NCBI RefSeq assembly: GCF_024228675.1
Contig: NZ_CP100461.1
Location: forward strand, 2,353,398 to 2,417,397
DNA: 64,000 bases
Direction: 5' to 3'
Source of the DNA: Salinigranum marinum
GTDB lineage: Archaea > Halobacteriota > Halobacteria > Halobacteriales > Haloferacaceae
In this document: positions 1 to 64,000 of the stretch, piece after piece
How positions within the stretch are numbered: the stretch's first letter is position 1
How the letters are laid out: every line of letters begins with the position of its first letter
The notes under the pieces: generated by a model
What the model saw: the letters and a program-made list of their open reading frames with translations, nothing else
What the model was told of the DNA's origin: nothing
The model's database searches: none
Position numbers and translations under genes: made by a program

Positions 1-38
1 AAGATAGGGCTCGTACTGACTGCCTTTAGCCCGAAGGG

Positions 39-67
39 TTTATGAGTACGAATATGATATGAATATG
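39..67 (+). promoter_or_regulatory. Putative promoter/operator of the toxin-antitoxin pair
   Basis: A TATA-like TTTATG lies at 39-44, about 27 nt before the antitoxin ATG, the spacing expected for an archaeal leaderless or short-leader transcript. It is followed by two copies of GAATATG (50-56 and 61-67) directly before the start codon. Antitoxins of the AbrB/MazE type usually bind repeats at their own promoter, so this direct repeat is a plausible autoregulatory site. That role is inferred. Confidence 0.35.
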
Positions 68-68
68 T

Positions 69-335
69 ATGGGTAAGGGCGAACGCCGGAAAATCGGGAA
101 ACGAGGTCAAGTGACAATCCCCAAAGATCTCCGAGAACGATTCGGAATGAAGGGAGGAGACGACGTCATTATCCACGAAGAGGGGGGGAAGCTCGTTATC
201 GAACGATCGGTAACTCGTGAGGAGTTGGCTGAGGGATACCGCCAGCGTGCCCACCGGACCCGCGAACTCGCTGACGAACTGGAGGGCGTCTCGACGGAGG
301 CCAATGAACACCTGGGCGATGCCCCAGAGTGGTAG
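69..335 (+). CDS. AbrB/MazE-type antitoxin
   Basis: 88 residues. The N-terminal half (residues 6-50) has the swapped-hairpin SpoVT-AbrB pattern: basic start, GQVTIPKDLRERFGMK, then GDDVIIHEEGGKLVIE. The C-terminal tail (about 51-88) is charged and acidic, as in antitoxins where it wraps the toxin. The stop is 3 nt before the start of a MazF/PemK-type toxin, so the two form a classic antitoxin-first operon. Expected role: DNA-binding autorepressor that neutralises the toxin. The pair sits beside a conjugation-like module, where such modules commonly stabilise mobile DNA. It could also act as a plain AbrB-like regulator, but the neighbour makes antitoxin the better call. Confidence 0.85.
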   Translation: MGKGERRKIGKRGQVTIPKDLRERFGMKGGDDVIIHEEGGKLVIERSVTREELAEGYRQRAHRTRELADELEGVSTEANEHLGDAPEW

Positions 336-338
336 CGG

Positions 339-698
339 ATGGCAACGTCCGTCCGTCGAGGGGATGTCGTTATTGTTGAACTTGATCCGACGCAGGGATC
401 CGAACAACGGGGAACACGTCCGTGTCTCGTCGTGCAGAACGACGTAGGGAATGCAAATGCACCGACAACGATCGTTGTCCCGTTCACTACCTCTTTCGGC
501 GAGCAGCTCTATCCGTTCGAAGTGCTCTTCCCAGCCCAAGAATGTGCGCTTCGGGAAGACTCAGTCGCGCTCTGTAGCCAGATTCGAACCATCTCTATCG
601 AGCACCGCATCAACGAGAACCTCGGCTCGATTCCGCAAGAGCGGATAGACGAGGTCGATACCGCACTCGAATACAGTCTCGGCCTCACCAAAATCTGA
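339..698 (+). CDS. MazF/PemK-family endoribonuclease toxin
   Basis: 119 residues, normal length for the family. The start RRGDVVIVELDPTQGSEQRGTRPCLVVQND is the typical PemK/MazF opening, with the beta-barrel GDVV.V.LDP..G.EQ.G.RPC.VV signature (residues 7-35). A TTIVVPFT strand follows, and the C-terminal part (IRTISIEHRI.ENLGSIPQERIDEVD) matches the usual core plus terminal helix. Family members cleave RNA at short sequences when the labile antitoxin is lost. Co-transcription with the upstream AbrB-type gene is supported by a 3-nt gap. No truncation is visible. Confidence 0.9.
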   Translation: MATSVRRGDVVIVELDPTQGSEQRGTRPCLVVQNDVGNANAPTTIVVPFTTSFGEQLYPFEVLFPAQECALREDSVALCSQIRTISIEHRINENLGSIPQERIDEVDTALEYSLGLTKI

Positions 699-937
699 CA
701 GGAATTGGCGAAAACAGTTCACCTCTGGTTTCTTTTCAACTCCCCCAATTAATGCGCTATTCTATGACAGCGAAGAGGACCCAATCTTTGCGAGACACGA
801 GTTCAGGTGATTTCTATCACTAACCAACATATTCTATCAATATTGATATTCTTGTAGATACTGTTATTACGGTGATTTTCTTCCCAGTGTCCAAGCACGG
901 CCGTCGAATTAGACGGTCATAAGGAGAGAACACAACC

Positions 938-1366
938 TTGGACGTCGAGAAATTGTATTCAGCGGTGGGGAATCGGCTCACGACAAACACAACGGGCCGT
1001 AATATCGGCAGTCACAGTGCGATTCGAATTACTCGGTCGGTGATCGTGGTCGCTGCGTTCGTGGTCATGGTCGACCCGGTGATGGCTCAGGCCGCAGGAA
1101 GTACGTTCTGTCAGACCGCCCTCGCGCGAACGGTGAAGAACATCTTCACTGTGATCCAATTCGGTGGGCCGTTGGTCGGCGGCGTTGTCGCTCTCGGTTC
1201 AACGGTTGCTCTGTCGGCCGTTCGACGGGCAGACCTCAAGCGTGAACTCAAGGAGATGCGGAATCAGGGAATCGTCTGGGGAGTCATTGTCGCACCCCTT
1301 GGAACGGTTACCATTCAATTCATCCTCAATAACATCGTTGCGGGGGGAGGGAGTTGCGCGTTCTGA
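938..1366 (+). CDS. Small two-TM membrane protein, VirB2-like (putative conjugation pilin)
   Basis: 142 residues from a TTG start at 938, chosen because an AAGGAGA Shine-Dalgarno lies at 921-927 and there is no better ATG. A hydrophobic segment with a signal-like end (about 31-52, VVMVDPVMAQAAG) is followed by two hydrophobic segments (about 67-90 and 108-132) separated by a charged loop (RRADLKRELKEMRNQG). Signal sequence plus two membrane spans in a short protein is the topology of VirB2/TrbC pilins. Sequence identity to any named family was not recognised; the role is inferred from topology and from the VirB6-like and VirB4-like genes downstream. The 3' end overlaps the next gene. Confidence 0.55.
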   Translation: MDVEKLYSAVGNRLTTNTTGRNIGSHSAIRITRSVIVVAAFVVMVDPVMAQAAGSTFCQTALARTVKNIFTVIQFGGPLVGGVVALGSTVALSAVRRADLKRELKEMRNQGIVWGVIVAPLGTVTIQFILNNIVAGGGSCAF

Positions 1367-2802
1367 AATGTGGCAGTGCTCTTTCGATAGCACGTTCGTT
1401 CAGATCGTCGGCTCCCACGAGGCAGGATCGAAAACGTGTGCGCACGATCCTCACGCTACTCTGTGGAGTGGGGTTGGTAGGCGGTGGACCAATCCGAGGC
1501 CGTGCACAGTCGACTGCAACCGCAACGCCGACATCGACCGATAACTCAACGGGCTCTGAGGCCGGAGCCGGGGGTGATCTCTCGAACGAGGCGATCGGGG
1601 ATGCGATCGTCAGCGGTCTTAGATCGCTCTTGGAGACACTGTTTAGCCCGATTCGAGGACTCATCCAGTCGCACGCGAACGGCCTTCTCGACCTTCTCGT
1701 GGGGACGCCGCATCCCGAAGTGATCTTCGCCAGGCCAAACACATCTCCGTGGCTGGCGCTGTACCAATATTACTGGGATGCGATTGTCCCGCTTACGCTG
1801 CTACTGTTCGGCTTGAGCCTCATCGTGATCGTTCTACTCGAATCGATGAGTCACCTGCTCAGTGGCTATCACCGTGCACACCTGAAACGACGGGCGTTCG
1901 TGGGTCTGATGGGTATTCTGTCGTGGTGGTGGATCGCTGGATTTTCGCTGCAGCTAGCCGATGAGCTCACCCGCTTTCTCATGCCCAGTCTCGATTCGAT
2001 TTCACTGTTCCAGACACTCTCGTTTGCGGGTATCGGGTTACTGGGTGTCGTCGCCACGCTGAGCGTCGACCTCCTGCTGTTCGTACTTATCGCGCTCATC
2101 TACTTCGTTCGACAGCTCGTCCTCTATGCGTTCGTTCTGGGGATGCCACTACTCATCGTAGCGTGGATTCCCGGTGTCGGTCCGTTCGGGTTCAGTGCCC
2201 GCTTCGCACAGCGCCTTGCAGGATTCTACGTACCGTTCCTGCTCATGACCGTGCCAGTTGCACTCTTGTTCCGACTCGGAGAACTTCTCGGGGAGTCAGC
2301 GACCCTCTCACTCGGGGGGATCGGCCTGTGGCTCACAGCACTCGTGATTCCGTTCGTGGCGGTCCTGTCGCCGTTCGTTCTGGTCTGGCAGGCGGGGTCG
2401 ATTTTGCCCGTGGCAGACAAGCTAGCCCGACACGCTTCGAGAGAGCGACTCCAGCAGCGGACTGGTCACGCACGACAGCGGATGGGCGACGCCACACACG
2501 CCGGCCGAAACACGATGCGGGGGCTCCGTGATGAACCAGCAGTGCGTCACGACGGACAGACACTCTTGCAGAGTAACTCCGGGGCGGCGACCAGTCGTGG
2601 CCACCGTGTTGGTTCGGGGCTTCGCTCGGGATCGACGTTACTCAGAGAAACCTTTCGCCTCGGTACCGACGACGGGTGGAGCGAACCGGGCCGTGACGCT
2701 GGACGGTACGAACCGCGCGAATACAACAGCGAATGGGGTACTGACACTAATTCGAGAGACACTCGCGACCGCAGTCGTGGGTCATGGGAGCGAGATCCGT
2801 GA
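1354..2802 (+). CDS. Polytopic membrane protein, VirB6/TrbL-like conjugation channel component
   Basis: Up to 482 residues. The TTG start at 1354 overlaps the previous gene and has GGGGGGAGG immediately upstream; a GTG at 1438 that begins just before a signal-like stretch (RTILTLLCGVGLVGG) is an equally good start. After a low-complexity Thr/Ser/Gly linker come several long hydrophobic segments (about residues 130-350), then a hydrophilic, Arg/Gly-rich tail (about 360-482). Many membrane spans with a polar tail between a VirB2-like and a VirB4-like gene is what VirB6/TrbL proteins look like. Exact family not recognised. It overlaps the following gene by 19 nt, so the genes are translationally coupled. 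Confidence 0.6.
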   Translation: MRVLKCGSALSIARSFRSSAPTRQDRKRVRTILTLLCGVGLVGGGPIRGRAQSTATATPTSTDNSTGSEAGAGGDLSNEAIGDAIVSGLRSLLETLFSPIRGLIQSHANGLLDLLVGTPHPEVIFARPNTSPWLALYQYYWDAIVPLTLLLFGLSLIVIVLLESMSHLLSGYHRAHLKRRAFVGLMGILSWWWIAGFSLQLADELTRFLMPSLDSISLFQTLSFAGIGLLGVVATLSVDLLLFVLIALIYFVRQLVLYAFVLGMPLLIVAWIPGVGPFGFSARFAQRLAGFYVPFLLMTVPVALLFRLGELLGESATLSLGGIGLWLTALVIPFVAVLSPFVLVWQAGSILPVADKLARHASRERLQQRTGHARQRMGDATHAGRNTMRGLRDEPAVRHDGQTLLQSNSGAATSRGHRVGSGLRSGSTLLRETFRLGTDDGWSEPGRDAGRYEPREYNSEWGTDTNSRDTRDRSRGSWERDP

Positions 2803-3812
2803 GCGCGCGTGGCGCAAGCAAACGGGTTCCGAAGTCGATCAACACGGGGACACACATTATCGGTCGATACACGCTTACCGATCTCGCAGTGGGCGCAACT
2901 CCGGGAGTAGCGGTCATCCTGTTGATTCAGCTCGTCGTGCCACCGGACGCGGCGGTTGGGGGCTATCGACTAACTGGTGCGACACTCCCGCTGACAGCGG
3001 GAGCGATTGCCGTCGGGGCGCTCGTGGTCTACCTCACCCCGGCTCATCTCACCACCGTCCAGTGGATCGCACTCATGTTGGGTTTCCAGTCCCGAGCAAC
3101 TGAACTCGATCATCATGAAGCACTCCACCACACGCATCTGCACGACATCCATCCCGAACAGGGTCTCGTCGAACGGACAGACGGTGCGCTCGTCGGATTC
3201 GTTCAGGTACTACCACCGCCGATGGCACTCGCGACAGATGTCGAGTGGGCACACAAGGCCGAGGGGTTTCAGGAGTTTCTGAACACGGCCGTCGATTTTC
3301 CGATTCAGGTGTACTCGACGACCCGGCCGTTTCCGGTTGACGAGTACCTCGCCCAGTACAGATCACGCCGGACTGACCCGGACGTGCGTTCGAACCCGCA
3401 ACTGGCGACCCTCATCGACGAGTACGTTGAGTGGTACCGGGCTGAGCTCTCCGAACGTCGGATGACGATCCGTGACCACTACGTCATCGTCTCCGTCACG
3501 CCCCCGGAGGTCCGATTCGAACAGGAGAGTCTGGCGCAGAAGCTAACATACGTTCCTGTGCTGGGCGTATTCATCAAGGCGATACTCGCACCTCGACGCG
3601 ATGCCGAACGGGCGGCAATGTTCGACGCGATGGCCGACAGATTACACGTCGTCGAACGTGGGCTCCGAGAGATCGACGGCTGTGACGCACACCACATCGA
3701 GGCGAGCGAAGCGGCCGAGTTACTCGCGTCGTTCTGGGAAGGAGAGCAGGTCCAGTACGACGATCCTGGCCGGGTTGTGTCACGACAACCAGTAATCCGA
3801 CGTAAATCATGA
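2784..3812 (+). CDS. Membrane-anchored conjugation protein upstream of the VirB4-type ATPase
   Basis: 342 residues. Two hydrophobic segments near the N terminus (about 34-55 and 66-85) are followed by a soluble domain of about 250 residues. The soluble part contains GALVGFVQVLPPPMALATDVEW and FPIQVYSTTRPFPVDEYL, the type of beta/alpha region seen in VirB3-VirB4 N-terminal or PrgI/TrsE-accessory proteins. It overlaps the VirB6-like gene at its 5' end and the VirB4-like gene by ATGA at its 3' end, so it belongs to the same transcript. I infer a VirB3/PrgI-like role coupling the ATPase to the membrane channel; no catalytic motif is visible. Confidence 0.55.
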   Translation: MGARSVSARGASKRVPKSINTGTHIIGRYTLTDLAVGATPGVAVILLIQLVVPPDAAVGGYRLTGATLPLTAGAIAVGALVVYLTPAHLTTVQWIALMLGFQSRATELDHHEALHHTHLHDIHPEQGLVERTDGALVGFVQVLPPPMALATDVEWAHKAEGFQEFLNTAVDFPIQVYSTTRPFPVDEYLAQYRSRRTDPDVRSNPQLATLIDEYVEWYRAELSERRMTIRDHYVIVSVTPPEVRFEQESLAQKLTYVPVLGVFIKAILAPRRDAERAAMFDAMADRLHVVERGLREIDGCDAHHIEASEAAELLASFWEGEQVQYDDPGRVVSRQPVIRRKS

Positions 3813-5959
3813 TTCAGTTGCTACATACGCTATTCGGCGGCGAGGGACAGGAAAAGAAGCAAGAGACTGACTCGACAGCCCAGTCGACAGGGAGTGACGG
3901 TGGGCAGTCAATCAAGGATACCGACGACGGGTCACTCAGCCAAGACGAGGAGGCAGCCTCAGCTGACGATGTCACCGTGAGTTCCGACCCGACGGACCGG
4001 ATGCCTCGCGCGGTCACAGAGCAGTATCAACGGCTGGTTGGTCCCTCAGCACTCGACTGTCAACCGGGGTCAGTGTTCGCTGGTACCGAGTGGACGCGGA
4101 CGCTCTGGATCGGAGAGTTTCCCGATATGCCGTCCGACGGCCTGTTCGAGCGGCTCTATGCGACAGCCGAAACACGCCGAACGGACATCTCGATGCACCT
4201 CGAACCGCGGGATACACGCTCGACACTCGACGGGCTCGAAAACCAAATCGAGGACCTCGAAGCGGACTTCGAATTTCTCGCCTCGCGACGGCGTGCTGGC
4301 GCTCGTGGGATCAAGAAAGACCTGAACGACCACCGCGACCTCTACGACGTGCTGCGGAACACGCCAATGAAAGCGTTCGACGTCTCGATGTACTTGACCA
4401 CGCGGCACGACGCCGAACACGATATTGACGCGGCGGGCGTCCGGACGGTTGCACGGCAGTCACCGGCGAATCTGACGCCGATCACCCCGCGGTGGGCGCA
4501 GCTCGACGCGCTCGTCTCTGCGAGTCCGATCGGTGTCGACCGGTTGGTCACGCGCTTCGATACCAAGACGCCGATGCTTGCGGGCGCAGTCGGGGCGATG
4601 TTTCCGTTCGTCGCGGGCACGTTCGCCGAACCCGGGATCGAATACGGGACGTACGCGCTCAACGAAAGCCCGCTTATCCTCGATCGTTTCGCTCGTGAAA
4701 CGGGTTACTGCATGATGGTAATCGGAAAGCTCGGTGCGGGCAAGTCGTTCTCGACGAAACTCCATCTCGTTCGCCGGGCGATGTACGACCCGGACACGCT
4801 CATCGTGATGCTCGACCCGCTAGCCGGATTCGGTGGGCTGAACGACCTCCTCGGTGGCGAACGCGTCACTGTTGGTGGCACGCGGGCGTTCAATCCACTC
4901 GAAATTACGCCCATCCCAACGGACGTACTCCGTTCGGTTCCAGATCTTGACCCCTGGGCAGAGCAGATCAGTTGGGTGATGACGTTCTTCGAGACGTTTT
5001 TCGAACAGGTCGCAGCCAATCCGCTCGGTGACCGGACACAGACACTTCGGCGTGCCGTCCAAGAGGCATACAGCCAGCGTGGAATCACGCGTGACCCCTC
5101 AACGCATTCCAAGGAGTCTCCGACGGTGACCGACGTGATCGAGGTTCTGGAGCGAATCGTCGACGATCCGACGTCGTTCGGCTACGCGACGACGGCCGAA
5201 CAGGAACACGTCCGCGAACACGCTGAATCGCTCCTGATCGACCTTCGGCCGTCGTTCCGTCCGGACGGTGATCTCGCACACCTCGCTCGACCGACAGAGT
5301 TCGATTTTACTTCGGACGTTATCTACCTCGACCTCCATCAAGAGGAGGGCACACGTGGCCGCAGTCAGACGAGTCTGATGATGCAAGTGCTGTTCAAGGC
5401 CGTCTACGAACGTGCGAAAACGACGGACAAGCGGGTCGTCTTCGTGATCGACGAGGCGCACTACCTGATGCACGATTCGACGTCACTGTCGTTTCTCGAA
5501 ACGGCTGTCAGGCACAGTCGTCATTACGACCTCTCGCTGCAGTTCATCACCCAGACTGGTGGCGAATTCGCACTCACACCGGAGGCTCGGACGATCGCGA
5601 ACCTCTGTTCGATGACGCTTATCCATCGAGTCAACGAGGAGGCACCGAAGTTGGCCGAGTGGTTTAGTCTCTCAGATCGCGAGGTGAACTGGGTTCGATC
5701 GGCAAAGGCCGGGAACGACGAGGACGGCTTCTCGGAGGCGTTACTCGGCATCGACGAGGAAGGGTGGTTCCCGCTGCGGATCCGAGCCAGTGGCTATGAG
5801 GCGAAGGTGATCGATCAGGGGTTCTGTCAGCCTCCCGGCGTCGGTGAGACACCGCAAGAGGGACTTCATGAACCGGATTCTACTGCAAGGAGCGAATCCA
5901 CGTCGACAGCGGCTTTGGGTGACATACGGGGGAATAGGCGCGCGGGTGTGCACAAGTGA
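3809..5959 (+). CDS. VirB4/TraC-type conjugation ATPase
   Basis: 716 residues. The N terminus (about 10-65) is an acidic low-complexity tail. The middle (about 70-290) fits the VirB4 N-terminal domain. The P-loop GKLGAGKS is at residues 306-313 and the Walker B segment RVVFVIDEAHYLM at about 541-553, followed by the usual SLSFLETAVRHSRHYDLSLQFITQ motor region. VirB4 proteins power pilus assembly and DNA transfer in type IV secretion. The start ATG overlaps the previous stop (ATGA). The last 20-30 residues look non-native, and the stop codon coincides with an IS200/IS605-like end sequence, so the original C terminus may have been replaced. Confidence 0.85.
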   Translation: MIQLLHTLFGGEGQEKKQETDSTAQSTGSDGGQSIKDTDDGSLSQDEEAASADDVTVSSDPTDRMPRAVTEQYQRLVGPSALDCQPGSVFAGTEWTRTLWIGEFPDMPSDGLFERLYATAETRRTDISMHLEPRDTRSTLDGLENQIEDLEADFEFLASRRRAGARGIKKDLNDHRDLYDVLRNTPMKAFDVSMYLTTRHDAEHDIDAAGVRTVARQSPANLTPITPRWAQLDALVSASPIGVDRLVTRFDTKTPMLAGAVGAMFPFVAGTFAEPGIEYGTYALNESPLILDRFARETGYCMMVIGKLGAGKSFSTKLHLVRRAMYDPDTLIVMLDPLAGFGGLNDLLGGERVTVGGTRAFNPLEITPIPTDVLRSVPDLDPWAEQISWVMTFFETFFEQVAANPLGDRTQTLRRAVQEAYSQRGITRDPSTHSKESPTVTDVIEVLERIVDDPTSFGYATTAEQEHVREHAESLLIDLRPSFRPDGDLAHLARPTEFDFTSDVIYLDLHQEEGTRGRSQTSLMMQVLFKAVYERAKTTDKRVVFVIDEAHYLMHDSTSLSFLETAVRHSRHYDLSLQFITQTGGEFALTPEARTIANLCSMTLIHRVNEEAPKLAEWFSLSDREVNWVRSAKAGNDEDGFSEALLGIDEEGWFPLRIRASGYEAKVIDQGFCQPPGVGETPQEGLHEPDSTARSESTSTAALGDIRGNRRAGVHK

Positions 5960-6331
5960 ACTACCCCACCTCCACAAGCGAACGACTGAGGCCGTTCGGT
6001 TGGCTGTACCGATGGTACGACGAGACAACGTGATATGATACTGCAGGGGACGCTCCAGTTTGCTTGCCCGTTTGTTCTCTCCGTCGTAGTGAGGGCACCA
6101 ATCGATTGCGGAATACATCCTCTGAGCTTTTTTACACGCTCCTGATGCGTCGGTTAGTGGCTCTCCTGAGTGAGCAGAATCCGCCTATGAGTGCTTCTCT
6201 CCCCGAATGTATTCTGTGGGAAACGGTCGTAGCGGACGATCTGCACCGCGTCAAAACAAGGCCGAGGGCGCGTATGGGTCACGCTTGAGGCTTGACAGCA
6301 GACATTGCCGCGGTCGCCCGTGATCGTCGGT
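5957..6331. other. Non-coding gap with an IS200/IS605-like end fragment
   Basis: The first bases, TGAACTACCCCACCTCCAC (5957-5975), are close to the reverse complement of the right end of the TnpB element at 9715-9730 (AGGGTGGGGTAGTTGA). The rest of the gap shows no convincing gene: short frames here have no protein-like composition and no start signals. The fragment is most simply a decayed end of an IS200/IS605 element oriented leftwards. Confidence 0.4.
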
Positions 6332-6931
6332 CTATATCCCGAGCCACTCGTCGTTACGGACCTCATATCCGTTCGTCCGACAGAACTTCGCCGCTTCTCG
6401 GCGTACCGCCCGGGACGTCGGGAGCGTTTCTTTGTCGCGGATTCGCTCTACGATCCAGTCGCTGATGGCTCGGATGCCTTCATCGTCGTCATCGGCGTCG
6501 ATCGCTTCAAGTTCTTGGAAGGTCTTCTCGTACGCCTTGCGCTGTGTCCAACTGAAATCCGTATTCCGAAGCGTCTTGCTGGCTTCCACAACCCGTTTCA
6601 TGGCCGCGGCTACCGTCGGCCGCTGTACCTGTACCCGGACGGCAGCTGGAGAGTCGAACGTGTCCTCGTCTGTCTCCGGTACCAGTTCCTCGATACGGTA
6701 GCTCCCCTCGACCGATTCGATCTCGCGTTGGCCGATTGCCGCGACGATTTCGCCCCCCGTAGCCGGGAATGTCAGCTCTTCGAGTGCCGCCTCAAAATCG
6801 GCCAGTTCCTCCGCTACCACCGGTGGTTCTCGTTCGTCGCCGCGCTCCAGTTCCGTGGCGATCTCACGCTCCTGCTGGCGTCTCTCAGCGTCGTCTGCTT
6901 GGTTGTCTCGACCGCTCTTGTCATCTGCCAT
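6332..6931 (-). CDS. DUF5789-like haloarchaeal protein
   Basis: 199 residues. Residues 1-40 are highly charged and probably disordered. Residues about 45-115 (FPATGGEIVAAIG..EIESVEGSYRIEELVPETDEDTFDSP..VRVQVQRPTVAAAMKRVVEAS) fit the small DUF5789 fold known from many haloarchaeal proteins. The C-terminal half (about 120-199) is a separate, mostly helical charged region ending in GYEVRNDEWLGI. Function is unknown. A TATA-like TATTTAAA on the minus strand (around 6988-6996) lies some 60 nt upstream. It stands alone, convergent with the conjugation-like genes, and could belong to the same mobile segment. Confidence 0.7.
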   Translation of the reverse strand: MADDKSGRDNQADDAERRQQEREIATELERGDEREPPVVAEELADFEAALEELTFPATGGEIVAAIGQREIESVEGSYRIEELVPETDEDTFDSPAAVRVQVQRPTVAAAMKRVVEASKTLRNTDFSWTQRKAYEKTFQELEAIDADDDDEGIRAISDWIVERIRDKETLPTSRAVRREAAKFCRTNGYEVRNDEWLGI

Positions 6932-7092
6932 CTTGCAATTTTGGCTCTCTAGCCAGATAGCTCTGTGGTCGATACTACTTCCAGACCTTTAAATAACCCA
7001 AATCCTAGCGTCTAAACACGGCTCACAGCGCGTATTCAGCACTCACCCCTCCGTTTATTATCTATATACTGGTACGCTTTCGAATGGCCGGA

Positions 7093-8022
7093 TCAGTGCC
7101 GGACGCGCTGGCCCTGCGTCCAGATTCGGGCGTCCCGCACGCTCCGGGTCAGTTCGGGCCACTTGACCACGAGGAACCCCCCGAAGATCACCAGGAACCC
7201 GGCTAGCGTGACTGCGGGCAGGCGCTCGCCCAGCCAGACCCACCCGACGATCGTGGCGACGACGGGGACGACGTAAACCACGAGGTTCGCCTGGTGAGGG
7301 CCGACTCGGTCAAGCAGCGAGAAGTACGCCACGAAGGCCATCGTGGTGGCGATCACCGCGAGGTAGAGGTACGATCCGACGAACGTCGGGGTGAGGGCGA
7401 CGGCCTGGGGTTCGCCCGACAGGAGACTCCCGACGTGGAGCACTGCGCCGCCCAGCGCCAGCGAGAGGCCCGTCGTCGTCGCCGCGGGCATGTGCGATCC
7501 GCTCTTGCGGATCGCGATCGACCCGAGCGTGACGCCCGTGATAGCTGTCAACACCAGCAACTTTCCCCGGAAGTCGTCGCTGAACAGCGCCTCGGGGGTG
7601 GGGCGAACGACGAGGGCGACGCCCACGAGGCCGACGAGGACGCCGACCAGTGCCCTTCGGGAGAGACGCTCGGCGGGCAACAGTACCCACGCGAGGACGA
7701 CCGTCAGGAGGGGACCGAGACTGTAGATGATCGCCGAGACGCCGGCGGTCGTGTACTGCTGACCGAGGTAGAGGAAGCCCGAGGACCCGAAGAACAGCAC
7801 GCCCCCTCCGAGGACGGCCAGCCAGTCGGCGCGCCGGCGGGGGCGCCAGTCCCGGAGGACGAACGCGGCGTAGGCGAGCAACAGCAGCGCCGCCAGGTCG
7901 TACCGCAGAGCCGCGAACAGCAGCGGTGGCGCGTCGGCTAGTCCAGCCTTGATCGCCGGGAAGGCGCCGCCGAACGCCACCCCCATGAACAGAAAGAGCC
8001 CCGTGGCTCTCCGGGTTGACAT
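7093..8022 (-). CDS. EamA/DMT-family transporter
   Basis: 309 residues with ten predicted hydrophobic spans in two repeats, as in the drug/metabolite transporter (EamA) family. The first repeat opens with FLFMGVAFGGAFPAIKAGL and FAALRYDLAALLLL. The second repeat contains a SALGLSLALGGAVL-like segment and PVVATIVGWVWLGERLPAVTLAGFLVIFGGFLVV, the typical last-span signature. Family members export amino acids or other small metabolites; the substrate cannot be told. No operon partner: the upstream neighbour is the TnpB element in the opposite direction. Full-length and apparently intact. Confidence 0.9.
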   Translation of the reverse strand: MSTRRATGLFLFMGVAFGGAFPAIKAGLADAPPLLFAALRYDLAALLLLAYAAFVLRDWRPRRRADWLAVLGGGVLFFGSSGFLYLGQQYTTAGVSAIIYSLGPLLTVVLAWVLLPAERLSRRALVGVLVGLVGVALVVRPTPEALFSDDFRGKLLVLTAITGVTLGSIAIRKSGSHMPAATTTGLSLALGGAVLHVGSLLSGEPQAVALTPTFVGSYLYLAVIATTMAFVAYFSLLDRVGPHQANLVVYVVPVVATIVGWVWLGERLPAVTLAGFLVIFGGFLVVKWPELTRSVRDARIWTQGQRVRH

Positions 8023-8339
8023 AGGGTCGGTACGCTTCCCGAGGGCATACCCCTGTCGGCGCGTCGAAACGAAAGTGGGGCGATCCTGAACTACTCAGTC
8101 CACTCCACTCCAGAGCACTACTCCCAGGTCTGTTCTGCATAGTCGATCTTCTTGATATGACGAACTCTATACGTGTTCTCACACGATGATCCGCCAAGCA
8201 GCCTACGCTTGGGACGGTACCACGAGACCCCGTTCTCAATGCGTTTGGGCAATGAGTGGTCGTTCAGTCTGAAAGTGGAAAAATAAATGGCCGATTCGTC
8301 CTGCCTTCACGCTCTATCTTCAACTGAAGCGGTAGCGCG

Positions 8340-9730
8340 GAGTCCCCTTCCTCAGCGAACGAGCGAAGCGAGTGAGTAGGGAAGGGAGGAGCGCGTTCGT
8401 ATTGGCTACAACCACTAACCTACATATAACCACGTATCTACGTTGAAACTGTGGCGGATGACTACGTGCGTCGGACAGCAATAACCCGCCTCTCGGTAGA
8501 CGGTGAGCAACGCGAGTTGCTCGAGGAGACCATTTCTGAGTGGAAACGCGGGTGCCAACTCGCCACCGACATGGCGTGGGGCAGGTGCAACGCGAAAAGC
8601 GACGTCCAGCCCCTCGCCTACGACGACGTGCGCGAACACACCGGCCTCGGGAGTCAGCACACGATTCTCGCCACTCACCAGGCCGCAGAGGCCATCACTG
8701 GCTGTCTCGAACACCGGTCCAACGGCAAGAAAGTCAGCAAGCCGACCTTCACCGCACCGACCGTGAAATACGATACGCGGACCATGACGCTGTTCGACGA
8801 CGACACGGTGTCCCTCTCCACCACGGAGAGTCGCGTCCGATGTGACCTTGCGCTGCCCGACGCCGACGATGGCTACCAACGGCAGTATCTCGACTCCGCC
8901 GAATGGAGCGTCACCGAAAGCACGCTCACTGCCCGCGACGGCGACTACTTTTTACATATCGGCTTCCGCCGACCCAAGACCGATACCGAACGGAACACCG
9001 CCGAGGACGGAACGGTCCTCGGAGTCGATCTCGGCATGGAGAACCTCGCCGTCACCAGCACCGCCTCATTCGTCAGCGGGCGGGAGTTGACCCACAACCT
9101 CCGCGAGTTCGAGACAGTTCGCGCCGGGCTCCAACAGACCGACACACGAAGCGCTCACCGAACGCTCGAACAGTCGAGTGGCCGAGAACTGCGATACATC
9201 CGCGACGTACTCCACCGAGCGTCGAACGCCATCGTGAACGAAGCACGCCGTTATGAGTGCGACGTGATTGCGTTCGAGGACTTGACCCACATCCGCGACC
9301 GCACGGGTGCGTCGTGGGGACACAAGTGGGCGTTCCGAACGCTCTACGAGCAAGTTGAGTATAAAGCCAAACCGGAAGGCATCGCGGTGAAACAGGTGGG
9401 GTCGGCGTACACGTCGAAGCGGTGCGCCGAGTGTGGATTTACCGCAGACGAGAATCGCCCAACTCGCAATGACTTCCAGTGCGTGAAGTGCGGGTCGGAA
9501 GCGAACGCAGACTACAACGCGGCGAAGAACATCGGAATGCGGTATGTCCGTCGGGGCCAACAGTCGTCTCGGCGGACGGGCAACAGTCAGCTTGCCCTGA
9601 AGTCCGGAACAGTGACGCTGAGCGGCGGGTTCACCGCCCACCCAGACGGGTTCGAGGCCGAGTTCATGGACAAGCCCCACCCTCCACGAGCGAACCCGCC
9701 AGGGTGAGCGAAGTAGGGTGGGGTAGTTGA
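8340..9730 (+). mobile_element. IS200/IS605-type element carrying tnpB only
   Basis: One tnpB gene with terminal palindromes and no tnpA transposase. The left side has an imperfect hairpin at 8344-8386 (CCCCTTCC paired with GGGAAGGG around an inner GCGAACGAGCGAAGCGAG). The right side has CCCCACCCT (9675-9683) paired with AGGGTGGGG (9715-9723), ending in GTAGTTGA. These subterminal hairpins, and tnpB reading into the right hairpin, are typical of the family. Boundaries are approximate. The right end abuts a SulP gene stump. Without tnpA it would need a transposase in trans. Confidence 0.75.
8451..9707 (+). CDS. tnpB: TnpB RNA-guided nuclease of an IS200/IS605 element
   Basis: 418 residues from a GTG start that sits about 24 nt after a TATA-like ACATATAA (8421-8428), consistent with a leaderless message. 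The RuvC triad is intact: D193 in GVDLGMEN, E276 in DVIAFEDLTHIR, D354 in NADYNAAKNIG. The zinc finger has C325, C328, C344 and C347. TnpB proteins use an omega RNA transcribed from the 3' end of the element to cut DNA at the donor site and so retain the element. The C-terminal codons run through the right-end hairpin. Length and motifs suggest a functional protein. Confidence 0.93.
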   Translation: MADDYVRRTAITRLSVDGEQRELLEETISEWKRGCQLATDMAWGRCNAKSDVQPLAYDDVREHTGLGSQHTILATHQAAEAITGCLEHRSNGKKVSKPTFTAPTVKYDTRTMTLFDDDTVSLSTTESRVRCDLALPDADDGYQRQYLDSAEWSVTESTLTARDGDYFLHIGFRRPKTDTERNTAEDGTVLGVDLGMENLAVTSTASFVSGRELTHNLREFETVRAGLQQTDTRSAHRTLEQSSGRELRYIRDVLHRASNAIVNEARRYECDVIAFEDLTHIRDRTGASWGHKWAFRTLYEQVEYKAKPEGIAVKQVGSAYTSKRCAECGFTADENRPTRNDFQCVKCGSEANADYNAAKNIGMRYVRRGQQSSRRTGNSQLALKSGTVTLSGGFTAHPDGFEAEFMDKPHPPRANPPG

Positions 9731-10302
9731 CGCGGCTGTTCCGCGTCAGCAAGAGCGATTTCACCGTCGCCGTCGGCTCACTCGTCGGCGTGATGGCGGT
9801 CGGCCTGCTCTGGGGCGTGTTCATCGGCGTGTTCGTCTCGCTGCTCGTGACGATCGAGCGGATCAGCGACCCGAAGATCGTGGCGCTGGGGCGCGTCCCC
9901 GGGACGGACCACTTCGTCGATCAGGGACGCCACGGCGAAGTTGAGGACGTCCCGGCGGTCGTGGTCTACCGCGTCGAGGCGCAACTGTTCTACGCGAACG
10001 CGTCGCGGGTGCGAGAGACGATTCTCGCGCGGGTCGACGGGTCCACCCGCCCCGTAGACCTCGTCGTCCTCGATCTGATCTCCTCACCGACGGTCGATCT
10101 CGAGGCGATCGGAATGCTCGAATCGCTCCACGCAGGGCTCGCGTCGCGCGGCGTGGACTTCCGGTTGGCGGGGGCGGACGCGCAGGTCCGTCGCCTGCTC
10201 CGCCGGAGCGGCCTCGAGGAGACCGTCGGCACGGTCGGCGAGGAAGACGCGATCTCGACCGTCATCGAGCGGTGGTGGTCCGAAGCGGCCGAGACGGACT
10301 GA
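9731..10302 (+). pseudogene. SulP-family anion permease, C-terminal stump with STAS domain
   Basis: About 190 codons remain. They encode the last membrane region (FTVAVGSLVGVMAVGLLWGVFIGVFVSLLVTIERIS) followed by a STAS domain (about residues 80-185, VVVYRVEAQLFYANASRVRETIL...VVLDLISSPTVDLEAIGMLESL). Full SulP permeases have about 10 further membrane spans before this. Reading begins right at the end of the TnpB element, and no N-terminal part is found on the element's other side (8023-8340). The gene is therefore 5'-truncated and probably non-functional. Known SulP proteins carry sulfate, bicarbonate or other anions. Confidence 0.85.
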
Positions 10303-10419
10303 CACGCCGAGGGACGGACACTCGTGGAGGTACTCTGTTCGCCGTCGTCAGCGCCGGCCGGTATCGGCTCCCACGTCTCATCGGGTCGGAGAACCGGGGG
10401 CGTGCCGGACCGCAGGACG
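10303..10419. other. No gene seen between the SulP stump and the SDR remnant
   Basis: This short stretch holds no convincing frame on either strand. On the minus strand it may contain the decayed 3' end of the SDR remnant at 10420-10716, but similarity fades here. Confidence 0.3.
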
Positions 10420-10716
10420 TCCTGCGGCAGACCGAATTGACGCTACTTCGTCGAAGGAACGGGAGTGGCGGGATACCGCCGGCGACGAGCCCCGCGATCG
10501 ACGAGGTGTTCACGATCGTCCCCCGTCCGTGGCGACCGGGCCTGGGAGTTCGTCCATCATGCAGAGTCAGACGTCGTACAGGTCGATATCGGCCGTCGAG
10601 TTCCAGTCCTCCTCGGTCTGTTCGGCGAGCGGGTCGGTGTTCCCTTCGATGCCTGCGTCGTTGTGGGCGATGCCGACGCCGCCGTGCGTATCGATCTCGA
10701 ACAGGTACACTGGCAT
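10420..10716 (-). pseudogene. Short-chain dehydrogenase/reductase remnant, frameshifted
   Basis: Read on the minus strand, the frame opening at the ATG 10714-10716 gives GIAHNDAGIEGNTDPLAEQTEEDWN and stops at 10567. This corresponds to the SDR NNAGI region and the helix after it. A second frame further on gives GRGTIVNTSSIAGLVAGG (around 10470-10530), the SDR catalytic Ser region. A third frame preserves SSTK just before an in-frame TAG at the place where YxxxK belongs. The NAD-binding N terminus is missing. These pieces in three frames show a decayed oxidoreductase gene. Confidence 0.75.
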
Positions 10717-10883
10717 ACTTCTCACACAACGAGAATCCGGGGGCTGCGACGGCTCTCTGGGTCGCTCGCGGGTCTCAGTGGGTGGCCGGGGAGAGTCACA
10801 CGCCCCGAAATTTCCGAACCCTGGGAACGATCTCTCGTATTAATACCCCTTCCGCGTCTCCGCCCAGGTAGAGGAGATTCACA

Positions 10884-11459
10884 ATGTCGACCCAAACCCG
10901 TACCCTCAACGCCGAACTGTTCGGTCGTGAAACGCATTTCGAGTACTCGGAACACTGGCTGGGCTACGCCATCATCGCCATGCGCGTGGTGATGGGGTGG
11001 ACACTCTTCCAGGGCGGGATCACGAAGCTCGTCACCTACCTGGACGCCGACCCCGCGAACAACTGGACCGCCGAGGGCTTCCTGCTGAACGCCATCCCGG
11101 CGGGGAACCCGCTGACGGACTTCTTCGCAGCGATGGCCGGGAACCCGCTCATCGACGCGCTCAACATGTGGGGACTCACCCTCACTGGCCTCGCGCTCAT
11201 CCTCGGGGCGTTCGTGCGCTGGAGCGCGTTCTGGGGAGCCATGATGATGCTGTTCTACTGGCTCGCGGCGCTCGAGGGCGGCCTCCTCGCGGGCCTCCCG
11301 CTGGCTCACGGCTGGGTCGTCGACGACCACCTCGTCTACGCCTTCCTGCTGTTCGGCCTCGGCGCGATCGGTGCCGGCCGGATCCTCGGCGTCGACGAGT
11401 ACCTCGAACGGACGTCGATCGTCCAGCAGAACGCCTGGCTCCGCTGGTTCCTCGGCTGA
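10884..11459 (+). CDS. DoxX-like membrane protein
   Basis: 191 residues with four or five hydrophobic spans. The opening HWLGYAIIAMRVVMGWTLFQGGITKLVTYLD is the DoxX/DoxD start, with the G..K motif after the first span. GLTLTGLALILGAFVRWSAFWGAMMMLFYWLAALEGG and the final LVYAFLLFGLGAIGAGRILGVDEYLER follow the family pattern. DoxX relatives act in thiosulfate:quinone oxidoreductase or in redox stress complexes; the actual role in haloarchaea is unknown. A TATA-like ATTAATAC (about 10848-10855) and a GAGGAG Shine-Dalgarno (10870s) precede the ATG. Monocistronic and intact. Confidence 0.85.
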   Translation: MSTQTRTLNAELFGRETHFEYSEHWLGYAIIAMRVVMGWTLFQGGITKLVTYLDADPANNWTAEGFLLNAIPAGNPLTDFFAAMAGNPLIDALNMWGLTLTGLALILGAFVRWSAFWGAMMMLFYWLAALEGGLLAGLPLAHGWVVDDHLVYAFLLFGLGAIGAGRILGVDEYLERTSIVQQNAWLRWFLG

Positions 11460-12093
11460 CCGGTCCATCGAGGCCATGTCGCCGGTGAACCGCCTCAGGT
11501 TGACCCCCGAGGCACTCGGCTCGCCCCGCCTACAGACGGGGCGAGCCGCCCCCGACACGTCTCCGGTCGGAGAACGAACCGTCAGATCAAGCCCCTTCGG
11601 TACAGTCGAAGCCGGACGAATACGTCCGAATTTCGAACCGAGCAGAATTATTCGTTAGTACTCAGAATACGACTCGTTATCCTGTCGATCGGAGCGTCAC
11701 GTCTCCTGTACGCTCGACGGTACGAAACGCCGGAATCGGACGACTTCGCACGGGTGCGGACATCGTCGACACCGCGTTCGGGTTCTCCCGACCCGTTCGG
11801 AACTTCGATTCGTCCCCGAGACGTCCAGAAGAGACGTGTACTCTCCTGGCCCGTGGAACGCGTCCGACGAACGGCCGTGGAGAGCGATCGTCGATCGGTC
11901 CGTTCAGGAACAGAAGTTATCGGGCAGAAACTTCTGATCAGATCGACGAAGATATCCCTCGAGTCGGCCGGCAGGGGCGGGTCCGAAACCGACTCGTCGC
12001 GTTTCGAACGAGCGTACCGCTACCTGGTCAAGACGGAGAAGCCGAGACCGATTGCGGCCCCACCAGAAGAGTGACTCAGGCCTCACACAAGTG
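11460..12093. other. Non-coding gap of about 630 nt
   Basis: No frame here has haloarchaeal codon character or a start signal. The only structure noticed is an inverted repeat, CAGAAGTT (11911-11918) and AACTTCTG (11929-11936), separated by 10 nt. Base composition is slightly less GC-rich than the neighbours, which suits decayed sequence. Confidence 0.4.
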
Positions 12094-12124
12094 CAAGGCG
12101 GAAGTCCACGACTTCAGTCGTGGG
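12094..12124. repeat. Palindrome shared with the TnpB element at 26 kb (solo IS end)
   Basis: CCACGACT (12106-12113) and AGTCGTGG (12116-12123) form a perfect 8-bp stem with a 2-nt loop, preceded by CAAGGCGGAAGT. The same arrangement (CAAGGAGGAAGC plus the stem) occurs at 25985-26015, and the stem alone at 27343-27362. It is likely a solo end or remnant of an IS200/IS605 element. It lies directly against the stop codon of the minus-strand gene at 12125 and may also act as a 3' hairpin for it. Confidence 0.6.
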
Positions 12125-12385
12125 TCACTGACCCTGCAGACGGTCGTAGAGCCACGCGAACAGGTACCCCCCGGTGAACCCATCGACGAACGCCCAGAGG
12201 GCACCAACGATCAGTCCCGAGACGGATTCGTCGTACCCCTTGTAGACGTCGGCGAGCAGTCGTTGCCATCGTTGTCCCCACCCGAATCTGGCCGTGATCC
12301 CCAACACGACCACCGCACCCGACCAGAGCGACGCACATGCAAGTCCGAACGCTCGCGCGTTCAACTCGGTTGTCTCGGTCGTCAT
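12125..12385 (-). CDS. Small holin-like haloarchaeal membrane protein
   Basis: 86 residues from the ATG at 12385 (a longer frame upstream lacks a good start). Two hydrophobic segments: ARAFGLACASLWSGAVVVLGITARF (about 9-33) and SVSGLIVGALWAFVDGFTGGYLFAWLYDRL (about 52-83), with a short charged middle. Proteins with this exact layout (NARAFGLA..., GLIVGALWAFVDGF.GGY.FAWLYD) are widespread in haloarchaea and are often labelled bacteriophage holin, although lysis activity has not been shown. It ends at an IS-like hairpin and is 92 nt downstream of, or convergent to nothing from, the APC permease, so it may share that transcript. Confidence 0.7.
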   Translation of the reverse strand: MTTETTELNARAFGLACASLWSGAVVVLGITARFGWGQRWQRLLADVYKGYDESVSGLIVGALWAFVDGFTGGYLFAWLYDRLQGQ

Positions 12386-12477
12386 GCCGTCGGATACGAG
12401 TGCGACACACATAAATCGACTGACGTGTAATGACGCGATACGCGTCACGGCCAGTCGTTCGTCCGCCCGACCGCCCA

Positions 12478-14853
12478 TCACTGGTTCGTCTCCCGTGGAG
12501 CGGGCTCGGAGGCTCTGGACCGGCGTCGACCCGTGAGATACCGGTAGAGTGGGTACACGTAGTCCTCGATCGGGCCCTGGACGCCGCGCGAACTCGCATA
12601 GACGAGGACTGGCAGTCCCTCCCGGTTAGCGAGGTCGATCACGTTGTCAGGCGTACTCCCGAACACCCATCGACGGAGCCGTCGTGTCCGGGTCGCCCCG
12701 ATCACCAGGATTCCACCGTTCTCGGTGGCCTGGTCGACGAGTCCCTCGGCGATGCTCACCGACGTGAGGTGGTGAACCTGTACCGACGGCGCGTCCGACA
12801 GTTCCGCGATCGTGTTCTCCGTGTTCTCCGGCCGTCCCTGATTCCCCTCTGGCGTCACGTTGATGACGTGAAGCTCGGCGCCATCCTGTCCCATCCGCTC
12901 GACGAGCGGCAGGAGGTCCATGTGGTGCGGCCCCCCGCCAGCGCCGACGTTGACGACGTTCACGTCGGTCATGTCGGTGAAGCCGCTCGCGAAGAGCACT
13001 CCACACGGAGCCGTGAACTCGACCGTCTCCGCGACTCGTGTGTGTTCCTCGGGGTAACCCATGAGGATCAGGTCCGCGCCGTCGTCGCGGGCGGTCTGGA
13101 CGATGTCGAAGGCGACGTCTCGACAGATGTGCCCCTCGACGGTGTAGTCAGCCGCGATCTCGTCGGCCGCGAGTAGCTGTTGAATGCGCTCGACGCGGTC
13201 CGCCGCAGTGTCCTCGGCCGCCTCCGACGGCGTCTGTTCGGGGATCTGCGTCACGTTGATCACCTCGACGAGGGGCTCGCCGTGTTGGAGGCGTCCGAGC
13301 ATGGCTGCCAACCGCACGTACCGCGGTGCTCGGTCCGGCCGAGCAACCGCGACCAGGATTCGGAACCGGTCCTCGCTCTCAGTCTCCGCCGCTCGCTCGC
13401 CCTCTCCGGTCGCTCCCCCGGCCCCTCGTGTCGGTGGAACCACACGCTCGAACAGTTCCTCGACCTCCGGTGCACCGCCCCAGACCAGATACGCCAGCAG
13501 GAGCACGGCGAAGAGCGCGAGTCCAGTCACCACCCCTTTGATCGGGAGATTGTAGATCAACGCGACGTTCGCGACGACACCGAGCGCCGGGAGATACGGA
13601 ACCCCGGGCACACGGAAGCCTCGCGTGATGTCCGGGTACCGCCGGCGCGAGTAGATCAACGCGACGTTCACGACCGAGAGCGGCAACAACAGGTTCAGCG
13701 TGGCGAACCCGGTGAGCGTCGTCAGGCCGAGTTCGGTCAGCGTGAGGAAACCGACCACCGGGAGTGAAACACTGAGGTCGATCGGAACGGTCCCTCCCTC
13801 GGCCGGGAACACGCCGATGAAGACGGCGATCAACGCGACGATGGTCGCGGTGGCCGTGACGATGCTCCAAAACGGGGTATTGAACCGTGGGTGAAGACGC
13901 GAGAACGGTCGGGGTGCCTGTCCGAGCCGTCCCATGAGCGACCCGATACCCGACGCGGCGAGGATCGATGCGTTCGAGGCACTGACCATACTGAAGACGG
14001 CACCGGCGACGATCAGCGACCGGCCAGCGGGCCCGATGAACCCGGCGGCGACCCGGCCCATCGCCGTCTCGCCCTCTTCGGCGATGACGGATGCGGGGAC
14101 CGGCGAGTTCACCATCGCCACGATGACCAGCGCGTACAGCACGGTGACGGTGACGATGCTCGCCGCGATCGCCAGCGGGACCGTCCGCCGCGGTTCGATG
14201 ATCTCGCCGGCGCTGGCGGCGATCGCGGAGAAGCCGAAGAAGGTGATGAACGCGAGCGCGGCGATCGTGACGATTCCCACGGCATCGGGGGAGAACCGGC
14301 CAGCAAACGTGCCGAACGCCGTCGTCGGTCCCCGGTAGGCGAACGCTCCGCCGACGAAGGCGACGAGCACCGCGACTTTCGCACCGGTCACGAACAGTTG
14401 AAACGTCCCGCTTTCCTCGGTACCGCGGGCGTTGAGCATCCCCAGCAGCACCGCGCCGAGGACGCCCGTCGTCCCGTGTGGGAGGAACTGCAGCGACTCG
14501 GGGAGGATGAACCTGAAGAACCACTCGTCCATCGTGGCGAGGTAGAAGGCGGTCGTGCCAGTGTAGCCGAGAAACAGCATCACGCCGACGGCGTACGTGA
14601 GCGTGTCGTGTTCGAAGGTGCGCGACGAAAAGAGATAGCCGCCGCCGTTCTCGGAGTAGATCGAGGCGAACTCCGAGTAGGAGGCGGCCGTGATCCCGGC
14701 GACGAGCGCAGCGATGACGAACGCCAGAACCGCGCTTGATCCGATCGCGGCAACCGCCGTTCCGGAGAGCGAAAAGATACCCGCGGCGATCATGGTTCCG
14801 AGACCCATCGCAAACGCGATCTTGAAATCTAACGTTCGAGTGTGCTCGACCAT
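12478..14853 (-). CDS. APC-family amino acid permease fused to two UspA-like domains
   Basis: 791 residues. Residues 1 to about 430 form a 12-span APC transporter with the family start GLGTMIAAGIFSLSGTAVAAIG and a conserved GEIIEPRRTVPLAI loop. The C-terminal 340 residues hold two tandem universal-stress-protein domains, beginning at about 470 (FRILVAVARPDRAPRYVRLA) and about 635 (VNVVNVGAGGGPHHMDLLPL). The second ends in VIGATRTRRLRRWVFGSTPDNV. Such fusions are common in haloarchaea; the USP part probably senses nucleotide or energy state. Likely substrate: cationic or neutral amino acids. It lies beside a free-standing UspA gene on the same strand. Confidence 0.9.
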   Translation of the reverse strand: MVEHTRTLDFKIAFAMGLGTMIAAGIFSLSGTAVAAIGSSAVLAFVIAALVAGITAASYSEFASIYSENGGGYLFSSRTFEHDTLTYAVGVMLFLGYTGTTAFYLATMDEWFFRFILPESLQFLPHGTTGVLGAVLLGMLNARGTEESGTFQLFVTGAKVAVLVAFVGGAFAYRGPTTAFGTFAGRFSPDAVGIVTIAALAFITFFGFSAIAASAGEIIEPRRTVPLAIAASIVTVTVLYALVIVAMVNSPVPASVIAEEGETAMGRVAAGFIGPAGRSLIVAGAVFSMVSASNASILAASGIGSLMGRLGQAPRPFSRLHPRFNTPFWSIVTATATIVALIAVFIGVFPAEGGTVPIDLSVSLPVVGFLTLTELGLTTLTGFATLNLLLPLSVVNVALIYSRRRYPDITRGFRVPGVPYLPALGVVANVALIYNLPIKGVVTGLALFAVLLLAYLVWGGAPEVEELFERVVPPTRGAGGATGEGERAAETESEDRFRILVAVARPDRAPRYVRLAAMLGRLQHGEPLVEVINVTQIPEQTPSEAAEDTAADRVERIQQLLAADEIAADYTVEGHICRDVAFDIVQTARDDGADLILMGYPEEHTRVAETVEFTAPCGVLFASGFTDMTDVNVVNVGAGGGPHHMDLLPLVERMGQDGAELHVINVTPEGNQGRPENTENTIAELSDAPSVQVHHLTSVSIAEGLVDQATENGGILVIGATRTRRLRRWVFGSTPDNVIDLANREGLPVLVYASSRGVQGPIEDYVYPLYRYLTGRRRSRASEPAPRETNQ

Positions 14854-14921
14854 TGGTGTGAGATGTAAGCGGATGGTTCATGGACTGCTCGCGACGGCAG
14901 CGCACTGTCGGTCGTCATGGG

Positions 14922-15353
14922 TCAGTCTTCCCCGCTGCCACGGCACACGACGACCGGGACCGTCGATTCTCTGACGATCTCGTCGGTAACGCTTCCGATC
15001 ACCAGTCGGTCTAATCCCGACCGGTCGTGTGTGCCCATCACGAGGAGGTCGATCCCCTTCTCGTCGGCGTACATCAGTATCGCGTCGGCCGTTGGTCCTC
15101 TGAGGACGGCCTCGATCGTCTCGATTCCATGCTCGGCGGCGACGCGTGTGGCAGCCTCGAAAGCTGCTCTCCCGCTCGTATCGGGATCGCCCCGAGCAGC
15201 CGCGTCCCCGGTCGTCGGTGGCGGCTCGTTCGCTTCCAACACGTAGACGACGTGGAGCGTGGCGTCGAACTGCGCGGCGATCGCCAGAGCGTGCTCGAAG
15301 GCCGCTTCCGCCGTGTCGCTGCCGTCGGTCGGATAGAGGACAGTCTCGTACAT
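14922..15353 (-). CDS. Universal stress protein (UspA family)
   Basis: 143 residues from the ATG at 15353, chosen because MYETVLYPTDGSDTAEAAFEHAL is the normal UspA opening; the longer frame adds unconserved residues. The nucleotide-binding segment near the C terminus is VMGTHDRSGLDRLVIGSVTDEIVRES, close to the G-2x-G-9x-G(S/T) pattern, followed by VPVVVCRG. It starts 2 nt after the stop of the gene at 15356-15706 and is followed at 68 nt by the APC-UspA fusion, so the three are probably one transcript acting in amino acid uptake under stress. Confidence 0.9.
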   Translation of the reverse strand: MYETVLYPTDGSDTAEAAFEHALAIAAQFDATLHVVYVLEANEPPPTTGDAAARGDPDTSGRAAFEAATRVAAEHGIETIEAVLRGPTADAILMYADEKGIDLLVMGTHDRSGLDRLVIGSVTDEIVRESTVPVVVCRGSGED

Positions 15354-15355
15354 GA

Positions 15356-15706
15356 TCACGTCTCGTTGATCGGACCGATGAGATCCCACTGGAGCGTCTC
15401 CTCCCCGTCAGGATGTCGAACGGAGCTCACGTGATACAGGTATGGCCCGTGTGGACACTCAGAACAGCCCTCCGCACATCGGTGTCCGCGAACGATTTCG
15501 ACGTATCCCTCGTGGTCAGTCACGCGAACGAGTTCGTGGTCGGGAATCGCCTCGATCTCTTGCTCCAACGCCTGGTGATGGTGTGCTTCGAGAACGTCTC
15601 CCAGGTAACTGATCGTCTCTCGGAGTGTGTGGTCGTCCAGTGTACGCAGTTGGGTCGCGACCCGGCGCGGAAGGCCCGGTGGAGGGGAGGGCGTATCGGT
15701 GCTCAC
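15356..15706 (-). CDS. Conserved small protein with a Cys cluster, unknown function
   Basis: 116 residues. The N terminus is Pro-rich, then a helical region (RRVATQLRTLDDHTLRETISYLGDVLEAHHHQALEQEIEAIPD) and a C-terminal part with GHRCAEGCSECPHGPYLYHVS, where C76, C80 and C83 and His residues could bind a metal. Not recognised beyond a haloarchaeal hypothetical. It precedes uspA by 2 nt, so the two are translated from one message. Composition is clearly that of a real haloarchaeal gene. Confidence 0.65.
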   Translation of the reverse strand: MSTDTPSPPPGLPRRVATQLRTLDDHTLRETISYLGDVLEAHHHQALEQEIEAIPDHELVRVTDHEGYVEIVRGHRCAEGCSECPHGPYLYHVSSVRHPDGEETLQWDLIGPINET

Positions 15707-16129
15707 GGGTTCACCTCGACAGCTGCTCGCTGGGTGACCGTGCTCTCCGCGTCCCGATCGCTGTCTCTACCGGGTCTGCGTATGGGGTGTTGTCACCCAT
15801 GACTGTCCCCTCCACCGCCTCGTACTTAAACGATTGCGTTCGTTCGACAGCGAGAACCACTCGGTCACGGACGTGACACAGTCTCCGTCGAGGAGCCAGA
15901 TATGATAAATATATGATCATTTTGCAACGGCTTAGGAGCTGTTACTGTCCGACTCCGGGGGATTCCGGGGGTCTCAGGAGGGTCAGCGCACGGGATCAGA
16001 GGCGTCCTCTGATCTGATTCCACGCGAGATGTCGGTCCGTATCAACGTTTATGACGATACGCCGACAAGGTCTGTGGGTAGATAGCACGAGTCGCACTCA
16101 CAGAGACAACCGCGTTCCACCGGGGGCCC
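15707..16129. other. Gap of about 420 nt with AT-rich segment
   Basis: Divergent space between the uspA operon and the BCCT stump. It has an AT-rich part (about 15898-15930, GATAAATATATGATCATTTT) that could supply a TATA box. No gene is seen. The missing front part of the BCCT gene is not found here. Confidence 0.35.
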
Positions 16130-16795
16130 GTGAGAGCGGTGGACGCGAGCGAGCGTCGCCTGTTCATCGCGCGTATCTCGAAGGGACGGACCGTCCGCGA
16201 GTTCGTCCTCGGGGTCATGTTCCTGCCGTCACTGTTCTCGACGCTCTGGCTGTCCGTCTTCGGCGGGAGCGCGCTGCACAACGCGCTCGTGGGGAACGGT
16301 GCTGCCCTCGTCACCTACAACGAGGTGGGCCAGACCGTCGCCATGTTCGCCATGCTGGAGCAGTTCCCGCTCGGTGCGCTCTCGGGTGTGCTCGCCACGT
16401 TGCTCGTGGTCACGTTCTTCGTCACCTCCTCTGACTCGGGATCGCTCGTCGTCGACCACCTGACCTCCGGCGGCAAGCACGACGTGCCGAAAGCACAGCG
16501 CATCTTCTGGGCCGTCACTGAGGGCGCGGTCGCCGCGCTCCTCCTGCTCGGCGGCGGCCTCAACGCGCTTCAGACGGCCGCGATCACCACCGGCGTACCG
16601 TTCGCGGTGATCCTCTGTCTGATGTGTTACACCGTCTATCTCGGACTCGACAACGAGTACCGGATCCTCGAATCCGAGGAGTTCGCCGAGACGATCGAAG
16701 AGTTGACCGAACAGGGCGACTTCGACATCGTCACGACGGGCGAGGGGATGGTGACCGACATCAGGGAGGGTGATGACACGCCGAGCGGCGACTGA
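16130..16795 (+). pseudogene. BCCT-family transporter, C-terminal stump
   Basis: 221 codons at most. From about residue 12 the sequence FIARISKGRTVREFVLGVMFLPSLFSTLWLSVFGGSALHN is the late-middle region of betaine/carnitine/choline transporters, and VVTFFVTSSDSGSLVVDHLTSGG is their conserved Ser-rich segment. The final two spans and a hydrophilic tail follow. Full BCCT proteins have about 500-700 residues and 12 spans; only the last four or five remain. The upstream sequence is unrelated, so this is 5'-truncated. No obvious IS end marks the break. Confidence 0.85.
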
Positions 16796-16852
16796 CGCTT
16801 TTCGGCGTTCGTGTCGCAAGCGGCACGGGACACCGTCGAACGGGCGGACTGA

Positions 16853-17611
16853 TCAGACAGCGTCGCGATCCTCGTCGCCCTCGAACGCTCGGATCGTCCG
16901 ATCCGGAATCGCCGTTCGCGCAAATATCGTGACCACGTCACCCGCCGCGATCGTGGTCTCTCCTTTCGGTGTGAGCAGCTCGTCTCCACGTTCGAGACCC
17001 ACCACGAGCACGTTCTCCAGCAGTCCGCTCTCGCTCGCCTCCTCGATCGTCTCTCCCGCGATCGGTGCCGAGTCTGTCACGGCGAATTCGACGACTTCCG
17101 CGCCACCGGACAGACGCTGAAAGTCGGTCAACGTCGCGCTCTGCTGCCCCTGGCCGGGAGCGAACGGGCCGTACGGCTGAGTGATATCGTCTCGGATCGT
17201 GTGTTCCGTCTCGATGTCGAGGCCGAGTTCCGACAGCTCCCGTTCGATGCGTGAGAGGTCGTCGGTGTCGGTGCTGACGACGGTGACGACCAGGTTTTCC
17301 CGACCCGAAAGCAACTCGCGAACCTCGACGACTCCCGAGATGGGGGCGATCTCTCGGCCCAGACGGGACCGATCCTCGACCGATGCTGTGCAGGTTATCT
17401 GTCGCTTCGTTCGCTCCCCGGTCCGTTCGTAGTTGACGTCGGCGTGGTAGCCTTCGATGACGTCGTCCTGTTCGAGCCGTTGAATGCGATGCCGGATCGT
17501 CGCGGGAGTCACGTCGACCGTCTCGGCGATCATCGGTGCCGAGATGTCCCGTGCGTTCTCCGTGAGGTGATAGAGGATGCGTTTGTCGATGTCGTCGAGC
17601 CGATCCGTCAT
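16853..17611 (-). CDS. Lrp/AsnC-type regulator fused to a TrkA-C (RCK_C) domain
   Basis: 252 residues. Residues 1-60 are an AsnC winged helix (LDDIDKRILYHLTENARDISAPMIAETVDVTPATIRHRIQRLEQDDVIEGYHADV). Residues 70-140 form the AsnC ligand-binding fold. After a linker, residues about 170-245 (AEVVEFAVTDSAPIAGETIEEASESGLLENVLVVGLERGDELLTPKGETTIAAGDVVTIFA) are a TrkA-C domain, which binds small ligands or nucleotides in transport proteins. Likely a regulator of a nearby transporter; the truncated BCCT gene is convergent with it. It is divergent from the zinc-ribbon gene at 17707. Confidence 0.9.
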   Translation of the reverse strand: MTDRLDDIDKRILYHLTENARDISAPMIAETVDVTPATIRHRIQRLEQDDVIEGYHADVNYERTGERTKRQITCTASVEDRSRLGREIAPISGVVEVRELLSGRENLVVTVVSTDTDDLSRIERELSELGLDIETEHTIRDDITQPYGPFAPGQGQQSATLTDFQRLSGGAEVVEFAVTDSAPIAGETIEEASESGLLENVLVVGLERGDELLTPKGETTIAAGDVVTIFARTAIPDRTIRAFEGDEDRDAV

Positions 17612-17706
17612 TGTGATATCTGATTCATGAATATCGAACGGGATTAATTTTGCCTTCGAAAATTGACACCCCTAGATTTATTAGAGTCACGAATGATACG
17701 TTCGAC
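17612..17706. promoter_or_regulatory. Divergent promoter region of the Lrp-RCK and zinc-ribbon genes
   Basis: 95 nt between two divergent starts. TTTATTA at 17676-17682 sits about 27 nt before the zinc-ribbon ATG (17707) and is a good leaderless TATA box. On the minus side the AT-rich stretch around 17636-17650 could serve the Lrp-type gene. Lrp proteins often bind their own promoters. Confidence 0.5.
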
Positions 17707-17910
17707 ATGGTTCACCGCGAAGAGGGAGCGACCCCTCTCGAACGACTGCAGAGTAGATACAACCACGAGGACATGAGATGTCCCGAGTGCGGATACGAGG
17801 ACGACGACGGAGAGTGGAAAGCGATGACCGATGGCAGTACGATCCTGTACCGTCACGTCTGTCCCAGCTGCGGTGAGATCCGAAAGCGAACGTACAGGGC
17901 CTCGAAGTGA
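17707..17910 (+). CDS. Small zinc-ribbon protein (HVO_0649-like)
   Basis: 67 residues from the ATG at 17707, supported by the TATA box 27 nt upstream. Two CxxC knuckles: CPEC (MRCPECGYEDDDGEW) and CPSC (RHVCPSCGEIRKRTYRASK), spaced as in haloarchaeal CPxCG-type zinc-finger micro-proteins. The lead TPLERLQSRYNHEDMRCPECGYED resembles the HVO_0649 family as I remember it. Such proteins are implicated in stress adaptation or regulation, with no defined biochemical role. Confidence 0.8.
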   Translation: MVHREEGATPLERLQSRYNHEDMRCPECGYEDDDGEWKAMTDGSTILYRHVCPSCGEIRKRTYRASK

Positions 17911-18751
17911 TCGACCCCGCGGAGCCGGCGCGATCCCTCAGGTAATGACACCGTCGCGCCAGATAACAAGGGCTTAGTGGTTGTCATACCGCTCGTGGTG
18001 CGGCTCGTGATCGAGGAGGCACGCCTGTCTGGCGGCGACACGGGCGACCGACAGGAGTCGACGCGTGTGACGGCCAGCCAATCGATCGCGGCGGCCAGTT
18101 TCCCCAACGATGTCCGGCCGGACAGGTTCGACGGAGGCCCCAGTGAACGCTCGGGAGACGGAGAACCAGCCACGGGTATTCGCTCCGATCGGCGGTACGG
18201 ACGTGCCCAGGCCGTACGGCTCGTTCGTCTGGAGACGCGGTCTCGTGACTCTTCGGTACTGGAGCCGAACCGGCAACGGCGACCGCGACCGAACGCGGGC
18301 CGACGCCGGGTGGGATGCCCCGGTATCGAACGGATCGGTGGTCGTGAGTGAGGAACCAACCAAGACCCCGTTCGACCAGGGAGTCGACTGGGATGTGCTG
18401 GTGGACCACCGGTCCGTTCCGTGATGCGGTATAGACGGCAGGTCCTACTCTGTCACACGAGTGTGTCAGCGTTTTCCACACCCCCGCATGTCCCCGCGAC
18501 AGAGCGTCGTGGATCGATCCGGAGTCGTCAGTGTCCGGGCCGGCGGGTCGCACTCCCGGCGGAGACCTCGAACCGAAACACCCAGTACGGCTCTCGACTG
18601 TTGAGGGACATGCGGAGTCGCGAAGTCTCGACAGCGGAAGGGTTCGCGAAGTACGGCTTCCTCACCGGGGGCGCACTCCCGGCGGAGTGTCGTCGGAAAG
18701 AGTCGAATCGCAAGCCGCTTTCTTAATACGTCGTCGACAATATGGAACCCG
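17911..18751. other. Gap of about 840 nt, no gene recognised
   Basis: Frames on both strands lack conserved motifs. A 15-bp direct repeat, GCACTCCCGGCGGAG, occurs at 18550-18564 and 18673-18687. TTCTTAATAC (about 18720-18729) is a TATA-like box 27 nt before the APC permease start at 18752. The rest is presumably decayed sequence. Confidence 0.4.
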
Positions 18752-20050
18752 ATGGCCGAGAAGATCGGACTCTTCGAGTCGGTTTCGATAGCCGTCGGTG
18801 GGATGGTGGGCGGTGGCATCTTCGCCGTGCTTGGCGTCGTCGCAGGTGCTGCCGGGCCGACGTCCTGGCTCGCCTTCGTCCTCGCGGGCGTCGTCGCGGC
18901 CTGTGCAGGGTACTCGTTCGTCAGACTCAACGACCTCATCGACGGGACAGGCGGCCCGATCACCTACATCGAGCAGTTCACCGGCAACACGACGCTCGCT
19001 GGGATGGCTGGCTGGACGTTCGTCATCGGGTACGTCGGCACCATGGGGCTGTACGCCTACGCCTTCGGCGGCTACGTCACCGAACTCATTGGCGTGAGCA
19101 CCGTGTACGGCGTCCCGCTCCGTCCGGTGTGGTCGCTGCTCGCGGTCGCGTCGTTCGTCGCGCTCAACGTTCTCGGCGCCCACGCCTCCGGTCGGACCGA
19201 GGACGTGCTCGTCGGCCTCAAGGTACTCATCCTCCTCGTCTTCGGTCTCGGTGGCACGTACTACGCGTTCTCGAACGGCGAACTCAGTTCGGGACTCTCG
19301 TCGCTTGGAGGGGGGCCGATCATCGCGGCCGCGATCGCGTTCGTCGCGTTCGAGGGGTGGGAGCTCCTCATGTTCGACCAAGACAGCATCGCCGAACCCA
19401 AGCGGACGGTTCGGAAGGCCATCTACCTCTCGATCGCCATCGCGACCGGTCTCTACGTGCTCGTCGCGATTCCGACGACGAACCTTCTCACACCGGCCGC
19501 GATCCAGCAGCACTCCGAAACCGCGCTGGCCATCGCCGCCGAGCCGTTCCTGGGACGGATCGGGTTCGTACTGATCTCCGTCGCGGCGCTGTTTTCGACC
19601 GGCAGCGCGCTCAACGCGACGTTGTTCAGCGCGTCACGGCTGTCCAAGCAGATGATCGCCGAGAACCTGCTCCCGCAGCAACTCGAACGCGACGACGGGG
19701 ACGAACCGGTTCGTGCGCTTTTGCTCTTAGGTGTGCTGACGGGAGGGCTCGTGACGGTCGGCAGCCTCAATGCCATCAGTTCGTTCGCCTCGCTCTCGTT
19801 CATCACCATCTTCGGTGCCATCAGCGCGCTCGCCCTGCGGGAGCGGTCGGGATGGCGGACGGCAGTCGTCCCCGCGATCGGCTCCGTCGGAGCGGTGGGG
19901 ACGACCGTCGCGTTGCTCTGGCATCTCTACGACACGGAGCCCGGCGTCTTCGTAACCGTTCTCGTGTTGGTGGTCGCCGTCGCGGGCGTCGAACTCCTCT
20001 ACTTCGAGCGCCAGCCGCTCGAAGAGTGGGTCGAAGCCGCCGAAGGGTGA
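18752..20050 (+). CDS. APC-family amino acid permease
   Basis: 432 residues with 12 hydrophobic spans. It opens LFESVSIAVGGMVGGGIFAVLGVVAGAAGPTSW, the APC first-span glycine motif that holds the amino acid carboxylate. FVAFEGWELLMFDQDSIAEPKRTVRKAIYLSIAIATGLY is the conserved span 6-7 region. Unlike the permease at 12478 it has no UspA tail and ends shortly after the last span. Start ATG chosen on the TATA-like box 27 nt upstream. Substrate not determinable; intact and apparently monocistronic. Confidence 0.9.
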   Translation: MAEKIGLFESVSIAVGGMVGGGIFAVLGVVAGAAGPTSWLAFVLAGVVAACAGYSFVRLNDLIDGTGGPITYIEQFTGNTTLAGMAGWTFVIGYVGTMGLYAYAFGGYVTELIGVSTVYGVPLRPVWSLLAVASFVALNVLGAHASGRTEDVLVGLKVLILLVFGLGGTYYAFSNGELSSGLSSLGGGPIIAAAIAFVAFEGWELLMFDQDSIAEPKRTVRKAIYLSIAIATGLYVLVAIPTTNLLTPAAIQQHSETALAIAAEPFLGRIGFVLISVAALFSTGSALNATLFSASRLSKQMIAENLLPQQLERDDGDEPVRALLLLGVLTGGLVTVGSLNAISSFASLSFITIFGAISALALRERSGWRTAVVPAIGSVGAVGTTVALLWHLYDTEPGVFVTVLVLVVAVAGVELLYFERQPLEEWVEAAEG

Positions 20051-20432
20051 GAGCCGGAACGGTTCGCCTCCCAAGCGCGGTGCTGAAGACGATGCGTGAG
20101 GGGTACATGTACGACCTCAACCGTCGGTACTACCGGCTCCGCCCGCCGAAGTGACGGGTGTAGGCGGTGGTGAAACGCCACGGTCGTGCGACCGCACCAC
20201 TGCCGCGATTCCGGAAGGGGCGGAGCGAGCAGCGCACCCGCGGTGTCGGTGAGTACGCACGGCCCGCCCGCTGTAACAACCACTTAGCCCCTGTTTTGGC
20301 TCAGTCCCAGACGAACCCACAGGGACCTCTCGAACCGCCGTGATCCGAAACCAGTACCGAGATTCGGCACCGGACGACGCGACCGCCCCAGTGAGTCGCT
20401 GTTCGGTCGGAGAACTCGAGCGATCAGTCGTG
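20051..20432. other. Gap of about 380 nt
   Basis: Contains an open stretch ending at 20154 that would give a short peptide, EGYMYDLNRRYYRLRPPK, following the APC stop. It looks protein-like but is too short to identify and may be the end of a lost gene. Nothing else is seen. Confidence 0.3.
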
Positions 20433-20663
20433 CTACTCGGTGAGCGGGAGGAAGATGCCGAACACGAACGGGGAGAGCAACAGCAAGAGAACGCCGATAA
20501 CGGCAGTATCCAACAGGAGGGCAGACTCCCACCCGGGAACGACCACCCATCCAACGCTCGCGGCGTATACGCCGATCTCGCCGACTACGAATAGTATGAG
20601 TCCGAGTACCATCCCCTGTTTCGTGAGTTTCGGATAGTTCAACTCACCGTATCGACCCGTCAT
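20433..20663 (-). CDS. Small two- or three-span haloarchaeal membrane protein
   Basis: 76 residues. The soluble start TGRYGELNYPKLTKQGM is followed by hydrophobic spans GLILFVVGEIGVYAASVGW and LLLDTAVIGVLLLLLSPFVFGIFLPLTE. The RYG.L.YP.LTK opening and the SPFVFGI..PL end are conserved among haloarchaeal small membrane proteins (DUF7860-like, from memory). No function is known. A minus-strand TATA-like GGTTAAGA lies about 28 nt upstream of the ATG. It is divergent from the gene at 20754. Confidence 0.7.
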   Translation of the reverse strand: MTGRYGELNYPKLTKQGMVLGLILFVVGEIGVYAASVGWVVVPGWESALLLDTAVIGVLLLLLSPFVFGIFLPLTE

Positions 20664-20753
20664 GCAACACGACAGTGCGAGCAGCAGAATCTTAACCGTT
20701 TCTCTTCCCCGGAATCGAAAGAATCTCTATCGGTGACCCAGTATGGGATAGCG

Positions 20754-21014
20754 ATGAAAACCGTCATGTTCGAACTCCTGCCGGCACTCCTGGAGTTGTT
20801 GGTCTTCGGAATCAGTAGCGTTGGACTGGCTATGATCGGTGCATACATCGAACGGTTCGCGCTCGCGACCGTGGAGGCCGGTCAACCGAGGCTCGCGGCG
20901 TGGGCCGCGGTTGTGGGCGCCGTTGCGTTCTACTTCGCGTACTTACTGAGTACCGACAAGTTCGGACCCAAGCTGTCCGAGGTTCGACGGAGACTCACGG
21001 ATCGGTCGGCGTAG
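20754..21014 (+). CDS. Small membrane protein, unknown function
   Basis: 86 residues from the ATG at 20754; a GTG at 20733 would add seven residues. Two hydrophobic spans (FELLPALLELLVFGISSVGLAMIGAYI and LAAWAAVVGAVAFYFAYLLS) are followed by a basic cytoplasmic tail (KFGPKLSEVRRRLTDRSA). Not recognised as a named family. Composition supports a real gene. Divergent to the other small membrane protein at 20433-20663, with about 90 nt between. Confidence 0.6.
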   Translation: MKTVMFELLPALLELLVFGISSVGLAMIGAYIERFALATVEAGQPRLAAWAAVVGAVAFYFAYLLSTDKFGPKLSEVRRRLTDRSA

Positions 21015-21120
21015 CGCGCGATCGATACCCGAACAGCCGCAGTAGGGCTCTGCATAGCACCCGCTGTCGGGCGGCCGGTACACGACACCGGCCGAGACGT
21101 CGAGTGAGGACGACTGGATC

Positions 21121-21912
21121 CCCGGGTGTATTTATCGCTTCGATCCGTACCCGACGCCGTTCGGGCCGCTCTCGGGGTTCAATGCCGCCTTCAGCGTCGC
21201 CGTCATCGGCGCGATCGCGAGCTTCGTACTCGTGGGTCTCCTCGTGGACGACCCACCGACCCTCGAGGCCGAGGCAGGTGAGGACCTCTCGATCCGCGTG
21301 TTCGACACCGACGGCTCGACGCTGTTCGACACCGTGTTCGTCCTCGGCGTCGGCACGTTCTTCATGGCGACGACGATTGCGCTGTTCGCCACGCTCGAAG
21401 GCCCGATACGCGCACGGCTGGACGAGAGCACGTTCCTGTTCAGCGTCCAGTTTGCGGCCGTGGTCATCGCGAACGTCCTGTTCCAGATCCCGATCGGTCG
21501 TGCAAGCGACACGTACGGCCGTCGGCCGTTCCTCCTCGCGGGGTTCGTCGTGCTCGTCCCGTCGGTGTTCGCGCAGGGACTCGTGACTGACCCGTATCTC
21601 ATGCTCGGTGCCCGGCTCCTGCAGGGGGTTGCGGTCGCCTGTGTCTTCGCACCGGCACTCGCGCTTGCGGGCGACCTCGCCAGCGAGGGACAGTCAGGGA
21701 CGACCCTGTCGGTGCTGACGATGGCGTTCGGGTTGGGTGTGGCCGTCGGACCGCTCGCATCGGGCTTTCTCTTCAACGTCGGGCGGTTCGAGACACCGTT
21801 CACCTTCGGGGCGGTGCTGGCGCTCATCGGACTCGTTCTCGTCTGGACGCAGGTCGAAGAGTCGCTTTCGGCCGATCCGGACGCACGCGCCGGACACCCC
21901 ACCGAGGACTGA
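21121..21912 (+). pseudogene. MFS transporter, C-terminal half only
   Basis: The open frame begins shortly before 21121 and encodes FGPLSGFNAAFSVAVIGAIASFVLVGLLVDDPPTL (end of span 6), a central loop, then spans 7-12 with the conserved second-half motif GRASDTYGRRPFLLAGF. The protein would end at about residue 226 counted from the GTG at 21232. The first five or six spans are missing and the sequence upstream is unrelated, so the gene is 5'-truncated. The retained half shows no frameshift, suggesting fairly recent loss. Confidence 0.8.
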
Positions 21913-22040
21913 TCCACCGCCGAACGCCCTGTCGGAAGGTGGCCACATGGACCACCGACGGGACGGAGTCGACCCACGATCCCCGCGGAGCCGGACACCG
22001 TGAGCCCGTCGCCCACCACCGCGACGACCGACGACCGGAG

Positions 22041-22259
22041 TTAGACGTCCAGTTCGACGATCTCGGTCGAGTGACAGTCCGGGCACGTGAGACGGTACCG
22101 GATGTGTCCGGACTTCGGCGTCGTTTCGACGTGCGCCTTCCACTCGCTGTGGAGGACGTAGTCTTCGAAGCCGCACCTGCGACACGTCTGTCGCGTGTGT
22201 TCGAGGTGTCTCGTGAGCGCACTGACCCCGTTCCGATGCTGTTCGGTAAACCAACTCAT
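22041..22259 (-). CDS. Small zinc-ribbon protein
   Basis: 72 residues from the ATG at 22259 (longer frame upstream is not protein-like). Four cysteines in two knuckles: CRRCGFEDYVLHSEW and LTCPDCHSTEIVELDV, with RHLEHTRQ before the first. It resembles haloarchaeal CPxCG-type micro-proteins and is a distant relative in layout of the one at 17707. Role unknown; probably RNA, DNA or protein binding. Confidence 0.75.
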   Translation of the reverse strand: MSWFTEQHRNGVSALTRHLEHTRQTCRRCGFEDYVLHSEWKAHVETTPKSGHIRYRLTCPDCHSTEIVELDV

Positions 22260-22391
22260 CGAGTCATCCGAGACGGGGTGTAGATTTAACGCTGGCGAGA
22301 ATTTGTCACACGGTAACACGACTCGCGTGGACCGGCCTCGCTCGGGCACGAAGGACCGGATCGCGGTGGGTGCCGGGAAACAGGGAGGGCG

Positions 22392-24182
22392 CTACGACGC
22401 CGCTTCGGCGTCCGCGCGGTGTGACACGACGTCCCAGTCCGACGGCGACAGTTCGTGTCCGTCGAAGTCGCCGTGTTCGGGATACGCGGTGAGGACGAGG
22501 TATTCGGCTCGGTCTGTCAGGTACTCCACGAGCAGATCGAGGTTGTCACCGGCGAGTCCGCCGAGTCCGTCGAGCAACAGGACCGGCACGCGCTCGGCCA
22601 CCTCGAACGCCTCGTGACCGGCGAGCGCAGCGACGATTCCCAGGAGTTCACGCTCGCCTTCGCTGAGCGCGTCGAGCCGTGCCTCGCGTCCGTCTCGCGC
22701 GACGACTAGGTCGAACGTGCTGGTGAGTCTGGCGGTCTCGAAGCCGGTCTCGAACCGTTCGAGTACCTCCGCGAGCGACGACGAAAACGCCTCCCTGGTC
22801 CGGCGTTTGACCGTCTCTTTGCGCGTTCGGAGATCCCTGATCTCCTGCGTCAACTCGTCGTACTCCTCGGCGAGTACCTCGCGCTGTGCCGCCCGCGTTT
22901 CGGCGGTCTCTAACTCCTCACGGGCGTCGGCCAACTCGGCCTCCGTGTACTTGATCTCGCTCTCGAGATCCGTGACACGGTCGTCGGTCGTCTCGATCTC
23001 CGTGGTGAACGATTCGATCCGTGACACCAGCTCGTCTCGACGCTGTCGCGCGTTCTCGAGCGTCTCCTCGTCTTCGGCACGTTGAGATCGGAGGTCGGTG
23101 AGACGGTCCTCGAGATCCCGTTCTCGGCGGGCGGCTGTGCGGGCCTCGTCGCGCTTCGTTTCGAGTTCCTCGACGCGCTCGCGGGACGCCGATGCATCCG
23201 CTCGGAGCTCAGAGATTCGAGCATCGAGGGCGTCGAGCTGTGTCTCCATCTCGTCGCGTGTCGTCGCCTGCCCGCAGAGCCAACACGCTGCTCTGTCGGA
23301 GAGCACCTCGTGTGAGACCTCGGTGAGAAGCGCGATCTCCCCTTCGTCGAGTACGCGTTTGTTCGCCTCGAACACCGACTGCAGGAGTTCCCGTTTGCGC
23401 TCGACGTCCCGGAGCTTCTCGTGGGTCGTCTCGAGTTCCTCCTCGAACTCCTCTGTCGATGGGACGGTCAGAGCGTCCAGTTCCGCCTCCGTCTCGGTAA
23501 GGCGCTCTCTGACGCGCTCGACAGTCGTTTCGAGCCGCTGGATGCGGGTCTCGACCCGCTCACGCTCGGCCCGGAGACTGCTCAGCTCTTCCCGGCGTGC
23601 GTCGTCCGTATCTGCCGTCTCGTCCTCGAGTTCGGAGCGGTCGACGCGCAGTTCTTCGAGCGTGGCTTCGAGCTTCGTCACCCGCTGTTGGAGCTGTGGG
23701 AGTCTCGACGCGGCGTCCGCTGCCCGCTGCCGCTCGGTTTCGACCTGATCCCGCTCGACGCGGATGTCGGCGATCCGTTCGTCGATGTTCTCGAAGTCGA
23801 GCGGGCGGGTCAACAGCTCTTCGAGGTTCTCCCCGTCGCGGACCGCTCGCCGGATCGCGTTGTCGTCGCCGAGGAACGCGAACAACTCCGCACAGATCAG
23901 ATCGTAGTCGTCACTCAGGTAGGGCGTTCCGGTCCGTGATACGGAGCCACTGCGTCGCGCGAGCTCGACGACGAACTCGTCGTCTTCGGTCCTCAGGGCG
24001 ACACGCCCGGTGTCCTGTCCCTCGGTGAGGGATGTCTCTGTGCCAAAGACGGTTTCGATGCCGGCGAGGAAGCTCGACTTTCCCTGCCAGTTACTTGCCC
24101 GCACCGCGTTGACTCCCGGCTCGATGACGGCCTCGGCACGTCGAATCCCGGCGATGTTCTCCAGAGAGAGCGTCCACGTCAT
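22392..24182 (-). CDS. Archaea-specific SMC-related ATPase with zinc hook (RdfA partner)
   Basis: 596 residues from the ATG at 24182, 2 nt after the stop of rdfA. N-terminal nucleotide-binding half with a Walker A-like ASNWQGKSS (residues 29-37). Two long coiled-coil arms (about 110-270 and 330-480) flank a Rad50-like hook with CWLCG. The C-terminal half carries LSEGERELLGIVAALAG (signature) and VPVLLLDGLGG (Walker B). This is the architecture of archaea-specific SMC-like proteins encoded next to RdfA. Likely a dimeric, DNA-associated ATPase; in Haloferax this gene pair is tied to cell-shape control (from memory). Start and spacing show tight coupling to rdfA. Confidence 0.85.
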   Translation of the reverse strand: MTWTLSLENIAGIRRAEAVIEPGVNAVRASNWQGKSSFLAGIETVFGTETSLTEGQDTGRVALRTEDDEFVVELARRSGSVSRTGTPYLSDDYDLICAELFAFLGDDNAIRRAVRDGENLEELLTRPLDFENIDERIADIRVERDQVETERQRAADAASRLPQLQQRVTKLEATLEELRVDRSELEDETADTDDARREELSSLRAERERVETRIQRLETTVERVRERLTETEAELDALTVPSTEEFEEELETTHEKLRDVERKRELLQSVFEANKRVLDEGEIALLTEVSHEVLSDRAACWLCGQATTRDEMETQLDALDARISELRADASASRERVEELETKRDEARTAARRERDLEDRLTDLRSQRAEDEETLENARQRRDELVSRIESFTTEIETTDDRVTDLESEIKYTEAELADAREELETAETRAAQREVLAEEYDELTQEIRDLRTRKETVKRRTREAFSSSLAEVLERFETGFETARLTSTFDLVVARDGREARLDALSEGERELLGIVAALAGHEAFEVAERVPVLLLDGLGGLAGDNLDLLVEYLTDRAEYLVLTAYPEHGDFDGHELSPSDWDVVSHRADAEAAS

Positions 24183-24184
24183 GC

Positions 24185-24937
24185 TCAGAGCCCAGGGACG
24201 AGGAACGCCTCCAGCAGCAACGATTCCTGGAGCAGGACGGTTTGTACGGCCTCGAGAACACCGTACGGCGTCGCGAGTCCGGAGAGCGTCGTCCGCCAGC
24301 GTTCTTTGGACGACGTTTCGGAGTCGGTCTCGAGGTGAGTCTCGCAGACGTACCCCCGGTCGACGGCCTCCTCGAACGGCACCCGGACGGAGCAGTCGGG
24401 GCACGTCAGTTTGACCTGCACCTGTACTTCCGCCCGCTCCGCGTTCGGCAAGCGCTCCTTCGACGAGAGCGAGGACAGCACGGACCGGGTTTTCTCAGCC
24501 GTCCGTTCACGGGCGAGCTGTACCGTGTTCGTCTCCCAATCCGTCGTCGCCGGGGTCGCGTCCTTCTCCGCGTCGAGACACCCTTTCAGGTGGTGACGCA
24601 TCGTACTCCACGACACGAGTTCGCGACCGAGGTCGTCGATGTCGAGTCCATCCGTCGCGAGGTCCGCCCCGAGTTCGTCCCGCTGGAGCGTCGACTCCCC
24701 CGTGATCAGTTCGTACTCCCGATCGAGATGAGCACTCATCGTGTCACGGCCGTGTGCCTCGTAGATCCGTTTGAGGAGTCGTTTATTGAACCACTCGGTG
24801 AGGGTTTTGTAGCCCTCCGCGGAACGTCCGTTCCGACCGGTCCACCGAGCGACCAGGAAGTCGTCGACAGAGTCGTATTCGGACGCAGCCACCGTGAGTC
24901 CGTGACGTTCGGTGAGCGTGTCGACTTTACATCCCAT
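24185..24937 (-). CDS. rdfA: RdfA-family protein (rod-determining factor A-like)
   Basis: 250 residues. N terminus CKVDTLTERHGLT, then VDDFLVARWTGRNGRSAEGYKTLTEWFNKRLLKRIYEAHGR and a helical middle (LDIDDLGRELVSWSTMRHHLKGCLDAE), as in RdfA proteins. Near the C terminus a CPDC...C motif (LTCPDCSVRVPFEEAVDRGYVCETH) suggests a zinc site. RdfA was named in Haloferax volcanii for its effect on rod formation; its homologues are typically followed by an SMC-like gene, as here. A TATA-like TTTATTA (minus strand, about 24972-24978) precedes the start. Mechanism unknown. Confidence 0.85.
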   Translation of the reverse strand: MGCKVDTLTERHGLTVAASEYDSVDDFLVARWTGRNGRSAEGYKTLTEWFNKRLLKRIYEAHGRDTMSAHLDREYELITGESTLQRDELGADLATDGLDIDDLGRELVSWSTMRHHLKGCLDAEKDATPATTDWETNTVQLARERTAEKTRSVLSSLSSKERLPNAERAEVQVQVKLTCPDCSVRVPFEEAVDRGYVCETHLETDSETSSKERWRTTLSGLATPYGVLEAVQTVLLQESLLLEAFLVPGL

Positions 24938-25717
24938 CGTCTTGTTCTATCCGAACGGTGGAGGTACCGACTAATAAACGTACGTACCGGCGCGGACGGA
25001 CGCAGTTGACATCCCGCGCTGCTGCCGATACCGACGCTCGGTCCCGACGCCTCGCCGACGGTGGCCGGAGTGGGTCGACCGATGCCCGGTCGGTGATCGA
25101 TTCCCCTGGGTGTCGGTCCGGCTGGGCCGAACGGTTCGAAATTCGATCCAGTACGCCAGAAGTATAATAATTCAGTAATACATATGTCTCTAGTAAATGC
25201 ACGACTACCAACGCGAAAACGCGGTCGTCGACGGGGATGGCCCATCCGGTGATGTGGGTCGACACCGACGTGCCGTTTAGTCAATGCCGTTCTGATAAAA
25301 TACATGAATTGGCCAAACATATTCGATATTCGTGCATTAGATTGCGTACGAGCGACCGTCGTTTTGTTCCTCGACCGTTTCGAGCCGATCGACCGGTTCG
25401 ATCACCCGTCCATGGACGTGTCATCGGTTGATCCGTGGTGGTGTCGTCGCTCCGTCGTTTGCGCTCTCGTTTCGACCACACTCGGGAGTGACCGATACTG
25501 AGTCGCACCACGTACGCATCGTGTACCGGGATCGGTTAACAATATATTTCTGTCATGTAATAGAAGGTGATTTATTTCTTTTATTTCTCTGCATATCAAT
25601 TTGTAGATGGTTACTCGGACGGCTGGTGTCCGGAGAGCGTATAACCGAAACAGCACGGCCGTCGGGGTCGACGAGGTGGTACCGCCGCCGGTTCGTGCCA
25701 CTCGCCGGAAATCGGCG
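24938..25717. other. Gap of about 780 nt, partly AT-rich
   Basis: Contains the rdfA promoter near 24970 and AT-rich blocks around 25160-25195 and 25530-25605. A 27-codon open frame from the ATG at 25198 is too short to call. No other gene is seen; the GC drop here suggests foreign or decayed sequence. Confidence 0.4.
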
Positions 25718-25987
25718 TCACTCCCGCCGTCGGGCCAGGAGCGATTTGTGCAGGAGATCCACCACGAGGACGGCCGGTGCCGCCGCGACGGCGAGGGCGG
25801 CGCCGACCAGCGGCGGTGGGGCGTGGCCGAGGAGCGACGCGAGCGGGTCGACGAACAGGAGCACCGCGAGGACGACGAGCCCCGTCAGGACCGATAGGAC
25901 GAGCGGTCTGTTGGACGTCCAGCCGAGCGCGCCCGGCCACTGCGTCGTGCTGCGGGAGGCGAACGCGTCGAGATCACACAGAATCAA
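25718..25987 (-). pseudogene. P-type cation ATPase, C-terminal stump
   Basis: About 85 codons on the minus strand: NRPLVLSVLTGLVVLAVLLFVDPLASLLGHAPPPLVGAALAVAAAPAVLVVDLLHKSLLARRR. This is the last pair of membrane spans of a Ca/Mg-type P-ATPase (cation_ATPase_C), where FNxRS precedes SNRPL. Preceding residues DAFASRSTTQWPGALGWTSNRP also fit. Full proteins have about 900 residues. Sequence breaks off at 25987, exactly where the TnpB element begins; no remainder is found beyond its other end (27370-27480). Confidence 0.8.
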
Positions 25988-25995
25988 GGAGGAAG

Positions 25996-26015
25996 CCCAC
26001 GACTTTAGTCGTGGG
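25996..26015. repeat. Left palindrome of the second TnpB element
   Basis: Nine-base arms CCCACGACT and AGTCGTGGG with a TT loop. Preceded by CAAGGAGGAAG, which parallels the solo copy at 12094. Confidence 0.75.
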
Positions 26016-26118
26016 AGGAATCCGACAAGGCTCGACGCAAACCACGAGCGATAGCAGCCCGACTCCCCACAACAGTCATAGAGTTTATAAAAATATCACT
26101 CCGAGTGTGGAGTTACAG

Positions 26119-27369
<1,251 letters not shown>

Positions 27370-27481
27370 CAGAGACAGGGAGACCGCAGCGGAGCGGTGA
27401 CGTCACCGGGACCAGCCCCGCGGTCGGACGACGACTGAATCGATCCAAAGGGTTTACTCCTCCGCCGTGGACCGACGCGTC

Positions 27482-28651
27482 ATGCGAGAGGTGTACGTCG
27501 TCGGCGCGGGGCAGTCCGACTTCGGCGCGTTCCCCGACGAGTCGTATCGATCGCTCTTCGCGACGGCCTTCGAGGCGGCGCTCGACAGCGTCGACGGAGA
27601 GTTGGACCGGACCGCGATCGACGAGGCGTTCATCGGGACGCTCGGCGTCGGCGGCCGACAGTTGGGGTTGAGCGGGCCGAGCGTCACCGAGTACGTCGGT
27701 CTGCACGGCACGTCGTGTACGCGCGTCGAGAACGCCTGTGCGGCCGGGGGGGCCGCGCTCCGGCAGGCCGTCGGGTCGATCCGCGCGGGGATGGCCGACG
27801 TCGCGCTGGCCGGTGGGGTCGAGATCATGACGGACATGAGCGGCGACCGCACCCGCTACTGGCTCGGAGTCTCGGGGGAGACGGAGTGGGAGCGGATGGC
27901 CGGGACGACGTTCGCGGGCGTCTACGCGCAGATGGCGGACGCCCACATGGCCGAGCACGGGACGACCCGCGAACAGCTCTCGCGGGTCGCGGTGAAGAAC
28001 CACGCCAACGGGGCGAAGAACCCCCACGCGCACCTCCGGTTCGAGTGCTCGCTGGACGACGCGGTCAACGGGACCGCGGTCGCGGCGCCGTTGAACCTCT
28101 ACGACTGCTGTCCCACCTCCGACGGGGCGAGCGCCGTCCTCCTCGCCAGTCGCGCGGTCGCCGAGGGACTGACCGACGACCCCGTCCAGGTCACGGGGAG
28201 CGGGCAGGCGAGCGGTCGCGTGGGGCTCTTCCAGCGACCCTCGCTGACGAGCGTACCGGCGACGAAGGCGGCGGCCCGACAGGCGTACGACGACGCCGGC
28301 GTCGGTCCCGCCGACATCGACTTCGCGGAGGTCCACGACTGCTTCTCGATCGCGGAACTGATCGCGTACGAGGATCTGGGCTTCTGTGAGACCGGCGAGG
28401 CCGGCGCATACGTCGAGTCCGGGGCGACCGATCCCGACGGGGAACGGCCGGTGAACCTCTCCGGCGGGCTCAAGTCGAAGGGCCACCCGATCGGCGCGAC
28501 GGGCACCGGACAGACCGTCGAGGTGTTCAAACAGCTCCGCGGCGAGGCGGGGGACAGACAGGTCGCGGGGCTCGAACGGGGGCTCACACACAACGTCGGC
28601 GGGTCGGGCGGCGCCGTCGCTGTCCACGTCTACGAGGGGGGATGGGCGTGA
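27482..28651 (+). CDS. Thiolase-family acyl-CoA acetyltransferase (SCP-x type)
   Basis: 389 residues from the ATG at 27482, 27 nt after a TATA-like TTTACT. Catalytic Cys86 lies in RVENACAAGGAALRQA, the HDCFS motif in EVHDCFSIAELIAYEDLG, and GGLKSKGHPIGATGTGQ carries the second histidine. Archaeal thiolases of this type form a complex with an HMG-CoA-synthase-like protein and a DUF35 zinc-ribbon protein, and exactly those two genes follow with overlaps of 10 and 1 nt. Likely role: condensation or thiolytic cleavage of a 3-oxoacyl-CoA. The different substrate range of this copy is inferred from its catabolic surroundings. Confidence 0.92.
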   Translation: MREVYVVGAGQSDFGAFPDESYRSLFATAFEAALDSVDGELDRTAIDEAFIGTLGVGGRQLGLSGPSVTEYVGLHGTSCTRVENACAAGGAALRQAVGSIRAGMADVALAGGVEIMTDMSGDRTRYWLGVSGETEWERMAGTTFAGVYAQMADAHMAEHGTTREQLSRVAVKNHANGAKNPHAHLRFECSLDDAVNGTAVAAPLNLYDCCPTSDGASAVLLASRAVAEGLTDDPVQVTGSGQASGRVGLFQRPSLTSVPATKAAARQAYDDAGVGPADIDFAEVHDCFSIAELIAYEDLGFCETGEAGAYVESGATDPDGERPVNLSGGLKSKGHPIGATGTGQTVEVFKQLRGEAGDRQVAGLERGLTHNVGGSGGAVAVHVYEGGWA

Positions 28652-29598
28652 ACGCGATCGAGAGCGTCGGGGTGTACGTCCCCCGCCATCGGATCACGGC
28701 CGAGACGATCGGCGAGGCGTGGGACGGCTTCCGCGCGCGCGGCGTGGGGGAGAAACGCGTCGCCGGCGCGGACGAGGACGCGGTGACGATGGCCGTCGCC
28801 GCCTGCAGGGACGCAATCGCGGCCTCGGGGACCGACCGTGACGCGTTCGGAACGCTCGCCGTGGGGACGACTACCCCGCCGATCGACGAGGGTGACGTCG
28901 GCGTCACGGTCGCCGAGATCCTCGGTCTCGACGCGGGCGTCGACGTCGCGGTGTTCACGCAGTCGACGCGCGCTGGGACGAGGGCGGTCCGGGCGGCGCT
29001 CAGTGCAGGGGAGCCGGCGCTGGCAGTCGCGGCCGACTGCCCCCGGGGGACACCCGACAGCGCCGTCGACCACGCGGCGGGGGCGGGTGCCGTCGCCGTC
29101 GCGACCGGCGACGACGGCGCGACGGTCGGCGAGCGCGCGACGTACGCCCAGGAGTATCCCGGCACCCGCTTCCGCCGGCGTGGCTCCGAGGACGTGGAGT
29201 CGTACGACGCGACGGCGTACGAGCGCGACGCGTACACCACGGTGATCGGCGGTGCGGTGGCGGAGCTGTCGGAGCCGGCGACCGCGCTCGCACCGACCGC
29301 GCCGGACGGCTCGCTCCCCGGTCGCCTGCGGGGCGTCGTCGACGGTGGCACGGTCTACCACCTCGCCGACGAACTCGGGGACACGGGGGCGGCCAGCCCG
29401 CTGTTCGGCCTGCTCGCCGCGTGGGCGGCCGGCGAGGACCGCGTGACGGTCGTCGGCTACGGCGCGGGGGCGAGCGCGGATGCGCTCGTCGTCGAGGGCT
29501 CGCTGTCGGTCGAGTGGCGGCGGCCGGCGACAGACATCACCTACGCCGAGTATCTCCGCAAACGCGGGCACGTCCTCCCGAACGGGGGTGACAACTGA
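28642..29598 (+). CDS. HMG-CoA synthase-like protein lacking the catalytic cysteine
   Basis: 318 residues, thiolase fold. The opening AIESVGVYVPRHRITAETIGEAW and LAVGTTTPPIDEGDVGVTVAEILGL match archaeal HMG-CoA synthase and KAS III-like proteins. Where true synthases have the nucleophile in a CxxGT segment, this protein reads VFTQSTRAGTRAV (residues about 103-115), with no Cys. The usual C-terminal GYGAGASADAL region is kept. The protein overlaps the thiolase gene (10 nt) and the DUF35 gene (1 nt), so it probably serves as a partner in the thiolase/DUF35 complex rather than as an HMG-CoA synthase. It is also shorter than normal synthases (about 350-400). Confidence 0.8.
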   Translation: MGVNAIESVGVYVPRHRITAETIGEAWDGFRARGVGEKRVAGADEDAVTMAVAACRDAIAASGTDRDAFGTLAVGTTTPPIDEGDVGVTVAEILGLDAGVDVAVFTQSTRAGTRAVRAALSAGEPALAVAADCPRGTPDSAVDHAAGAGAVAVATGDDGATVGERATYAQEYPGTRFRRRGSEDVESYDATAYERDAYTTVIGGAVAELSEPATALAPTAPDGSLPGRLRGVVDGGTVYHLADELGDTGAASPLFGLLAAWAAGEDRVTVVGYGAGASADALVVEGSLSVEWRRPATDITYAEYLRKRGHVLPNGGDN

Positions 29599-30017
29599 TG
29601 GGTGCGTACCTGAGCGTCCCGACCTGGTGGCGCACCCTCGACGGACGGTATCGGCTCGTCCTCGGCGAGTGTGCGGCGTGCGGCGGCTACACGTTCCCGG
29701 CGGAGGGTGCGTGCGTCGAGTGCAACGCGGTCGGCACGCTCGAACCGGTCGAGCCGTCGGGCGAGGGCGAGATCGTCGCCCGCACGGTCATCGAGGGGGG
29801 CGCGCCACCGGAGTTTTCCCGCCTCGTCGACGCCGAGGGAGCGATCGGCGTCGTGGTGGTGGAACTCGACGAAGGCGCGCGTGTCCCGGGCATGCTGACC
29901 GATTGTGACCCTCACGCGGTCGGCCGTGGCCACCGGGTCGAGGCGGTCGTCCGGCGGATCTACGAACAGGAGGGCATCGTCCGGTACGGCGCGAAGTTCC
30001 GCCCGATCGAAGGGTGA
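29598..30017 (+). CDS. Zn-ribbon OB-fold (DUF35) acyl-CoA-binding protein
   Basis: 139 residues. The zinc ribbon is GECAACGGYTFPAEGACVECNAVG (two CxxC pairs, residues about 25-45), followed by an OB fold (GEIVARTVIEG...IGVVVVELDEGARVPGMLTDCDP...VEAVVRRI). DUF35 proteins bridge thiolase and HMG-CoA-synthase subunits and bind the CoA of the shared intermediate. TGATG overlap with the previous gene makes a three-gene operon. FRPI near the end is the normal finish. Intact. Confidence 0.92.
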   Translation: MGAYLSVPTWWRTLDGRYRLVLGECAACGGYTFPAEGACVECNAVGTLEPVEPSGEGEIVARTVIEGGAPPEFSRLVDAEGAIGVVVVELDEGARVPGMLTDCDPHAVGRGHRVEAVVRRIYEQEGIVRYGAKFRPIEG

Positions 30018-30135
30018 AATAGGCGCGGAGACGGCCCCGCGCACGGGTCGGCCGGCCGCGTGACGACTATGATACTCGATATCTATCATTAATTTTCTAA
30101 TGGTATAGGATCCGAGAGCTACAGGCAGATCGGAC

Positions 30136-30151
30136 AGTAATAGATATTACT
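30136..30151. repeat. 16-bp palindrome
   Basis: AGTAATA and TATTACT with a GA spacer, in the AT-rich gap after the thiolase operon. Possible operator or transcript end. Confidence 0.5.
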
Positions 30152-30361
30152 ATCTGGATTCAACTACACCGAGCGACCGAGACCAGCGAAAGAGAAACGG
30201 ATCCAATGTCGAGCGGTCACGGCCGCGAGTGAACTCAGTCACTCTGAGCCGTATCGTTCGAGCGTATCACCAATTTTCTATCGATGTCGTCCGTCGTGTC
30301 GCAACCGGTCGATTCCGACAATTAGTCTAATTACTTCTATAACAAATGTCCCCGAGAGAAC

Positions 30362-30387
30362 TGATTACAACTGTACAACTGTAATCA
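30362..30387. terminator. Palindrome downstream of the ICL/PEPM gene
   Basis: TGATTACA (30362-30369) and TGTAATCA (30380-30387) flank a central TGTACA. It starts 24 nt after the stop of the minus-strand gene at 30411, so its transcript would form a hairpin. Archaeal termination mainly needs U tracts, so this is tentative. Confidence 0.35.
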
Positions 30388-30410
30388 AACAGCGCCTGAC
30401 TGTCTAGCTG

Positions 30411-31340
30411 TCACTCGACGTCGTGGCCGGTCGTGCCGTCGTACTTTTCCAGAGCCGCCGCGGGGAGGTACCGCCGCTCGATGTCGGCGATCTCGGACAT
30501 CCCGGCGAGCTGGTGGACGCTGTCGAACGACTCGGCGAACGCCGCCTCGTTTTCGAGCAGGACGCTCACGCCCTCGTCGTGGAACCGTTCGATCGTCTCG
30601 CGGATGGCCAGCACCGTCGCCGTCATCACGAGGCGGCCGTAGAGGACGATGTCCCACCCCATCGCTTCGAGTTCGTGCGGTTCGAGCCGCATCGCGGTTC
30701 CCGAACACGGATACAACAGTCGCGCGTCGACCTCTCGCCCGACGCGCTCGGCCTCCGCGCGGCTCTCGGGCACCTTGACGAAGACGACGTCGGCACCCGC
30801 CTCGGCGAACGCGGTGGCGCGCTCGATGGCGTCGTCGATCGTTCCCCCTGCTGTTCGCCGGACGTCGGTTCGGGCGATGATCACGAAGTCGGGGTCCCGC
30901 TCGTCGCGGGCGTCGACGGCGGCTTCGACCTTGCCGACGGCCTCCTCGAAGGGGATCACCTCGACGCCTTTCACGTCGCCGTTGCGTTTGGGGAACGTCT
31001 GGTCCTCGATGTGGATCCCCGCGACCCCCGACTTGACGTACTCGCGGACCGTCCGGACGACGTTCGTCGCGTTGCCGTAGCCGTTGTCGGCGTCGGCGAT
31101 GACGGGGATGTCGACCGCTTCCTGGGTGTGTTTCGCGTGGTCGACCATCTCGGTCATCGTGACGAGACCCGCGTCCGGGAGGCCCGCCCTGGAGATCGCC
31201 GATCCCGACCCGGTGAGTTTGACCGCGTCGTACAGCCCCGTCGACTCGACTACCCGCGCGCTCAGCGGGTCGTGGACGTCGGGCGTGACCAGGATCTCGT
31301 CGGCCGCAAGGCGCGCACGAAGCGCTCGACCGTAGTGCAT
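30411..31340 (-). CDS. ICL/PEP-mutase superfamily enzyme with Asn in place of the catalytic Cys
   Basis: 309 residues, a (beta/alpha)8 enzyme. The Mg-binding DADNGYGN is at 83-90 and IEDQTFPKRNG at 111-121. In lyases of this superfamily (methylisocitrate, dimethylmalate) the same loop reads PKRCGH; here Cys is replaced by N120. PEP mutases and phosphonopyruvate hydrolases also have Asn in that loop, so the reaction may be a phosphonate or other alpha-keto acid conversion rather than lyase cleavage. TATA-like CTATAC (minus strand, about 31366-31371) is about 28 nt upstream. It is closest to the enzyme at 50454, which keeps the Cys. Confidence 0.85.
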   Translation of the reverse strand: MHYGRALRARLAADEILVTPDVHDPLSARVVESTGLYDAVKLTGSGSAISRAGLPDAGLVTMTEMVDHAKHTQEAVDIPVIADADNGYGNATNVVRTVREYVKSGVAGIHIEDQTFPKRNGDVKGVEVIPFEEAVGKVEAAVDARDERDPDFVIIARTDVRRTAGGTIDDAIERATAFAEAGADVVFVKVPESRAEAERVGREVDARLLYPCSGTAMRLEPHELEAMGWDIVLYGRLVMTATVLAIRETIERFHDEGVSVLLENEAAFAESFDSVHQLAGMSEIADIERRYLPAAALEKYDGTTGHDVE

Positions 31341-32146
31341 AGCCCATGCCTTGCAACCGGGTGACGTATAGCTGACGGTGCCGCCGATGGCTCGAACGGC
31401 GGCTGTCGCGTCGGTCGCCGCAGTGGGCCGCGCGACGACCGCGTCCGGAGTGCGTCGTCGGCGACGAGGGGCCCGGCGACCGTACCCGCAGCGTCGACCC
31501 GGCCGAGACGCTGGACGGGCCGGCGTTCACAATACCGAAACGATTCCCTCGGGAGCCAGACGGTCTTCCGTGTCGGTTCGTGGGCGAACCGTCCGAAACA
31601 CGGTGGATTTCCGCCGCTCCGTCGGGGAAGGACGCCTCCGACCACACGACTGTGGGCCCGAATACCATGTGAGAAAGACCCACACATTGTGGAGAGGTAC
31701 GTCCGACAGACGCCGGAAACACCTCCGAGAAGCCGACAGACCGCGCCTGTGACCGAGAGCAGCGCCGTCTACCACGATCTTTCGATATACGACACGCACC
31801 TCGGCTGGATGGATCGCCGACCGTCGGGCCGGGGGGACCACGAGGTGGCACCGGGTCGTCCAGTACTCGGGTGCAACGAGACGTCCCTGATCGGATGGAA
31901 TGGAGACGAGGAGACGAGGAGACGAGGAGACGGGGAGACGAGGAGAGGAGGAGAAGGGGAGACGAGGAGAGGAGGAGAAGGGGAGACGAGGAGAGGAGGA
32001 GAAGGGGAGACGAGGAGAGGAGGAGAAGGGGAGACGAGGACGGTCGGTCGGTCGTCGGCCCGGAGCCGACGTGTCGTATGCCGAAAGTCACTCGGATCGT
32101 ACGCAATCGGTCACCGCGGCGTGCGCCCGATGCGACGCGCCACGCG
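31341..32146. other. Gap of about 800 nt holding a purine-rich minisatellite
   Basis: No convincing gene on either strand; the long frames result from the 24-bp repeat at 31932-32040. The remainder looks like decayed or regulatory DNA. Confidence 0.45.
31932..32040. repeat. 24-bp purine-rich tandem repeat
   Basis: Four identical 24-bp units (31932-31955, 31956-31979, 31980-32003, 32004-32027), each beginning GGGGAGACGAGGAG and ending GAGGAGAA, plus 13 nt of a fifth. Degenerate GAGACGAG units lie just upstream (31905-31931). The plus strand is almost all purine with one C per unit. Perfect copies imply recent expansion. Confidence 0.9.
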
Positions 32147-33343
32147 TCACTCTTCCGTCGACTTCAGCGCGCGGAGTTCGTCGAGGTAGCGGTAGTAGAC
32201 GGAACCCCACATGATCGGGCGGCACGTGCGCCCGATCGACACCCGTTCGACCGTCGGGTCGTCAGCCTCGCCTGTCACGGCCGCGCCAACGGACATGGTC
32301 CCTTTGGGGTGGCCGAGCGTCGTCCACTCCTCGTCGGGGTTGCGGACGACCTCGTTCGGGATCGTCCCAGGGAGTCGTGCCGTCGCACCGAGACAGAGCC
32401 CGCTCGTCATCGCGTACGCGTGGTGGGGGCTCTGCATGCTGATGACTCGCGCCGTGATGTCGATCTCGCTCGCGTCGACCCGTTTGTCGATCGAACAGTC
32501 GTACGACTGCGGTTCGGAGACGAACGCGATGTGCGGGAAGATGGGGTAGTCGTACAGCGCCTCGCCCGGCTCGTCGACGAGGCCGAGTTCGACGCACACC
32601 TCGCCGCGGATGCGCTCTAAGCGGTCCATGATCTCGGGGTCGCTCTCCAGTTCGGCGGGGAGTTCGGTCCCGGTGAGCCCGATATCCGACGCGCGCACGA
32701 ACGCCACGACGTTCGTCACGTCGACGATCGACACGTCCAGCGCCTCGCCGTCGACCGTGATCCGATCGACGGCGTTGCCGGTCGGAAGCAGCGAGTCGAG
32801 GACGCCGCCGGCCGGGTCGAGGAAGTGCGAGTCCACCCGCGCGCCGGTGCCCGGAACGCCGTCGATCGAGTAGTCGCCGTAGACCGCGGGTTCGCCGTCG
32901 GCGACGGGCACCTCCTGTTCGATCAGCGCGTCGGCGTTCGTGTTGTACAGCCGCACCGTCGTCACCGGGTCGGTCGCCTCGACGAGGTTCTCGAGGATCG
33001 CGAAGCCGCCGACCGCGGCGGTGAGGTTCCCGCAGTTGCCGCCCCACTCGATGACGGGGTTCTCGACGCCGACGCCGCCGAACGTGTACTCGACGTCCGC
33101 GTCGTCGCGGTCGGACGTCGAGACCATCATGATCTTGCTCGTGTGCGAATGCGATCCGCCGATGCCGTCGACCTGCAAGGGATCGGGCGAGCCGTACAGT
33201 TCCAAGAGGAAATCCTCGAACGATTCGTGATCCGGGCCGATCGGCAGATCCGACTTCCGCACGAACAGCCCCTTGCTGGTCCCGCCCCGCATCAACAGCC
33301 CGTCGACTCGGCCCTGTTGCTCGCTGTCTCGCTGTGTTTCCAT
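32147..33343 (-). CDS. PrpF-family methylaconitate/oxalomesaconate-type isomerase
   Basis: 398 residues. The N-terminal LLMRGGTSKGLFVR (17-29) and GGNCGNLTAAVGGFA (101-115) motifs are those of PrpF and 4-oxalomesaconate tautomerase. The repeat of the diaminopimelate-epimerase fold follows with MQSPHHAYAMTSGLCLGATARLPGT and GHPKGTMSVGA near the C terminus. PrpF moves the double bond of trans-aconitate-like acids. In this island it could act with MmgE/PrpD and ICL/PEPM enzymes. It is divergent from the lyase at 33467 and has a minus-strand TATA-like TTTATT about 30 nt before the ATG. Confidence 0.9.
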   Translation of the reverse strand: METQRDSEQQGRVDGLLMRGGTSKGLFVRKSDLPIGPDHESFEDFLLELYGSPDPLQVDGIGGSHSHTSKIMMVSTSDRDDADVEYTFGGVGVENPVIEWGGNCGNLTAAVGGFAILENLVEATDPVTTVRLYNTNADALIEQEVPVADGEPAVYGDYSIDGVPGTGARVDSHFLDPAGGVLDSLLPTGNAVDRITVDGEALDVSIVDVTNVVAFVRASDIGLTGTELPAELESDPEIMDRLERIRGEVCVELGLVDEPGEALYDYPIFPHIAFVSEPQSYDCSIDKRVDASEIDITARVISMQSPHHAYAMTSGLCLGATARLPGTIPNEVVRNPDEEWTTLGHPKGTMSVGAAVTGEADDPTVERVSIGRTCRPIMWGSVYYRYLDELRALKSTEE

Positions 33344-33466
33344 TCTGCGCCTCTATTCCCGCACGGAGTGAATAAATCTACCCGATTGTTTCTGGCTGAT
33401 CGAAGGTGGACGCAGCGCTGTGGCTCGCTCACCCACGTCACCGTCGGTACTATACCGACCGCTCCC
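33344..33466. promoter_or_regulatory. Divergent promoter region of prpF-like and lyase genes
   Basis: For the minus gene, AATAAATC at about 33370-33378 reads as TTTATT 30 nt before its ATG. For the plus gene, CTATACC at about 33450-33456 lies about 25 nt before a GTG at 33479 and 15 nt before the one at 33467. Shared space suggests joint control of the isomerase and the lyase. Confidence 0.5.
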
Positions 33467-34351
33467 GTGGCTCGCCACGTGAAGCAGACGACGCGGTTCC
33501 GGCGGCTGATCGAGGGACCCGAAATCCTCGTCGCGATGGGCGGGTACGACGCGCTCTCGGCGAGCCTGATCGAGCGGGCGGGCGGGGAGGTGGTGTACAT
33601 GAGCGGCTCGTCCGTCTCGACGGCCGTCCACGGTCGGCCCGACGTGGGGCTGACGACGATGACCGAGATGGTCGACCGCGCCCGCGAGATGGTCAGCGCC
33701 GTCGACGTGCCCGTGTTCTGTGACGCTGACACGGGCTACGGCAACCCGATCAACGTCGTCCGGACGGTCGAGGCGTTCGAGCGCGCGGGCGTCGCGGGCA
33801 TCCACATCGAGGACCAGACGTTCCCGAAACGCTGTGGCCACTTCGACGAGAAAGGGGTCGTCCCGACCGCGGAGATGGTCCAGAAGATCCGGGCGGCGAC
33901 CGACGCCCGCGCGGACGACGACTTCACGATCATCGCCCGCACCGACGCCCGGGCGGTGACGAGCCTCGACGACGCCATCGACCGCTGTTTCGACTACGTC
34001 GACGCGGGCGCGGACGTGATCTTCTTCGAGGCACCGCGGTCGGAGGCCGAACTCCGCCGCGTCGCCACGGCGCTCGGCGACGAGGCCCCACTGCTCGCGA
34101 ACATGACCGAGGGCGGGGAGACGCCGCTTTTCACCGCCGAGCAGTTCGCCGGCTTCGGCTTCGACGTCGTCCTCTACCCCGCGACGGGGTTCAAAGCCGC
34201 CGCGAAGGCGCTCGACGAGGTGTACGCGGAGATCGCCGAAACGGGCACGCAGGCGGGCGTGATGGACGACCTGCTCACGTGGGAAGAACGGAACGAACTC
34301 ACCGGACTCGCCGAGATCACCGACCTCGAACGCCGGTACACGAGCGAGTAG
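33467..34351 (+). CDS. ICL/PEPM-superfamily carboxylic acid lyase (PKRCGH type)
   Basis: 294 residues from a GTG at 33467; a GTG at 33479 is equally possible and would suit the TATA-like box. DADTGYGNPINV (86-97) binds Mg, and FPKRCGH (119-125) carries the catalytic Cys123, as in methylisocitrate lyase, 2,3-dimethylmalate lyase and oxaloacetate acetylhydrolase. Expected reaction: retro-aldol splitting of a 2-hydroxy-dicarboxylate to a C3 keto acid plus a carboxylate. Next to a PrpF-type isomerase and CoA-processing genes, a substituted malate is the likely substrate. Intact. Confidence 0.9.
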   Translation: MARHVKQTTRFRRLIEGPEILVAMGGYDALSASLIERAGGEVVYMSGSSVSTAVHGRPDVGLTTMTEMVDRAREMVSAVDVPVFCDADTGYGNPINVVRTVEAFERAGVAGIHIEDQTFPKRCGHFDEKGVVPTAEMVQKIRAATDARADDDFTIIARTDARAVTSLDDAIDRCFDYVDAGADVIFFEAPRSEAELRRVATALGDEAPLLANMTEGGETPLFTAEQFAGFGFDVVLYPATGFKAAAKALDEVYAEIAETGTQAGVMDDLLTWEERNELTGLAEITDLERRYTSE

Positions 34352-34358
34352 CGCTCTC

Positions 34359-35153
34359 TCACTCCCAGGGCCGGTCGAACTCCGGCTCCCGGCGCTCGGT
34401 AAAGGCCGCGACGGCCTCGTGGTGTTCGGGGTCCGTGATGCAGTCGTACTGCCGCTCGTGGGCCGCCTGGGCGTACTCGCCGAACGACTGGTTCGCGTCG
34501 ATGAGCGCCTTGGTGTGTCGCATCGCCGTCGCCGGCTTGTCGCGGAGTTCGTTCGCGAGGTCGCGCGCGGCCGTCATGAGGTCCTCGTCGTCGACGGTCT
34601 CGACCACCAACCCGATCGCTTCGGCGTCCGCCGGTTCGATGTCCCGCCCGGTGAGCAGGTACTCCTTCGCCTTGCTCTCGCCGATCAGCCGTGGGAGGGT
34701 CCAGCCGCCCCCGTCGCCCGGGACCAGCCCGATGTCGACGAACTGGGTCCGGAAGAAGGCGCTCTCGGCCATGACCCGGAGATCACACGCGAGGGCGAAG
34801 TCACAGCCCGCGCCGACCGCGGGGCCGTTGACCGCCGCGACAGTGGGCTTCGACCCGAAGTGGAGGAGGCGGGTGACGTGCTGGACCTTCCAGAGGTGCG
34901 CGCCGTAGCGGAACGCGTTCTCTCGGTCCTCGCGGCCGTCCATCCCCGAGACGTCCGCGCCGCTACAGAAGCCCTTGCCGCGCCCCGTGAGGAGGACGAC
35001 GTAGGCGTCGTCGTCGTCGAACGCCTCGAGGAGGCACTCGTTGAGTTCGACCAGCATCTCCGGGTCGAACGCGTTGTACACGTCCGGCCGGTCGAGGACG
35101 AGTTCGGCTCTGCCGTCCCGCACCGCGTAATCGATGTGTTCGTACGCGCTCAT
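34359..35153 (-). CDS. Enoyl-CoA hydratase/isomerase family protein
   Basis: 264 residues of crotonase fold. The oxyanion segment is GRGKGFCSGADVSGMD (about 55-72) and NGPAVGAGCDFALACDLRV (about 108-126). In the position of the second Glu of classical hydratases it has FRTQFVDIGLVPGDGGG, closer to isomerases of the PaaG kind. It could therefore be an isomerase or a hydratase with an unusual active site. It is followed (upstream) by the CoA-transferase and acyl-CoA dehydrogenase genes on the same strand. A dienoyl or branched enoyl-CoA is a reasonable substrate. Confidence 0.88.
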   Translation of the reverse strand: MSAYEHIDYAVRDGRAELVLDRPDVYNAFDPEMLVELNECLLEAFDDDDAYVVLLTGRGKGFCSGADVSGMDGREDRENAFRYGAHLWKVQHVTRLLHFGSKPTVAAVNGPAVGAGCDFALACDLRVMAESAFFRTQFVDIGLVPGDGGGWTLPRLIGESKAKEYLLTGRDIEPADAEAIGLVVETVDDEDLMTAARDLANELRDKPATAMRHTKALIDANQSFGEYAQAAHERQYDCITDPEHHEAVAAFTERREPEFDRPWE

Positions 35154-35213
35154 ACACAGCTCCGTCCCGTCGAACCGACAAAAAAGGTCGGGCGGGACCT
35201 CGCCGGATCCGGC

Positions 35214-36407
35214 TCACTCGCCGTCGGCGGAACCCCGGAGCCGCTGGAGTTCCTCGGGGCCGTAGCCGGCGATCTCCGCGAGCACTTCTTCGGTGTGTTC
35301 GCCCAGGAGCGGTGCCTGGGTGACCTCGGGATCGTCGACGGCCGCGAACTTGATCGGCATGCCCGGAACGGGGATCTCCGCGCGTCCCTCGCCCTGGTTC
35401 CGGAGGTCGTTCACCATCCCCCGCTCGCGGAGGTGTGGGTCGTCGACGATCTCCTCGACCGTCTGGACCGGCGCGCAGGGGACGCCCGCGTCGAGGAGGG
35501 CGTCGACGACGGCGTCTTTCGTCCGTCCGTCGAGCCACGAGTCGACGAGCGCGTCGATCTCCTCGAGTCGCTCCGCGCGAGCGGCCTTCGAGTCATATCC
35601 CTCAGCATCGATCAGATCCGGGCGGTCCATAAGTCCCGCGAGCCCCGTCCAGTGGCGCTCAGAGACACAGATAATCGCGACGTAGCCGTCGTCGGCCTCG
35701 TAGACGTTGTACGGCGCGATCGAGAGCCCGGAGTGTCTGTTGCCTGTCCGCGGCGGGGTGTCCTTCCCGGCGACCCACGCGGAGACGGGCGAGGCGAGCG
35801 TCGGATACATACAGTCGTACATCCCCACCTCGACGTAGTCGCCTTCGCCGGTTCGTTCGCGGCGAAAGAGCGCGCTGACGACGCCCAGCGTGAGGTGGAC
35901 CGCGCCGACGAAGTCACAGATCGCCGGCCCCGCCTTGACGGGCTTTTGGTCGGGGTAGCCCGTCGTGTGGATCACGCCACTCATCGCCTGGACCGTCAGA
36001 TCCATCGCGGGGTACTCGGCGTACGGGCCGCTGTCGCCGTAGCCCGAGCCGTGGGCGTAGACGAGTTCTGGGTTCACCTCGCTGAGGGTGTCGTAGCCGA
36101 GGCCCAGTTCGGCCATCTTGCCGGTCGCGAAGTTCTCGATCAGGACGTCGCACTCGGCGACGAGATCCGTCAGCGCCTGCGTCCCTGCCGACGATTTGAG
36201 GTCGAGCGTGATCCCGCGCTTGGTGGCGTTGAGATACTGCAACTGGGGTGGTTTGCCGTCGTCGCTCCGGGTGCGGACGTTCTCGCCCCACGGCGGTTCG
36301 ACCTTGACCACGTCGGCACCGAGATACGACAACAACAGTCCGGTGTAGCCGCCCTGGTAGATCTGTCCGAGATCGAGGACGCTGATGCCCGACAGAGGCT
36401 GTGACAT
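35214..36407 (-). CDS. Class III CoA-transferase (CaiB/BaiF family)
   Basis: 397 residues from the ATG at 36407, 28 nt after a TATA-like ACTTATC (minus strand). It opens LSGISVLDLGQIYQGGYTGLLLSYLGADVVKVEPPWGENVR, the family start. The catalytic Asp is in AEYPAMDLTVQAMSGVIHTTG, and VGMYDC and NRHSGLSIAPYNVYEADDGYVAIICVSERHW are conserved segments. It transfers CoA from an acyl-CoA to a carboxylate, such as itaconate, mesaconate, formate or carnitine derivatives. Together with the acyl-CoA dehydrogenase and hydratase beside it, it would activate and oxidise an acid released by the pathway. Confidence 0.92.
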   Translation of the reverse strand: MSQPLSGISVLDLGQIYQGGYTGLLLSYLGADVVKVEPPWGENVRTRSDDGKPPQLQYLNATKRGITLDLKSSAGTQALTDLVAECDVLIENFATGKMAELGLGYDTLSEVNPELVYAHGSGYGDSGPYAEYPAMDLTVQAMSGVIHTTGYPDQKPVKAGPAICDFVGAVHLTLGVVSALFRRERTGEGDYVEVGMYDCMYPTLASPVSAWVAGKDTPPRTGNRHSGLSIAPYNVYEADDGYVAIICVSERHWTGLAGLMDRPDLIDAEGYDSKAARAERLEEIDALVDSWLDGRTKDAVVDALLDAGVPCAPVQTVEEIVDDPHLRERGMVNDLRNQGEGRAEIPVPGMPIKFAAVDDPEVTQAPLLGEHTEEVLAEIAGYGPEELQRLRGSADGE

Positions 36408-36508
36408 GTGGACTACGTACAGACAGCCCCGATAAGTAGCTGCCGACGCCGGTGACCGCGACCGCTCGTGGGGCGAACGCAGGCGACGGAACCGCAGCCC
36501 CGGGCGAG

Positions 36509-37639
36509 TCAGTCCAGGCCGTGTTTCTTCAGGTCCCGGGCGATCATGTTCCGCTGTACCTCGACGGTGCCGCCGGCGATGCGCCAGCCGCGCACCCACC
36601 GGTAGAGGTATTCGAGGGGGCTGGCCTTCGAGTAGCCGATCGCGCCGTGGATCTGGAGCGCCTCGTCGACGGCGAACTGGCCGGCCTCGTTGCCCATCAC
36701 CTTCGCCATCGACGTTTCGAGCCGCGAGGGGGAGCTGTCGACGGCGTTGGCCGCCGCCCGGTAGATCAGGAGGCGGGCGGCGTCGAGCCGGGTCGCCATG
36801 TCCGCGAGCTTCCACTCGATCCCCTGGAAGTCGGCGAGCGGCTGGTCGAACTGCGTCCGGGTCTTCGCGTGTTCCATCGCCTTGTCGAAGGCGTTCAGTC
36901 CGCAGGCGACGCACATCATCGCGTTGTGACAGCGCTCGACGTTGAACTCGATCAGCAGCTGTTTGAACGACTCGCCGCCGCCGTAGACGAGGACGTTCTC
37001 CTCGGGCACCTCACAGCCGTCGAGCAGGAGTTCGTACTGGACGTGGCCGGCCATGTTCTCGTCACCCCGCCCGAGGGCGAAGCCGGGGGCGTCCTTGTCG
37101 ACGACGACCGCGCCGACGTTGCCGTCCTCGAACCGGGCGTAGACGAGGAACGCACCGGCGACGTCGGCCTTGGTGATCCAGAGCTTCGACCCGTCGAGGA
37201 CGACCGTGTCACCGTCGACTCTGGCACTCGTCTCCATCGCCCCTGCATCGGAGCCCGCCCCCGACTCGGAGACGGCCACCGACATGATCAGATCCCCCGC
37301 ACACACCGCCGGCAGGTACCGCTCTTTCAGGGTGTCGCTCCCGAGCGCTGCGATGGCCCGCGGCGCCCCCATCGACGACCGCGAGAGGACGTGCGCCGTG
37401 TCGGGGCAGATCCGTCCGACCGCCTCCTGGGCGAGGAGCACCTCGACGACCGAGTATCCCCCGCCGCCGTACGCCTCCGGGAGCGCGATGCCGAGCAACC
37501 CCTGCTCGGCGAGCAGGTCCTTGTTCGCCGCGGGGAACTCGTCTTCCCACGTGAACGCGCTGTCGGCGAACTCCTCTTCGGCGAGGCGCTCGGCGGCTCC
37601 CTGGATCATCCGCTGCTCGTCCGTGAGCTGGAACTGCAT
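36509..37639 (-). CDS. Acyl-CoA dehydrogenase
   Basis: 376 residues from the ATG at 37639, 27 nt after a minus-strand TTATAT box. Flavin and substrate segments are normal: IMSVAVSESGAGSDAGAMETSA (ACAD signature 1), KLWITKADVAGAF, and IHGAIGYSKASPLEYLYRWVRGWRIAGGTVEVQRNMIARDL (signature 2). It oxidises an acyl-CoA to the 2-enoyl-CoA, passing electrons to ETF. It lies 100 nt upstream of the CoA-transferase on the same strand and downstream of an MmgE/PrpD gene. Confidence 0.92.
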   Translation of the reverse strand: MQFQLTDEQRMIQGAAERLAEEEFADSAFTWEDEFPAANKDLLAEQGLLGIALPEAYGGGGYSVVEVLLAQEAVGRICPDTAHVLSRSSMGAPRAIAALGSDTLKERYLPAVCAGDLIMSVAVSESGAGSDAGAMETSARVDGDTVVLDGSKLWITKADVAGAFLVYARFEDGNVGAVVVDKDAPGFALGRGDENMAGHVQYELLLDGCEVPEENVLVYGGGESFKQLLIEFNVERCHNAMMCVACGLNAFDKAMEHAKTRTQFDQPLADFQGIEWKLADMATRLDAARLLIYRAAANAVDSSPSRLETSMAKVMGNEAGQFAVDEALQIHGAIGYSKASPLEYLYRWVRGWRIAGGTVEVQRNMIARDLKKHGLD

Positions 37640-37728
37640 ACAGTGGCCGAGGGGAGCCCACCGATATAACTCCTCGTGCCGGTGGAGTCGACTGCCGGCG
37701 AATTGCGGCGAGAGCGGGACGCCGGCGC

Positions 37729-39099
37729 TCAGATCACGAGCGCGTCGACGAGCGGGTCGACGCTGTCGAGGGTCGGGAGGGAGCGACACTGCTCGGTCAC
37801 CCGTTCGATCTGGTCGTCGCCGAGGAGCCCCCCACAGAGGTCGGCGAACTTCCCCGCGAGCTGGGCGTCGGTCATCGGCCGCTCCGGGTGGCCGAGGGGG
37901 GCGTCGACCCGCGAGACGTAGTCGGTGCCGTCGACCGTGATGGTCGTCCGGGAGGGGATGTGTCGGGGGCGTTCGCGGCGGTGGGCGGTGAGGTCGGGGT
38001 CCTCGGCGACCGTCACCCGCTCCATCACCGCGTGGACGTCACTCCCGCGGAGGCGGTCGGGCTCGAACTGCCGCGGCGTCACCTCGCCGTCGACGATGGC
38101 GACCGCCACGCTGTAGGGGATGCTGTGGTCCGCCGTCTCTCGGGTCTGGTCGGTTCCCCACTTCTCGGGCGTCGCGAGCGCGCCCGCGGCGCGCTCGAAG
38201 ATGTCGACGTGGACCGCGTCGATCTCGTCGGGCGCGATGTCGTTGTCGGCGAGCAGTTCGAGCGCGCCCGTCACCGGCGAGTGGATGTAGTAGCCGGTGG
38301 CGAAGTACTTGATCCCGGTCTCGAGGATCCGGTAGTCGTCGCCGGTCGGCGTGCCGCCGAAGTCGAGGTCGTGGTCCGAGACGACCGCCTGGAAGCCGAA
38401 GTCGCCCTCGAAGACGGCGCTGGGGCCGGTGATGCCGGCCCGCGCCATCTGACACGCCTGGATCGCGTTGTGCGTGACGTACGGGTGGGCGATCCCCTTC
38501 CACATCGAGACGTCGCCCCGGCGGCTGATGTACAGCGGCGCGTTCGACGCGCCGGCGATGCCGAACGCGTCGACGAGTTCGTCGATCGACAGCCCCATCA
38601 ACGCCCCCGCGGCGGCCGTACTGGAGTACGTCCCCCAGGCGACGTAGTCGAAGCCGCGCTCCCTGACGGGGGCCTGATCCAGCCCGCGACACTGCACCTC
38701 GTAGGCGACGACGATCGCCTCGGCGAGGTCGCGGCCCGTCGCGCCCTCGCTCTGGGCGACCGCGAGCAGGGGCATGATGTGATCGCTCGGGTGGCACGCG
38801 CCGCCCGTCGCCATGTAGCAGTCGTTGTAGTCGAGGTACCGCGCCATCGTCCCGTTGATCAGCCCGGCGTACTCGACGGCCACGTCGGTGTCCGTGCCGA
38901 CGACCGTCGCGGCCGGCGTCCCGCGGCGACCGCCGTACTCGTCTCGGAGCGCCTTGGCCGGGGGGCTCGTGAACGCGCCGATGCTACAGCCGATCGTGTC
39001 GAACAGCAGGTCGCTCGTGGTGTCGACGACTGCCTCGTCGAACTCATCGAAGGAGATCCGGTCGACGTACTCCGCCAGATCGCGGCTCAGTGAACTCAT
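37729..39099 (-). CDS. MmgE/PrpD family protein (copy 1)
   Basis: 456 residues from the ATG at 39099. All-helical first domain with YLDYNDCYMATGGACHPSDHIMPLLAVAQ and the SMWKGIAHPYVTHNAIQACQMARAGITGP region, and the later KYFATGYYIHSPVTGALEL and ADHSIPYSVAVAI segments, are family landmarks. Known members are 2-methylcitrate dehydratase, cis-aconitate decarboxylase and iminodisuccinate epimerase. Which reaction this one does is unknown. It closely resembles the copy at 61247 (same CHPSDH and SMWKG motifs). Same-strand neighbour of the acyl-CoA dehydrogenase (about 90 nt). Confidence 0.92.
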   Translation of the reverse strand: MSSLSRDLAEYVDRISFDEFDEAVVDTTSDLLFDTIGCSIGAFTSPPAKALRDEYGGRRGTPAATVVGTDTDVAVEYAGLINGTMARYLDYNDCYMATGGACHPSDHIMPLLAVAQSEGATGRDLAEAIVVAYEVQCRGLDQAPVRERGFDYVAWGTYSSTAAAGALMGLSIDELVDAFGIAGASNAPLYISRRGDVSMWKGIAHPYVTHNAIQACQMARAGITGPSAVFEGDFGFQAVVSDHDLDFGGTPTGDDYRILETGIKYFATGYYIHSPVTGALELLADNDIAPDEIDAVHVDIFERAAGALATPEKWGTDQTRETADHSIPYSVAVAIVDGEVTPRQFEPDRLRGSDVHAVMERVTVAEDPDLTAHRRERPRHIPSRTTITVDGTDYVSRVDAPLGHPERPMTDAQLAGKFADLCGGLLGDDQIERVTEQCRSLPTLDSVDPLVDALVI

Positions 39100-39216
39100 G
39101 GATGCGTGGGTTCCGTGGCCGCACCGACGACGGCCCCCGACTAATACGTTTGGTCGGGGCAAGCGCGGCGCTTTCGGCGACTGAACACTTTTGTGGCCCG
39201 CTCGTGACGGTGAGTC

Positions 39217-39858
39217 ATGGGCTCGAACGACACGGAGACGGAACAGTCGAGAGCGACGGCGGTGTTGGATCCCCGGGGGACGGTGAACGCGGCAAGCGAT
39301 CCGATCGCCGACCGCCTCGGATCGCTGGCGGGGGCGACGGTCGGCCTGCTCGACAACTCGAAGGCCAACGCCGACGTGTTGCTCGCCGAGATCGGGCGGC
39401 TCCTCGAATCGGAGTACGGCGTGGCCGAGACGCTCTCGCGGCGCAAGGACAAGAGCCCGATCCCGGCGGATTCGATCGCGACACAGCTTCACCAGCGGTG
39501 TGACGCGGTGGTCAACGCCTACGGCGACTGCGGCTCGTGTACGTCGTGGTGCGTCTACGACAGCGTCCACCTCGAACGCGCGGGGACGCCGACGGCGACG
39601 GTGAACAGCGACGAGTTCGTCACGCTCGGCCAGTCGGAGGCCCGGTCGCTCGGCCTCCCGGGCCTCCCGCTCGTCACCGTCCCGCACCCGATGGGCGGCG
39701 TTCCCAAGGCCGAGGTTCGCGAGCGCGCCCGGGAGGTCCTCCCCGAGATCGTCGCGGTGTTGACCCGCGACCGTGACGCGCTCGAAGCCGACTACGAGAA
39801 CCGCTACCTCGACGCCGACGACGCGGTCGACACGTCGACCCTGCGGTGTCCGATCTGA
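39217..39858 (+). CDS. UGSC-family protein (Cys form of a predicted selenoprotein family)
   Basis: 213 residues. YGDCGSCTSWCVYD (about 102-115) holds CGSC at 105-108, aligned with the UGSC motif of the family, in which bacteria may use selenocysteine at the first place. The codon here is TGC, so Cys is used. LDPRGTVNAASDPIADRLGSLAGATVGLLDNSKANADVLL at the start and VPHPMGGVPKAEVRERAREVLPEI near the end are conserved. The paired Cys suggest redox or thiol catalysis; no activity is established that I know of. First gene of a four-gene operon. Confidence 0.85.
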   Translation: MGSNDTETEQSRATAVLDPRGTVNAASDPIADRLGSLAGATVGLLDNSKANADVLLAEIGRLLESEYGVAETLSRRKDKSPIPADSIATQLHQRCDAVVNAYGDCGSCTSWCVYDSVHLERAGTPTATVNSDEFVTLGQSEARSLGLPGLPLVTVPHPMGGVPKAEVRERAREVLPEIVAVLTRDRDALEADYENRYLDADDAVDTSTLRCPI

Positions 39859-39872
39859 CCGGAGGGGGCAGG

Positions 39873-40937
39873 ATGGAGTTCACCTCGGAGCGGATCGACA
39901 TCGCGGCCGACGACGTCGAGGCCGTCACGGACCAGTTGTACCGCGCGGGGATGACCGACGGCCTCCCCGTCGTCCCCCCGACGCCCGAGCGCGTCGAGCG
40001 CATGCTCGCGGGGAGCCACCGAGAGCCCGACGAAGCGCTCGGCGTGGTGCCCCCGAAGTACGGCGAGGCGACCGTCGAGACGGTCGCGATCAACGCGGTG
40101 CTGGCGGGTTGTCGGCCCGCGTACATGCCAGTGATCGAGGCGGCGGTCGAAGCGATGACCGACGAGTCGTTCAATCTCTACGGGGTCAACGCCACGACCC
40201 ACCCCGTCGCGCCGTTGCTCGTCCTCAACGGCCCGATCGTCGACGAGTTGAACGTCAACTACGGCTACAACGCGTTCGGGCAGGGCTGGCGGGCGAACGC
40301 GACGATCGGCCGCGCGGTCCGGCTCCTCCTCGTCAACGTCGGCGGCGGCGTCCCCGGCGAAATGGACCGAGCGACCCACGGCCATCCCGGGAAGTACAGC
40401 TACTGCGTCGCCGAGAACGAACGGGCGTCGCCGTGGGAACCCCTGCACGTCCGCCGCGGCTTCGACGCCGACGAGAGCACGGTGACGGTGCTGGGGGCCG
40501 ACGCGCCCCACGAGATCAACGACCACGTCCACGGCGACGCGGCGGGGGTACTGGGGGTCGCAGCGGACGTCTTCGCCACAGTCGGCAACAACAACACCCA
40601 CCACTCGGGCGGCGAGATCGCGCTCGTTCTCGGCCCGGAGCACGCCGAGACGGTCGCGGGCGACGGCTGGACGGTCGAGGACGTCCAGTGGTATCTGTAC
40701 GACCAGGCGCGGAACACGGTGGCCGACCTGCGGGCCGCGGGGGTCTACGACAACTACACCCTCCACCGGCGGTTCCGACTGGAAGAGTCCAGTGACGCCC
40801 GGATCCCGCTGGTCGAACGTCCCCAAGACGTCGTCGTGTTCGTCGCCGGCGGCGCGGGCAAACACTCGCTGGCACTGCACTCGTTCGGCGAGACGCGCTC
40901 GGTCACGAGGTCGATCGACGGGGGTGACGGCGAGTGA
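39873..40937 (+). CDS. Uncharacterised UGSC-partner protein
   Basis: 354 residues from the ATG at 39873, which has GGAGGGGG 5 nt upstream; an earlier ATG at 39846 overlaps the previous gene and has no such site. Conserved-looking segments are TDGLPVVPPTPERVERMLAG, VPPKYGEATVETVAINAVLAGCRPAYMPV, GVNATTHPVAPLLVLNGP, WRANATIGRAVRLLLVNVGGG and TVGNNNTHHSGGEIALVLGPEHA. I recall similar proteins next to UGSC genes in bacteria, but no function. Its Cys, His and Asn clusters could form a substrate or metal site. It overlaps the next gene by GTGA. Confidence 0.8.
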   Translation: MEFTSERIDIAADDVEAVTDQLYRAGMTDGLPVVPPTPERVERMLAGSHREPDEALGVVPPKYGEATVETVAINAVLAGCRPAYMPVIEAAVEAMTDESFNLYGVNATTHPVAPLLVLNGPIVDELNVNYGYNAFGQGWRANATIGRAVRLLLVNVGGGVPGEMDRATHGHPGKYSYCVAENERASPWEPLHVRRGFDADESTVTVLGADAPHEINDHVHGDAAGVLGVAADVFATVGNNNTHHSGGEIALVLGPEHAETVAGDGWTVEDVQWYLYDQARNTVADLRAAGVYDNYTLHRRFRLEESSDARIPLVERPQDVVVFVAGGAGKHSLALHSFGETRSVTRSIDGGDGE

Positions 40938-41770
40938 TCCCCGCGGGCGCGATCGACTGCCACGTCCACGCCGCGCCGTCGCTGTGGGAACGCCGGCACG
41001 ACGTACCGACGCTGCTCGAACGGGTGCGAGACTCGCCGCTCGGCGGGATCGTCCTCAAGAGCCACTTCGGCAACACGTTCGAGGCCGTTCGGCTGGGGCG
41101 GGCCGCCGTCCCTGGCGTCGACGTCTACTCGTCGCTCACGCTCAACACGTTCGTCGGCGGGCTCAACCCATCGGCGGTCGAGCTGGCGGTCGAGACCGGC
41201 GCGAGCGTCGTCTGGCTCCCGACGTTCAGCGCCGCGAACTTCGAGACGGACCGTCCGTACCCGTTCCGCGGGCAGACGCTGACCGTCACGGACGACGCGG
41301 GCGAGCTCGTGCCTGAGGTGCTCGAAATCCTCGACGTGCTCGACGACGCCGACCGCCGGCTCGTCCTCGGCAACGGCCACGTCAGCCCGGCCGAGACCGA
41401 CGCCGTCCTCGACGCGATCGACGAGCGCGGCACGGCCGTCGACTACCTCGTCACCCACCCGGACTCGGCGTTCATGGGGCTGTCGCTCGCCGACCAGATC
41501 GAGCTGGCGAGCCGCGGTGCGTACGTCGAGAAGTGTTACCTCCCTATCGTAAAGGGCGATGTCACGACCGAGGCGATGGCCGAGGGGATCGCCGAGATCG
41601 GGCCCGAGCGGTGCGTCCTCTCGACCGACCACGGCCAGCCGACGAACCGGTCGCCGCCCGACGCCTACGCCGCGTTCGTCGAAGGGCTACGCCGACACGG
41701 CGTCTCCGCGTCCGCGGTCGAGAGGATGAGCCGGACCGTCCCGCGCGCCCTGCTGGGCGAGCCGCGCTGA
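40934..41770 (+). CDS. DUF6282-family amidohydrolase-like protein
   Basis: 278 residues from a GTG that overlaps the previous stop (GTGA). Metal-binding start DCHVHAAPSLWERR (8-21) and the later VTHPDS and STDHGQPTNRSPPDAY segments indicate a metal-dependent TIM-barrel hydrolase fold. LKSHFGNTFEAVRLG matches the DUF6282 LKSH motif. Members likely hydrolyse or decarboxylate small substrates; the actual reaction is unknown. Translational coupling makes it a functional partner of the UGSC pair. Confidence 0.85.
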   Translation: MIPAGAIDCHVHAAPSLWERRHDVPTLLERVRDSPLGGIVLKSHFGNTFEAVRLGRAAVPGVDVYSSLTLNTFVGGLNPSAVELAVETGASVVWLPTFSAANFETDRPYPFRGQTLTVTDDAGELVPEVLEILDVLDDADRRLVLGNGHVSPAETDAVLDAIDERGTAVDYLVTHPDSAFMGLSLADQIELASRGAYVEKCYLPIVKGDVTTEAMAEGIAEIGPERCVLSTDHGQPTNRSPPDAYAAFVEGLRRHGVSASAVERMSRTVPRALLGEPR

Positions 41771-41830
41771 GCGGAGGAAGCGAGCCACCGAGACCGAGCG
41801 TTTATTCCGGACCGCCGCGTCGACGAGCCA

Positions 41831-43183
41831 ATGACCACAGAGGAGTCCGCAGTGACCGCTCGACTCGCCGCGTTCTGTGCGACGCTGGGGTACGACGATC
41901 TGGACGAGGCGACCGTCGAGGCGACCACGACGGCATTCGTCGACACGCTCGGTGCCGCCTACGCCGGGACGACGACCGACGCCGGGGCGCGGATGCTGGG
42001 GTACGTCGAGACGCTCGGCGGCGACGAAGCCACCGTGATCGGCGGCGACGGACCGGCGCTCGCACACCTCGCCGCGCTCGCGAACGGAACGACGGCACAC
42101 GCGCTGGACGTCGACGACGGCCATCGCGGCGCGTCCGCCCACCCGGGGAGCGCCGTCATCCCCGCCGCGCTGGCGCTCGGGGAGAAACACGACGCCTCGG
42201 GCGAGACGCTGGTGACGGCGATCGTCGCCGGCTACGAGGCGATGGTCCGGACGGCCGTCGCGGTACAGACCTCACACCGCGAGCGCGGCTTTCACGCGAC
42301 CGCGACGACCGGCTGTCTGGGGGCCGGCGCGGCCGCGAGCCGCGTCCTCGGCCTCGACGAGACCGAGACCGCACACGCGCTCGGGCTGGCGGGGACGCAG
42401 GCGGGCGGCCTCTTCGAGTTCATGACGAAGGGGTCGATGGCGAAACGGTTCCATCCAGGGCGGGCGGCGATGGCCGGCGTGATCGCCGCGGAACTCGCCG
42501 CGACCGGCTTCGACGGCCCCGACACGATCATCGAGGGCGACGACGGCTTCGCGACGGCGTTCTCGGACGAGTACGACCTGTCGACGTTCGACGGTCTCGG
42601 CGACCCATTCGCCGTGACCGAGAGCTACGTCAAGCCGTACCCCTGCTGTCGACACATCCACGGCCCGATCCAGGCGATCCTGGCGATCCGCGCCGACGGG
42701 ATCACCCCGGCCGACGTGGACAGGGTCGAGGTCCAGACGTACCGTTCGGCGTCGTACCACGACAGCGCCGAGATCGACAACCTGCTCGACGCGCAGATGA
42801 GCATCCCCTACGGCGTGGCGGTCGCGCTGGCGACGGGCGAGGCGTCGCTCGAACGGTTCGATCCGGGCCACGCCGACCGCGACGACGTCGCCAGGGTGCT
42901 CGCGCGGACGACCGTCGTCGCGACCGACGAGATGGAGGCGCTTTACCCCGAGACGCGGCCGGTACGGGTCGTCGTCGAGACGACAGACGGCCGCCGGATC
43001 GAACGCGAGGTCGCCTACCCGAAGGGTGCGGCGGAAGCACCCCTTTCGAACGACGAACTCGCCGCGAAGTTCCGCGATCTTACCCAGGAGACGCTCTCGG
43101 CGGCGGACCAGGATGCGTGCTTCGAGCGGCTCTACGCACTCCCCGCGTGCGACAGCGTGCGCACGCTCGCGGCAGGGCTGTAA
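41831..43183 (+). CDS. MmgE/PrpD family protein (copy 2, UGSC operon)
   Basis: 450 residues; ATG 60 nt after the DUF6282 stop and about 28 nt after a TATA-like TTTATT, so it can also be transcribed on its own. HALDVDDGHRGASAHPGSAVIPAALALGE and FMTKGSMAKRFHPGRAAMAGVIAAELAATGFDGP are the family motifs, but of a different subgroup from copies 1, 3 and 4 (HPG and KRFHPG instead of HPSDH and MWKG). YVKPYPCCRHIHGPIQA is the conserved substrate loop. Substrate unknown. Confidence 0.92.
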   Translation: MTTEESAVTARLAAFCATLGYDDLDEATVEATTTAFVDTLGAAYAGTTTDAGARMLGYVETLGGDEATVIGGDGPALAHLAALANGTTAHALDVDDGHRGASAHPGSAVIPAALALGEKHDASGETLVTAIVAGYEAMVRTAVAVQTSHRERGFHATATTGCLGAGAAASRVLGLDETETAHALGLAGTQAGGLFEFMTKGSMAKRFHPGRAAMAGVIAAELAATGFDGPDTIIEGDDGFATAFSDEYDLSTFDGLGDPFAVTESYVKPYPCCRHIHGPIQAILAIRADGITPADVDRVEVQTYRSASYHDSAEIDNLLDAQMSIPYGVAVALATGEASLERFDPGHADRDDVARVLARTTVVATDEMEALYPETRPVRVVVETTDGRRIEREVAYPKGAAEAPLSNDELAAKFRDLTQETLSAADQDACFERLYALPACDSVRTLAAGL

Positions 43184-43235
43184 GCGCGGAGAGTGAGACG
43201 GAGGGGACGGGACCCCGCGACACCACCGCGGGCGC

Positions 43236-43739
43236 TCAGTCGAGGACGAGCCCGTCGGGGTGCTGTTCGTAGTGGGCGAGCAGTCCGCCGGCGTCGAAGA
43301 TCGACCGGATCTCGGCCGGCATCGGCTCCGTGTCGCGCGTCTCGTCGGTCGTCTCGTTCGTGAACGTCCGGCGTTCGAGATCGAGCGACACCTCGTCGCC
43401 GCCCGAGACGATCGCGGTCACGCCGGGACAGGTGACGACCGGGAGACCGATGGCGATCCCGTTGCGGTAAAAGAGCCGCGCGAACGACTCGGCGACGACC
43501 GCGCTCACCCCGGCGACTTTCAGCGTCTTCGGCGCAGTCTCGCGGCTCGACCCGGAGCCGAAGTTCTCGCCGGCGACGACCACGTCGCCGGGCTCGAATC
43601 GCTCAAAGAAGCCGGGGTCGATCGGCTCGAACAGGTGAGTGGCGATCTCCTCGTACGACTGGCCGAAGTAGTCGCTGGGCGTGATGTAGTCGGTGTTGAC
43701 GTCGTCGCCGAACGTGTGAGCAGCCCCTTCGAACGCCAT
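43236..43739 (-). CDS. Aconitase-family small subunit (LeuD-like)
   Basis: 167 residues. HTFGDDVNTDYITPSDYF is the standard swivel-domain start and AGENFGSGSSRETAPKTLKVAGVSAVVAESFARLFYRNGIAIGLPVV the conserved core (GSGSSRE). These small subunits close over the Fe-S active site of isopropylmalate, homoaconitate or dimethylmaleate hydratases. The gene starts 2 nt after the large-subunit stop. Placement in an acid-degradation island, away from leucine genes, argues for a catabolic dehydratase. Confidence 0.92.
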   Translation of the reverse strand: MAFEGAAHTFGDDVNTDYITPSDYFGQSYEEIATHLFEPIDPGFFERFEPGDVVVAGENFGSGSSRETAPKTLKVAGVSAVVAESFARLFYRNGIAIGLPVVTCPGVTAIVSGGDEVSLDLERRTFTNETTDETRDTEPMPAEIRSIFDAGGLLAHYEQHPDGLVLD

Positions 43740-43741
43740 CG

Positions 43742-45034
43742 TCACACCTCCCTCGGGTCGGTGACCCGACCCGTGATCGCCGTCGCCGCGGCGGTCTCCG
43801 GACTCGCCAGGTAGATCTCGGAGTCGTTGTGGCCCATCCGACCGCGGAAGTTCCGGTTCTGCGCCGCCAGACACCGCTCGCCCTCGCCGATAACGCCCAT
43901 CCCCAGGCCGGGACAGGCCCCACACGTCGAGTTCGTGACGGTCGCGCCGGCGTCGGTGAACGTCCGGATGATCCCCGCGCGCTCGGCGCGGCCGTAGATC
44001 TCCCGCGACGCCGGCGTCACGATGAAGCGCGTCATCGGCGCGACCTCGTGGCCGTCGAGGATCGCCGCGGCCGCGGCGAGGTCCTCGAACTTCCCGTTCG
44101 TACACGACCCCAAGAACACCTGGTCGACCTCGACCGGGTCGACGTCGGAGATCGGGTGGACGTTCCCGACGTCGTGCGGGAGCGCGACCTGCGGTTCGAG
44201 ATCGGAGACGTCGATCCGATGGCTCTCGCTGTAGGTGGCGTCCTCAGCGTGGAACACCTCGAACGGCTCGTCGGTGCGGGCCTCGACGTAGTCGGTCACG
44301 ACGTCGTCGACGGGCGTGAAGCCGAACTTCGCCCCGAGTTCGATCGACATGTTGGTCAGCGTGATGCGGTCGTCGATCGGGAGCGCCTCGACAGTCGGCC
44401 CGCGGAACTCGATCGCCTTGTACCGCGCGACGTCGGTGCCGAACTCGCCCGCGATGTGCAAGAGGAGGTCCTTCGCGGAGACGCGGTCGCCGAACGAGCC
44501 CGCGACGACGAACTCGATCGTCTCCGGCACCCTGAACCAGGCCTGGCCGGTCGCCAGCGCGTAGGCCATATCCGTGTCGCCGATGCCCGTGCTGGCCGCG
44601 CCGAACGCCCCGTGGCTGACCGTGTGCGAGTCGGTACCCACGATGAGTTCGCCGGGGCGGACGTGGCCCTTCTCGGGGAGCACCTCGTGGCTGATCCCCG
44701 TCCCCACGTCGTAGAAGTGCGCGTCGGGGTGGTCGCGGACGAACGCGCGAATGCCGACCTTCTCGTCGGCGTTGTTCACGGTGTGCGACGGTCCGACGTG
44801 GTCCAACACCACGACGAGGCTCGACGCGTCGTGCAGTTCCGAGACGCCCATCTCTTCGAGGAGATGGACGACGCCCGGCGTGTGAATGTCCTGCGTCATC
44901 GTGAGGTCGACCTCGCAGACGACGTGGTCGCCGGGCGAGACGTGATCCGTTCCGGAGGCGTTGGCGAGGAGCGCCTCTGCCATCGTCTGTCCCATAACGA
45001 CCGCATCGCCGGGCATCCATTTAATCGTTGACAT
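43742..45034 (-). CDS. Aconitase-family large subunit (LeuC-like)
   Basis: 430 residues from the ATG at 45034 (an ATG at 45016 is possible). VGTDSHTVSHGAFGAASTGIGDTDMAYALATGQAWFRVPE is the conserved substrate region. The 4Fe-4S ligands are in FLGSCTNGK and STCGACPGLGMG. The subunit binds the cluster and dehydrates 2- or 3-hydroxyacids. With the LeuD-like partner the pair might be a 3-isopropylmalate, citraconate or 2,3-dimethylmaleate hydratase; the last reaction is carried out by this family in nicotinate fermentation and is followed by an ICL/PEPM lyase, a combination also present here. Confidence 0.93.
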   Translation of the reverse strand: MSTIKWMPGDAVVMGQTMAEALLANASGTDHVSPGDHVVCEVDLTMTQDIHTPGVVHLLEEMGVSELHDASSLVVVLDHVGPSHTVNNADEKVGIRAFVRDHPDAHFYDVGTGISHEVLPEKGHVRPGELIVGTDSHTVSHGAFGAASTGIGDTDMAYALATGQAWFRVPETIEFVVAGSFGDRVSAKDLLLHIAGEFGTDVARYKAIEFRGPTVEALPIDDRITLTNMSIELGAKFGFTPVDDVVTDYVEARTDEPFEVFHAEDATYSESHRIDVSDLEPQVALPHDVGNVHPISDVDPVEVDQVFLGSCTNGKFEDLAAAAAILDGHEVAPMTRFIVTPASREIYGRAERAGIIRTFTDAGATVTNSTCGACPGLGMGVIGEGERCLAAQNRNFRGRMGHNDSEIYLASPETAAATAITGRVTDPREV

Positions 45035-45153
45035 CGACTCTCGTGGAGCGGATATCGCGTGTGCGCCGGGCCGCGCTCCGCGCTTCGAGAGGCGAGTGGT
45101 GCGGACGCGAGGGGGGTGAGTGATGCAGGACCGGCGGGAGGGGGAGCGACACC

Positions 45154-46368
45154 TCACAGGCGGACGACGGCGAGCACGAGTCCGACCGAGACGGTGACGG
45201 CGAACATGAGAAACGCCTCGGAGAGGTAGCCGTAGTCGCCGAGGACGCCGACGAGCACGGGGCTCGTCGCCCCGAGCAGCATCCACGTCGCCTTCAGCGC
45301 GCCCATGCCCGTCCCCTGGACGTTCGCGGGGAGCGAGTCGGCGATGTACGTCTGGGTGAGCACCGCACAGCCGCTCACGCTGCTGAGCACCAGCGTGAGG
45401 AGCGCGAGTGGAACCGTCCCCGTGACGAACGGGAGCGCGACGAATCCGACGAGGCTCGGTGCGAGCACGCCGACGAGCGTCACCCGGATTCCGTACCGGT
45501 CCATGCAACTGCCCGCGATGGGCTGGACGACGAACGACGCGACGAAGAAGAGGCCGAACAGCGAGGCCGCGAGGCCGGGCGACAGCCCCTTGGCGTCCGC
45601 GAGCAAGAGGGGATAAAACGAGACGAACCCCTGATACGTAAAGGAGAAACAGAGCTGGATCCCGACGACGGTCGGGATCGACGCGCGCCGGACGCCCGCC
45701 GTGATCCGCTCGATCGTCCGCATCGAGAACCCGCCGGCGTCGCTCGTCGCGGGCGAGGTCCGGGTCGGGACGCTCCACCGGATCCCGACAGCGACGCAGA
45801 CGAACAGTGGGGCGAGGATGCCGAAGCTCACCCGCCAGGACGTGGCCGTCGCGACGAGGACGGCCAGCACGGGGAGGACGGCGTTGCCCGCGCTCCCGGC
45901 GGCCATGGTGAGGCCGATCGCCGACCCGGCCCGGTCGCCGTACACGTCGGTGAAGACGGTGAAACGGGTCGGCCCGTAGAGGGCGGTCGCGAGGCCGAAA
46001 CCGGCCGTGCCGACGAACAGCAACAGCGGGGTGGTCGCCGCGGCGACACCGAGCACCGCGACCGCGGCACAGAGGGTGCTGACGACCAGGATCCGCCCCT
46101 CGCCGAGCCGGTCGCCGAGGACGCCGCCAGGCACGTGTCCCAGGGCGTACGACACCCACAGCACCGTCAGGAGCAACCCGGTCGTCGAGAGGCTGAAGCC
46201 GAAGCTCTCCCTGAAGAAGGCGACGAGCGCTGGGTAGACCAGGCGGACGCCGAACGACATGAACCAGCCGGCGCTCACGGCCACGAGGATCCAGCCCCGG
46301 TCGCCGCTGAGGAGCTCTCGCGTCGCCGCTGTGACGTTCCTGATCGCTCGTCGATGTCGTGAGTTCAC
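45154..46368 (-). CDS. MFS transporter (copy 1)
   Basis: 404 residues from a GTG at 46368 with GGAGG about 9 nt upstream. Twelve spans, with VSYALGHVPGGVLGDRLGEGRIL and DRYGIRVTLVG as the two loop motifs between spans 2-3 and 8-9. Close paralogue of the protein at 49003: both start RGWILVAVSAGWF.S.G-like and share LYGPTRFTVFTDVYGDRAGSAIGLTMA. Located next to the LeuCD-like genes on the same strand, so it probably carries their substrate or product. Confidence 0.9.
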   Translation of the reverse strand: MNSRHRRAIRNVTAATRELLSGDRGWILVAVSAGWFMSFGVRLVYPALVAFFRESFGFSLSTTGLLLTVLWVSYALGHVPGGVLGDRLGEGRILVVSTLCAAVAVLGVAAATTPLLLFVGTAGFGLATALYGPTRFTVFTDVYGDRAGSAIGLTMAAGSAGNAVLPVLAVLVATATSWRVSFGILAPLFVCVAVGIRWSVPTRTSPATSDAGGFSMRTIERITAGVRRASIPTVVGIQLCFSFTYQGFVSFYPLLLADAKGLSPGLAASLFGLFFVASFVVQPIAGSCMDRYGIRVTLVGVLAPSLVGFVALPFVTGTVPLALLTLVLSSVSGCAVLTQTYIADSLPANVQGTGMGALKATWMLLGATSPVLVGVLGDYGYLSEAFLMFAVTVSVGLVLAVVRL

Positions 46369-46501
46369 GGTCTGTGTCCCTCCAGTTGAGCCATCGCCCT
46401 CTTGCGTGTTCCGCCTCCGGCCAATTGTGGTAACAACTCCGGAACGACCCCGTGTGTTTTTGCGTTCGTGCCCCGACTGCGAAGCCAGCACGCTTCGAAC
46501 C

Positions 46502-48106
46502 ATGACCGAGCCACTGTCACCTCAGGCGCTCCGTACAGCGCTCGATACCGACGATCCCCTCGCCCTGCTGGACGTCCGCGACTCGCTCGACTACGTCGAG
46601 GGCCACATCCCCGACTGTACGTTCGTCCCCCGGCGCGACCTCGAACGCCGACTGCCCGCGCTCGTCCCGAACCGAGCGACCCCGATCGTCCTCTGTGACC
46701 GACGCGGCGACCGCGCTCCCCGGGACGCGCGGTGGCTCACGGAACTCGGCTACGAGGACGTCTCCTTTCTCGACGGCGGGGTCGAGGCGTGGTCCGAGGC
46801 GGGGTTCGATCTCGTCGAGGCGGTCGGGCACGTCCACGCGACGGCGCTCAACTACACCAGCAAGCGGTTCGGCGAACGGGTCGCGGCCGAACGGGACCTC
46901 CCCACGATCGGGCCGTCGGAGTTGGCCGACCTGCGCGACGGGGCGGACCCGCTCGTGATCGACGTGCGGAACCCCGAAGAGTACCGCCGCTGGGGGACGG
47001 TTCCGGACGCGGTCAACGTCGAGGGCGTCGACCTCGCGCTGTACGCCGAGGAACTCCGCGACGACGACCAGCCGATCGTCGTGAACTGCGCGGGCCGAAC
47101 CCGGAGCATCATCGGGACCGCGACGCTCGACGCCCTCGGCGTCTCCGAGGTGTACGAACTCGAAAACGGGACGATGGGCTGGCAGTTGGCCGGTCACGAC
47201 CTGGCCGACGGGCCCGGCCGGCCGGCGGAGCGAGCACCGGACACCGAGCGCGTCGCGCGCCTCCGCGAGTCGGCCGAAGCGTTGCTGGACGACGCGGGCG
47301 TCTCGCGCCTGCCACCCGCTGACGTTGCCGCCCTCCCGGAGTCGGTTCCCCCCACGCAGTCGGTGTCCGTGATCGACGTCCGCCGCGAGGCCGAGTACGA
47401 CGCGGGGCACCTTCCGGACGCCATCTCCGTGCCGGGCGGCCAACTCATCCAGACGGCCGAGGCACATCTGGCGGTCCGTGACGCCGAGATCGTCCTCGTC
47501 TCGGAGACGCACGTCCGGTCGGCGATCACCGCCTACTGGCTTGCGGAGATGGGCTTCGCGCGTGTCTCCGTTCTCGACGGCGGGATCGAGGCGTGGACCG
47601 ATGACGGCAGGCCCCTCGTCGAGAGCTCTGACGCCTCCGAGCGGATCGACGCGGACCTCGTCGACGAGCGCGTCGCGTGCGTCGGTCCCTCGACGCTCGC
47701 GGAGCGCCTCGAACGCGAGGCCGTGACCGTCGTCGACGTGGACGACAGCGAGGCCTTCGTCGACGCGCACGTCCCCGGGGCGCGGTGGACCTCGCGGTAC
47801 GACCTCGACGCCGACCTCGAAGCCGGGCGGATCGAGACGGACGACCCGATCGTCCTGAGCTGTCGGGACGGGACGCGGTCGGCGTCCGCCGCGGCCGCGG
47901 TCGACGCCGCGGTCGAGGGGCTTGACGTCGCGGCGCTTCGGGGTGGCGTCGACGCGTGGCGCGAGGCCGGCTTCGCCACCGACGACGGCGAGGAGGGAAT
48001 GGTCCGCGCGCCCCGCCGTGCCGAGCGGAAGCCGTACGGCCAGGGGCGAGCGGAGATGCGCCAGTACCTCGACTGGGAGGAGCACCTCGTCGAGGGGAGT
48101 GAGTGA
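46502..48106 (+). CDS. Four-domain rhodanese-like sulfurtransferase
   Basis: 534 residues with four rhodanese modules: about 8-105, 135-235, 270-375 and 390-500. Active-site loops: VLCDRRGDRAP (C65), VNCAGRTRSIIG (C196), VSETHVRSAIT (Ser334, no Cys) and LSCRDGTRSAS (C454). Three domains could carry persulfide; the third is likely structural. Family members move sulfane sulfur or handle thiosulfate. Why it lies in an organic acid island is unclear. The start ATG is the first that aligns with a rhodanese N terminus. Confidence 0.9.
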   Translation: MTEPLSPQALRTALDTDDPLALLDVRDSLDYVEGHIPDCTFVPRRDLERRLPALVPNRATPIVLCDRRGDRAPRDARWLTELGYEDVSFLDGGVEAWSEAGFDLVEAVGHVHATALNYTSKRFGERVAAERDLPTIGPSELADLRDGADPLVIDVRNPEEYRRWGTVPDAVNVEGVDLALYAEELRDDDQPIVVNCAGRTRSIIGTATLDALGVSEVYELENGTMGWQLAGHDLADGPGRPAERAPDTERVARLRESAEALLDDAGVSRLPPADVAALPESVPPTQSVSVIDVRREAEYDAGHLPDAISVPGGQLIQTAEAHLAVRDAEIVLVSETHVRSAITAYWLAEMGFARVSVLDGGIEAWTDDGRPLVESSDASERIDADLVDERVACVGPSTLAERLEREAVTVVDVDDSEAFVDAHVPGARWTSRYDLDADLEAGRIETDDPIVLSCRDGTRSASAAAAVDAAVEGLDVAALRGGVDAWREAGFATDDGEEGMVRAPRRAERKPYGQGRAEMRQYLDWEEHLVEGSE

Positions 48107-48198
48107 CCGGCCGGGGGTCGATCAGCCGGGCATCCGGCGGGATTCACCACGAACCGCGGCTTTAATTCGTCCGCTGGGGAGGGAGTCATAGAGGATTC

Positions 48199-49020
48199 AT
48201 GGATCTACAACTCGCCGACACGCGGGCGCTGGTGCTCGCGTCGAGCCAGGGGATCGGCCACGCCGCCGCACGGGCGCTCGTGGACGAGGGAGCCCGCGTC
48301 GCGATCAGTTCGCGGAGCGAATCGAACCTCCGGACGGCCAAAGCGGAGATCGTCGAGGCGACCGGCGTCGACGACGACCGCGTCGTGACGCTCACCTGTG
48401 ACCTGTCCGATCCGGCGTCGGTCGGCGACCGGGTCGAGACGGCGATCGACCGGCTCGGTGGGCTGGACGTCCTCGTGACCAACAGCGCCGGCCCGCCGAA
48501 GATCGGGTTCGCGGAGGCGACGATCGACCAGTTCGACGAGGTGTACGAGACGGTGCTCAAGAGCGTCATCGTGGCGATCGACGCCGCGCTCCCGGCGCTA
48601 CAGGAGGGCGACGGCGACGGCGCGATCACGAACCTCATCGCCACGTCGGCCCAGCAGCCGGAGGCGAACCACGTGCTGGCGAACACGATCCGGCCGGGGA
48701 TCTACGGGCTCGCGAAGTCGCTCGCACACGAGTACGCCGAGGAGGGGGTCCGCGTGAACTGCGTCTGCCCGAAGAAGGTCGGTCCGGTCACGGAGACCGA
48801 GAAGGACCGGACGACGCACATCGGCCGCTACGCCGAGGAGCACGGCCTGTCGTACGAGGAGGCGCGCGCGGAGTTCATCGCCGACATCATCCCGCTCGGC
48901 CGGTACGGCGAACTAGCGGAGTTCGGTCGAGCCGTCGCGTTCGTCTCCTCGCCCGCGGCGAGTTACATCACGGGCCACAGCCTGAACGTCGACGGCGGCT
49001 GGTCACACAGCCTCTTCTGA
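48199..49020 (+). CDS. SDR family oxidoreductase
   Basis: 273 residues. The cofactor motif is ASSQGIGHAAA (about 14-24); SRSESNL follows beta-2. Catalytic Ser is in LIATSAQQPE and the YxxxK in IYGLAKSLAHEYAEEGVRVNCVCP. VDGGWSHSLF is a normal end. It is close to the SDR at 60289 (SRSESNL, YGL.K, VDGGW.). NAD(P)-dependent oxidation of a hydroxy acid or alcohol is expected. The 3' end overlaps the convergent MFS gene by 18 nt. Confidence 0.9.
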   Translation: MDLQLADTRALVLASSQGIGHAAARALVDEGARVAISSRSESNLRTAKAEIVEATGVDDDRVVTLTCDLSDPASVGDRVETAIDRLGGLDVLVTNSAGPPKIGFAEATIDQFDEVYETVLKSVIVAIDAALPALQEGDGDGAITNLIATSAQQPEANHVLANTIRPGIYGLAKSLAHEYAEEGVRVNCVCPKKVGPVTETEKDRTTHIGRYAEEHGLSYEEARAEFIADIIPLGRYGELAEFGRAVAFVSSPAASYITGHSLNVDGGWSHSLF

Positions 49021-50268
49021 CCGGGTCGGGATGAGCAGGGTGAGAAGCGTCGCGACGCCCGCGACGCCCGCGAGGACCACGAACGCGTCCGTGAGCCGGC
49101 CGAGGTCGCCGAGGTAGCCGACGAGGATCGGGCTCGTCGCGCCGATCAGGAGCCAGCTGGTCCGGAGCAGGCCGAGGCCGGAGCCTTTGATGTCCGTCGG
49201 GAGCGTGTCCGCGATGTACGTGTTCGTGACGACGCCGACACCGTTTCGATGGCTCAACAGGACCGTCAACAGCAGGAAGTGCGGGAGAGTCTGGCCGAAC
49301 TGCAGTGCGACCAGCCCGACGAAGAAGACGCCGGCGAGGAGCGCGAGCGTCCACTTCGCGCCGAAGCGGTCCTTGCTCATTCCGGTGAGCGGCTGGACGA
49401 CCGTGCCGGCCGCGAAGTAGAGGCCGAAGACGACGGCCGCCAGTTGGGGAGAAAAGCCCTTGGCCTCGATCAGGTACGTCGGGTAGAAGCCGAGAAAGCC
49501 CTGGCTGACGAACGCGAGGGCGATGTGGACGACGACGACAGTCGGGATCCCGCCGCGTTTGACCGTCGAGAGGAGCCGGCGGATCGACGCCGCCGACAGC
49601 GACGCGCCCGCAGCGTCGCCGTCGTCGCCGTCACCGTCCTCGGACGCGGCGGTAGAGGTGCGGGAGGGGACGACGATCCAGATGCCGACCGCCATGACGA
49701 CGAACAACGGGACGACGAAACCGAAGCCCAGCCGCCAGGTCGCGTAGCCGGCGATGGCCGCGGCGACGGCCGGAAGCACCGTGTTGCCGATGCTCCCGAA
49801 CGCCATCGTCAGCCCGACCGCGGTCCCCGCCCGGTCGGTGTAGATGTCGGTGAAGATCGTGAACCGATGAGGACCGTAGAGCGCGGTCCCGAAGCCGAAC
49901 GCGGCCGTCGCGAGAAAGAGCATCCAGACGGTGACCGAGACCGACACGAGGAGCATCGCGGCCGCGCAGATCGCCGTGCTGATGACCAGGATGTTCCCCT
50001 CGCCGATCCGATCGCCAAGGAGTCCGCCCGGGAACTGCCCGAGCGCGTAGGCGAACCAGAGCGCGCTGAGGAGCAGCCCCGCGGTCGTCAGGTCGAAGCC
50101 GAACGTCTGCCGGAGGAACGGCAGGACCGACGGGTAGAGGTAGCGGCCGCCGATCGAGAGGAACCAGCCGGCACTGACCGTGAGGAGGATCCACCCCTTG
50201 CCCCCGCGCCAGAGGTCGTGGAGGACGGTCCGGGCGTCACTGACCGCCTGTGTGCGAAGAGAGGTCAC
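49003..50268 (-). CDS. MFS transporter (copy 2)
   Basis: 421 residues from a GTG at 50268, with GGAGG at about 50284-50288. Twelve spans; ALGQFPGGLLGDRIGEGNILVIS and SKDRFGAKWTLALLAG are the loop motifs. A His/Asp/Gly-rich acidic central loop (AASEDGDGDDGDAAG) separates the halves. Close paralogue of the MFS at 45154. Convergent with the SDR at 48199 (18-nt overlap) and divergent from the ICL/PEPM gene at 50454. Confidence 0.9.
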   Translation of the reverse strand: MTSLRTQAVSDARTVLHDLWRGGKGWILLTVSAGWFLSIGGRYLYPSVLPFLRQTFGFDLTTAGLLLSALWFAYALGQFPGGLLGDRIGEGNILVISTAICAAAMLLVSVSVTVWMLFLATAAFGFGTALYGPHRFTIFTDIYTDRAGTAVGLTMAFGSIGNTVLPAVAAAIAGYATWRLGFGFVVPLFVVMAVGIWIVVPSRTSTAASEDGDGDDGDAAGASLSAASIRRLLSTVKRGGIPTVVVVHIALAFVSQGFLGFYPTYLIEAKGFSPQLAAVVFGLYFAAGTVVQPLTGMSKDRFGAKWTLALLAGVFFVGLVALQFGQTLPHFLLLTVLLSHRNGVGVVTNTYIADTLPTDIKGSGLGLLRTSWLLIGATSPILVGYLGDLGRLTDAFVVLAGVAGVATLLTLLIPTRSEEAV

Positions 50269-50453
50269 GGTGTTGTCGTTGTCCCTCCGTTCGCGGAATC
50301 CGTATAATTAGCTTGTGGAAGCGGTGGTTGTCAGCGACGGCAGGGGGGTCATACGTCACCGCCGGTTTCCGTGTTCGGGTCGTCGCCAGCCTCGGCGTCC
50401 GGGCCGTCACCGGCTCCGGTATCTTTAGTGTCGCGTGCCGCGGAGAGCGGGGT

Positions 50454-51341
50454 ATGAGCTACGGTCGCAGACTCAGAGCACTACTCGACAGCGACGGGAT
50501 CGCCGTCGCGCCCGGCGTCCACGACCCGCTGTCGGCGCGGGTCGCAGAAGAGGCCGGCTTCGACCTCGTCGCCATGACGGGCAACGGGACGTCGCTCGCG
50601 AAGATCGGCCAGCCGGACGTCGGCGTCCTCACGCTCCCCGAGATGGTCGAGAACGCGAAGTACATCCAGCAGGCGGTGGACATCCCGCTCATCTCCGACG
50701 CCGACAACGGCTTCGGCAACGCGATCAACGTCACGCGGACCGTCAGGGAGTTCGCGGCGGCGGGCGTCGGAGGGATCCACATCGAGGATCAGTCGTTCCC
50801 GAAGCGCTGTGGGTTCGTCGACGGGAAGCGGGTGATCTCGAAGCCCGAAGCCGTCGGGAAGTTCCGCGCCGCGGCGGACGTCCGCGACGAGCACGACTCC
50901 GACCTGGTGCTCATCGCCAGGACGGACGCCCGCGGCGCACCCGACGGCACCCTCGAGGAGGCGATCGACCGGGTCAACGCCTACTGCGAGGCGGGCGCGG
51001 ACGTGGCGTTCGTCCAGGGCGCGGCGGACGTCGCGGAGCTCGAACGCGTGGGCGAGGCGGTCGACGCGCCGCTGTTGTACAACTGTAGCGGCGGCTCCCC
51101 GATCGTCCCGATCGACCGCGCGGAGCGGCTCGGCTACGACGTCGTGATGTTCCCCCGGCTGTCGACGCTGCCGACGATCACGGCGCTGTTCGAGCGGTTC
51201 GGACAGCTCCGGACGGAGGGAATGGACGCGTGGCGCGACACGAAAGCGGCGTTCGAGGACGCCCCGATCGAGAGCTACGACCACTTCTCGGGCGTGCCCG
51301 AGGTGCTCGCGTGGGAGGAGGAGTACCTGCCCGAGGAGTGA
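50454..51341 (+). CDS. ICL/PEPM-superfamily lyase (PKRCGF type)
   Basis: 295 residues. SDADNGFGN (81-89) and IEDQSFPKRCGFVDG (110-124, Cys119) give the Mg site and catalytic loop. The N-terminal YGRRLRALLDSDGIAVAPGVHDPLSARVAEEAGFD parallels the enzyme at 30411, which has Asn in place of this Cys, so the two are paralogues with different chemistry. TATA-like TATCTTTAG (about 50420-50428) precedes the ATG. Likely a lyase of substituted 2-hydroxy acids; divergent MFS genes on each side suggest uptake and cleavage of one substrate. Confidence 0.88.
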   Translation: MSYGRRLRALLDSDGIAVAPGVHDPLSARVAEEAGFDLVAMTGNGTSLAKIGQPDVGVLTLPEMVENAKYIQQAVDIPLISDADNGFGNAINVTRTVREFAAAGVGGIHIEDQSFPKRCGFVDGKRVISKPEAVGKFRAAADVRDEHDSDLVLIARTDARGAPDGTLEEAIDRVNAYCEAGADVAFVQGAADVAELERVGEAVDAPLLYNCSGGSPIVPIDRAERLGYDVVMFPRLSTLPTITALFERFGQLRTEGMDAWRDTKAAFEDAPIESYDHFSGVPEVLAWEEEYLPEE

Positions 51342-51386
51342 CGGGGCAGGGATCGGACGCCCGCGCCGCAGGCACACGATCGCGGG

Positions 51387-52682
51387 TCAGACGATCTCGT
51401 CTTCGGGCGGCATCGGGACGAGTTTGAGCGACAGAACGAGGACGAGTCCCACCGACGAAACCGCGACGAGGACGCCGAAGGCGGCGGCGAGTCCGAACGC
51501 GTCGGCGGTGAAGCCGAGAAGCGTCGGCGCGAGCGAACTCAGGACGATCATGACGGTCCGGACGAGGCCGAGCACGCCGCCGCCGACCGCCGCGGGGATG
51601 ATCTGCATCAGGTACGCACCGCGGACGGGCCGGAAGCCGTGGAAGCCGAGGCCGAGGAGAACGGTCGTGGCACCGAAGGCGAGGAGCGTCCGCGAGAAGA
51701 GGACGCCGACCAGCCCCACCACGATGCAACAGAACGTGAGGAGGACGATCGTCGTCGCGTCGAAGCGGTCGCTGAGGCTCCCCGCGAGCGGCTGGCTCAC
51801 GCTGAGGACGAAGAGGAAGCTGTACAGCGCGCCGGCGGTGCCGGCCGAAAAGGAGGCGACGTTACTCAGGTAGAGCGGGTAGAAGGAGGTCAGCCCGACC
51901 CACGCGAACGTGAACGTCGACGAGACGGCGACGAACGCCGAGAAGTGGTAGTACCGGAACAACTGGAGGTACGCACGGCCGGACGCCGTGTCGTCGGTCC
52001 CGCCGGGTTCGTCGGTCCCATCGGTCCCGTCGGCCCCGTGGGTCTCGTCAGCGGCTTCGGCGGCGTCCGTCTCGGACTGCTCCGACGGCCCGGGAGCACT
52101 GTGGTGGAAGCCGTACGCCGACGCCACGATGGCGACGGCACCGACGAGGAAGATCGCTCGCCAGTCGACCGCGACCGCCAGCACGGCCACGACCGTCACG
52201 GGGGCGAGCGCCCCCCCGGCCTGCCCGACCGTGTCCATCACGCCGACCGAGAGACCCGTCCGCGAGGGGTACAGCCGCGACAGCATGTTGATCGCGACCG
52301 TCTTGTGGGTCCCGGTGCCTAGGCCGATCAGTCCGACGCCGACGAGCAACGACCAGAACGGAGCCGAGAGGAACACGAACAGTGATCCGACCGCGAAGAC
52401 GACCGCGCCCGCGGTGAGCACCCCCCGCTCGCTGAACCGGTCCGAGAGGTAGCCCGAGGGGAACTGCATGATGGCGTACGCGAACAGGAGCGCCGAGTAC
52501 ATGATCCCGACATCGGCGTTCGAGACGCCGTACTCGGTCTGGATCGTCTCGAACAGCGGGGGGAAGACGAACCGGAGATACTGGACCAAGAGCCAGAGCA
52601 ACGACATGAACACGAGCACGTCGAACGTCCCGAGCAACTGTCGCGCGCGGGCGAGCGTGAGGCGGTCCGTGAGTGAGTCCAT
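51387..52682 (-). CDS. MFS transporter (copy 3)
   Basis: 431 residues, twelve spans. The first-half motif is AIMQFPSGYLSDRFSERGVLT and the second PLAGSLSDRFDATTIV. The central cytoplasmic loop is very acidic with Asp/Gly/Thr repeats (about 205-240). It belongs to a different MFS subgroup from copies 1 and 2, with PSRTGLSVGVMDTVGQAGGALAP typical of carriers for organic acids. It is between an ICL/PEPM gene and an MmgE/PrpD gene. Confidence 0.9.
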   Translation of the reverse strand: MDSLTDRLTLARARQLLGTFDVLVFMSLLWLLVQYLRFVFPPLFETIQTEYGVSNADVGIMYSALLFAYAIMQFPSGYLSDRFSERGVLTAGAVVFAVGSLFVFLSAPFWSLLVGVGLIGLGTGTHKTVAINMLSRLYPSRTGLSVGVMDTVGQAGGALAPVTVVAVLAVAVDWRAIFLVGAVAIVASAYGFHHSAPGPSEQSETDAAEAADETHGADGTDGTDEPGGTDDTASGRAYLQLFRYYHFSAFVAVSSTFTFAWVGLTSFYPLYLSNVASFSAGTAGALYSFLFVLSVSQPLAGSLSDRFDATTIVLLTFCCIVVGLVGVLFSRTLLAFGATTVLLGLGFHGFRPVRGAYLMQIIPAAVGGGVLGLVRTVMIVLSSLAPTLLGFTADAFGLAAAFGVLVAVSSVGLVLVLSLKLVPMPPEDEIV

Positions 52683-52897
52683 TGTCGTATCAGTCTCCGC
52701 TCGGACGGTGACGACCGGAGGACGGTCGGTCTCGGGGACGGCCGCGTCGTGAGCGTGTGGCGCGGCCGCGTGTCGCCGATGGCGACGATTCCTGCAATGA
52801 TAAGCGGTTCGGTCGGGGCAGGTCGTCCGGTCGAACTCTCGGCAGCGGTGGCGCGAATCACAAGCTACTTCGCTCGGCTGGGAGAACGCGAACTGTC

Positions 52898-54268
52898 ATG
52901 ACGACAGCCGCCGAGATGGCCGACTTCGCGCGAGCGACGAGCTTCGAAGACCTCTCCGACGAGGTGATCGACGAGACGAAGAAGCGACTCCTCGACTCGA
53001 TCGCGATCGCGAGCGGGTCGACCGACGCCGAGCCGATCGAGATCCTCCGCGAGACGGTGACCGAACTCGACCACGACGGGACGACGAGCATCTGGGGCTC
53101 CGACATGCGGACCTCGCCGCCGCTGGCGACGGCGCTCAACGGCGGGATGGTCCGGTATCTCGACTTCATGGACGCGTACCTCCTCTCGGGCGAGGTGCCC
53201 CACCCGAGCAACAACGTCGCGCCCGCGGTCGCCGCCGCCGAGTACACCGACGCGTCGGGCGCGGCGTTGCTCCGGGCGATCGCCATCGCGTACGAGATCC
53301 ACTACCAGCTGGGCAAGAACGCCCCGCTCATGGACCGCGGCTGGGACCACGGGACGTACGTCGCGTTCGCCTCGGCGGCGGGGGCGGGGACGCTGTTCGG
53401 CCTCGACCGCGAGGCGATGATGAACGCGATCGGTATCGCCGGGGCCGGCCACAACGCGCTGCGGGTGACGCGGACGGGCGACCTCACGATGTGGAAGGGC
53501 CTGTCGGCGTCGAACGCGGGGCGGAACGCCGTCTACGCTGTCATGCTGGCGAACAACGGCATGGAGGGACCGGTCGACGTGTTCGAGGGGCAGAAGGGCT
53601 GGAAGCAGATCATCTCGGGGCCGTTCGAGGTGTCGTACACGCCCGGCGAGGCCGTCACGGAGACGATGACGAAGAAGTACATGGCGGGGACGGTCGCCCA
53701 GACACAGCTAGACGGGCTCGAAGAGCTGTTGGAGCGGGAGTCGATCGACGCCGCCGACATCGAGAAGATCGAGGTGGAGACGTACAAGCGGGCGAAGATC
53801 ATCATGGGCGGCACGGGGAAAGAAGGCGAGTCGGGGAACCGACACAACGTCCAGAACCGCGAGCAGGCCGACCACAGCCTCCCGTACACGATGGCCGTGC
53901 TCGCGCTCGACGGCGAACTCGGCCACGACCAGTACGAACTCGACCGCGTCCGCAGCGACGACGTCCAGGACCTCCTCAAGCGGATCCACATCAGGGAGGA
54001 CCCCGAACTCACCGAGCGGTACGAGAACGGCGAGATGCCCGCCGTCGTACGGGTGACGCTCACCGACGGGACGGTCCACGAGATCGAGAAGTCGTACTTC
54101 GAGGGCCACCCCGCCACCCCGATGTCGTGGGAGCAACTCGGCGAGAAGTTCGCGGCGCTCGCGGAGGGCGTCTACACGCCCGCCGAACAGGACGCGATCG
54201 TCGACGCCGTCCGCAGCCTCGACGAGATCGACGCGCGGGAACTGGTCGGCCTGCTCAGCCGCGCCTGA
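52898..54268 (+). CDS. MmgE/PrpD family protein (copy 3)
   Basis: 456 residues from the ATG at 52898. Family motifs: VRYLDFMDAYLLSGEVPHPSNNVAPAVAAAEY, TMWKGLSASNAGRNAVYAVMLANNGMEGP and REQADHSLPYTMAVLALDGELG. It belongs to the MWKG subgroup with copies 1 and 4 but has HPSNN instead of HPSDH, so it may use another substrate. Substrate loop FEVSYTPGEAVTETMTKKYMAGTVAQTQ differs from both. Followed at about 80 nt by a UspA gene. Confidence 0.92.
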   Translation: MTTAAEMADFARATSFEDLSDEVIDETKKRLLDSIAIASGSTDAEPIEILRETVTELDHDGTTSIWGSDMRTSPPLATALNGGMVRYLDFMDAYLLSGEVPHPSNNVAPAVAAAEYTDASGAALLRAIAIAYEIHYQLGKNAPLMDRGWDHGTYVAFASAAGAGTLFGLDREAMMNAIGIAGAGHNALRVTRTGDLTMWKGLSASNAGRNAVYAVMLANNGMEGPVDVFEGQKGWKQIISGPFEVSYTPGEAVTETMTKKYMAGTVAQTQLDGLEELLERESIDAADIEKIEVETYKRAKIIMGGTGKEGESGNRHNVQNREQADHSLPYTMAVLALDGELGHDQYELDRVRSDDVQDLLKRIHIREDPELTERYENGEMPAVVRVTLTDGTVHEIEKSYFEGHPATPMSWEQLGEKFAALAEGVYTPAEQDAIVDAVRSLDEIDARELVGLLSRA

Positions 54269-54349
54269 CGACCGCCTCGTTGTCCGTTGGGGACGGGTTC
54301 TGTCCGCGTTGGCGGAAAAGCTAATACGCGCGCGCCGAGGAATCTGGCT

Positions 54350-54790
54350 ATGGTTATCATTGCGGCTGTCGACCGATCGAAACGCGCCGCCAACGTGATT
54401 CAGGAGGCGAAGGAGCTGGGGGATGCGTTCGGAGAGTCCGTCCACGTGGTGTACGTGTTGAGCCGGTCGAAATTCATCGAGATGGAGCGTACCGAGATCG
54501 AAAAGACCGGACACGCGGTCGACGTCGACCGTATTCGAGAGCACGCAGAAGCGATCGCAGAAGAGATCGCGGCCGACTTCGGCGACTCGGTCGAACGGGT
54601 CGGCCTCGTCGGCGGCGCCGTCGACAACATACTCTCGCACGCCGACGAACACGACGCGCGGTACGTAGTCGTCGGGCCGCGGCGGCGGTCGCCGACAGGG
54701 AAGGTACTTTTCGGTAGCACCGCACAGTCGCTCCTCTTGGAGTCCGACGTGCCGGTGGTGGCCGTGCCGACTGCAGACTCGGACGAGTAG
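54350..54790 (+). CDS. Universal stress protein (UspA family)
   Basis: 146 residues. VIIAAVDRSKRAANVIQEAKELGDAFGESVHVVYVL at the start and VVVGPRRRSPTGKVLFGSTAQSLLLESDVPVVAVP near the end give the alpha/beta fold and nucleotide loop. A TATA-like GCTAATAC (about 54319-54326) sits about 27 nt before the ATG. It lies directly before tctB and may support the transporter, as UspA proteins in haloarchaea often accompany carriers. Confidence 0.9.
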   Translation: MVIIAAVDRSKRAANVIQEAKELGDAFGESVHVVYVLSRSKFIEMERTEIEKTGHAVDVDRIREHAEAIAEEIAADFGDSVERVGLVGGAVDNILSHADEHDARYVVVGPRRRSPTGKVLFGSTAQSLLLESDVPVVAVPTADSDE

Positions 54791-54904
54791 TCTCGGATCC
54801 GGCCGCACCGGGCCGGAGACGGCGACTCTCGTGCGTCGCCCCGATCCGCTCTCCCGCCGGCACGGGGGAATATCTTTAATAGCCTCTGTAGTCAAGCCAC
54901 TTTT

Positions 54905-55447
54905 ATGCTCGAAAAGGTTCGAGAGGAACCGTACGAGTTCCTCTTTCTCTTCGTCGTGGGTATGGTCGTAATCACCGCGTACATCGAGACGACGACGTTC
55001 CTCGATACGTCCGCGATCGTCCCCCAGTTCATGCTGTACCTCGTCGGAGCCACGTTGATCGGCATCCTGGTGATGAAGTTCGGGGGGGAACGGATCAGCG
55101 CGAAAGTCGGGATGTCGGACACGAGCGCGGGCTTCGACTTCGGAGCCGACGAGGAAGAGGAGGAGGACGACAGTGCGATGTCGGGCCTGTACGACCTGAA
55201 CATGATCGGCGTGGCCAAGGAGCTGGTGTGGGTCACCGCCTACGTTCTCAGTATCACCTACATCGGCTTCTTCACCATGTCGGCGGTGTTCAGCATCGTG
55301 TATATTATGATCAACGAGACGTCGGAGTTAAAGCGGCGAATCCCGCTCGCTCTCGGGTGGACCGCGATCATCATCGGCGTGCTGTACGTCCTCTTCGTCG
55401 AGTTCCTTCGGGTCTCGTCGGTCTGGCGCCTCGGGTTCCTACCGTAA
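54905..55447 (+). CDS. tctB: TctB-like small subunit of a tripartite tricarboxylate transporter
   Basis: 180 residues with four hydrophobic spans (about 12-32, 40-58, 103-135, 150-170), split by an acidic loop (FGADEEEEEDDSAMSG). This is the TctB topology. FFTMSAVFSIVYIMINETSELKRRIPLALGWTAIIIGVLYVLFVEFLRVSSVW is the conserved end (the L.V.LP-type finish being RLGFLP). ATCTTTAATAG (about 54872-54882) is the TATA-like box. Its partners TctA (56131) and TctC (58919) are close but on separate transcripts. Confidence 0.85.
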   Translation: MLEKVREEPYEFLFLFVVGMVVITAYIETTTFLDTSAIVPQFMLYLVGATLIGILVMKFGGERISAKVGMSDTSAGFDFGADEEEEEDDSAMSGLYDLNMIGVAKELVWVTAYVLSITYIGFFTMSAVFSIVYIMINETSELKRRIPLALGWTAIIIGVLYVLFVEFLRVSSVWRLGFLP

Positions 55448-56130
55448 CGCGCGAACCCCTGCCCGCCCGTATCCGAACCGGTGGTCGACCGGCGTACCGA
55501 ACCGACGAATCCGAACACTGTTCTCTCGTGATAGGATCCTCAGACGCGGCTGTCGGCGCGTCGTCGGTGGCGGCGGCCTCCGTGTTTTCAGATGTCCTCG
55601 GAACCATGCGAGAGTGGTGGCAGCGGACGGGGATACGCGTCCGCGCCGTCGACCGTGCCGGGGACCGCACGTCACTGTACTGCTCTCGTGACCGTGCGCG
55701 ACAGCCGTGGCGCGATCGCTCGCCGACATGGCAGCCGGGCGGCGGCGAGAGTCGGTCGGCCGGTTCTGTGGGAGCTGACACGGTGGACAGGCCGTCCGAC
55801 CCGGGTCGCTCCCGTTCGGCATCAGCCCAGCGGCAGGCAGGTCTCCGGACGCGTCCGCGACATACGTCGGGGATCGATGACAGCACCCACTCGCCAGTGG
55901 GTGTCGGTACTCCGGAGACGATCCCGATGGGATCCGGGACGAACCATCGCGGACGGTCAGTCGAACGAGACCTACGACCGGCTGGAGAGGTCGGGGACGA
56001 ACGATGCGACACCGGTCGGAGATGGACGACGACGCGATTGAGAGCAAAAACAGCGGTCGGATGGCAACGGGTGGTCAGCGATCCCCAGCCGGTGTCGGCG
56101 TCGACGAGACGGAGTCCGAACGGGGGGACA
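55448..56130. other. Gap of about 680 nt between convergent tctB and tctA
   Basis: No gene recognised. A hairpin CACCCACT-CGCC-AGTGGGTG lies at 55884-55903. Frames over 200 codons on the minus strand have Arg/Ser/Pro-rich composition unlike haloarchaeal proteins. Confidence 0.4.
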
Positions 56131-57732
56131 CTAACCGACGAAGCGTTCGAGCAGCTTCTCCCGCGGAATCACGAGCAAGACGAGAGAGATAACGAAGATC
56201 GCGATCAGCAACTGGTCGAGAGGAGCGCCGAAGAACGCGCCGAGCCTGTCGCCGCCCGCGAACTGAGTCGCCAGGTGGTACTGCCGTTCGAGGATCCCCG
56301 CGAGGACGAACGCGATGAGGAACGGTATGCGGTTGATCTCGAGGTAGACCATGATGATGCCGAGTACGGCGAAGACGACCGTGACGAGCATGTCGACGGC
56401 CGCGTTTCGGACGACCAGCACTGAGGTCAACGAGAGGACGGTGATTCCCGTCAGGAGGAGCGGCACCGGGACGCGCAGGATGTACGTCGCCTTGTTGGCC
56501 ACCGCGAGGCCGATGATCGAGGTCATCACGTTCGAGCAGAGGACCGACAGCGCGATGATGAGCACCAGCTCCGTGTTGTCGGTCAGGACCGTCGGACCGG
56601 GGAAGACGCCGTGCATGAGCATCGCGCCGAGGAAGACGGCCATCGACCCGCTACCCGGGATACCCAGGCCGAGCGTCGGGAACAGCTGTCCGCCGTCTTT
56701 CGCGTCGTTCGCCGACTCGGGAGCGAGGATGCCGAGCGGGTTCCCCTTCCCGAACGTCTCCTTGTCGGGCGAGGACTGAATCGCGTGCGCGTACGCGACG
56801 AACGCCGCCGCAGAGCCACCCGCGCCGGGAATCGCACCGATGACGAGCCCGATGATGCTGCAGCGGAACCAGAGCCACTTGTTCGCGAGGAAGATGCGGA
56901 GCCCCTCCATCTTGCTCCCGGCGAGTTCGACCTGATCGAAGTCGACGATCGTGTTCCGGCCGAGCGACGCGATCCGGACGATCTCCGAGATCGCGAAGAA
57001 CCCGATGAGCATCGCGATCAGTTCGACGCCGTCGTTGAGCGTGAGAATACCGAACGTAAAGCGCGGTTCGCCCGTCTGCGGGCTGACCCCGATGAACGCG
57101 ACCAGTGCCCCCAGACCGCCGGTGAGCACGCCGAACAGCGGTCGGTCCGCAACCACGAACGGGATAATGACGATCGCGAACATGACGATCCAGAAGATCT
57201 CTGAGGGGCCGAACAACAGGACCACCTGAATCATGAGCGGGATCGCGAGGATGAAGATACTCGCCGCGAGCACCGCCCCCGACGCGGAGGAGATTGCCGA
57301 GATCGTGATGGCCGTCTCCGACTCACCCTTCTGCGTCATCGGATAGCCGTCGATGAGCGTCGCCGCGTTACTGCTCGATCCCGGCGTGTTGATCAGGATC
57401 GCCGTCAGCGAACCCGAGAACGTCGTCGCGCCGAGGGCACCACTCAACAGCACGAACGCCTCATACTGTTGTAAGGCGAGGGTGAACGGGAGTAGGATCG
57501 TCAGCACGACCGTCCCGCCCATCCCGGGGATCGTCCCGATAACCATCCCCGCGATGACGCCCGTGAGCAAGAAGAGGTAGTTGTTCGCGACGACGCTGGC
57601 GGCCCCCCTTAGATTCTCGAACAGCCACGCGAAGTAGTCGATGAGGACCGCCTGCAGGACGATTGGGTCTAGCGCTGGGAGTACTTGCAGAACTATTGCG
57701 TCCACTGTTGGCGGGAGTAAAGCCTCAACCAT
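56131..57732 (-). CDS. tctA: TctA-like large subunit of a tripartite tricarboxylate transporter
   Basis: 533 residues from the ATG at 57732, chosen because a TATATTTAA-type box centred near 57760 lies 27 nt upstream; the longer frame from 57759 would begin inside that box. About 12 spans. GVIAGMVIGTIPGMGGTVVLTILLPFTLAL (residues about 57-86) and GLVIGAIPGAGGSAAAFVAYAHA (about 300) are the TctA glycine motifs, with INTPGSSSNAATLIDGYPM between. It carries the translocation path for the acid. Intact, facing tctB. Confidence 0.93.
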   Translation of the reverse strand: MVEALLPPTVDAIVLQVLPALDPIVLQAVLIDYFAWLFENLRGAASVVANNYLFLLTGVIAGMVIGTIPGMGGTVVLTILLPFTLALQQYEAFVLLSGALGATTFSGSLTAILINTPGSSSNAATLIDGYPMTQKGESETAITISAISSASGAVLAASIFILAIPLMIQVVLLFGPSEIFWIVMFAIVIIPFVVADRPLFGVLTGGLGALVAFIGVSPQTGEPRFTFGILTLNDGVELIAMLIGFFAISEIVRIASLGRNTIVDFDQVELAGSKMEGLRIFLANKWLWFRCSIIGLVIGAIPGAGGSAAAFVAYAHAIQSSPDKETFGKGNPLGILAPESANDAKDGGQLFPTLGLGIPGSGSMAVFLGAMLMHGVFPGPTVLTDNTELVLIIALSVLCSNVMTSIIGLAVANKATYILRVPVPLLLTGITVLSLTSVLVVRNAAVDMLVTVVFAVLGIIMVYLEINRIPFLIAFVLAGILERQYHLATQFAGGDRLGAFFGAPLDQLLIAIFVISLVLLVIPREKLLERFVG

Positions 57733-57756
57733 TGGCGTCAAATCCGACCACACCCT

Positions 57757-57771
57757 CATATATTTAACTAA
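57757..57771 (-). promoter_or_regulatory. TATA box of tctA
   Basis: AT-rich CTCATATATTTAAC on the plus strand reads as a TATA element 27 nt upstream of the tctA ATG at 57732, consistent with a leaderless transcript. The nearby TTTATG (57814-57819) is likewise positioned for the divergent SDR at 57844. Confidence 0.5.
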
Positions 57772-57843
57772 CGTTTATCGGGGGAGTAGCAGTCGCCGAC
57801 GTTGCCAACAGCTATTTATGTGATGAACGACCCCCTCTGCATC

Positions 57844-58650
57844 ATGGCGGAGACTGACACGGTACGTTATCCTGGACTGGAAGGAAAGACTGCGCTCGTG
57901 ACAGGGTCGAGTAAGAACCTGGGCCGAGCCATCGCCATCGCGCTCGCCGAATCCGGCGCGAACGTCGGCATCACGGGCCGAAGCGACCGGGAAGGGTGTG
58001 AGGAGACCGCGGCGGCCGTCGAGGCGCTCGGTGGTGAGGCGGCCATCACACTCGGTGACCTCGGAAGCACCGAAGACATCGACCAGATGGTCACCGACGT
58101 CCGCGACGAACTCGGCCCTATCGACGTGTTGGTCAACAACGCGGCCATCCGTCCCTCCGTTCCCTTCGAGGAGATCACGCTCGAACAGTGGCAGCACGTC
58201 CAAGACGTGAACCTCCGGTCGGCGTTCCTGCTCTCGCAGAAGGCGTACGCGGACATGCGTCCGGACGAATCGGGTGCGATCGTCAACGTCCTCGGGCTGA
58301 TGGCGGTACAGGGACGGCGAACCAAGGCACACGGAGTCGTGACGAAGACGGGACTCATCGGTCTGACGAAGACGCTCGCGGCGGAACTCGGCCCGAACGG
58401 AGTGCGGGTCAACAGCGTCATCCCGGGGCGGAAAGTGAAGACCGAGCGCGGGGAACTCACCGCCACCGAGAAGGAGAACTTCCGGAAGCTGGAAGAGGCG
58501 ACGCCGTTGCGCCGCCGCGCGGAGCCCGAAGAGGTCGCGAGCGCGGTCCGGTTCATGGCCTCCGACGAGGCGTCGTTCATCACCGGCGAGGTGCTCAAGG
58601 TTGACGGCGGCCTCAACACCTGCATGGACATCGAGAACATCTCCGTCTGA
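57844..58650 (+). CDS. SDR-fold protein without the usual catalytic Ser and Tyr
   Basis: 268 residues from the ATG at 57844 (ATG at 57823 is an alternative). The cofactor site VTGSSKNLGRAIA and NNAAIRP are normal, but where SDRs have Ser then YxxxK it reads NVLGLMAVQGRRTKAHGVVTKTGLIGL: no Ser at the expected place and Gly instead of Tyr four residues before Lys. IPGRKVKTERGELTATEKENF and VDGGLNTCMDIENISV follow. It may bind NAD(P) but not use standard SDR chemistry, or use other residues. Located between tctA and tctC. Confidence 0.85.
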   Translation: MAETDTVRYPGLEGKTALVTGSSKNLGRAIAIALAESGANVGITGRSDREGCEETAAAVEALGGEAAITLGDLGSTEDIDQMVTDVRDELGPIDVLVNNAAIRPSVPFEEITLEQWQHVQDVNLRSAFLLSQKAYADMRPDESGAIVNVLGLMAVQGRRTKAHGVVTKTGLIGLTKTLAAELGPNGVRVNSVIPGRKVKTERGELTATEKENFRKLEEATPLRRRAEPEEVASAVRFMASDEASFITGEVLKVDGGLNTCMDIENISV

Positions 58651-58918
58651 GCGGGCCGCCGATCACAGACAGACCGTCCCGGTTCGATCCCGCTCCTGCG
58701 GGGAACTGTTCTTTTCGCGACCATCGCTCCCGGAGATTCAGGACTATCGTCGACCAGCGCGGCGACGGTGCGAATCCCCTTCGACGAGGGCGTTTGCCGG
58801 CGTGGCCGACCCTCACGCGTGTCTGCGGGCGAGTTTCACGACGTGTATTACGTGTACAAGGAGTATCCACCCATAGAAAGAATTATTAATAATGGGAAAA
58901 AGGGTGGAGTGTAGCACC

Positions 58919-60181
58919 ATGGTAGACAGGAGGCAATTCATTCGTGGACTCGCGGGTGCAGGGACGATCGGGATCGCTGGCTGTTCGGGACAGTCGGGAT
59001 CCGGTGATGGTGGCTCGGGTGGCGACGGCGGGTCGGGCGACGGTGGCTCGGGTGGCTCGGGTGGCTCGGGTGGCAGCGGCGATGGTGGCTCGGGCGGCGA
59101 CGGCGGGTCGGGCGACGGTGGCTCCGAGAGCCAGTCCGAGTGGCCACCGGCTCGAAGCATCGTCGACATGATGGTCGACACCGACCCGGGTGGGCTGATC
59201 GACCTGCTGGCTCGGATCTGGTTCAACTACATGGACGACAACGACGCCTACCCCGGCGACATCACGACGACGGTCACGAACCGTCCCGGGGCGCAGGGCG
59301 TCATCCTGATGAACGAGCTGGCCAACAACACCCCGACAGACGGCGGTGGGCTCGGCGGGATGCGGATCAACTCCGCCATCGTGAACCAGATCGGTGCCAG
59401 CCAGGCGAACTACGACCTCAGCACGCTGCGTGCGGTCGTCCGGTTCTCCGCAGACACGCGGGCGCTGCAGTTCAACCCGCGGACGACGCCGGTCGAGGAC
59501 CACTTCGAGATGACGTGGGAGGACTTCCAGAACCTCGCCGAGGAGCAGACCCTCCGGTTCCCCTACTCGAACGCCGCGCAGCTGGTGTTCGCGACGTACC
59601 TCCGGGCGAACGACCCGGTGCTGAACGAGGACAACTGGCAGTTCGTCGGCGTGTCCGGCGGGAGCGAAGCCCGCGCGGCCATCCAGCGCGGTGACCTGGA
59701 CGGCTACTTCGGGTCGTACGTGTCGAACATCTCGACGCGAAACGACGCGTACTACACGCAGTTCTGTATGGTCAACCCCGAGGCGACGCCCGACTTCTAC
59801 GAGGCAATCAGCCAAGTGCTTCCCGAGACGTCTCCGACGGCCTCCCGCGAGGAGAAGACGCTGGCGAACAACGAAGACGCCATCATTATGAACACCTCGT
59901 ACCCGCAGGAAGCCGCGGCGAAGGTGAGCGAAATCGTCAACGACCACCACATGGCGTGGCTCCCGCCGGGAACGTCCGACGAGATCTACGACATCCACGT
60001 CGAGGCGTTCAATCAGGCCGGCGAGTCGGAAGAGGTGGCAGAGAGCGTCGCCAGCACGTTCAGCGAACCGGACCACAACCCGCTCGTCGGACAACCCGTC
60101 CAGGACATCGCGGCCAACAAGTTCGAGACGCTGTACCAGGACGACGAGATTCGCACGCTCATCGAAGAGAACCTCTTCTAA
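58919..60181 (+). CDS. tctC: TctC-like substrate-binding lipoprotein (Tat type)
   Basis: 420 residues from the ATG at 58919, which has GGGTGGAG about 9 nt upstream; an ATG at 58892 is less likely. Tat signal VDRRQFIRGLAGAGTIGIAGC: twin Arg at 4-5 and lipobox Cys22. A Gly/Ser/Asp-rich linker (about 23-68) precedes the binding domain, in which NRPGAQGVILMNELANNTPTDG and ALQFNPRTTPVEDHFEMTWEDF match Bug/TctC proteins. It captures the carboxylate outside the cell for TctAB. The linker is encoded by a repetitive stretch at 59010-59125. Confidence 0.88.
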   Translation: MVDRRQFIRGLAGAGTIGIAGCSGQSGSGDGGSGGDGGSGDGGSGGSGGSGGSGDGGSGGDGGSGDGGSESQSEWPPARSIVDMMVDTDPGGLIDLLARIWFNYMDDNDAYPGDITTTVTNRPGAQGVILMNELANNTPTDGGGLGGMRINSAIVNQIGASQANYDLSTLRAVVRFSADTRALQFNPRTTPVEDHFEMTWEDFQNLAEEQTLRFPYSNAAQLVFATYLRANDPVLNEDNWQFVGVSGGSEARAAIQRGDLDGYFGSYVSNISTRNDAYYTQFCMVNPEATPDFYEAISQVLPETSPTASREEKTLANNEDAIIMNTSYPQEAAAKVSEIVNDHHMAWLPPGTSDEIYDIHVEAFNQAGESEEVAESVASTFSEPDHNPLVGQPVQDIAANKFETLYQDDEIRTLIEENLF

Positions 60182-60288
60182 GCGTCCGACCCATCTCCAC
60201 CCATTTTCTCACAGACGCCACACCACACAGTGGCGACGCAGTCAGGCGGAGAGAGACGAAGCCGAAAGAGCGACGCTCGAACCCGACT

Positions 60289-61086
60289 CTACAGCGCGCC
60301 CCGTGTCCAGCCGCCGTCGACTCTGAGGACGTCGCCCGTGACGTAGCTCGCCTGCGGAGACGCCAAGAAGGCAACAGCGGTGGCGAACTCCTCGGGACGA
60401 CCGGGACGGTCGAGGAGGACCTCGTCGTTGCGCGACTGCATCGCCTCCTCGATGGTGACCTCTTCGTACTCCGCCCGGCGTTCGATTTTGTACTCGATAC
60501 GCTCAGTCATCACGTACCGGGGCGCGACGCAGTTCGCACGCACGTCGGGGGCGTACTCCCGTGCGATGGTTTTCGTCAGCCCGTACAGCCCCAGCCGAAA
60601 GACGTTCGAGAGCGCGTGGTTCTCCGGCGGTTCGCGCGCCGAGGCGCTGGTGACGGTCACGAGCGAGCCGTCCTCGCTCGCGACGAGATGCGGCAGCGCC
60701 GCCTCGCTCAGCCAGACGTTGCTCTTGATGACGAGTTCGTACGCGTCGTCCCACTGCTCGTCGGTGGCTGCGTCGAACGTCACTGCCGGCGGTCCACCGT
60801 GGTTGTTGACGAGGACGTCGAGGCTCCCGAACCTCTCGACCGCCTCGTCGACCGCCGTCTGGATGTCCTCACGACTGGTCACGTCACACCGCTGCGTGAG
60901 CAGTCGAGACGGGTCGACGCCCGTCGCCTCAAGCAGGGACTCGCGCGCGGTTTCGAGGTTGGATTCGCTCCGCGAGGTGATGATCACGGCCGCGCCCTCG
61001 TCGAGGAGTCGGTGGGCAATCGCCCGGCCGAGACCGCTGCTCGACGCGGCGACCAGTGCAGTCTTGTCCGAGAGTTCGAGGTCCAT
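60289..61086 (-). CDS. SDR family oxidoreductase
   Basis: 265 residues from the ATG at 61086 (the longer frame adds unconserved residues). AASSSGLGRAIA is the cofactor loop, NNHGGPP follows beta-4, Ser is in VTVTSASAREPP and YxxxK in LYGLTKTIAREYAPDVRANCVAP. VLRVDGGWTRGAL is the end. Paralogue of the SDR at 48199 (shared SRSESNLETA and GGPP/AGPP). Likely dehydrogenates a hydroxy acid of the pathway. Convergent with tctC. Confidence 0.9.
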   Translation of the reverse strand: MDLELSDKTALVAASSSGLGRAIAHRLLDEGAAVIITSRSESNLETARESLLEATGVDPSRLLTQRCDVTSREDIQTAVDEAVERFGSLDVLVNNHGGPPAVTFDAATDEQWDDAYELVIKSNVWLSEAALPHLVASEDGSLVTVTSASAREPPENHALSNVFRLGLYGLTKTIAREYAPDVRANCVAPRYVMTERIEYKIERRAEYEEVTIEEAMQSRNDEVLLDRPGRPEEFATAVAFLASPQASYVTGDVLRVDGGWTRGAL

Positions 61087-61246
61087 ACGACGCGTCCGCA
61101 CACCGCGTACTAACGTCTTCTGTTCTTGTGTCACACTGTCACATGCCAGTGGCGGAACGAGCGGTTCACACCCGAGTCAGCCGGAGAACGCGACGGGACG
61201 ACGTCCCGTGTTCGCACAGCAGTGACCGAGTCAGAGAACGACCGAG

Positions 61247-62629
61247 TCAGATGGTGAGCGCGTCGACGAGCGAATCGACGGTCGAGAGGGTTTCGAGGCG
61301 ACCACAGGAGTCGACGAGTGTCTCCACCTGTTCGTCGGTCAGCAGCGGCTCGGCCATCGACCGCATCTTCGCTTCCAGGTCCGCCTGCGACATCGGGTTC
61401 TGTGCGTGACCGGGCGCGTAGTCGACGTGCGTCTCGTACGTCGCGCCGTCGGCGACGAGGCGGACGATGGAGGGCGTCGAGTCGGGGTTCCGAACCGCTT
61501 CGGCGTTCATCGCATCGGTCTCGGTGACAGAGACGAGTTGCATCAGACGATGGACGGTCGGGTCCGAGCGGTACGCCTGTCCGTAGTGTTTCGGCTCCAC
61601 GTCGCCGTAGATGGCCGCGATGGCGGCCGTGTACGGGATGCTGTGGTCGGCACTCTCGCGGGTCAGGTCCGCCGACCACTTCTCGGCACCGCCGAGGATC
61701 GACGCCGCCTCGTCGAACGTCTCGATCCGGATCTCCTCGATCGCGTCGTGGGCGACGTCGTGGTCGGCGACGAGGTCGCGGACGCCGGCGACCATCGGCT
61801 GCATGTAGTAGCCGCACGGGAACGGTTTGACGTGGGCGTCGGTGATCCGATACGCGGCACCGTCACGGCCGCCCAGCCGGTCGATCTCGAGGCGACGGTC
61901 GGCGACCACCTCGAAGAAGCCGCCAGGCCCCTCGAAGACGCGTTCGGGGCCGGTGAGGCCGGCCCGGGCCATCTGACACGCCTGGATCGCGTTGTGCGTG
62001 ACGTACGGGTGGGCCGCCCCCTTCCACATCGAGACGTCGCCCTTACGGGAGATCATGAGCGTCAGGTTCGACGCGCCGGCGATGCCGACGGCGTTGCGGA
62101 TCTGCTCGTAGTCGAGCCCCATGAGTTTCCCCACGGCGACGGCGCCGGAGAACGCCCCCCACGTCACGTAGTCGTAGTCGTTGCCCCAGAGGACGCCGGT
62201 GTCGACGCCCGCGCCCTCGATCTCGTACGCGAGGACGATCGCCTCGACGAGCTCCGCGCCGGTCCGCCCCTCGGCCTCGGCGACCGATATCAGCGCCGGG
62301 ATGTGGTCGCTCGGGTGGCAGGCGCGGCCCTCGCTGATGTAGGTGTCGTTGTAGTCGAGATACCGGACCTGGGTCGCGTTGATCAGTCCGGCGTACTCGA
62401 CCAGCGTCTCCGTCCCCGCGCCGAACACCGTCGCCGTCCGTCCGTCCGGCCCGTCGAGTCGGCCGTACGTCCCCCGGAGGTGTTTGCTGGGCGGACTCGT
62501 GTACGCCCCCAGACAGCAGCCGACAGAATCGAGAACGAGCCGTTTCGCCGCATCGATCGCCTCCGCGGAGATGTCGTCGATCGACAGCCCGTGCGCGTAC
62601 TCGGTGATCACGTCACTGGTGAACTCCAT
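61247..62629 (-). CDS. MmgE/PrpD family protein (copy 4)
   Basis: 460 residues from the ATG at 62629, 28 nt after a minus-strand GGTTATACG box. VRYLDYNDTYISEGRACHPSDHIPALISVAEA and VSMWKGAAHPYVTHNAIQACQMARAGLTGP closely match copy 1 at 37729, so the two probably act on similar substrates. KPFPCGYYMQPMVAGVRDL is the substrate loop and RESADHSIPYTAAIAAIYGD the late motif. Intact. Divergent from copy 5. Confidence 0.92.
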   Translation of the reverse strand: MEFTSDVITEYAHGLSIDDISAEAIDAAKRLVLDSVGCCLGAYTSPPSKHLRGTYGRLDGPDGRTATVFGAGTETLVEYAGLINATQVRYLDYNDTYISEGRACHPSDHIPALISVAEAEGRTGAELVEAIVLAYEIEGAGVDTGVLWGNDYDYVTWGAFSGAVAVGKLMGLDYEQIRNAVGIAGASNLTLMISRKGDVSMWKGAAHPYVTHNAIQACQMARAGLTGPERVFEGPGGFFEVVADRRLEIDRLGGRDGAAYRITDAHVKPFPCGYYMQPMVAGVRDLVADHDVAHDAIEEIRIETFDEAASILGGAEKWSADLTRESADHSIPYTAAIAAIYGDVEPKHYGQAYRSDPTVHRLMQLVSVTETDAMNAEAVRNPDSTPSIVRLVADGATYETHVDYAPGHAQNPMSQADLEAKMRSMAEPLLTDEQVETLVDSCGRLETLSTVDSLVDALTI

Positions 62630-62864
62630 CGTCAGTGGCTCACGGGGGAGACGTATAACCGTTGATCCCGTCCGGGCGGCGAGACCCGTGACAGATCGCC
62701 GGGCGCGGCGTGACTGGCTGTCGAGGACGGTGACTGACAGCCGGGCGCGGTGCGGCTGACTGCTGGTCTCGCCTCGGCCGATCGGGACGCCGTCGGTGGA
62801 TCAGACGCGCGTTCGGGACGTGAGCAGTCGGTATGTTTATTCAGTAGTAATCTGACCGTAGGGT
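62630..62864. promoter_or_regulatory. Divergent promoter region of two MmgE/PrpD genes
   Basis: A TATA-like box for the minus gene is at about 62655-62662. For the plus gene, TTTATTC at about 62836-62842 is about 27 nt before the GTG at 62865. Shared control of the two copies is likely. Confidence 0.5.
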
Positions 62865-64000
62865 GTGAGTGAAACTGAAGCGTTAGCAACGTTCGTCGAA
62901 GAGACGTCGCTGTCGGACGTTCCGGAGGACGTCCAGCAGAAGGCGAAGGAAGCGATCACGGACCTCGTCGGCGTCGCGGTGTACGGCTCACACCACGACG
63001 TCGGCGAGCGGGTCGCGTCGTACGTGGACGCGACCTTTTCGAGCGGGGAGGCGACCGTGCTCGCCCGTGGAAACGCCAGTTCACCCGGGGCGGCGCTGGC
63101 GAACGCCTCGTTCGGCCACGCCGTCGACTACGACGACACGTTCGAGTCGATCGTCATCCACCCGACCTCGCCGGTGTTCTCGGCCGCGCTCGCGGCCGGC
63201 GAACGGGCCGGGGCGAGCGGTGCGGCGGTACTGACGGCGTACGTGGTCGGGGTGGACGTCGCCTACCGGACCGGCCACAGCACCTACCCGGAACATTACG
63301 AGAACGGCTGGCACAGCACCGGCACGGTCGGTACGTTCGGGGCGGCCGCCGCGGCCGCCTCCGTGATGGGGCTGTCCGCAGAGCGGATCCGGCACGCGTT
63401 CGGCATCGCCGCGTCGGGGTCGTCCGCGCTGAAGAAGAACTTCGGGACGATGACGAAGCCGCTGCACTCCGGCCACGCGGCTCAGATGGGCGTCCGGGCG
63501 GCGACGCTCGCCGCGGAGGGCTTTACCGCCGACCCCAGCGTCTTCGAGGGCAAGATCGGCTACGGGACCGCGATGACGCCCGGCGGGACGTACGACCCCG
63601 ACGAACTCACCCGAGAGCTCGGCGAGACGTGGGCCGTCATGGACATCGGTTACAAGCCGTACCCCTCGGGCGTGATCACCCACGCCGCGATGGACGCGCT
63701 CCGCGAGATCGTGGTCGACAACGACCTCGCGCCCGACGACGTCGAGGCCGTCACGGTCGCGCTGGACGATGCCGCCTCGGAGATGCTCCACCACGAGAAC
63801 CCCCAGACGGGGCTGGAGGCGAAGTTCTCGATCGAGTTCTGTCTCGCGTCCGTCCTCCGCGAGCGCGACCCGGGCATCCACGAGTTCACCGACGAGTACG
63901 TCACCGCGCCGGCGACGCGCGAGCAGACCAAGAAGGTGACGCGGGCGTTCGAGGAGAACCTCTTCGGGGGGAACTACGCGAACTACGCCGCGCGCGTCGA
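62865..64000 (+). CDS. MmgE/PrpD family protein (copy 5), cut by the window end
   Basis: 378 codons visible, no stop before the window ends. GTG start at 62865 (SETEALATFVEETSLSDVPEDVQQKAKEAITDLVGVAVYGS) fits the family N terminus and the TATA-like box 27 nt upstream. NASFGHAVDYDDTFESIVIHPTSPVFSAALAAGE, FGTMTKPLHSGHAAQMGVRAATLAAEGFTADPSVFEGKIGYG and YKPYPSGVITHAAMDAL belong to the HP/KPLHSG subgroup, nearer copy 2 than copies 1, 3 and 4. It needs the right-hand sequence to finish. Confidence 0.9.
   Translation, partial: MSETEALATFVEETSLSDVPEDVQQKAKEAITDLVGVAVYGSHHDVGERVASYVDATFSSGEATVLARGNASSPGAALANASFGHAVDYDDTFESIVIHPTSPVFSAALAAGERAGASGAAVLTAYVVGVDVAYRTGHSTYPEHYENGWHSTGTVGTFGAAAAAASVMGLSAERIRHAFGIAASGSSALKKNFGTMTKPLHSGHAAQMGVRAATLAAEGFTADPSVFEGKIGYGTAMTPGGTYDPDELTRELGETWAVMDIGYKPYPSGVITHAAMDALREIVVDNDLAPDDVEAVTVALDDAASEMLHHENPQTGLEAKFSIEFCLASVLRERDPGIHEFTDEYVTAPATREQTKKVTRAFEENLFGGNYANYAARV

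Follow-up and report, generated by a model that had tools for sequence, protein, structure and literature searches.

A conserved accessory RdfA–ASRP gene pair in Salinigranum marinum belongs to a patchy haloarchaeal subclade linked to EMC3-type insertase and SecY genes

Haloarchaea carry several pairs of adjacent genes for an RdfA-family protein and an SMC-like protein; across 24 haloarchaeal genomes, 42 of 54 RdfA genes and 42 of 50 SMC-like genes adjoin a partner, according to PMC10869688. The same paper describes rdfA–sph3 of Haloferax volcanii (HVO_2174–HVO_2175), in which both genes are required for rod formation. All four Sph deletions in this species impair gene conversion and differ in shape phenotype (PMC11276520); mutants of the four genes show differing, even opposing, phenotypes, with no known mechanism. 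PMC13286277 calls Sph3 plate-promoting, contrary to PMC10869688; we follow the mutant data of the latter, which PMC11276520 confirms. The wider ASRP family, which includes the Sulfolobus coalescin ClsN, is characterized by a zinc hook and terminal Walker motifs, and its description finds no apparent consensus among flanking genes (PMC9389158).

We analysed a 64,000-nucleotide stretch of Salinigranum marinum DNA (the window), which sits in a 4.0-Mb contig and carries such a pair (Table 1). The original prediction of a complete RdfA gene coupled across a 2-nt gap to a gene for a zinc-hook SMC-like ATPase was confirmed: both frames are open, the spacing is 2 nt (24183–24184), and both products exceed the cut-offs of their family models (RdfA, PF21811, 132.1 bits against a Pfam gathering cut-off of 27; SMC-like protein, NF045487 ASRP, 462.7 bits against a curated NCBIfam cut-off of 300). 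The pair is a real, conserved accessory member of the RdfA–ASRP kind already published, and we consider it somewhat more probable than otherwise that it forms an accessory operon on the main chromosome.

Table 1. Features of the RdfA–ASRP locus and its surroundings in the window
Feature	Position	Strand	Sequence, state or other details
rdfA	24185–24937	minus	250 aa, ATG start, open frame
Parts of RdfA			helical N-terminal domain, ~residues 1–120; long helix, 133–159; zinc-ribbon-like CxxC...CxxH; C-terminal extension, ~40–50 aa
TATA-like element	24972–24978	minus	TTTATTA within ACGTTTATTAG; begins 41 nt before rdfA start codon
ASRP/Sph-family SMC-like gene	22392–24182	minus	596 aa, ATG start, open frame
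Walker A in ASRP	24075–24098	minus	ASNWQGKS; N-terminal
Zinc-hook motif in ASRP	23271–23285	minus	CWLCG; residues 300–304, mid-protein CxxC
ABC signature in ASRP	22650–22667	minus	LSEGER; C-terminal
Walker B region in ASRP	22566–22589	minus	VPVLLLDG; Gly after Walker B Asp
Zinc-finger gene	22041–22259	minus	72 aa, intact; 132 nt downstream of ASRP
MFS transporter, N-terminal half	21232–21912	plus	remnant; PF07690 positions 2–185 of 347
DUF7860 gene	20433–20645	minus	intact; PF25259 86 bits, cut-off 27; accompanies pair in several relatives
APC-family permease	18752–20050	plus	intact; PF13520; 62% identity to L079 APC permease; companion in relatives
BCCT transporter, C-terminal part	16130–16795		fragment
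Universal stress protein (USP)	14922–15389	minus	intact; companion in relatives
APC-USP permease	about 12517–14862		intact; related to genes near pair in relatives
Holin-like gene	12137–12385		intact; related to genes near pair in relatives
SulP transporter, C-terminus	9727–10299		fragment
Cation ATPase, C-terminus	25718–25987		fragment

Comparison of 22 full-length ASRP relatives revealed Walker A as [GA]xNWQGKS, the hook as CWxCG and the signature as LSEGE in every one, and the motifs are not due to chance because they are kept across this set. The residue after the Walker B Asp, a position at which we would expect the catalytic Glu of SMC and ABC ATPases, is mostly Gly among the relatives compared, with Glu in L044 and L076, Gln in L058, L081 and L108, Asn in L054 and L107, and Arg in L084, L109 and L113–L115. 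Since Walker A and the signature are intact and Gly follows the Walker B Asp, the window ASRP probably binds ATP and hydrolyses it slowly, which would produce long-lived closed clamps.

The Halobacterium salinarum rdfA–sph1 pair on pNRC200 (L085) is likewise adjacent and in the same order, and its Sph1 resembles the window ASRP in motifs (P-loop ASNFQGKS, LSEGE, hook CFVCG and DG after Walker B). It differs in sequence (41% identity over 78% of the query), in branching outside the window's group and in the 104 nt between its genes, against 2 in the window. Compared with Hfx. volcanii rdfA–sph3, to which it is likened by description rather than by sequence alignment, the window pair comes from a patchy subclade and encodes an RdfA of 250 aa. 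Rad50 carries a CxxC hook between two coiled coils; the window ASRP shares such a hook, but its adjacent gene is rdfA. Its scores fall under the cut-offs of two Rad50 models (36.4 bits for NF041034 and 26.5 for NF041035, against 1000) and of SMC_prok_B (33.6 against 567), and a search of PDB sequences returned no relative at E ≤ 0.001.

In this genome, three RdfA genes pass the Pfam cut-off and two ASRP genes that of NCBIfam. They make up the window pair, a second pair on contig C2 (ASRP, 710.8 bits with NF045487) and a third rdfA, at C1:1476306, near which no gene reaches the ASRP cut-off. The original prediction had called for a count of such pairs and had named another, essential RdfA as grounds for regarding this copy as dispensable; one half of this is found, namely two other RdfA genes, one of them in the C2 pair. 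ASRPs of the C2 type are widespread, with matches in 158 of 194 genomes (E ≤ 1e-100). In all four of this type in the genus (L004, L062–L064), GRNATNRTS replaces the P-loop; the same string occurs in all 29 P-loop positions resolved among the 30 best-scoring C2-type matches, LSESER stands instead of LSEGER in all 30, and rdfA lies within the same stretch at 23 of these 30 loci. Because the C2 type carries these replacements, the window ASRP is, as read from its sequence, this genome's copy with canonical ATP-binding motifs. The C2-type ASRP looks like a pseudo-ATPase, and the C2 pair is the likelier counterpart of a housekeeping pair than the window pair.

We found no report of a degenerate Walker A or a pseudo-ATPase in ASRP in the open-licence literature. 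In PMC9389158, 13 of 111 ASRP candidates were discarded for divergence or absent motifs; P-loop-less types may therefore have been left out there. Among congeners, a second ASRP (53% identity) occurs in G003, whereas the C2 type is the only one in G001 and G002 (E ≤ 1e-30). A DNA search with window positions 14900–32000 in three congeners gave scattered matches among the best 40 candidates per genome, and the 17-kb block was not kept whole.

To assess conservation, we scanned GTDB contigs and obtained 23 ASRP relatives at 45–70% identity. All 23 loci have an adjacent rdfA, and the ASRP is full-length in 22, the exception being L059, whose ASRP frame ends 65 bases short of the contig's end. Across the class, 77 of 391 genomes match at E ≤ 1e-120, with 88 matches in total. 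In-frame stops occur in two of these 88 (G329 and G121), neither in the close group (at least 63% identity; 19 of 391 genomes in 11 genera, including the window genome, G000). Codon differences of rdfA and ASRP against four relatives amount to 18–22% of codons at position 1, 13–18% at position 2 and 52–57% at position 3. The pattern [CT]TTA[TA][TG]A occurs at −35 to −41 of rdfA in 20 of 20 close-group upstream sequences and in 2 of 13 others, the pattern having been composed after viewing the 20, several of which are near-identical. These sequence comparisons show that the RdfA–ASRP family has been under constraint in the past. The proposal that survival amid decay suggests selection thus has support for the family (adjacent rdfA, rare stops, shared TATA-like element), a level of data whose reach ends short of the window copy in its present host.

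Phylogenetic analysis placed the window ASRP and 18 relatives (~62–71% identity) on one side of a branch with support of 90/87, recovered in 93% of 200 bootstrap trees; the tree comprises 51 ASRPs, without SMC or Rad50 rows. This subclade is patchy among haloarchaea and often plasmid-borne, with genes for transporters and stress proteins nearby. Such an ASRP (60–80% identity) turns up in six plasmid records, and the genes around subclade loci include permeases, universal stress proteins, phosphate or sulfate transporters and antiporters. The distant locus L086 also has permease, antiporter and stress-protein genes.

Gene order in the subclade is commonly rdfA, ASRP, the 72-aa zinc finger, sometimes TBP or DUF7860, then EMC3_TMCO1 (DUF106; PF01956, 135 bits) and SecY (PF00344, 233 bits). 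In contrast to the flank survey of PMC9389158, the haloarchaeal loci considered here have an adjoining RdfA gene, and in the window's subclade an EMC3-type gene and SecY often follow. At 18 close loci (L037–L047, L056, L058 and L075–L079; L039 with just 1.5 kb downstream), we found an EMC3-type gene at no fewer than 16, the zinc finger at 12 and SecY at 10, against no EMC3 and one SecY (Haloferax plasmid L084) at 16 more distant loci (L048–L055, L057 and L080–L086); all of these locus counts are lower bounds, obtained with reference genes from L075–L079, L084 and L086 and with flanks of 5–8 kb.

Counting by genome gave the same association, although locus and genome counts overlap where a locus and a G genome are the same organism. 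A second EMC3-type gene (E ≤ 1e-100) occurs in 17 of 19 close genomes versus 11 of 372 others, and a second SecY (E ≤ 1e-170) in 11 of 19, being absent from eight, versus 5 of 372 others (G155, G158, G193, G270 and G109); Fisher p values are 1.5e-20 and 4e-13, respectively, uncorrected for kinship. The extra EMC3-type gene lies on the same strand within 3.5 kb downstream in 15 of the 19 close genomes. The four exceptions are G000 and G176, which have none, G094, which has it on another contig, and G345, which has it with SecY on a different 7.6-kb contig. Among the matches listed, the second SecY lies 2.7–4.2 kb downstream on the same strand in nine close genomes; that of L044 is upstream on the opposite strand. 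As for the 11 carriers outside the close group, G155, G158, G193 and G270 combine an ASRP of 52–54% identity with an extra EMC3-type gene 10–13 kb upstream, G121 and G380 have the ASRP on another contig, and G021, G154, G195, G274 and G306 have no window-type ASRP. This linkage of the subclade to insertase and translocon genes is the new element of our analysis; the open-licence literature yielded no report of a link between SecY, EMC3 or DUF106 and RdfA–ASRP in haloarchaea.

The SecY tree (31 rows, 5 of them partial) places the extra copies in two positions. One clade unites Natrialbaceae, Halohasta and G345 (100/99) and joins Haloferax (93/95); in the other, the extra copies of Haloarcula stand beside that genus's own housekeeping SecY. 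A single source for all extra SecYs was not borne out, as the tree needs two changes. Because SecY reached the same spot twice, a functional link is favoured over hitch-hiking. Alternatively, the housekeeping copy of Haloarcula may have gene-converted a single original.

In the window itself, the EMC3 and SecY reference genes find no match and a tRNA search found none, and the genome holds neither an extra EMC3 nor an extra SecY, with one copy of each at housekeeping scores. The zinc finger resembles the neighbour at L078 (phmmer, 105 bits, 65% identity), scores 35.3 bits with NF041911, under the cut-off of 70, and has homologues after the pair in most of the subclade. The surrounding genes had been described as broken, which is accurate for the MFS, BCCT, SulP and cation-ATPase fragments and not for the zinc finger, DUF7860, the permeases, USP and the holin-like gene. 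Decay of the whole region is rejected, since both permeases and the zinc-finger, DUF7860 and USP genes are intact; other genes of the window's island have thus survived along with the pair.

We infer the following mode of action. The ASRP would dimerise via its zinc hook, the two ends forming an ATP-binding head, and RdfA, co-translated with it, would act as a dedicated adaptor that takes the clamp to DNA or to the envelope. The window pair would supplement the genome's C2 pair, which is of the widespread type and lacks a canonical P-loop in its ASRP. Because an additional EMC3/Oxa1-type insertase, and often an additional SecY, accompanies the pair in relatives, its ancestral job probably concerned the state of the envelope or nucleoid in cells carrying many membrane proteins encoded by islands; in the window genome, these partners are absent, and the pair and zinc finger persist. 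Taken as a whole, this explanation (accessory operon, clamp and adaptor, island membrane proteins) is one we favour by a little better than an even chance. Several observations count against it: the EMC3/SecY linkage is not present in the window genome; among the other close genomes, G176 has no extra EMC3 and G094 and G345 have it on a separate contig; eight of the 19 have a single SecY; five genomes have an extra EMC3 and no window-type ASRP; the Fisher values take no account of kinship; the RdfA model matches no known fold; and the zinc finger scores under its NCBIfam cut-off.

The linkage, if functional, would connect an SMC-like clamp with the insertion of membrane proteins. In its boldest form, which we put forward tentatively and regard as possible at best, the unit would be a mobile haloarchaeal cassette comprising the ATP-binding RdfA–ASRP clamp and an insertion line of its own, made up of an EMC3/Oxa1-type insertase and an additional SecY, with permease and stress-protein genes alongside. 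Through the clamp, the organisation of the nucleoid or envelope would be coupled to membrane insertion in bulk, and the window copy would be a chromosomal descendant without the insertion genes. Two contrasts are open to test: a widespread ASRP without a canonical P-loop versus an accessory one with it, and the company of additional EMC3 and SecY genes that the accessory type keeps.

It is rather unlikely that the pair is a cell-shape switch like Haloferax RdfA/Sph3, promoting rods, with the window copy tuning shape under particular conditions. Hfx. volcanii without rdfA or sph3 forms disks only, and overexpressed Halobacterium Sph1 yields rods there (PMC10869688); by score, the window ASRP is closer to that Sph1 (353.7 bits, L085) than to the C2 type (161.4 bits). 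However, cells lacking Sph2 are rods, and those lacking Sph1 or Sph4 have a near wild-type shape, although the sph4 mutant swarms poorly and shows more rods in exponential phase (PMC11276520). The patchy occurrence of the subclade, in 19 of 391 genomes, is also unlike that of a core shape factor. The connection of RdfA with cell shape drawn in the original prediction may extend to the window by homology to Haloferax only.

We also hold a DNA-handling clamp to be doubtful, in which the ASRP would help genome copies to recombine or undergo gene conversion and RdfA would be its DNA-side partner. The hook is Rad50-like, all four Sph deletions in Hfx. volcanii cut survival in a gene-conversion assay, and a double deletion of sph2 and sph4 proved impossible (PMC11276520), but the ASRP scores far under the Rad50 and SMC cut-offs, and no annotated repair nuclease or helicase occurs within 8 kb at five close plasmid loci.

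Less probable still is that the pair is a relic, merely unbroken so far in a decaying island. The MFS, BCCT, SulP and ATPase fragments, the absence of EMC3 and SecY partners from the genome and the absence of the 17-kb surroundings as one block from the congeners examined (best 40 candidates per genome) would fit this; however, neither frame is broken, every motif is kept, as are the TATA-like element and the zinc finger downstream, and codon-position divergence shows past constraint. A role in defence or plasmid competition, as a module akin to the Lamassu, Wadjet or Septu ATPases, is highly improbable: weak PADLOC matches (best LmuB, E 7.8e-14, mostly in coiled coil), plasmid-record matches (128 for ASRP, 86 for RdfA) and a Fic-family gene in L075 and PIN-domain gene in L084, some kb from the pair, lend it some colour, but RdfA, the zinc-finger relative and the EMC3-type protein have no PADLOC match (E 0.01 for RdfA and zinc finger), and the genes annotated around the pair at five close plasmid loci mostly encode transporters, metabolic enzymes or hypothetical proteins. 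The direct neighbours of the window ASRP gene are rdfA and the zinc-finger gene.

An operator palindrome over the rdfA TATA element was considered and dropped; L078 has a repeat with 8-bp arms there and L039 one with 6-bp arms, and in the other 18 close sequences the best repeat is at a different place or does not surpass those of shuffled sequences. An AlphaFold (AF2) model of RdfA from 24 sequences has a mean pLDDT of 69; residues 1–120 are all helical, with pLDDT of 82–95 per ten-residue block, and confidence is low after ~160, including the zinc ribbon and C-terminal tail. A fold search with this model gave no PDB match at E ≤ 0.001 (best VIA Z 2.9). The zinc-ribbon-like residues C179, C182, C198 and H201 are invariant in a 24-sequence RdfA alignment (A1). 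The C-terminal tail is missing in L052–L055 and L057 and different in L048–L051, and the window RdfA, at 250 aa, compares with about 205–215 aa in several other groups.

Motif analysis of the widespread, C2-type ASRP covered 30 loci, namely the copy in the genome of the window (L004/L136) and L137-L165, taken as best-scoring matches. GRNATNRTS stands in place of the GKS P-loop in all 29 loci where this site could be read, and LSESER replaces LSEGER in all 30. This double substitution in sequence motifs suggests that the widespread ASRP type may be a pseudo-ATPase.

The same genome carries a third RdfA gene (locus L035), near which no ASRP above the cut-off (NF045487, 300 bits) was found. At L081, on a Halalkalicoccus plasmid, rdfA and the ASRP gene are divergent rather than co-directional. 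Three loci that group with L081 in the ASRP tree (L108, L109 and L113) likewise have an RdfA frame apparently on the strand opposite the ASRP match.

Among close relatives of the window pair (L037-L047, L056, L058 and L075-L079), the RdfA-ASRP pair is in most cases accompanied by an additional EMC3/Oxa1-type insertase gene and often by a second SecY gene, both mostly downstream. The SecY tree placed pair-associated SecY at two positions.

Within the window, the TnpB-type ORF adjoins a cation-ATPase fragment.

Features of the window and its genome
Feature	Position	Strand	Basis or locus
Widespread-type ASRP	C2:156774-158750		L004/L136
Third RdfA gene	C1:1476306-1476869		L035
TnpB-type ORF, OrfB_IS605 and Cas12f1-like TNB domains	window 25777-27369	+	domain matches
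Lrp/AsnC-type regulator with fused TrkA-C domain	window 16853-17611	-	domain matches
Short tandem repeat	window about 31871-32100		repetitive RRGDEE/GEEEKG-like peptides across several frames

Follow-up and report, generated by a model that had tools for sequence, protein, structure and literature searches.

A UGSC-family protein and its obligate partner in a haloarchaeal operon, a candidate relative of the glycine and proline reductases

Since 2008, UGSC has figured among the major selenoprotein families that lack an assigned function, and it was reported as such from marine metagenomes. The GOS paper describes UGSC fused to a domain named 'Unknown_1', possibly the 354-aa partner protein described below. 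A literature search returned no function for the family and, in the publications as far as they were accessible, neither an obligate two-subunit arrangement of UGSC nor its kinship with GrdB and PrdB of the glycine and proline reductases was found stated. Among enzymes of the latter type, a GrdB-type member has been proposed to cleave the C-F bond of fluoroacetate (PMC10838667).

A Cys form of UGSC opens a four-gene operon in the window, the 64,000-nucleotide stretch of Salinigranum marinum DNA analyzed here (Table 1). It is followed after 14 nt by the partner, whose frame overlaps that of a DUF6282 protein at GTGA; a MmgE/PrpD-family gene follows 60 nt further on. The four genes, their positions and gaps, and the C105-G-S-C108 motif had been described in the original prediction, and all proved correct on re-reading of the sequence. 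A longer partner frame from a GTG at 39846 is an alternative, with homologues favoring the ATG at 39873. The operon frames have a strong GC3 bias, and the full cluster is syntenic in a second species of the genus with about 80-86% amino-acid identity, which together place the operon beyond chance; it is confirmed as real, with exact coordinates. Its core is the two-gene unit of UGSC and the 354-aa partner.

Table 1. Features of the operon and its surroundings (positions within the window).
Feature	Position	Strand	Basis or remark
UGSC-family protein, Cys form, 213 aa, C105-G-S-C108	39217..39858	+	PF24696 + NF041046
CGSC motif codons (residues 105-108)	39529..39540	+	Sec site in most bacterial homologues
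Partner subunit, 354 aa, family-less	39873..40937	+	AF2 model + conservation over 117 homologues
DUF6282 protein, 278 aa, amidohydrolase-type metal signature	40934..41770	+	PF19799
MmgE/PrpD-family protein, 450 aa	41831..43183	+	PF03972 + PF19305
Divergent MmgE/PrpD-family gene, second copy	37729..39099	-	PF03972 + PF19305
Acyl-CoA dehydrogenase, conserved neighbour	36509..37639	-	PF00441/02770/02771; 71% identical copy in Natrialba asiatica
CoA-transferase family III, conserved neighbour	35214..36404	-	PF02515 2.5e-110
Enoyl-CoA hydratase-like protein	34359..35153	-	Translation resemblance; Natrialba copies are PF00378
ICL/PEP-mutase family lyase	33524..34351	+	PF13714 5.4e-47
PrpF-family isomerase	32147..33343	-	PF04303 1.2e-109
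ICL/PEP-mutase family lyase	30411..31340	-	PF13714 3.3e-53
Aconitase/IPM-isomerase-like subunits, small 43236-43760 + large 43757-45025	43236..45025	-	PF00694 + PF00330
MFS transporter, conserved neighbour	45154..46503	-	PF07690; relatives in loci L007 and L120

The first gene belongs to the UGSC family by both available models, PF24696 (2e-59, 200.9 bits against a cut-off of 25) and NF041046 (152.2 bits against 125), which accept Cys forms and do not require Sec for membership. Its first motif position is Cys (TGC codon), not selenocysteine, and C105 aligns on the U of its homologues, the codon for which is an in-frame TGA in most bacterial loci. Across 108 aligned homologues, this position is occupied by U in 99 and by C in 7, while P19 and G106 are found in all 108 and C108 and F134 in 106. 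SelB scored above its cut-off in 16/16 bacterial genomes and in 0/3 haloarchaea tested, the window's genome among them. From the TGA-encoded U of bacteria and the absence of SelB from these haloarchaea, it follows that the window encodes the Cys form. In a fusion protein from Sporomusa, the site reads DMGTS, with U and C both missing, and some members of the family may thus work without a thiol.

UGSC and its partner are obligate partners, often encoded as one polypeptide, as shown by genome comparison. They occur in the identical 5 of 118 haloarchaeal relatives of the window's genome, with a chance probability of 6e-9 assuming independent genomes. A partner profile run against GTDB genomes found at least 568 relatives, from which 80 loci were kept as the nearest relatives rather than as a random sample. 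In 72 of these, UGSC lies within 1 kb of the partner on the same strand, with UGSC first in 57 and the partner first in 15. The eight exceptions include at least one at a contig edge (L023) and five from Poribacteria (L027, L042, L044, L046 and L051), in which no UGSC was found nearby. The linkage foreseen from a single operon is thus tight across phyla. Single-chain fusions of the two proteins amount to 17 ORFs in 15 loci by a strict count; a looser count gave 25 one-frame fusions but runs past real TGA stop codons, and it was discarded as an overestimate. The predicted fold of one natural fusion (pLDDT 92, pTM 0.92) suggests that its two parts are packed in a defined way, and the unfused UGSC and partner of the window very probably form a complex.

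In the fusion model, five strands alternate with helices in the predicted UGSC domain, and the motif lies where a helix begins; Foldseek/VIA comparison returned only generic flavodoxin-like matches for this part (best Z 9.8). Thioredoxins and the Asp/Glu racemase superfamily are absent among the fold matches listed, an absence that does not amount to exclusion. The predicted topology bears on whether the two proteins could be a thiol-redox pair, with UGSC a Trx-like or peroxidase-like oxidoreductase and the partner its protein substrate or anchoring subunit. The UxxC motif would suit such a role, and reviews place UGSC among Trx-like selenoproteins (PMC2398784, PMC13188914). Furthermore, trxB lies near the Cys-type pairs of Variovorax and Cupriavidus, two cases only. 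However, the modeled domain does not appear to follow the thioredoxin order of elements, and the occurrence of >100 copies beside substrate-binding proteins and catabolic genes (see below) suits substrate-specific enzymes better than general redox maintenance. A redox pair of this kind is quite unlikely.

The partner itself stands apart from described families. The window's protein matched nothing in Pfam or NCBIfam, a Pfam scan of 53 homologues produced no consistent family, and PDB sequence searches with the partner and UGSC profiles returned nothing meaningful. Its conservation is nonetheless that of a single family: D29, G120, R147 and E181 are each present in 117/117 homologues, followed by N142 (116/117), W188 (115/117) and C80 (113/117). 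The AF2 model of the partner alone (pLDDT 92.9, pTM 0.93) found nothing in the PDB at E<=1e-3 by Foldseek. Weak fold matches to a cyclic amide hydrolase (Toblerone fold, E 0.013) and to chorismate mutase and fumarate hydratase domains (Z about 6) were not trusted.

The near-invariant C80 raises the prospect of a two-thiol acid/base isomerase or racemase, in which Cys/Sec105 of UGSC and Cys80 of the partner would flank a carboxylate with no net redox change, as in the Asp/Glu racemase-maleate isomerase superfamily. The modeled UGSC topology, which places the motif Cys behind strand three where a helix begins, would resemble one half of that superfamily, and isomerases and hydratases are found among the neighbours. 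Sec is a costly residue and hard to justify for acid/base catalysis, however, and the equal conservation of Cys108 of the CxxC (106/108) points to redox or resolving chemistry. A two-thiol isomerase is therefore unlikely.

Profile comparison directs attention to the glycine and proline reductases instead. An hhalign comparison aligned the UGSC profile with GrdB at P 87% and E 4e-6 and with the PrdB-like proteins at P 85% and E 7e-6, in both cases with U on U and the HPxG motifs aligned, and the match is confined to the C-terminal domain of GrdB/PrdB. TIGR01917 weakly matches the same stretch of UGSC (12.5 bits against a cut-off of 602), and a PF07355 search of the window's genome gave no match. 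UGSC is not classed as a GrdB because it scores below the GrdB/PrdB family cut-offs, but it seems to rely on the same active-site motif, and the UGSC/partner pair looks like a new relative of these reductases. The partner profile is unrelated to that of GrdB and also to that of the pyruvoyl subunit GrdE (PF09338), for which the match probability is 0.2%. As a result, the substrate-activation step cannot be transferred from glycine reductase.

The genomic setting of the pair is catabolic. Neighbours across the 80 loci include TctC (31), CaiB (12), ECH (10), PrpD (9), SDR (8), acyl-CoA dehydrogenase (6) and LysR (5). In Natrialbaceae, acyl-CoA dehydrogenase and MFS genes recur at the pair loci, and CoA-transferase III, enoyl-CoA hydratase and an ICL/PEP-mutase lyase accompany the pair in the window, in genome G003, in Natrialba and in Natrinema zhouii. 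The carboxylic-acid setting proposed at the outset is borne out by TctC, CaiB, ECH and acyl-CoA dehydrogenase. The pair is likely a catabolic enzyme, and most likely acts on small, imported carboxylic acids in these CoA-transferase/acyl-CoA-dehydrogenase/lyase islands.

In a tree of the partner, eight haloarchaeal sequences group together with support of 95/90 and sit among bacterial ones; the ninth (from genome G052) is a long branch of unsure placement. This position, along with the rarity of the gene in haloarchaea, suggests that the operon was apparently acquired by gene transfer, probably from bacteria to haloarchaea. At the other extreme, 16 bacterial genomes range from 1 to 132 in partner genes and from 1 to 119 in UGSC genes, and the two counts rise together (log r 0.98). 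A 5.0-Mb Chloroflexota MAG (G119) has at least 119 UGSC genes, a lower bound because only 119 of 208 candidates were scored, and a count that strain mixing in the MAG may inflate. For comparison, a 2026 review gives 63 genes as the largest predicted prokaryotic selenoproteome. On a 359-kb contig of this MAG, every one of the 22 UGSC genes lies within 600 bp of a partner and contains exactly one TGA, which, as far as the listed sequences extended, falls in the motif (UGSC, UGAC, UGGC or UGTC). UGTC, carried by some of these paralogues, is the GrdB motif. One contig also holds 37 copies of the solute-binding protein family SBP_bac_5, 24 of them within 3 kb of a pair; these are read here as transport components each serving its own pair, and hence as a sign of many substrate-specific enzymes.

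The two remaining genes of the operon are less constant. DUF6282 matches PF19799 (2e-56, 191.2 bits against a cut-off of 26.8), has no sequence relative that could be found in the PDB, and is named in no paper found. All 13 homologues compared share H10 and H12 (HxH), K42, H149, H175 and D232. This is the pattern of the metal ligands of the amidohydrolase superfamily (HxH, Lys/Glu, His, His, Asp), and by this signature the protein is probably an amidohydrolase-type metal enzyme. DUF6282 occurs in 7 of the 118 genomes, 4 of them UGSC-positive (p about 2e-5 under independence, which these genomes do not have). It is contiguous with UGSC and partner in the window, G003, G043, Natrialba asiatica, Natrinema zhouii and N. 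caseinilyticum, lies farther from the pair in Haladaptatus halobius (about 3 kb) and in G084 (about 13 kb), and adjoins it in two Chloroflexota (L016, L075). The predicted linkage of DUF6282 to the pair is thus real as a recurrent third gene in Natrialbaceae and does not extend to the sampled loci at large, where it was found in 3 of 80.

The MmgE/PrpD family includes 2-methylcitrate dehydratase, cis-aconitate decarboxylase and iminodisuccinate epimerase. Both family domains are present in the fourth gene (MmgE_PrpD N and C, 8e-64 and 1e-40), which scores 59.2 and 27.6 bits against PrpD equivalog cut-offs of 950 and 575. The original prediction saw all four genes as one conserved dicarboxylate-processing step, a reading encouraged by how closely the genes are packed in the window and by their unchanged order in G003. 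Behind DUF6282, however, a PrpD gene is found only in the window's genus and is absent in Natrialba asiatica (L007), Natrinema zhouii and N. caseinilyticum (L154, L155); within about 8 kb it is present in 9 of 80 loci, and DUF6282 is rarer still. PrpD is a local addition and not a general member, and a conserved four-gene step is very unlikely. The further suggestion that the genes share a thiol-dependent step is plausible for UGSC and partner, where it fits the CGSC/UGSC motif, and possible for DUF6282, but does not carry over to PrpD. A methylcitrate-cycle reading of the PrpD, PrpF, aconitase-like and ICL/PEP-mutase genes was also dropped, because the PrpD and aconitase-like genes are not kept with the operon outside the genus.

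The preferred explanation, with about an even chance of being right, is that a single (seleno)thiol enzyme is built from UGSC and its partner as its two subunits. UGSC would provide the reactive residue, Sec in bacteria and Cys105 in the window, along with the resolving Cys108, on a loop at a helix start of the predicted flavodoxin-like domain; by profile comparison, this site corresponds to the U-x-x-C site of GrdB/PrdB. The partner would fill the place of the pyruvoyl subunit GrdE/PrdA, with no sequence kinship to GrdE, and supply the substrate pocket, in which Arg147, Glu181, Asp29, Asn142 and Cys80 may bind and polarize the carboxylate. By analogy to GrdB/PrdB, the Se- or S-nucleophile would displace a substituent by attacking a small imported carboxylic acid at an activated carbon, and the thiol would be regenerated by Cys108 and a thioredoxin-type donor; trxB near the Cys-type pairs of Variovorax and Cupriavidus was counted in favor of this redox step. 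Such nucleophilic thiol attack with GrdB-like C-X cleavage is a favored but tentative part of the scheme. The recurrent neighbours suggest that the product would pass to the CoA-transferase, acyl-CoA dehydrogenase, hydratase and ICL/PEP-mutase lyase, with DUF6282 as an accessory step in the haloarchaeal version and PrpD as the local addition.

Several observations were counted against this mechanism. The GrdB/PrdB match is distant (P 85-87%, not >95%) and below the family cut-offs, linkage to trxB was seen only twice, the Sporomusa fusion has DMGTS at the site, and five Poribacteria partners lack a nearby UGSC. The haloarchaeon is also presumably aerobic, unlike the users of GrdB.

The Sec/Cys duality, the apparent GrdB/PrdB kinship, the natural fusions and the huge paralogue expansions go beyond what had been predicted from the operon. 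An obligate partner, a GrdB/PrdB-like active site and a setting in catabolic islands make the function of UGSC directly testable, and the haloarchaeal operon is a convenient entry because its Cys form does not need the selenium machinery. The finding of 119 or more UGSC genes in a single Chloroflexota MAG suggests that much of the selenium use in some uncultured bacteria may serve this chemistry. Taken together, it is possible, though still somewhat doubtful, that the pair represents a new class of two-subunit (seleno)enzyme that breaks down recalcitrant organic acids, that its partner has a new fold, that it has radiated to >100 substrate-specific copies in some uncultured bacteria, and that haloarchaea received it by gene transfer and use a Cys version.

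Compared with known systems, the first gene is a clear UGSC member, above both family cut-offs, and differs from the family at large in having Cys in place of Sec and an archaeal host without SelB. The fourth gene has both MmgE/PrpD domains but falls far under the equivalog cut-offs of 2-methylcitrate dehydratase. With GrdB (PF07355) and PrdB, UGSC shares U/C-x-x-C at the same profile position, an ensuing E-[KR]-x-G-[IV]-P-T-like stretch, the HPxG motif and a second subunit encoded next door. The differences are that only the C-terminal domain is common, at low similarity, that the partner is not GrdE, and that the pair resides in catabolic islands of presumably aerobic organisms. The fluoroacetate reductase farACEB of Cloacibacillus has true GrdB and GrdE homologues, unlike the window pair, but presents the same picture of an MFS transporter beside a GrdB-type two-subunit enzyme with proposed C-X cleavage (PMC10838667).

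Within the window, the ICL/PEP-mutase and MmgE/PrpD paralogues are accompanied by PrpF and aconitase-like subunits, and together these genes constitute a carboxylate island. Its start, in the region of about 27000-54000, coincides with an increase in G+C from ~0.61 to ~0.69 near 28 kb. The four-rhodanese-domain protein is retained in a second species of the genus (G003) at 65% identity.

Coordinates of the features discussed
Feature	Sequence	Position	Remark
ICL/PEP-mutase paralogues (3)	window	30411-31340, 33524-34351, 50250-51341	
MmgE/PrpD copies (4)	window	37729, 41831, 52757, 61247	
615-aa protein, four rhodanese domains	window	46259-48106	adjoins MFS gene
CoA-transferase/CoA-ester-lyase cluster	Haladaptatus halobius plasmid (L156)	2754-8000	includes partner and DUF6282
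UGSC-partner fusion	Sporomusa termitida plasmid (L157)	6323-8047	natural

The partner, the 354-aa protein of the operon's second gene, has homologues at the Poribacteria loci L042, L044, L046, L051 and L027 that align over a shorter length, and no UGSC was found near them. On the Haladaptatus plasmid no annotated UGSC gene lies between partner and DUF6282. In the Sporomusa fusion, which has genes for an FAD oxidoreductase, an MFS protein and aconitase X next to it, the UGSC site reads DMGTSS and contains neither Sec nor Cys.

In the Chloroflexota MAG G119 (e.g. L134-L151), no fewer than 119 genes encode UGSC and no fewer than 132 encode the partner; each of the 22 UGSC genes on a single contig has one in-frame TGA. 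This UGSC set would be about twice the largest prokaryotic selenoproteome in print (63 genes). In some of these paralogues UGTC replaces UGSC; UGTC is also the motif of the reductase subunit GrdB, and these variants are a bridge between the two motifs.
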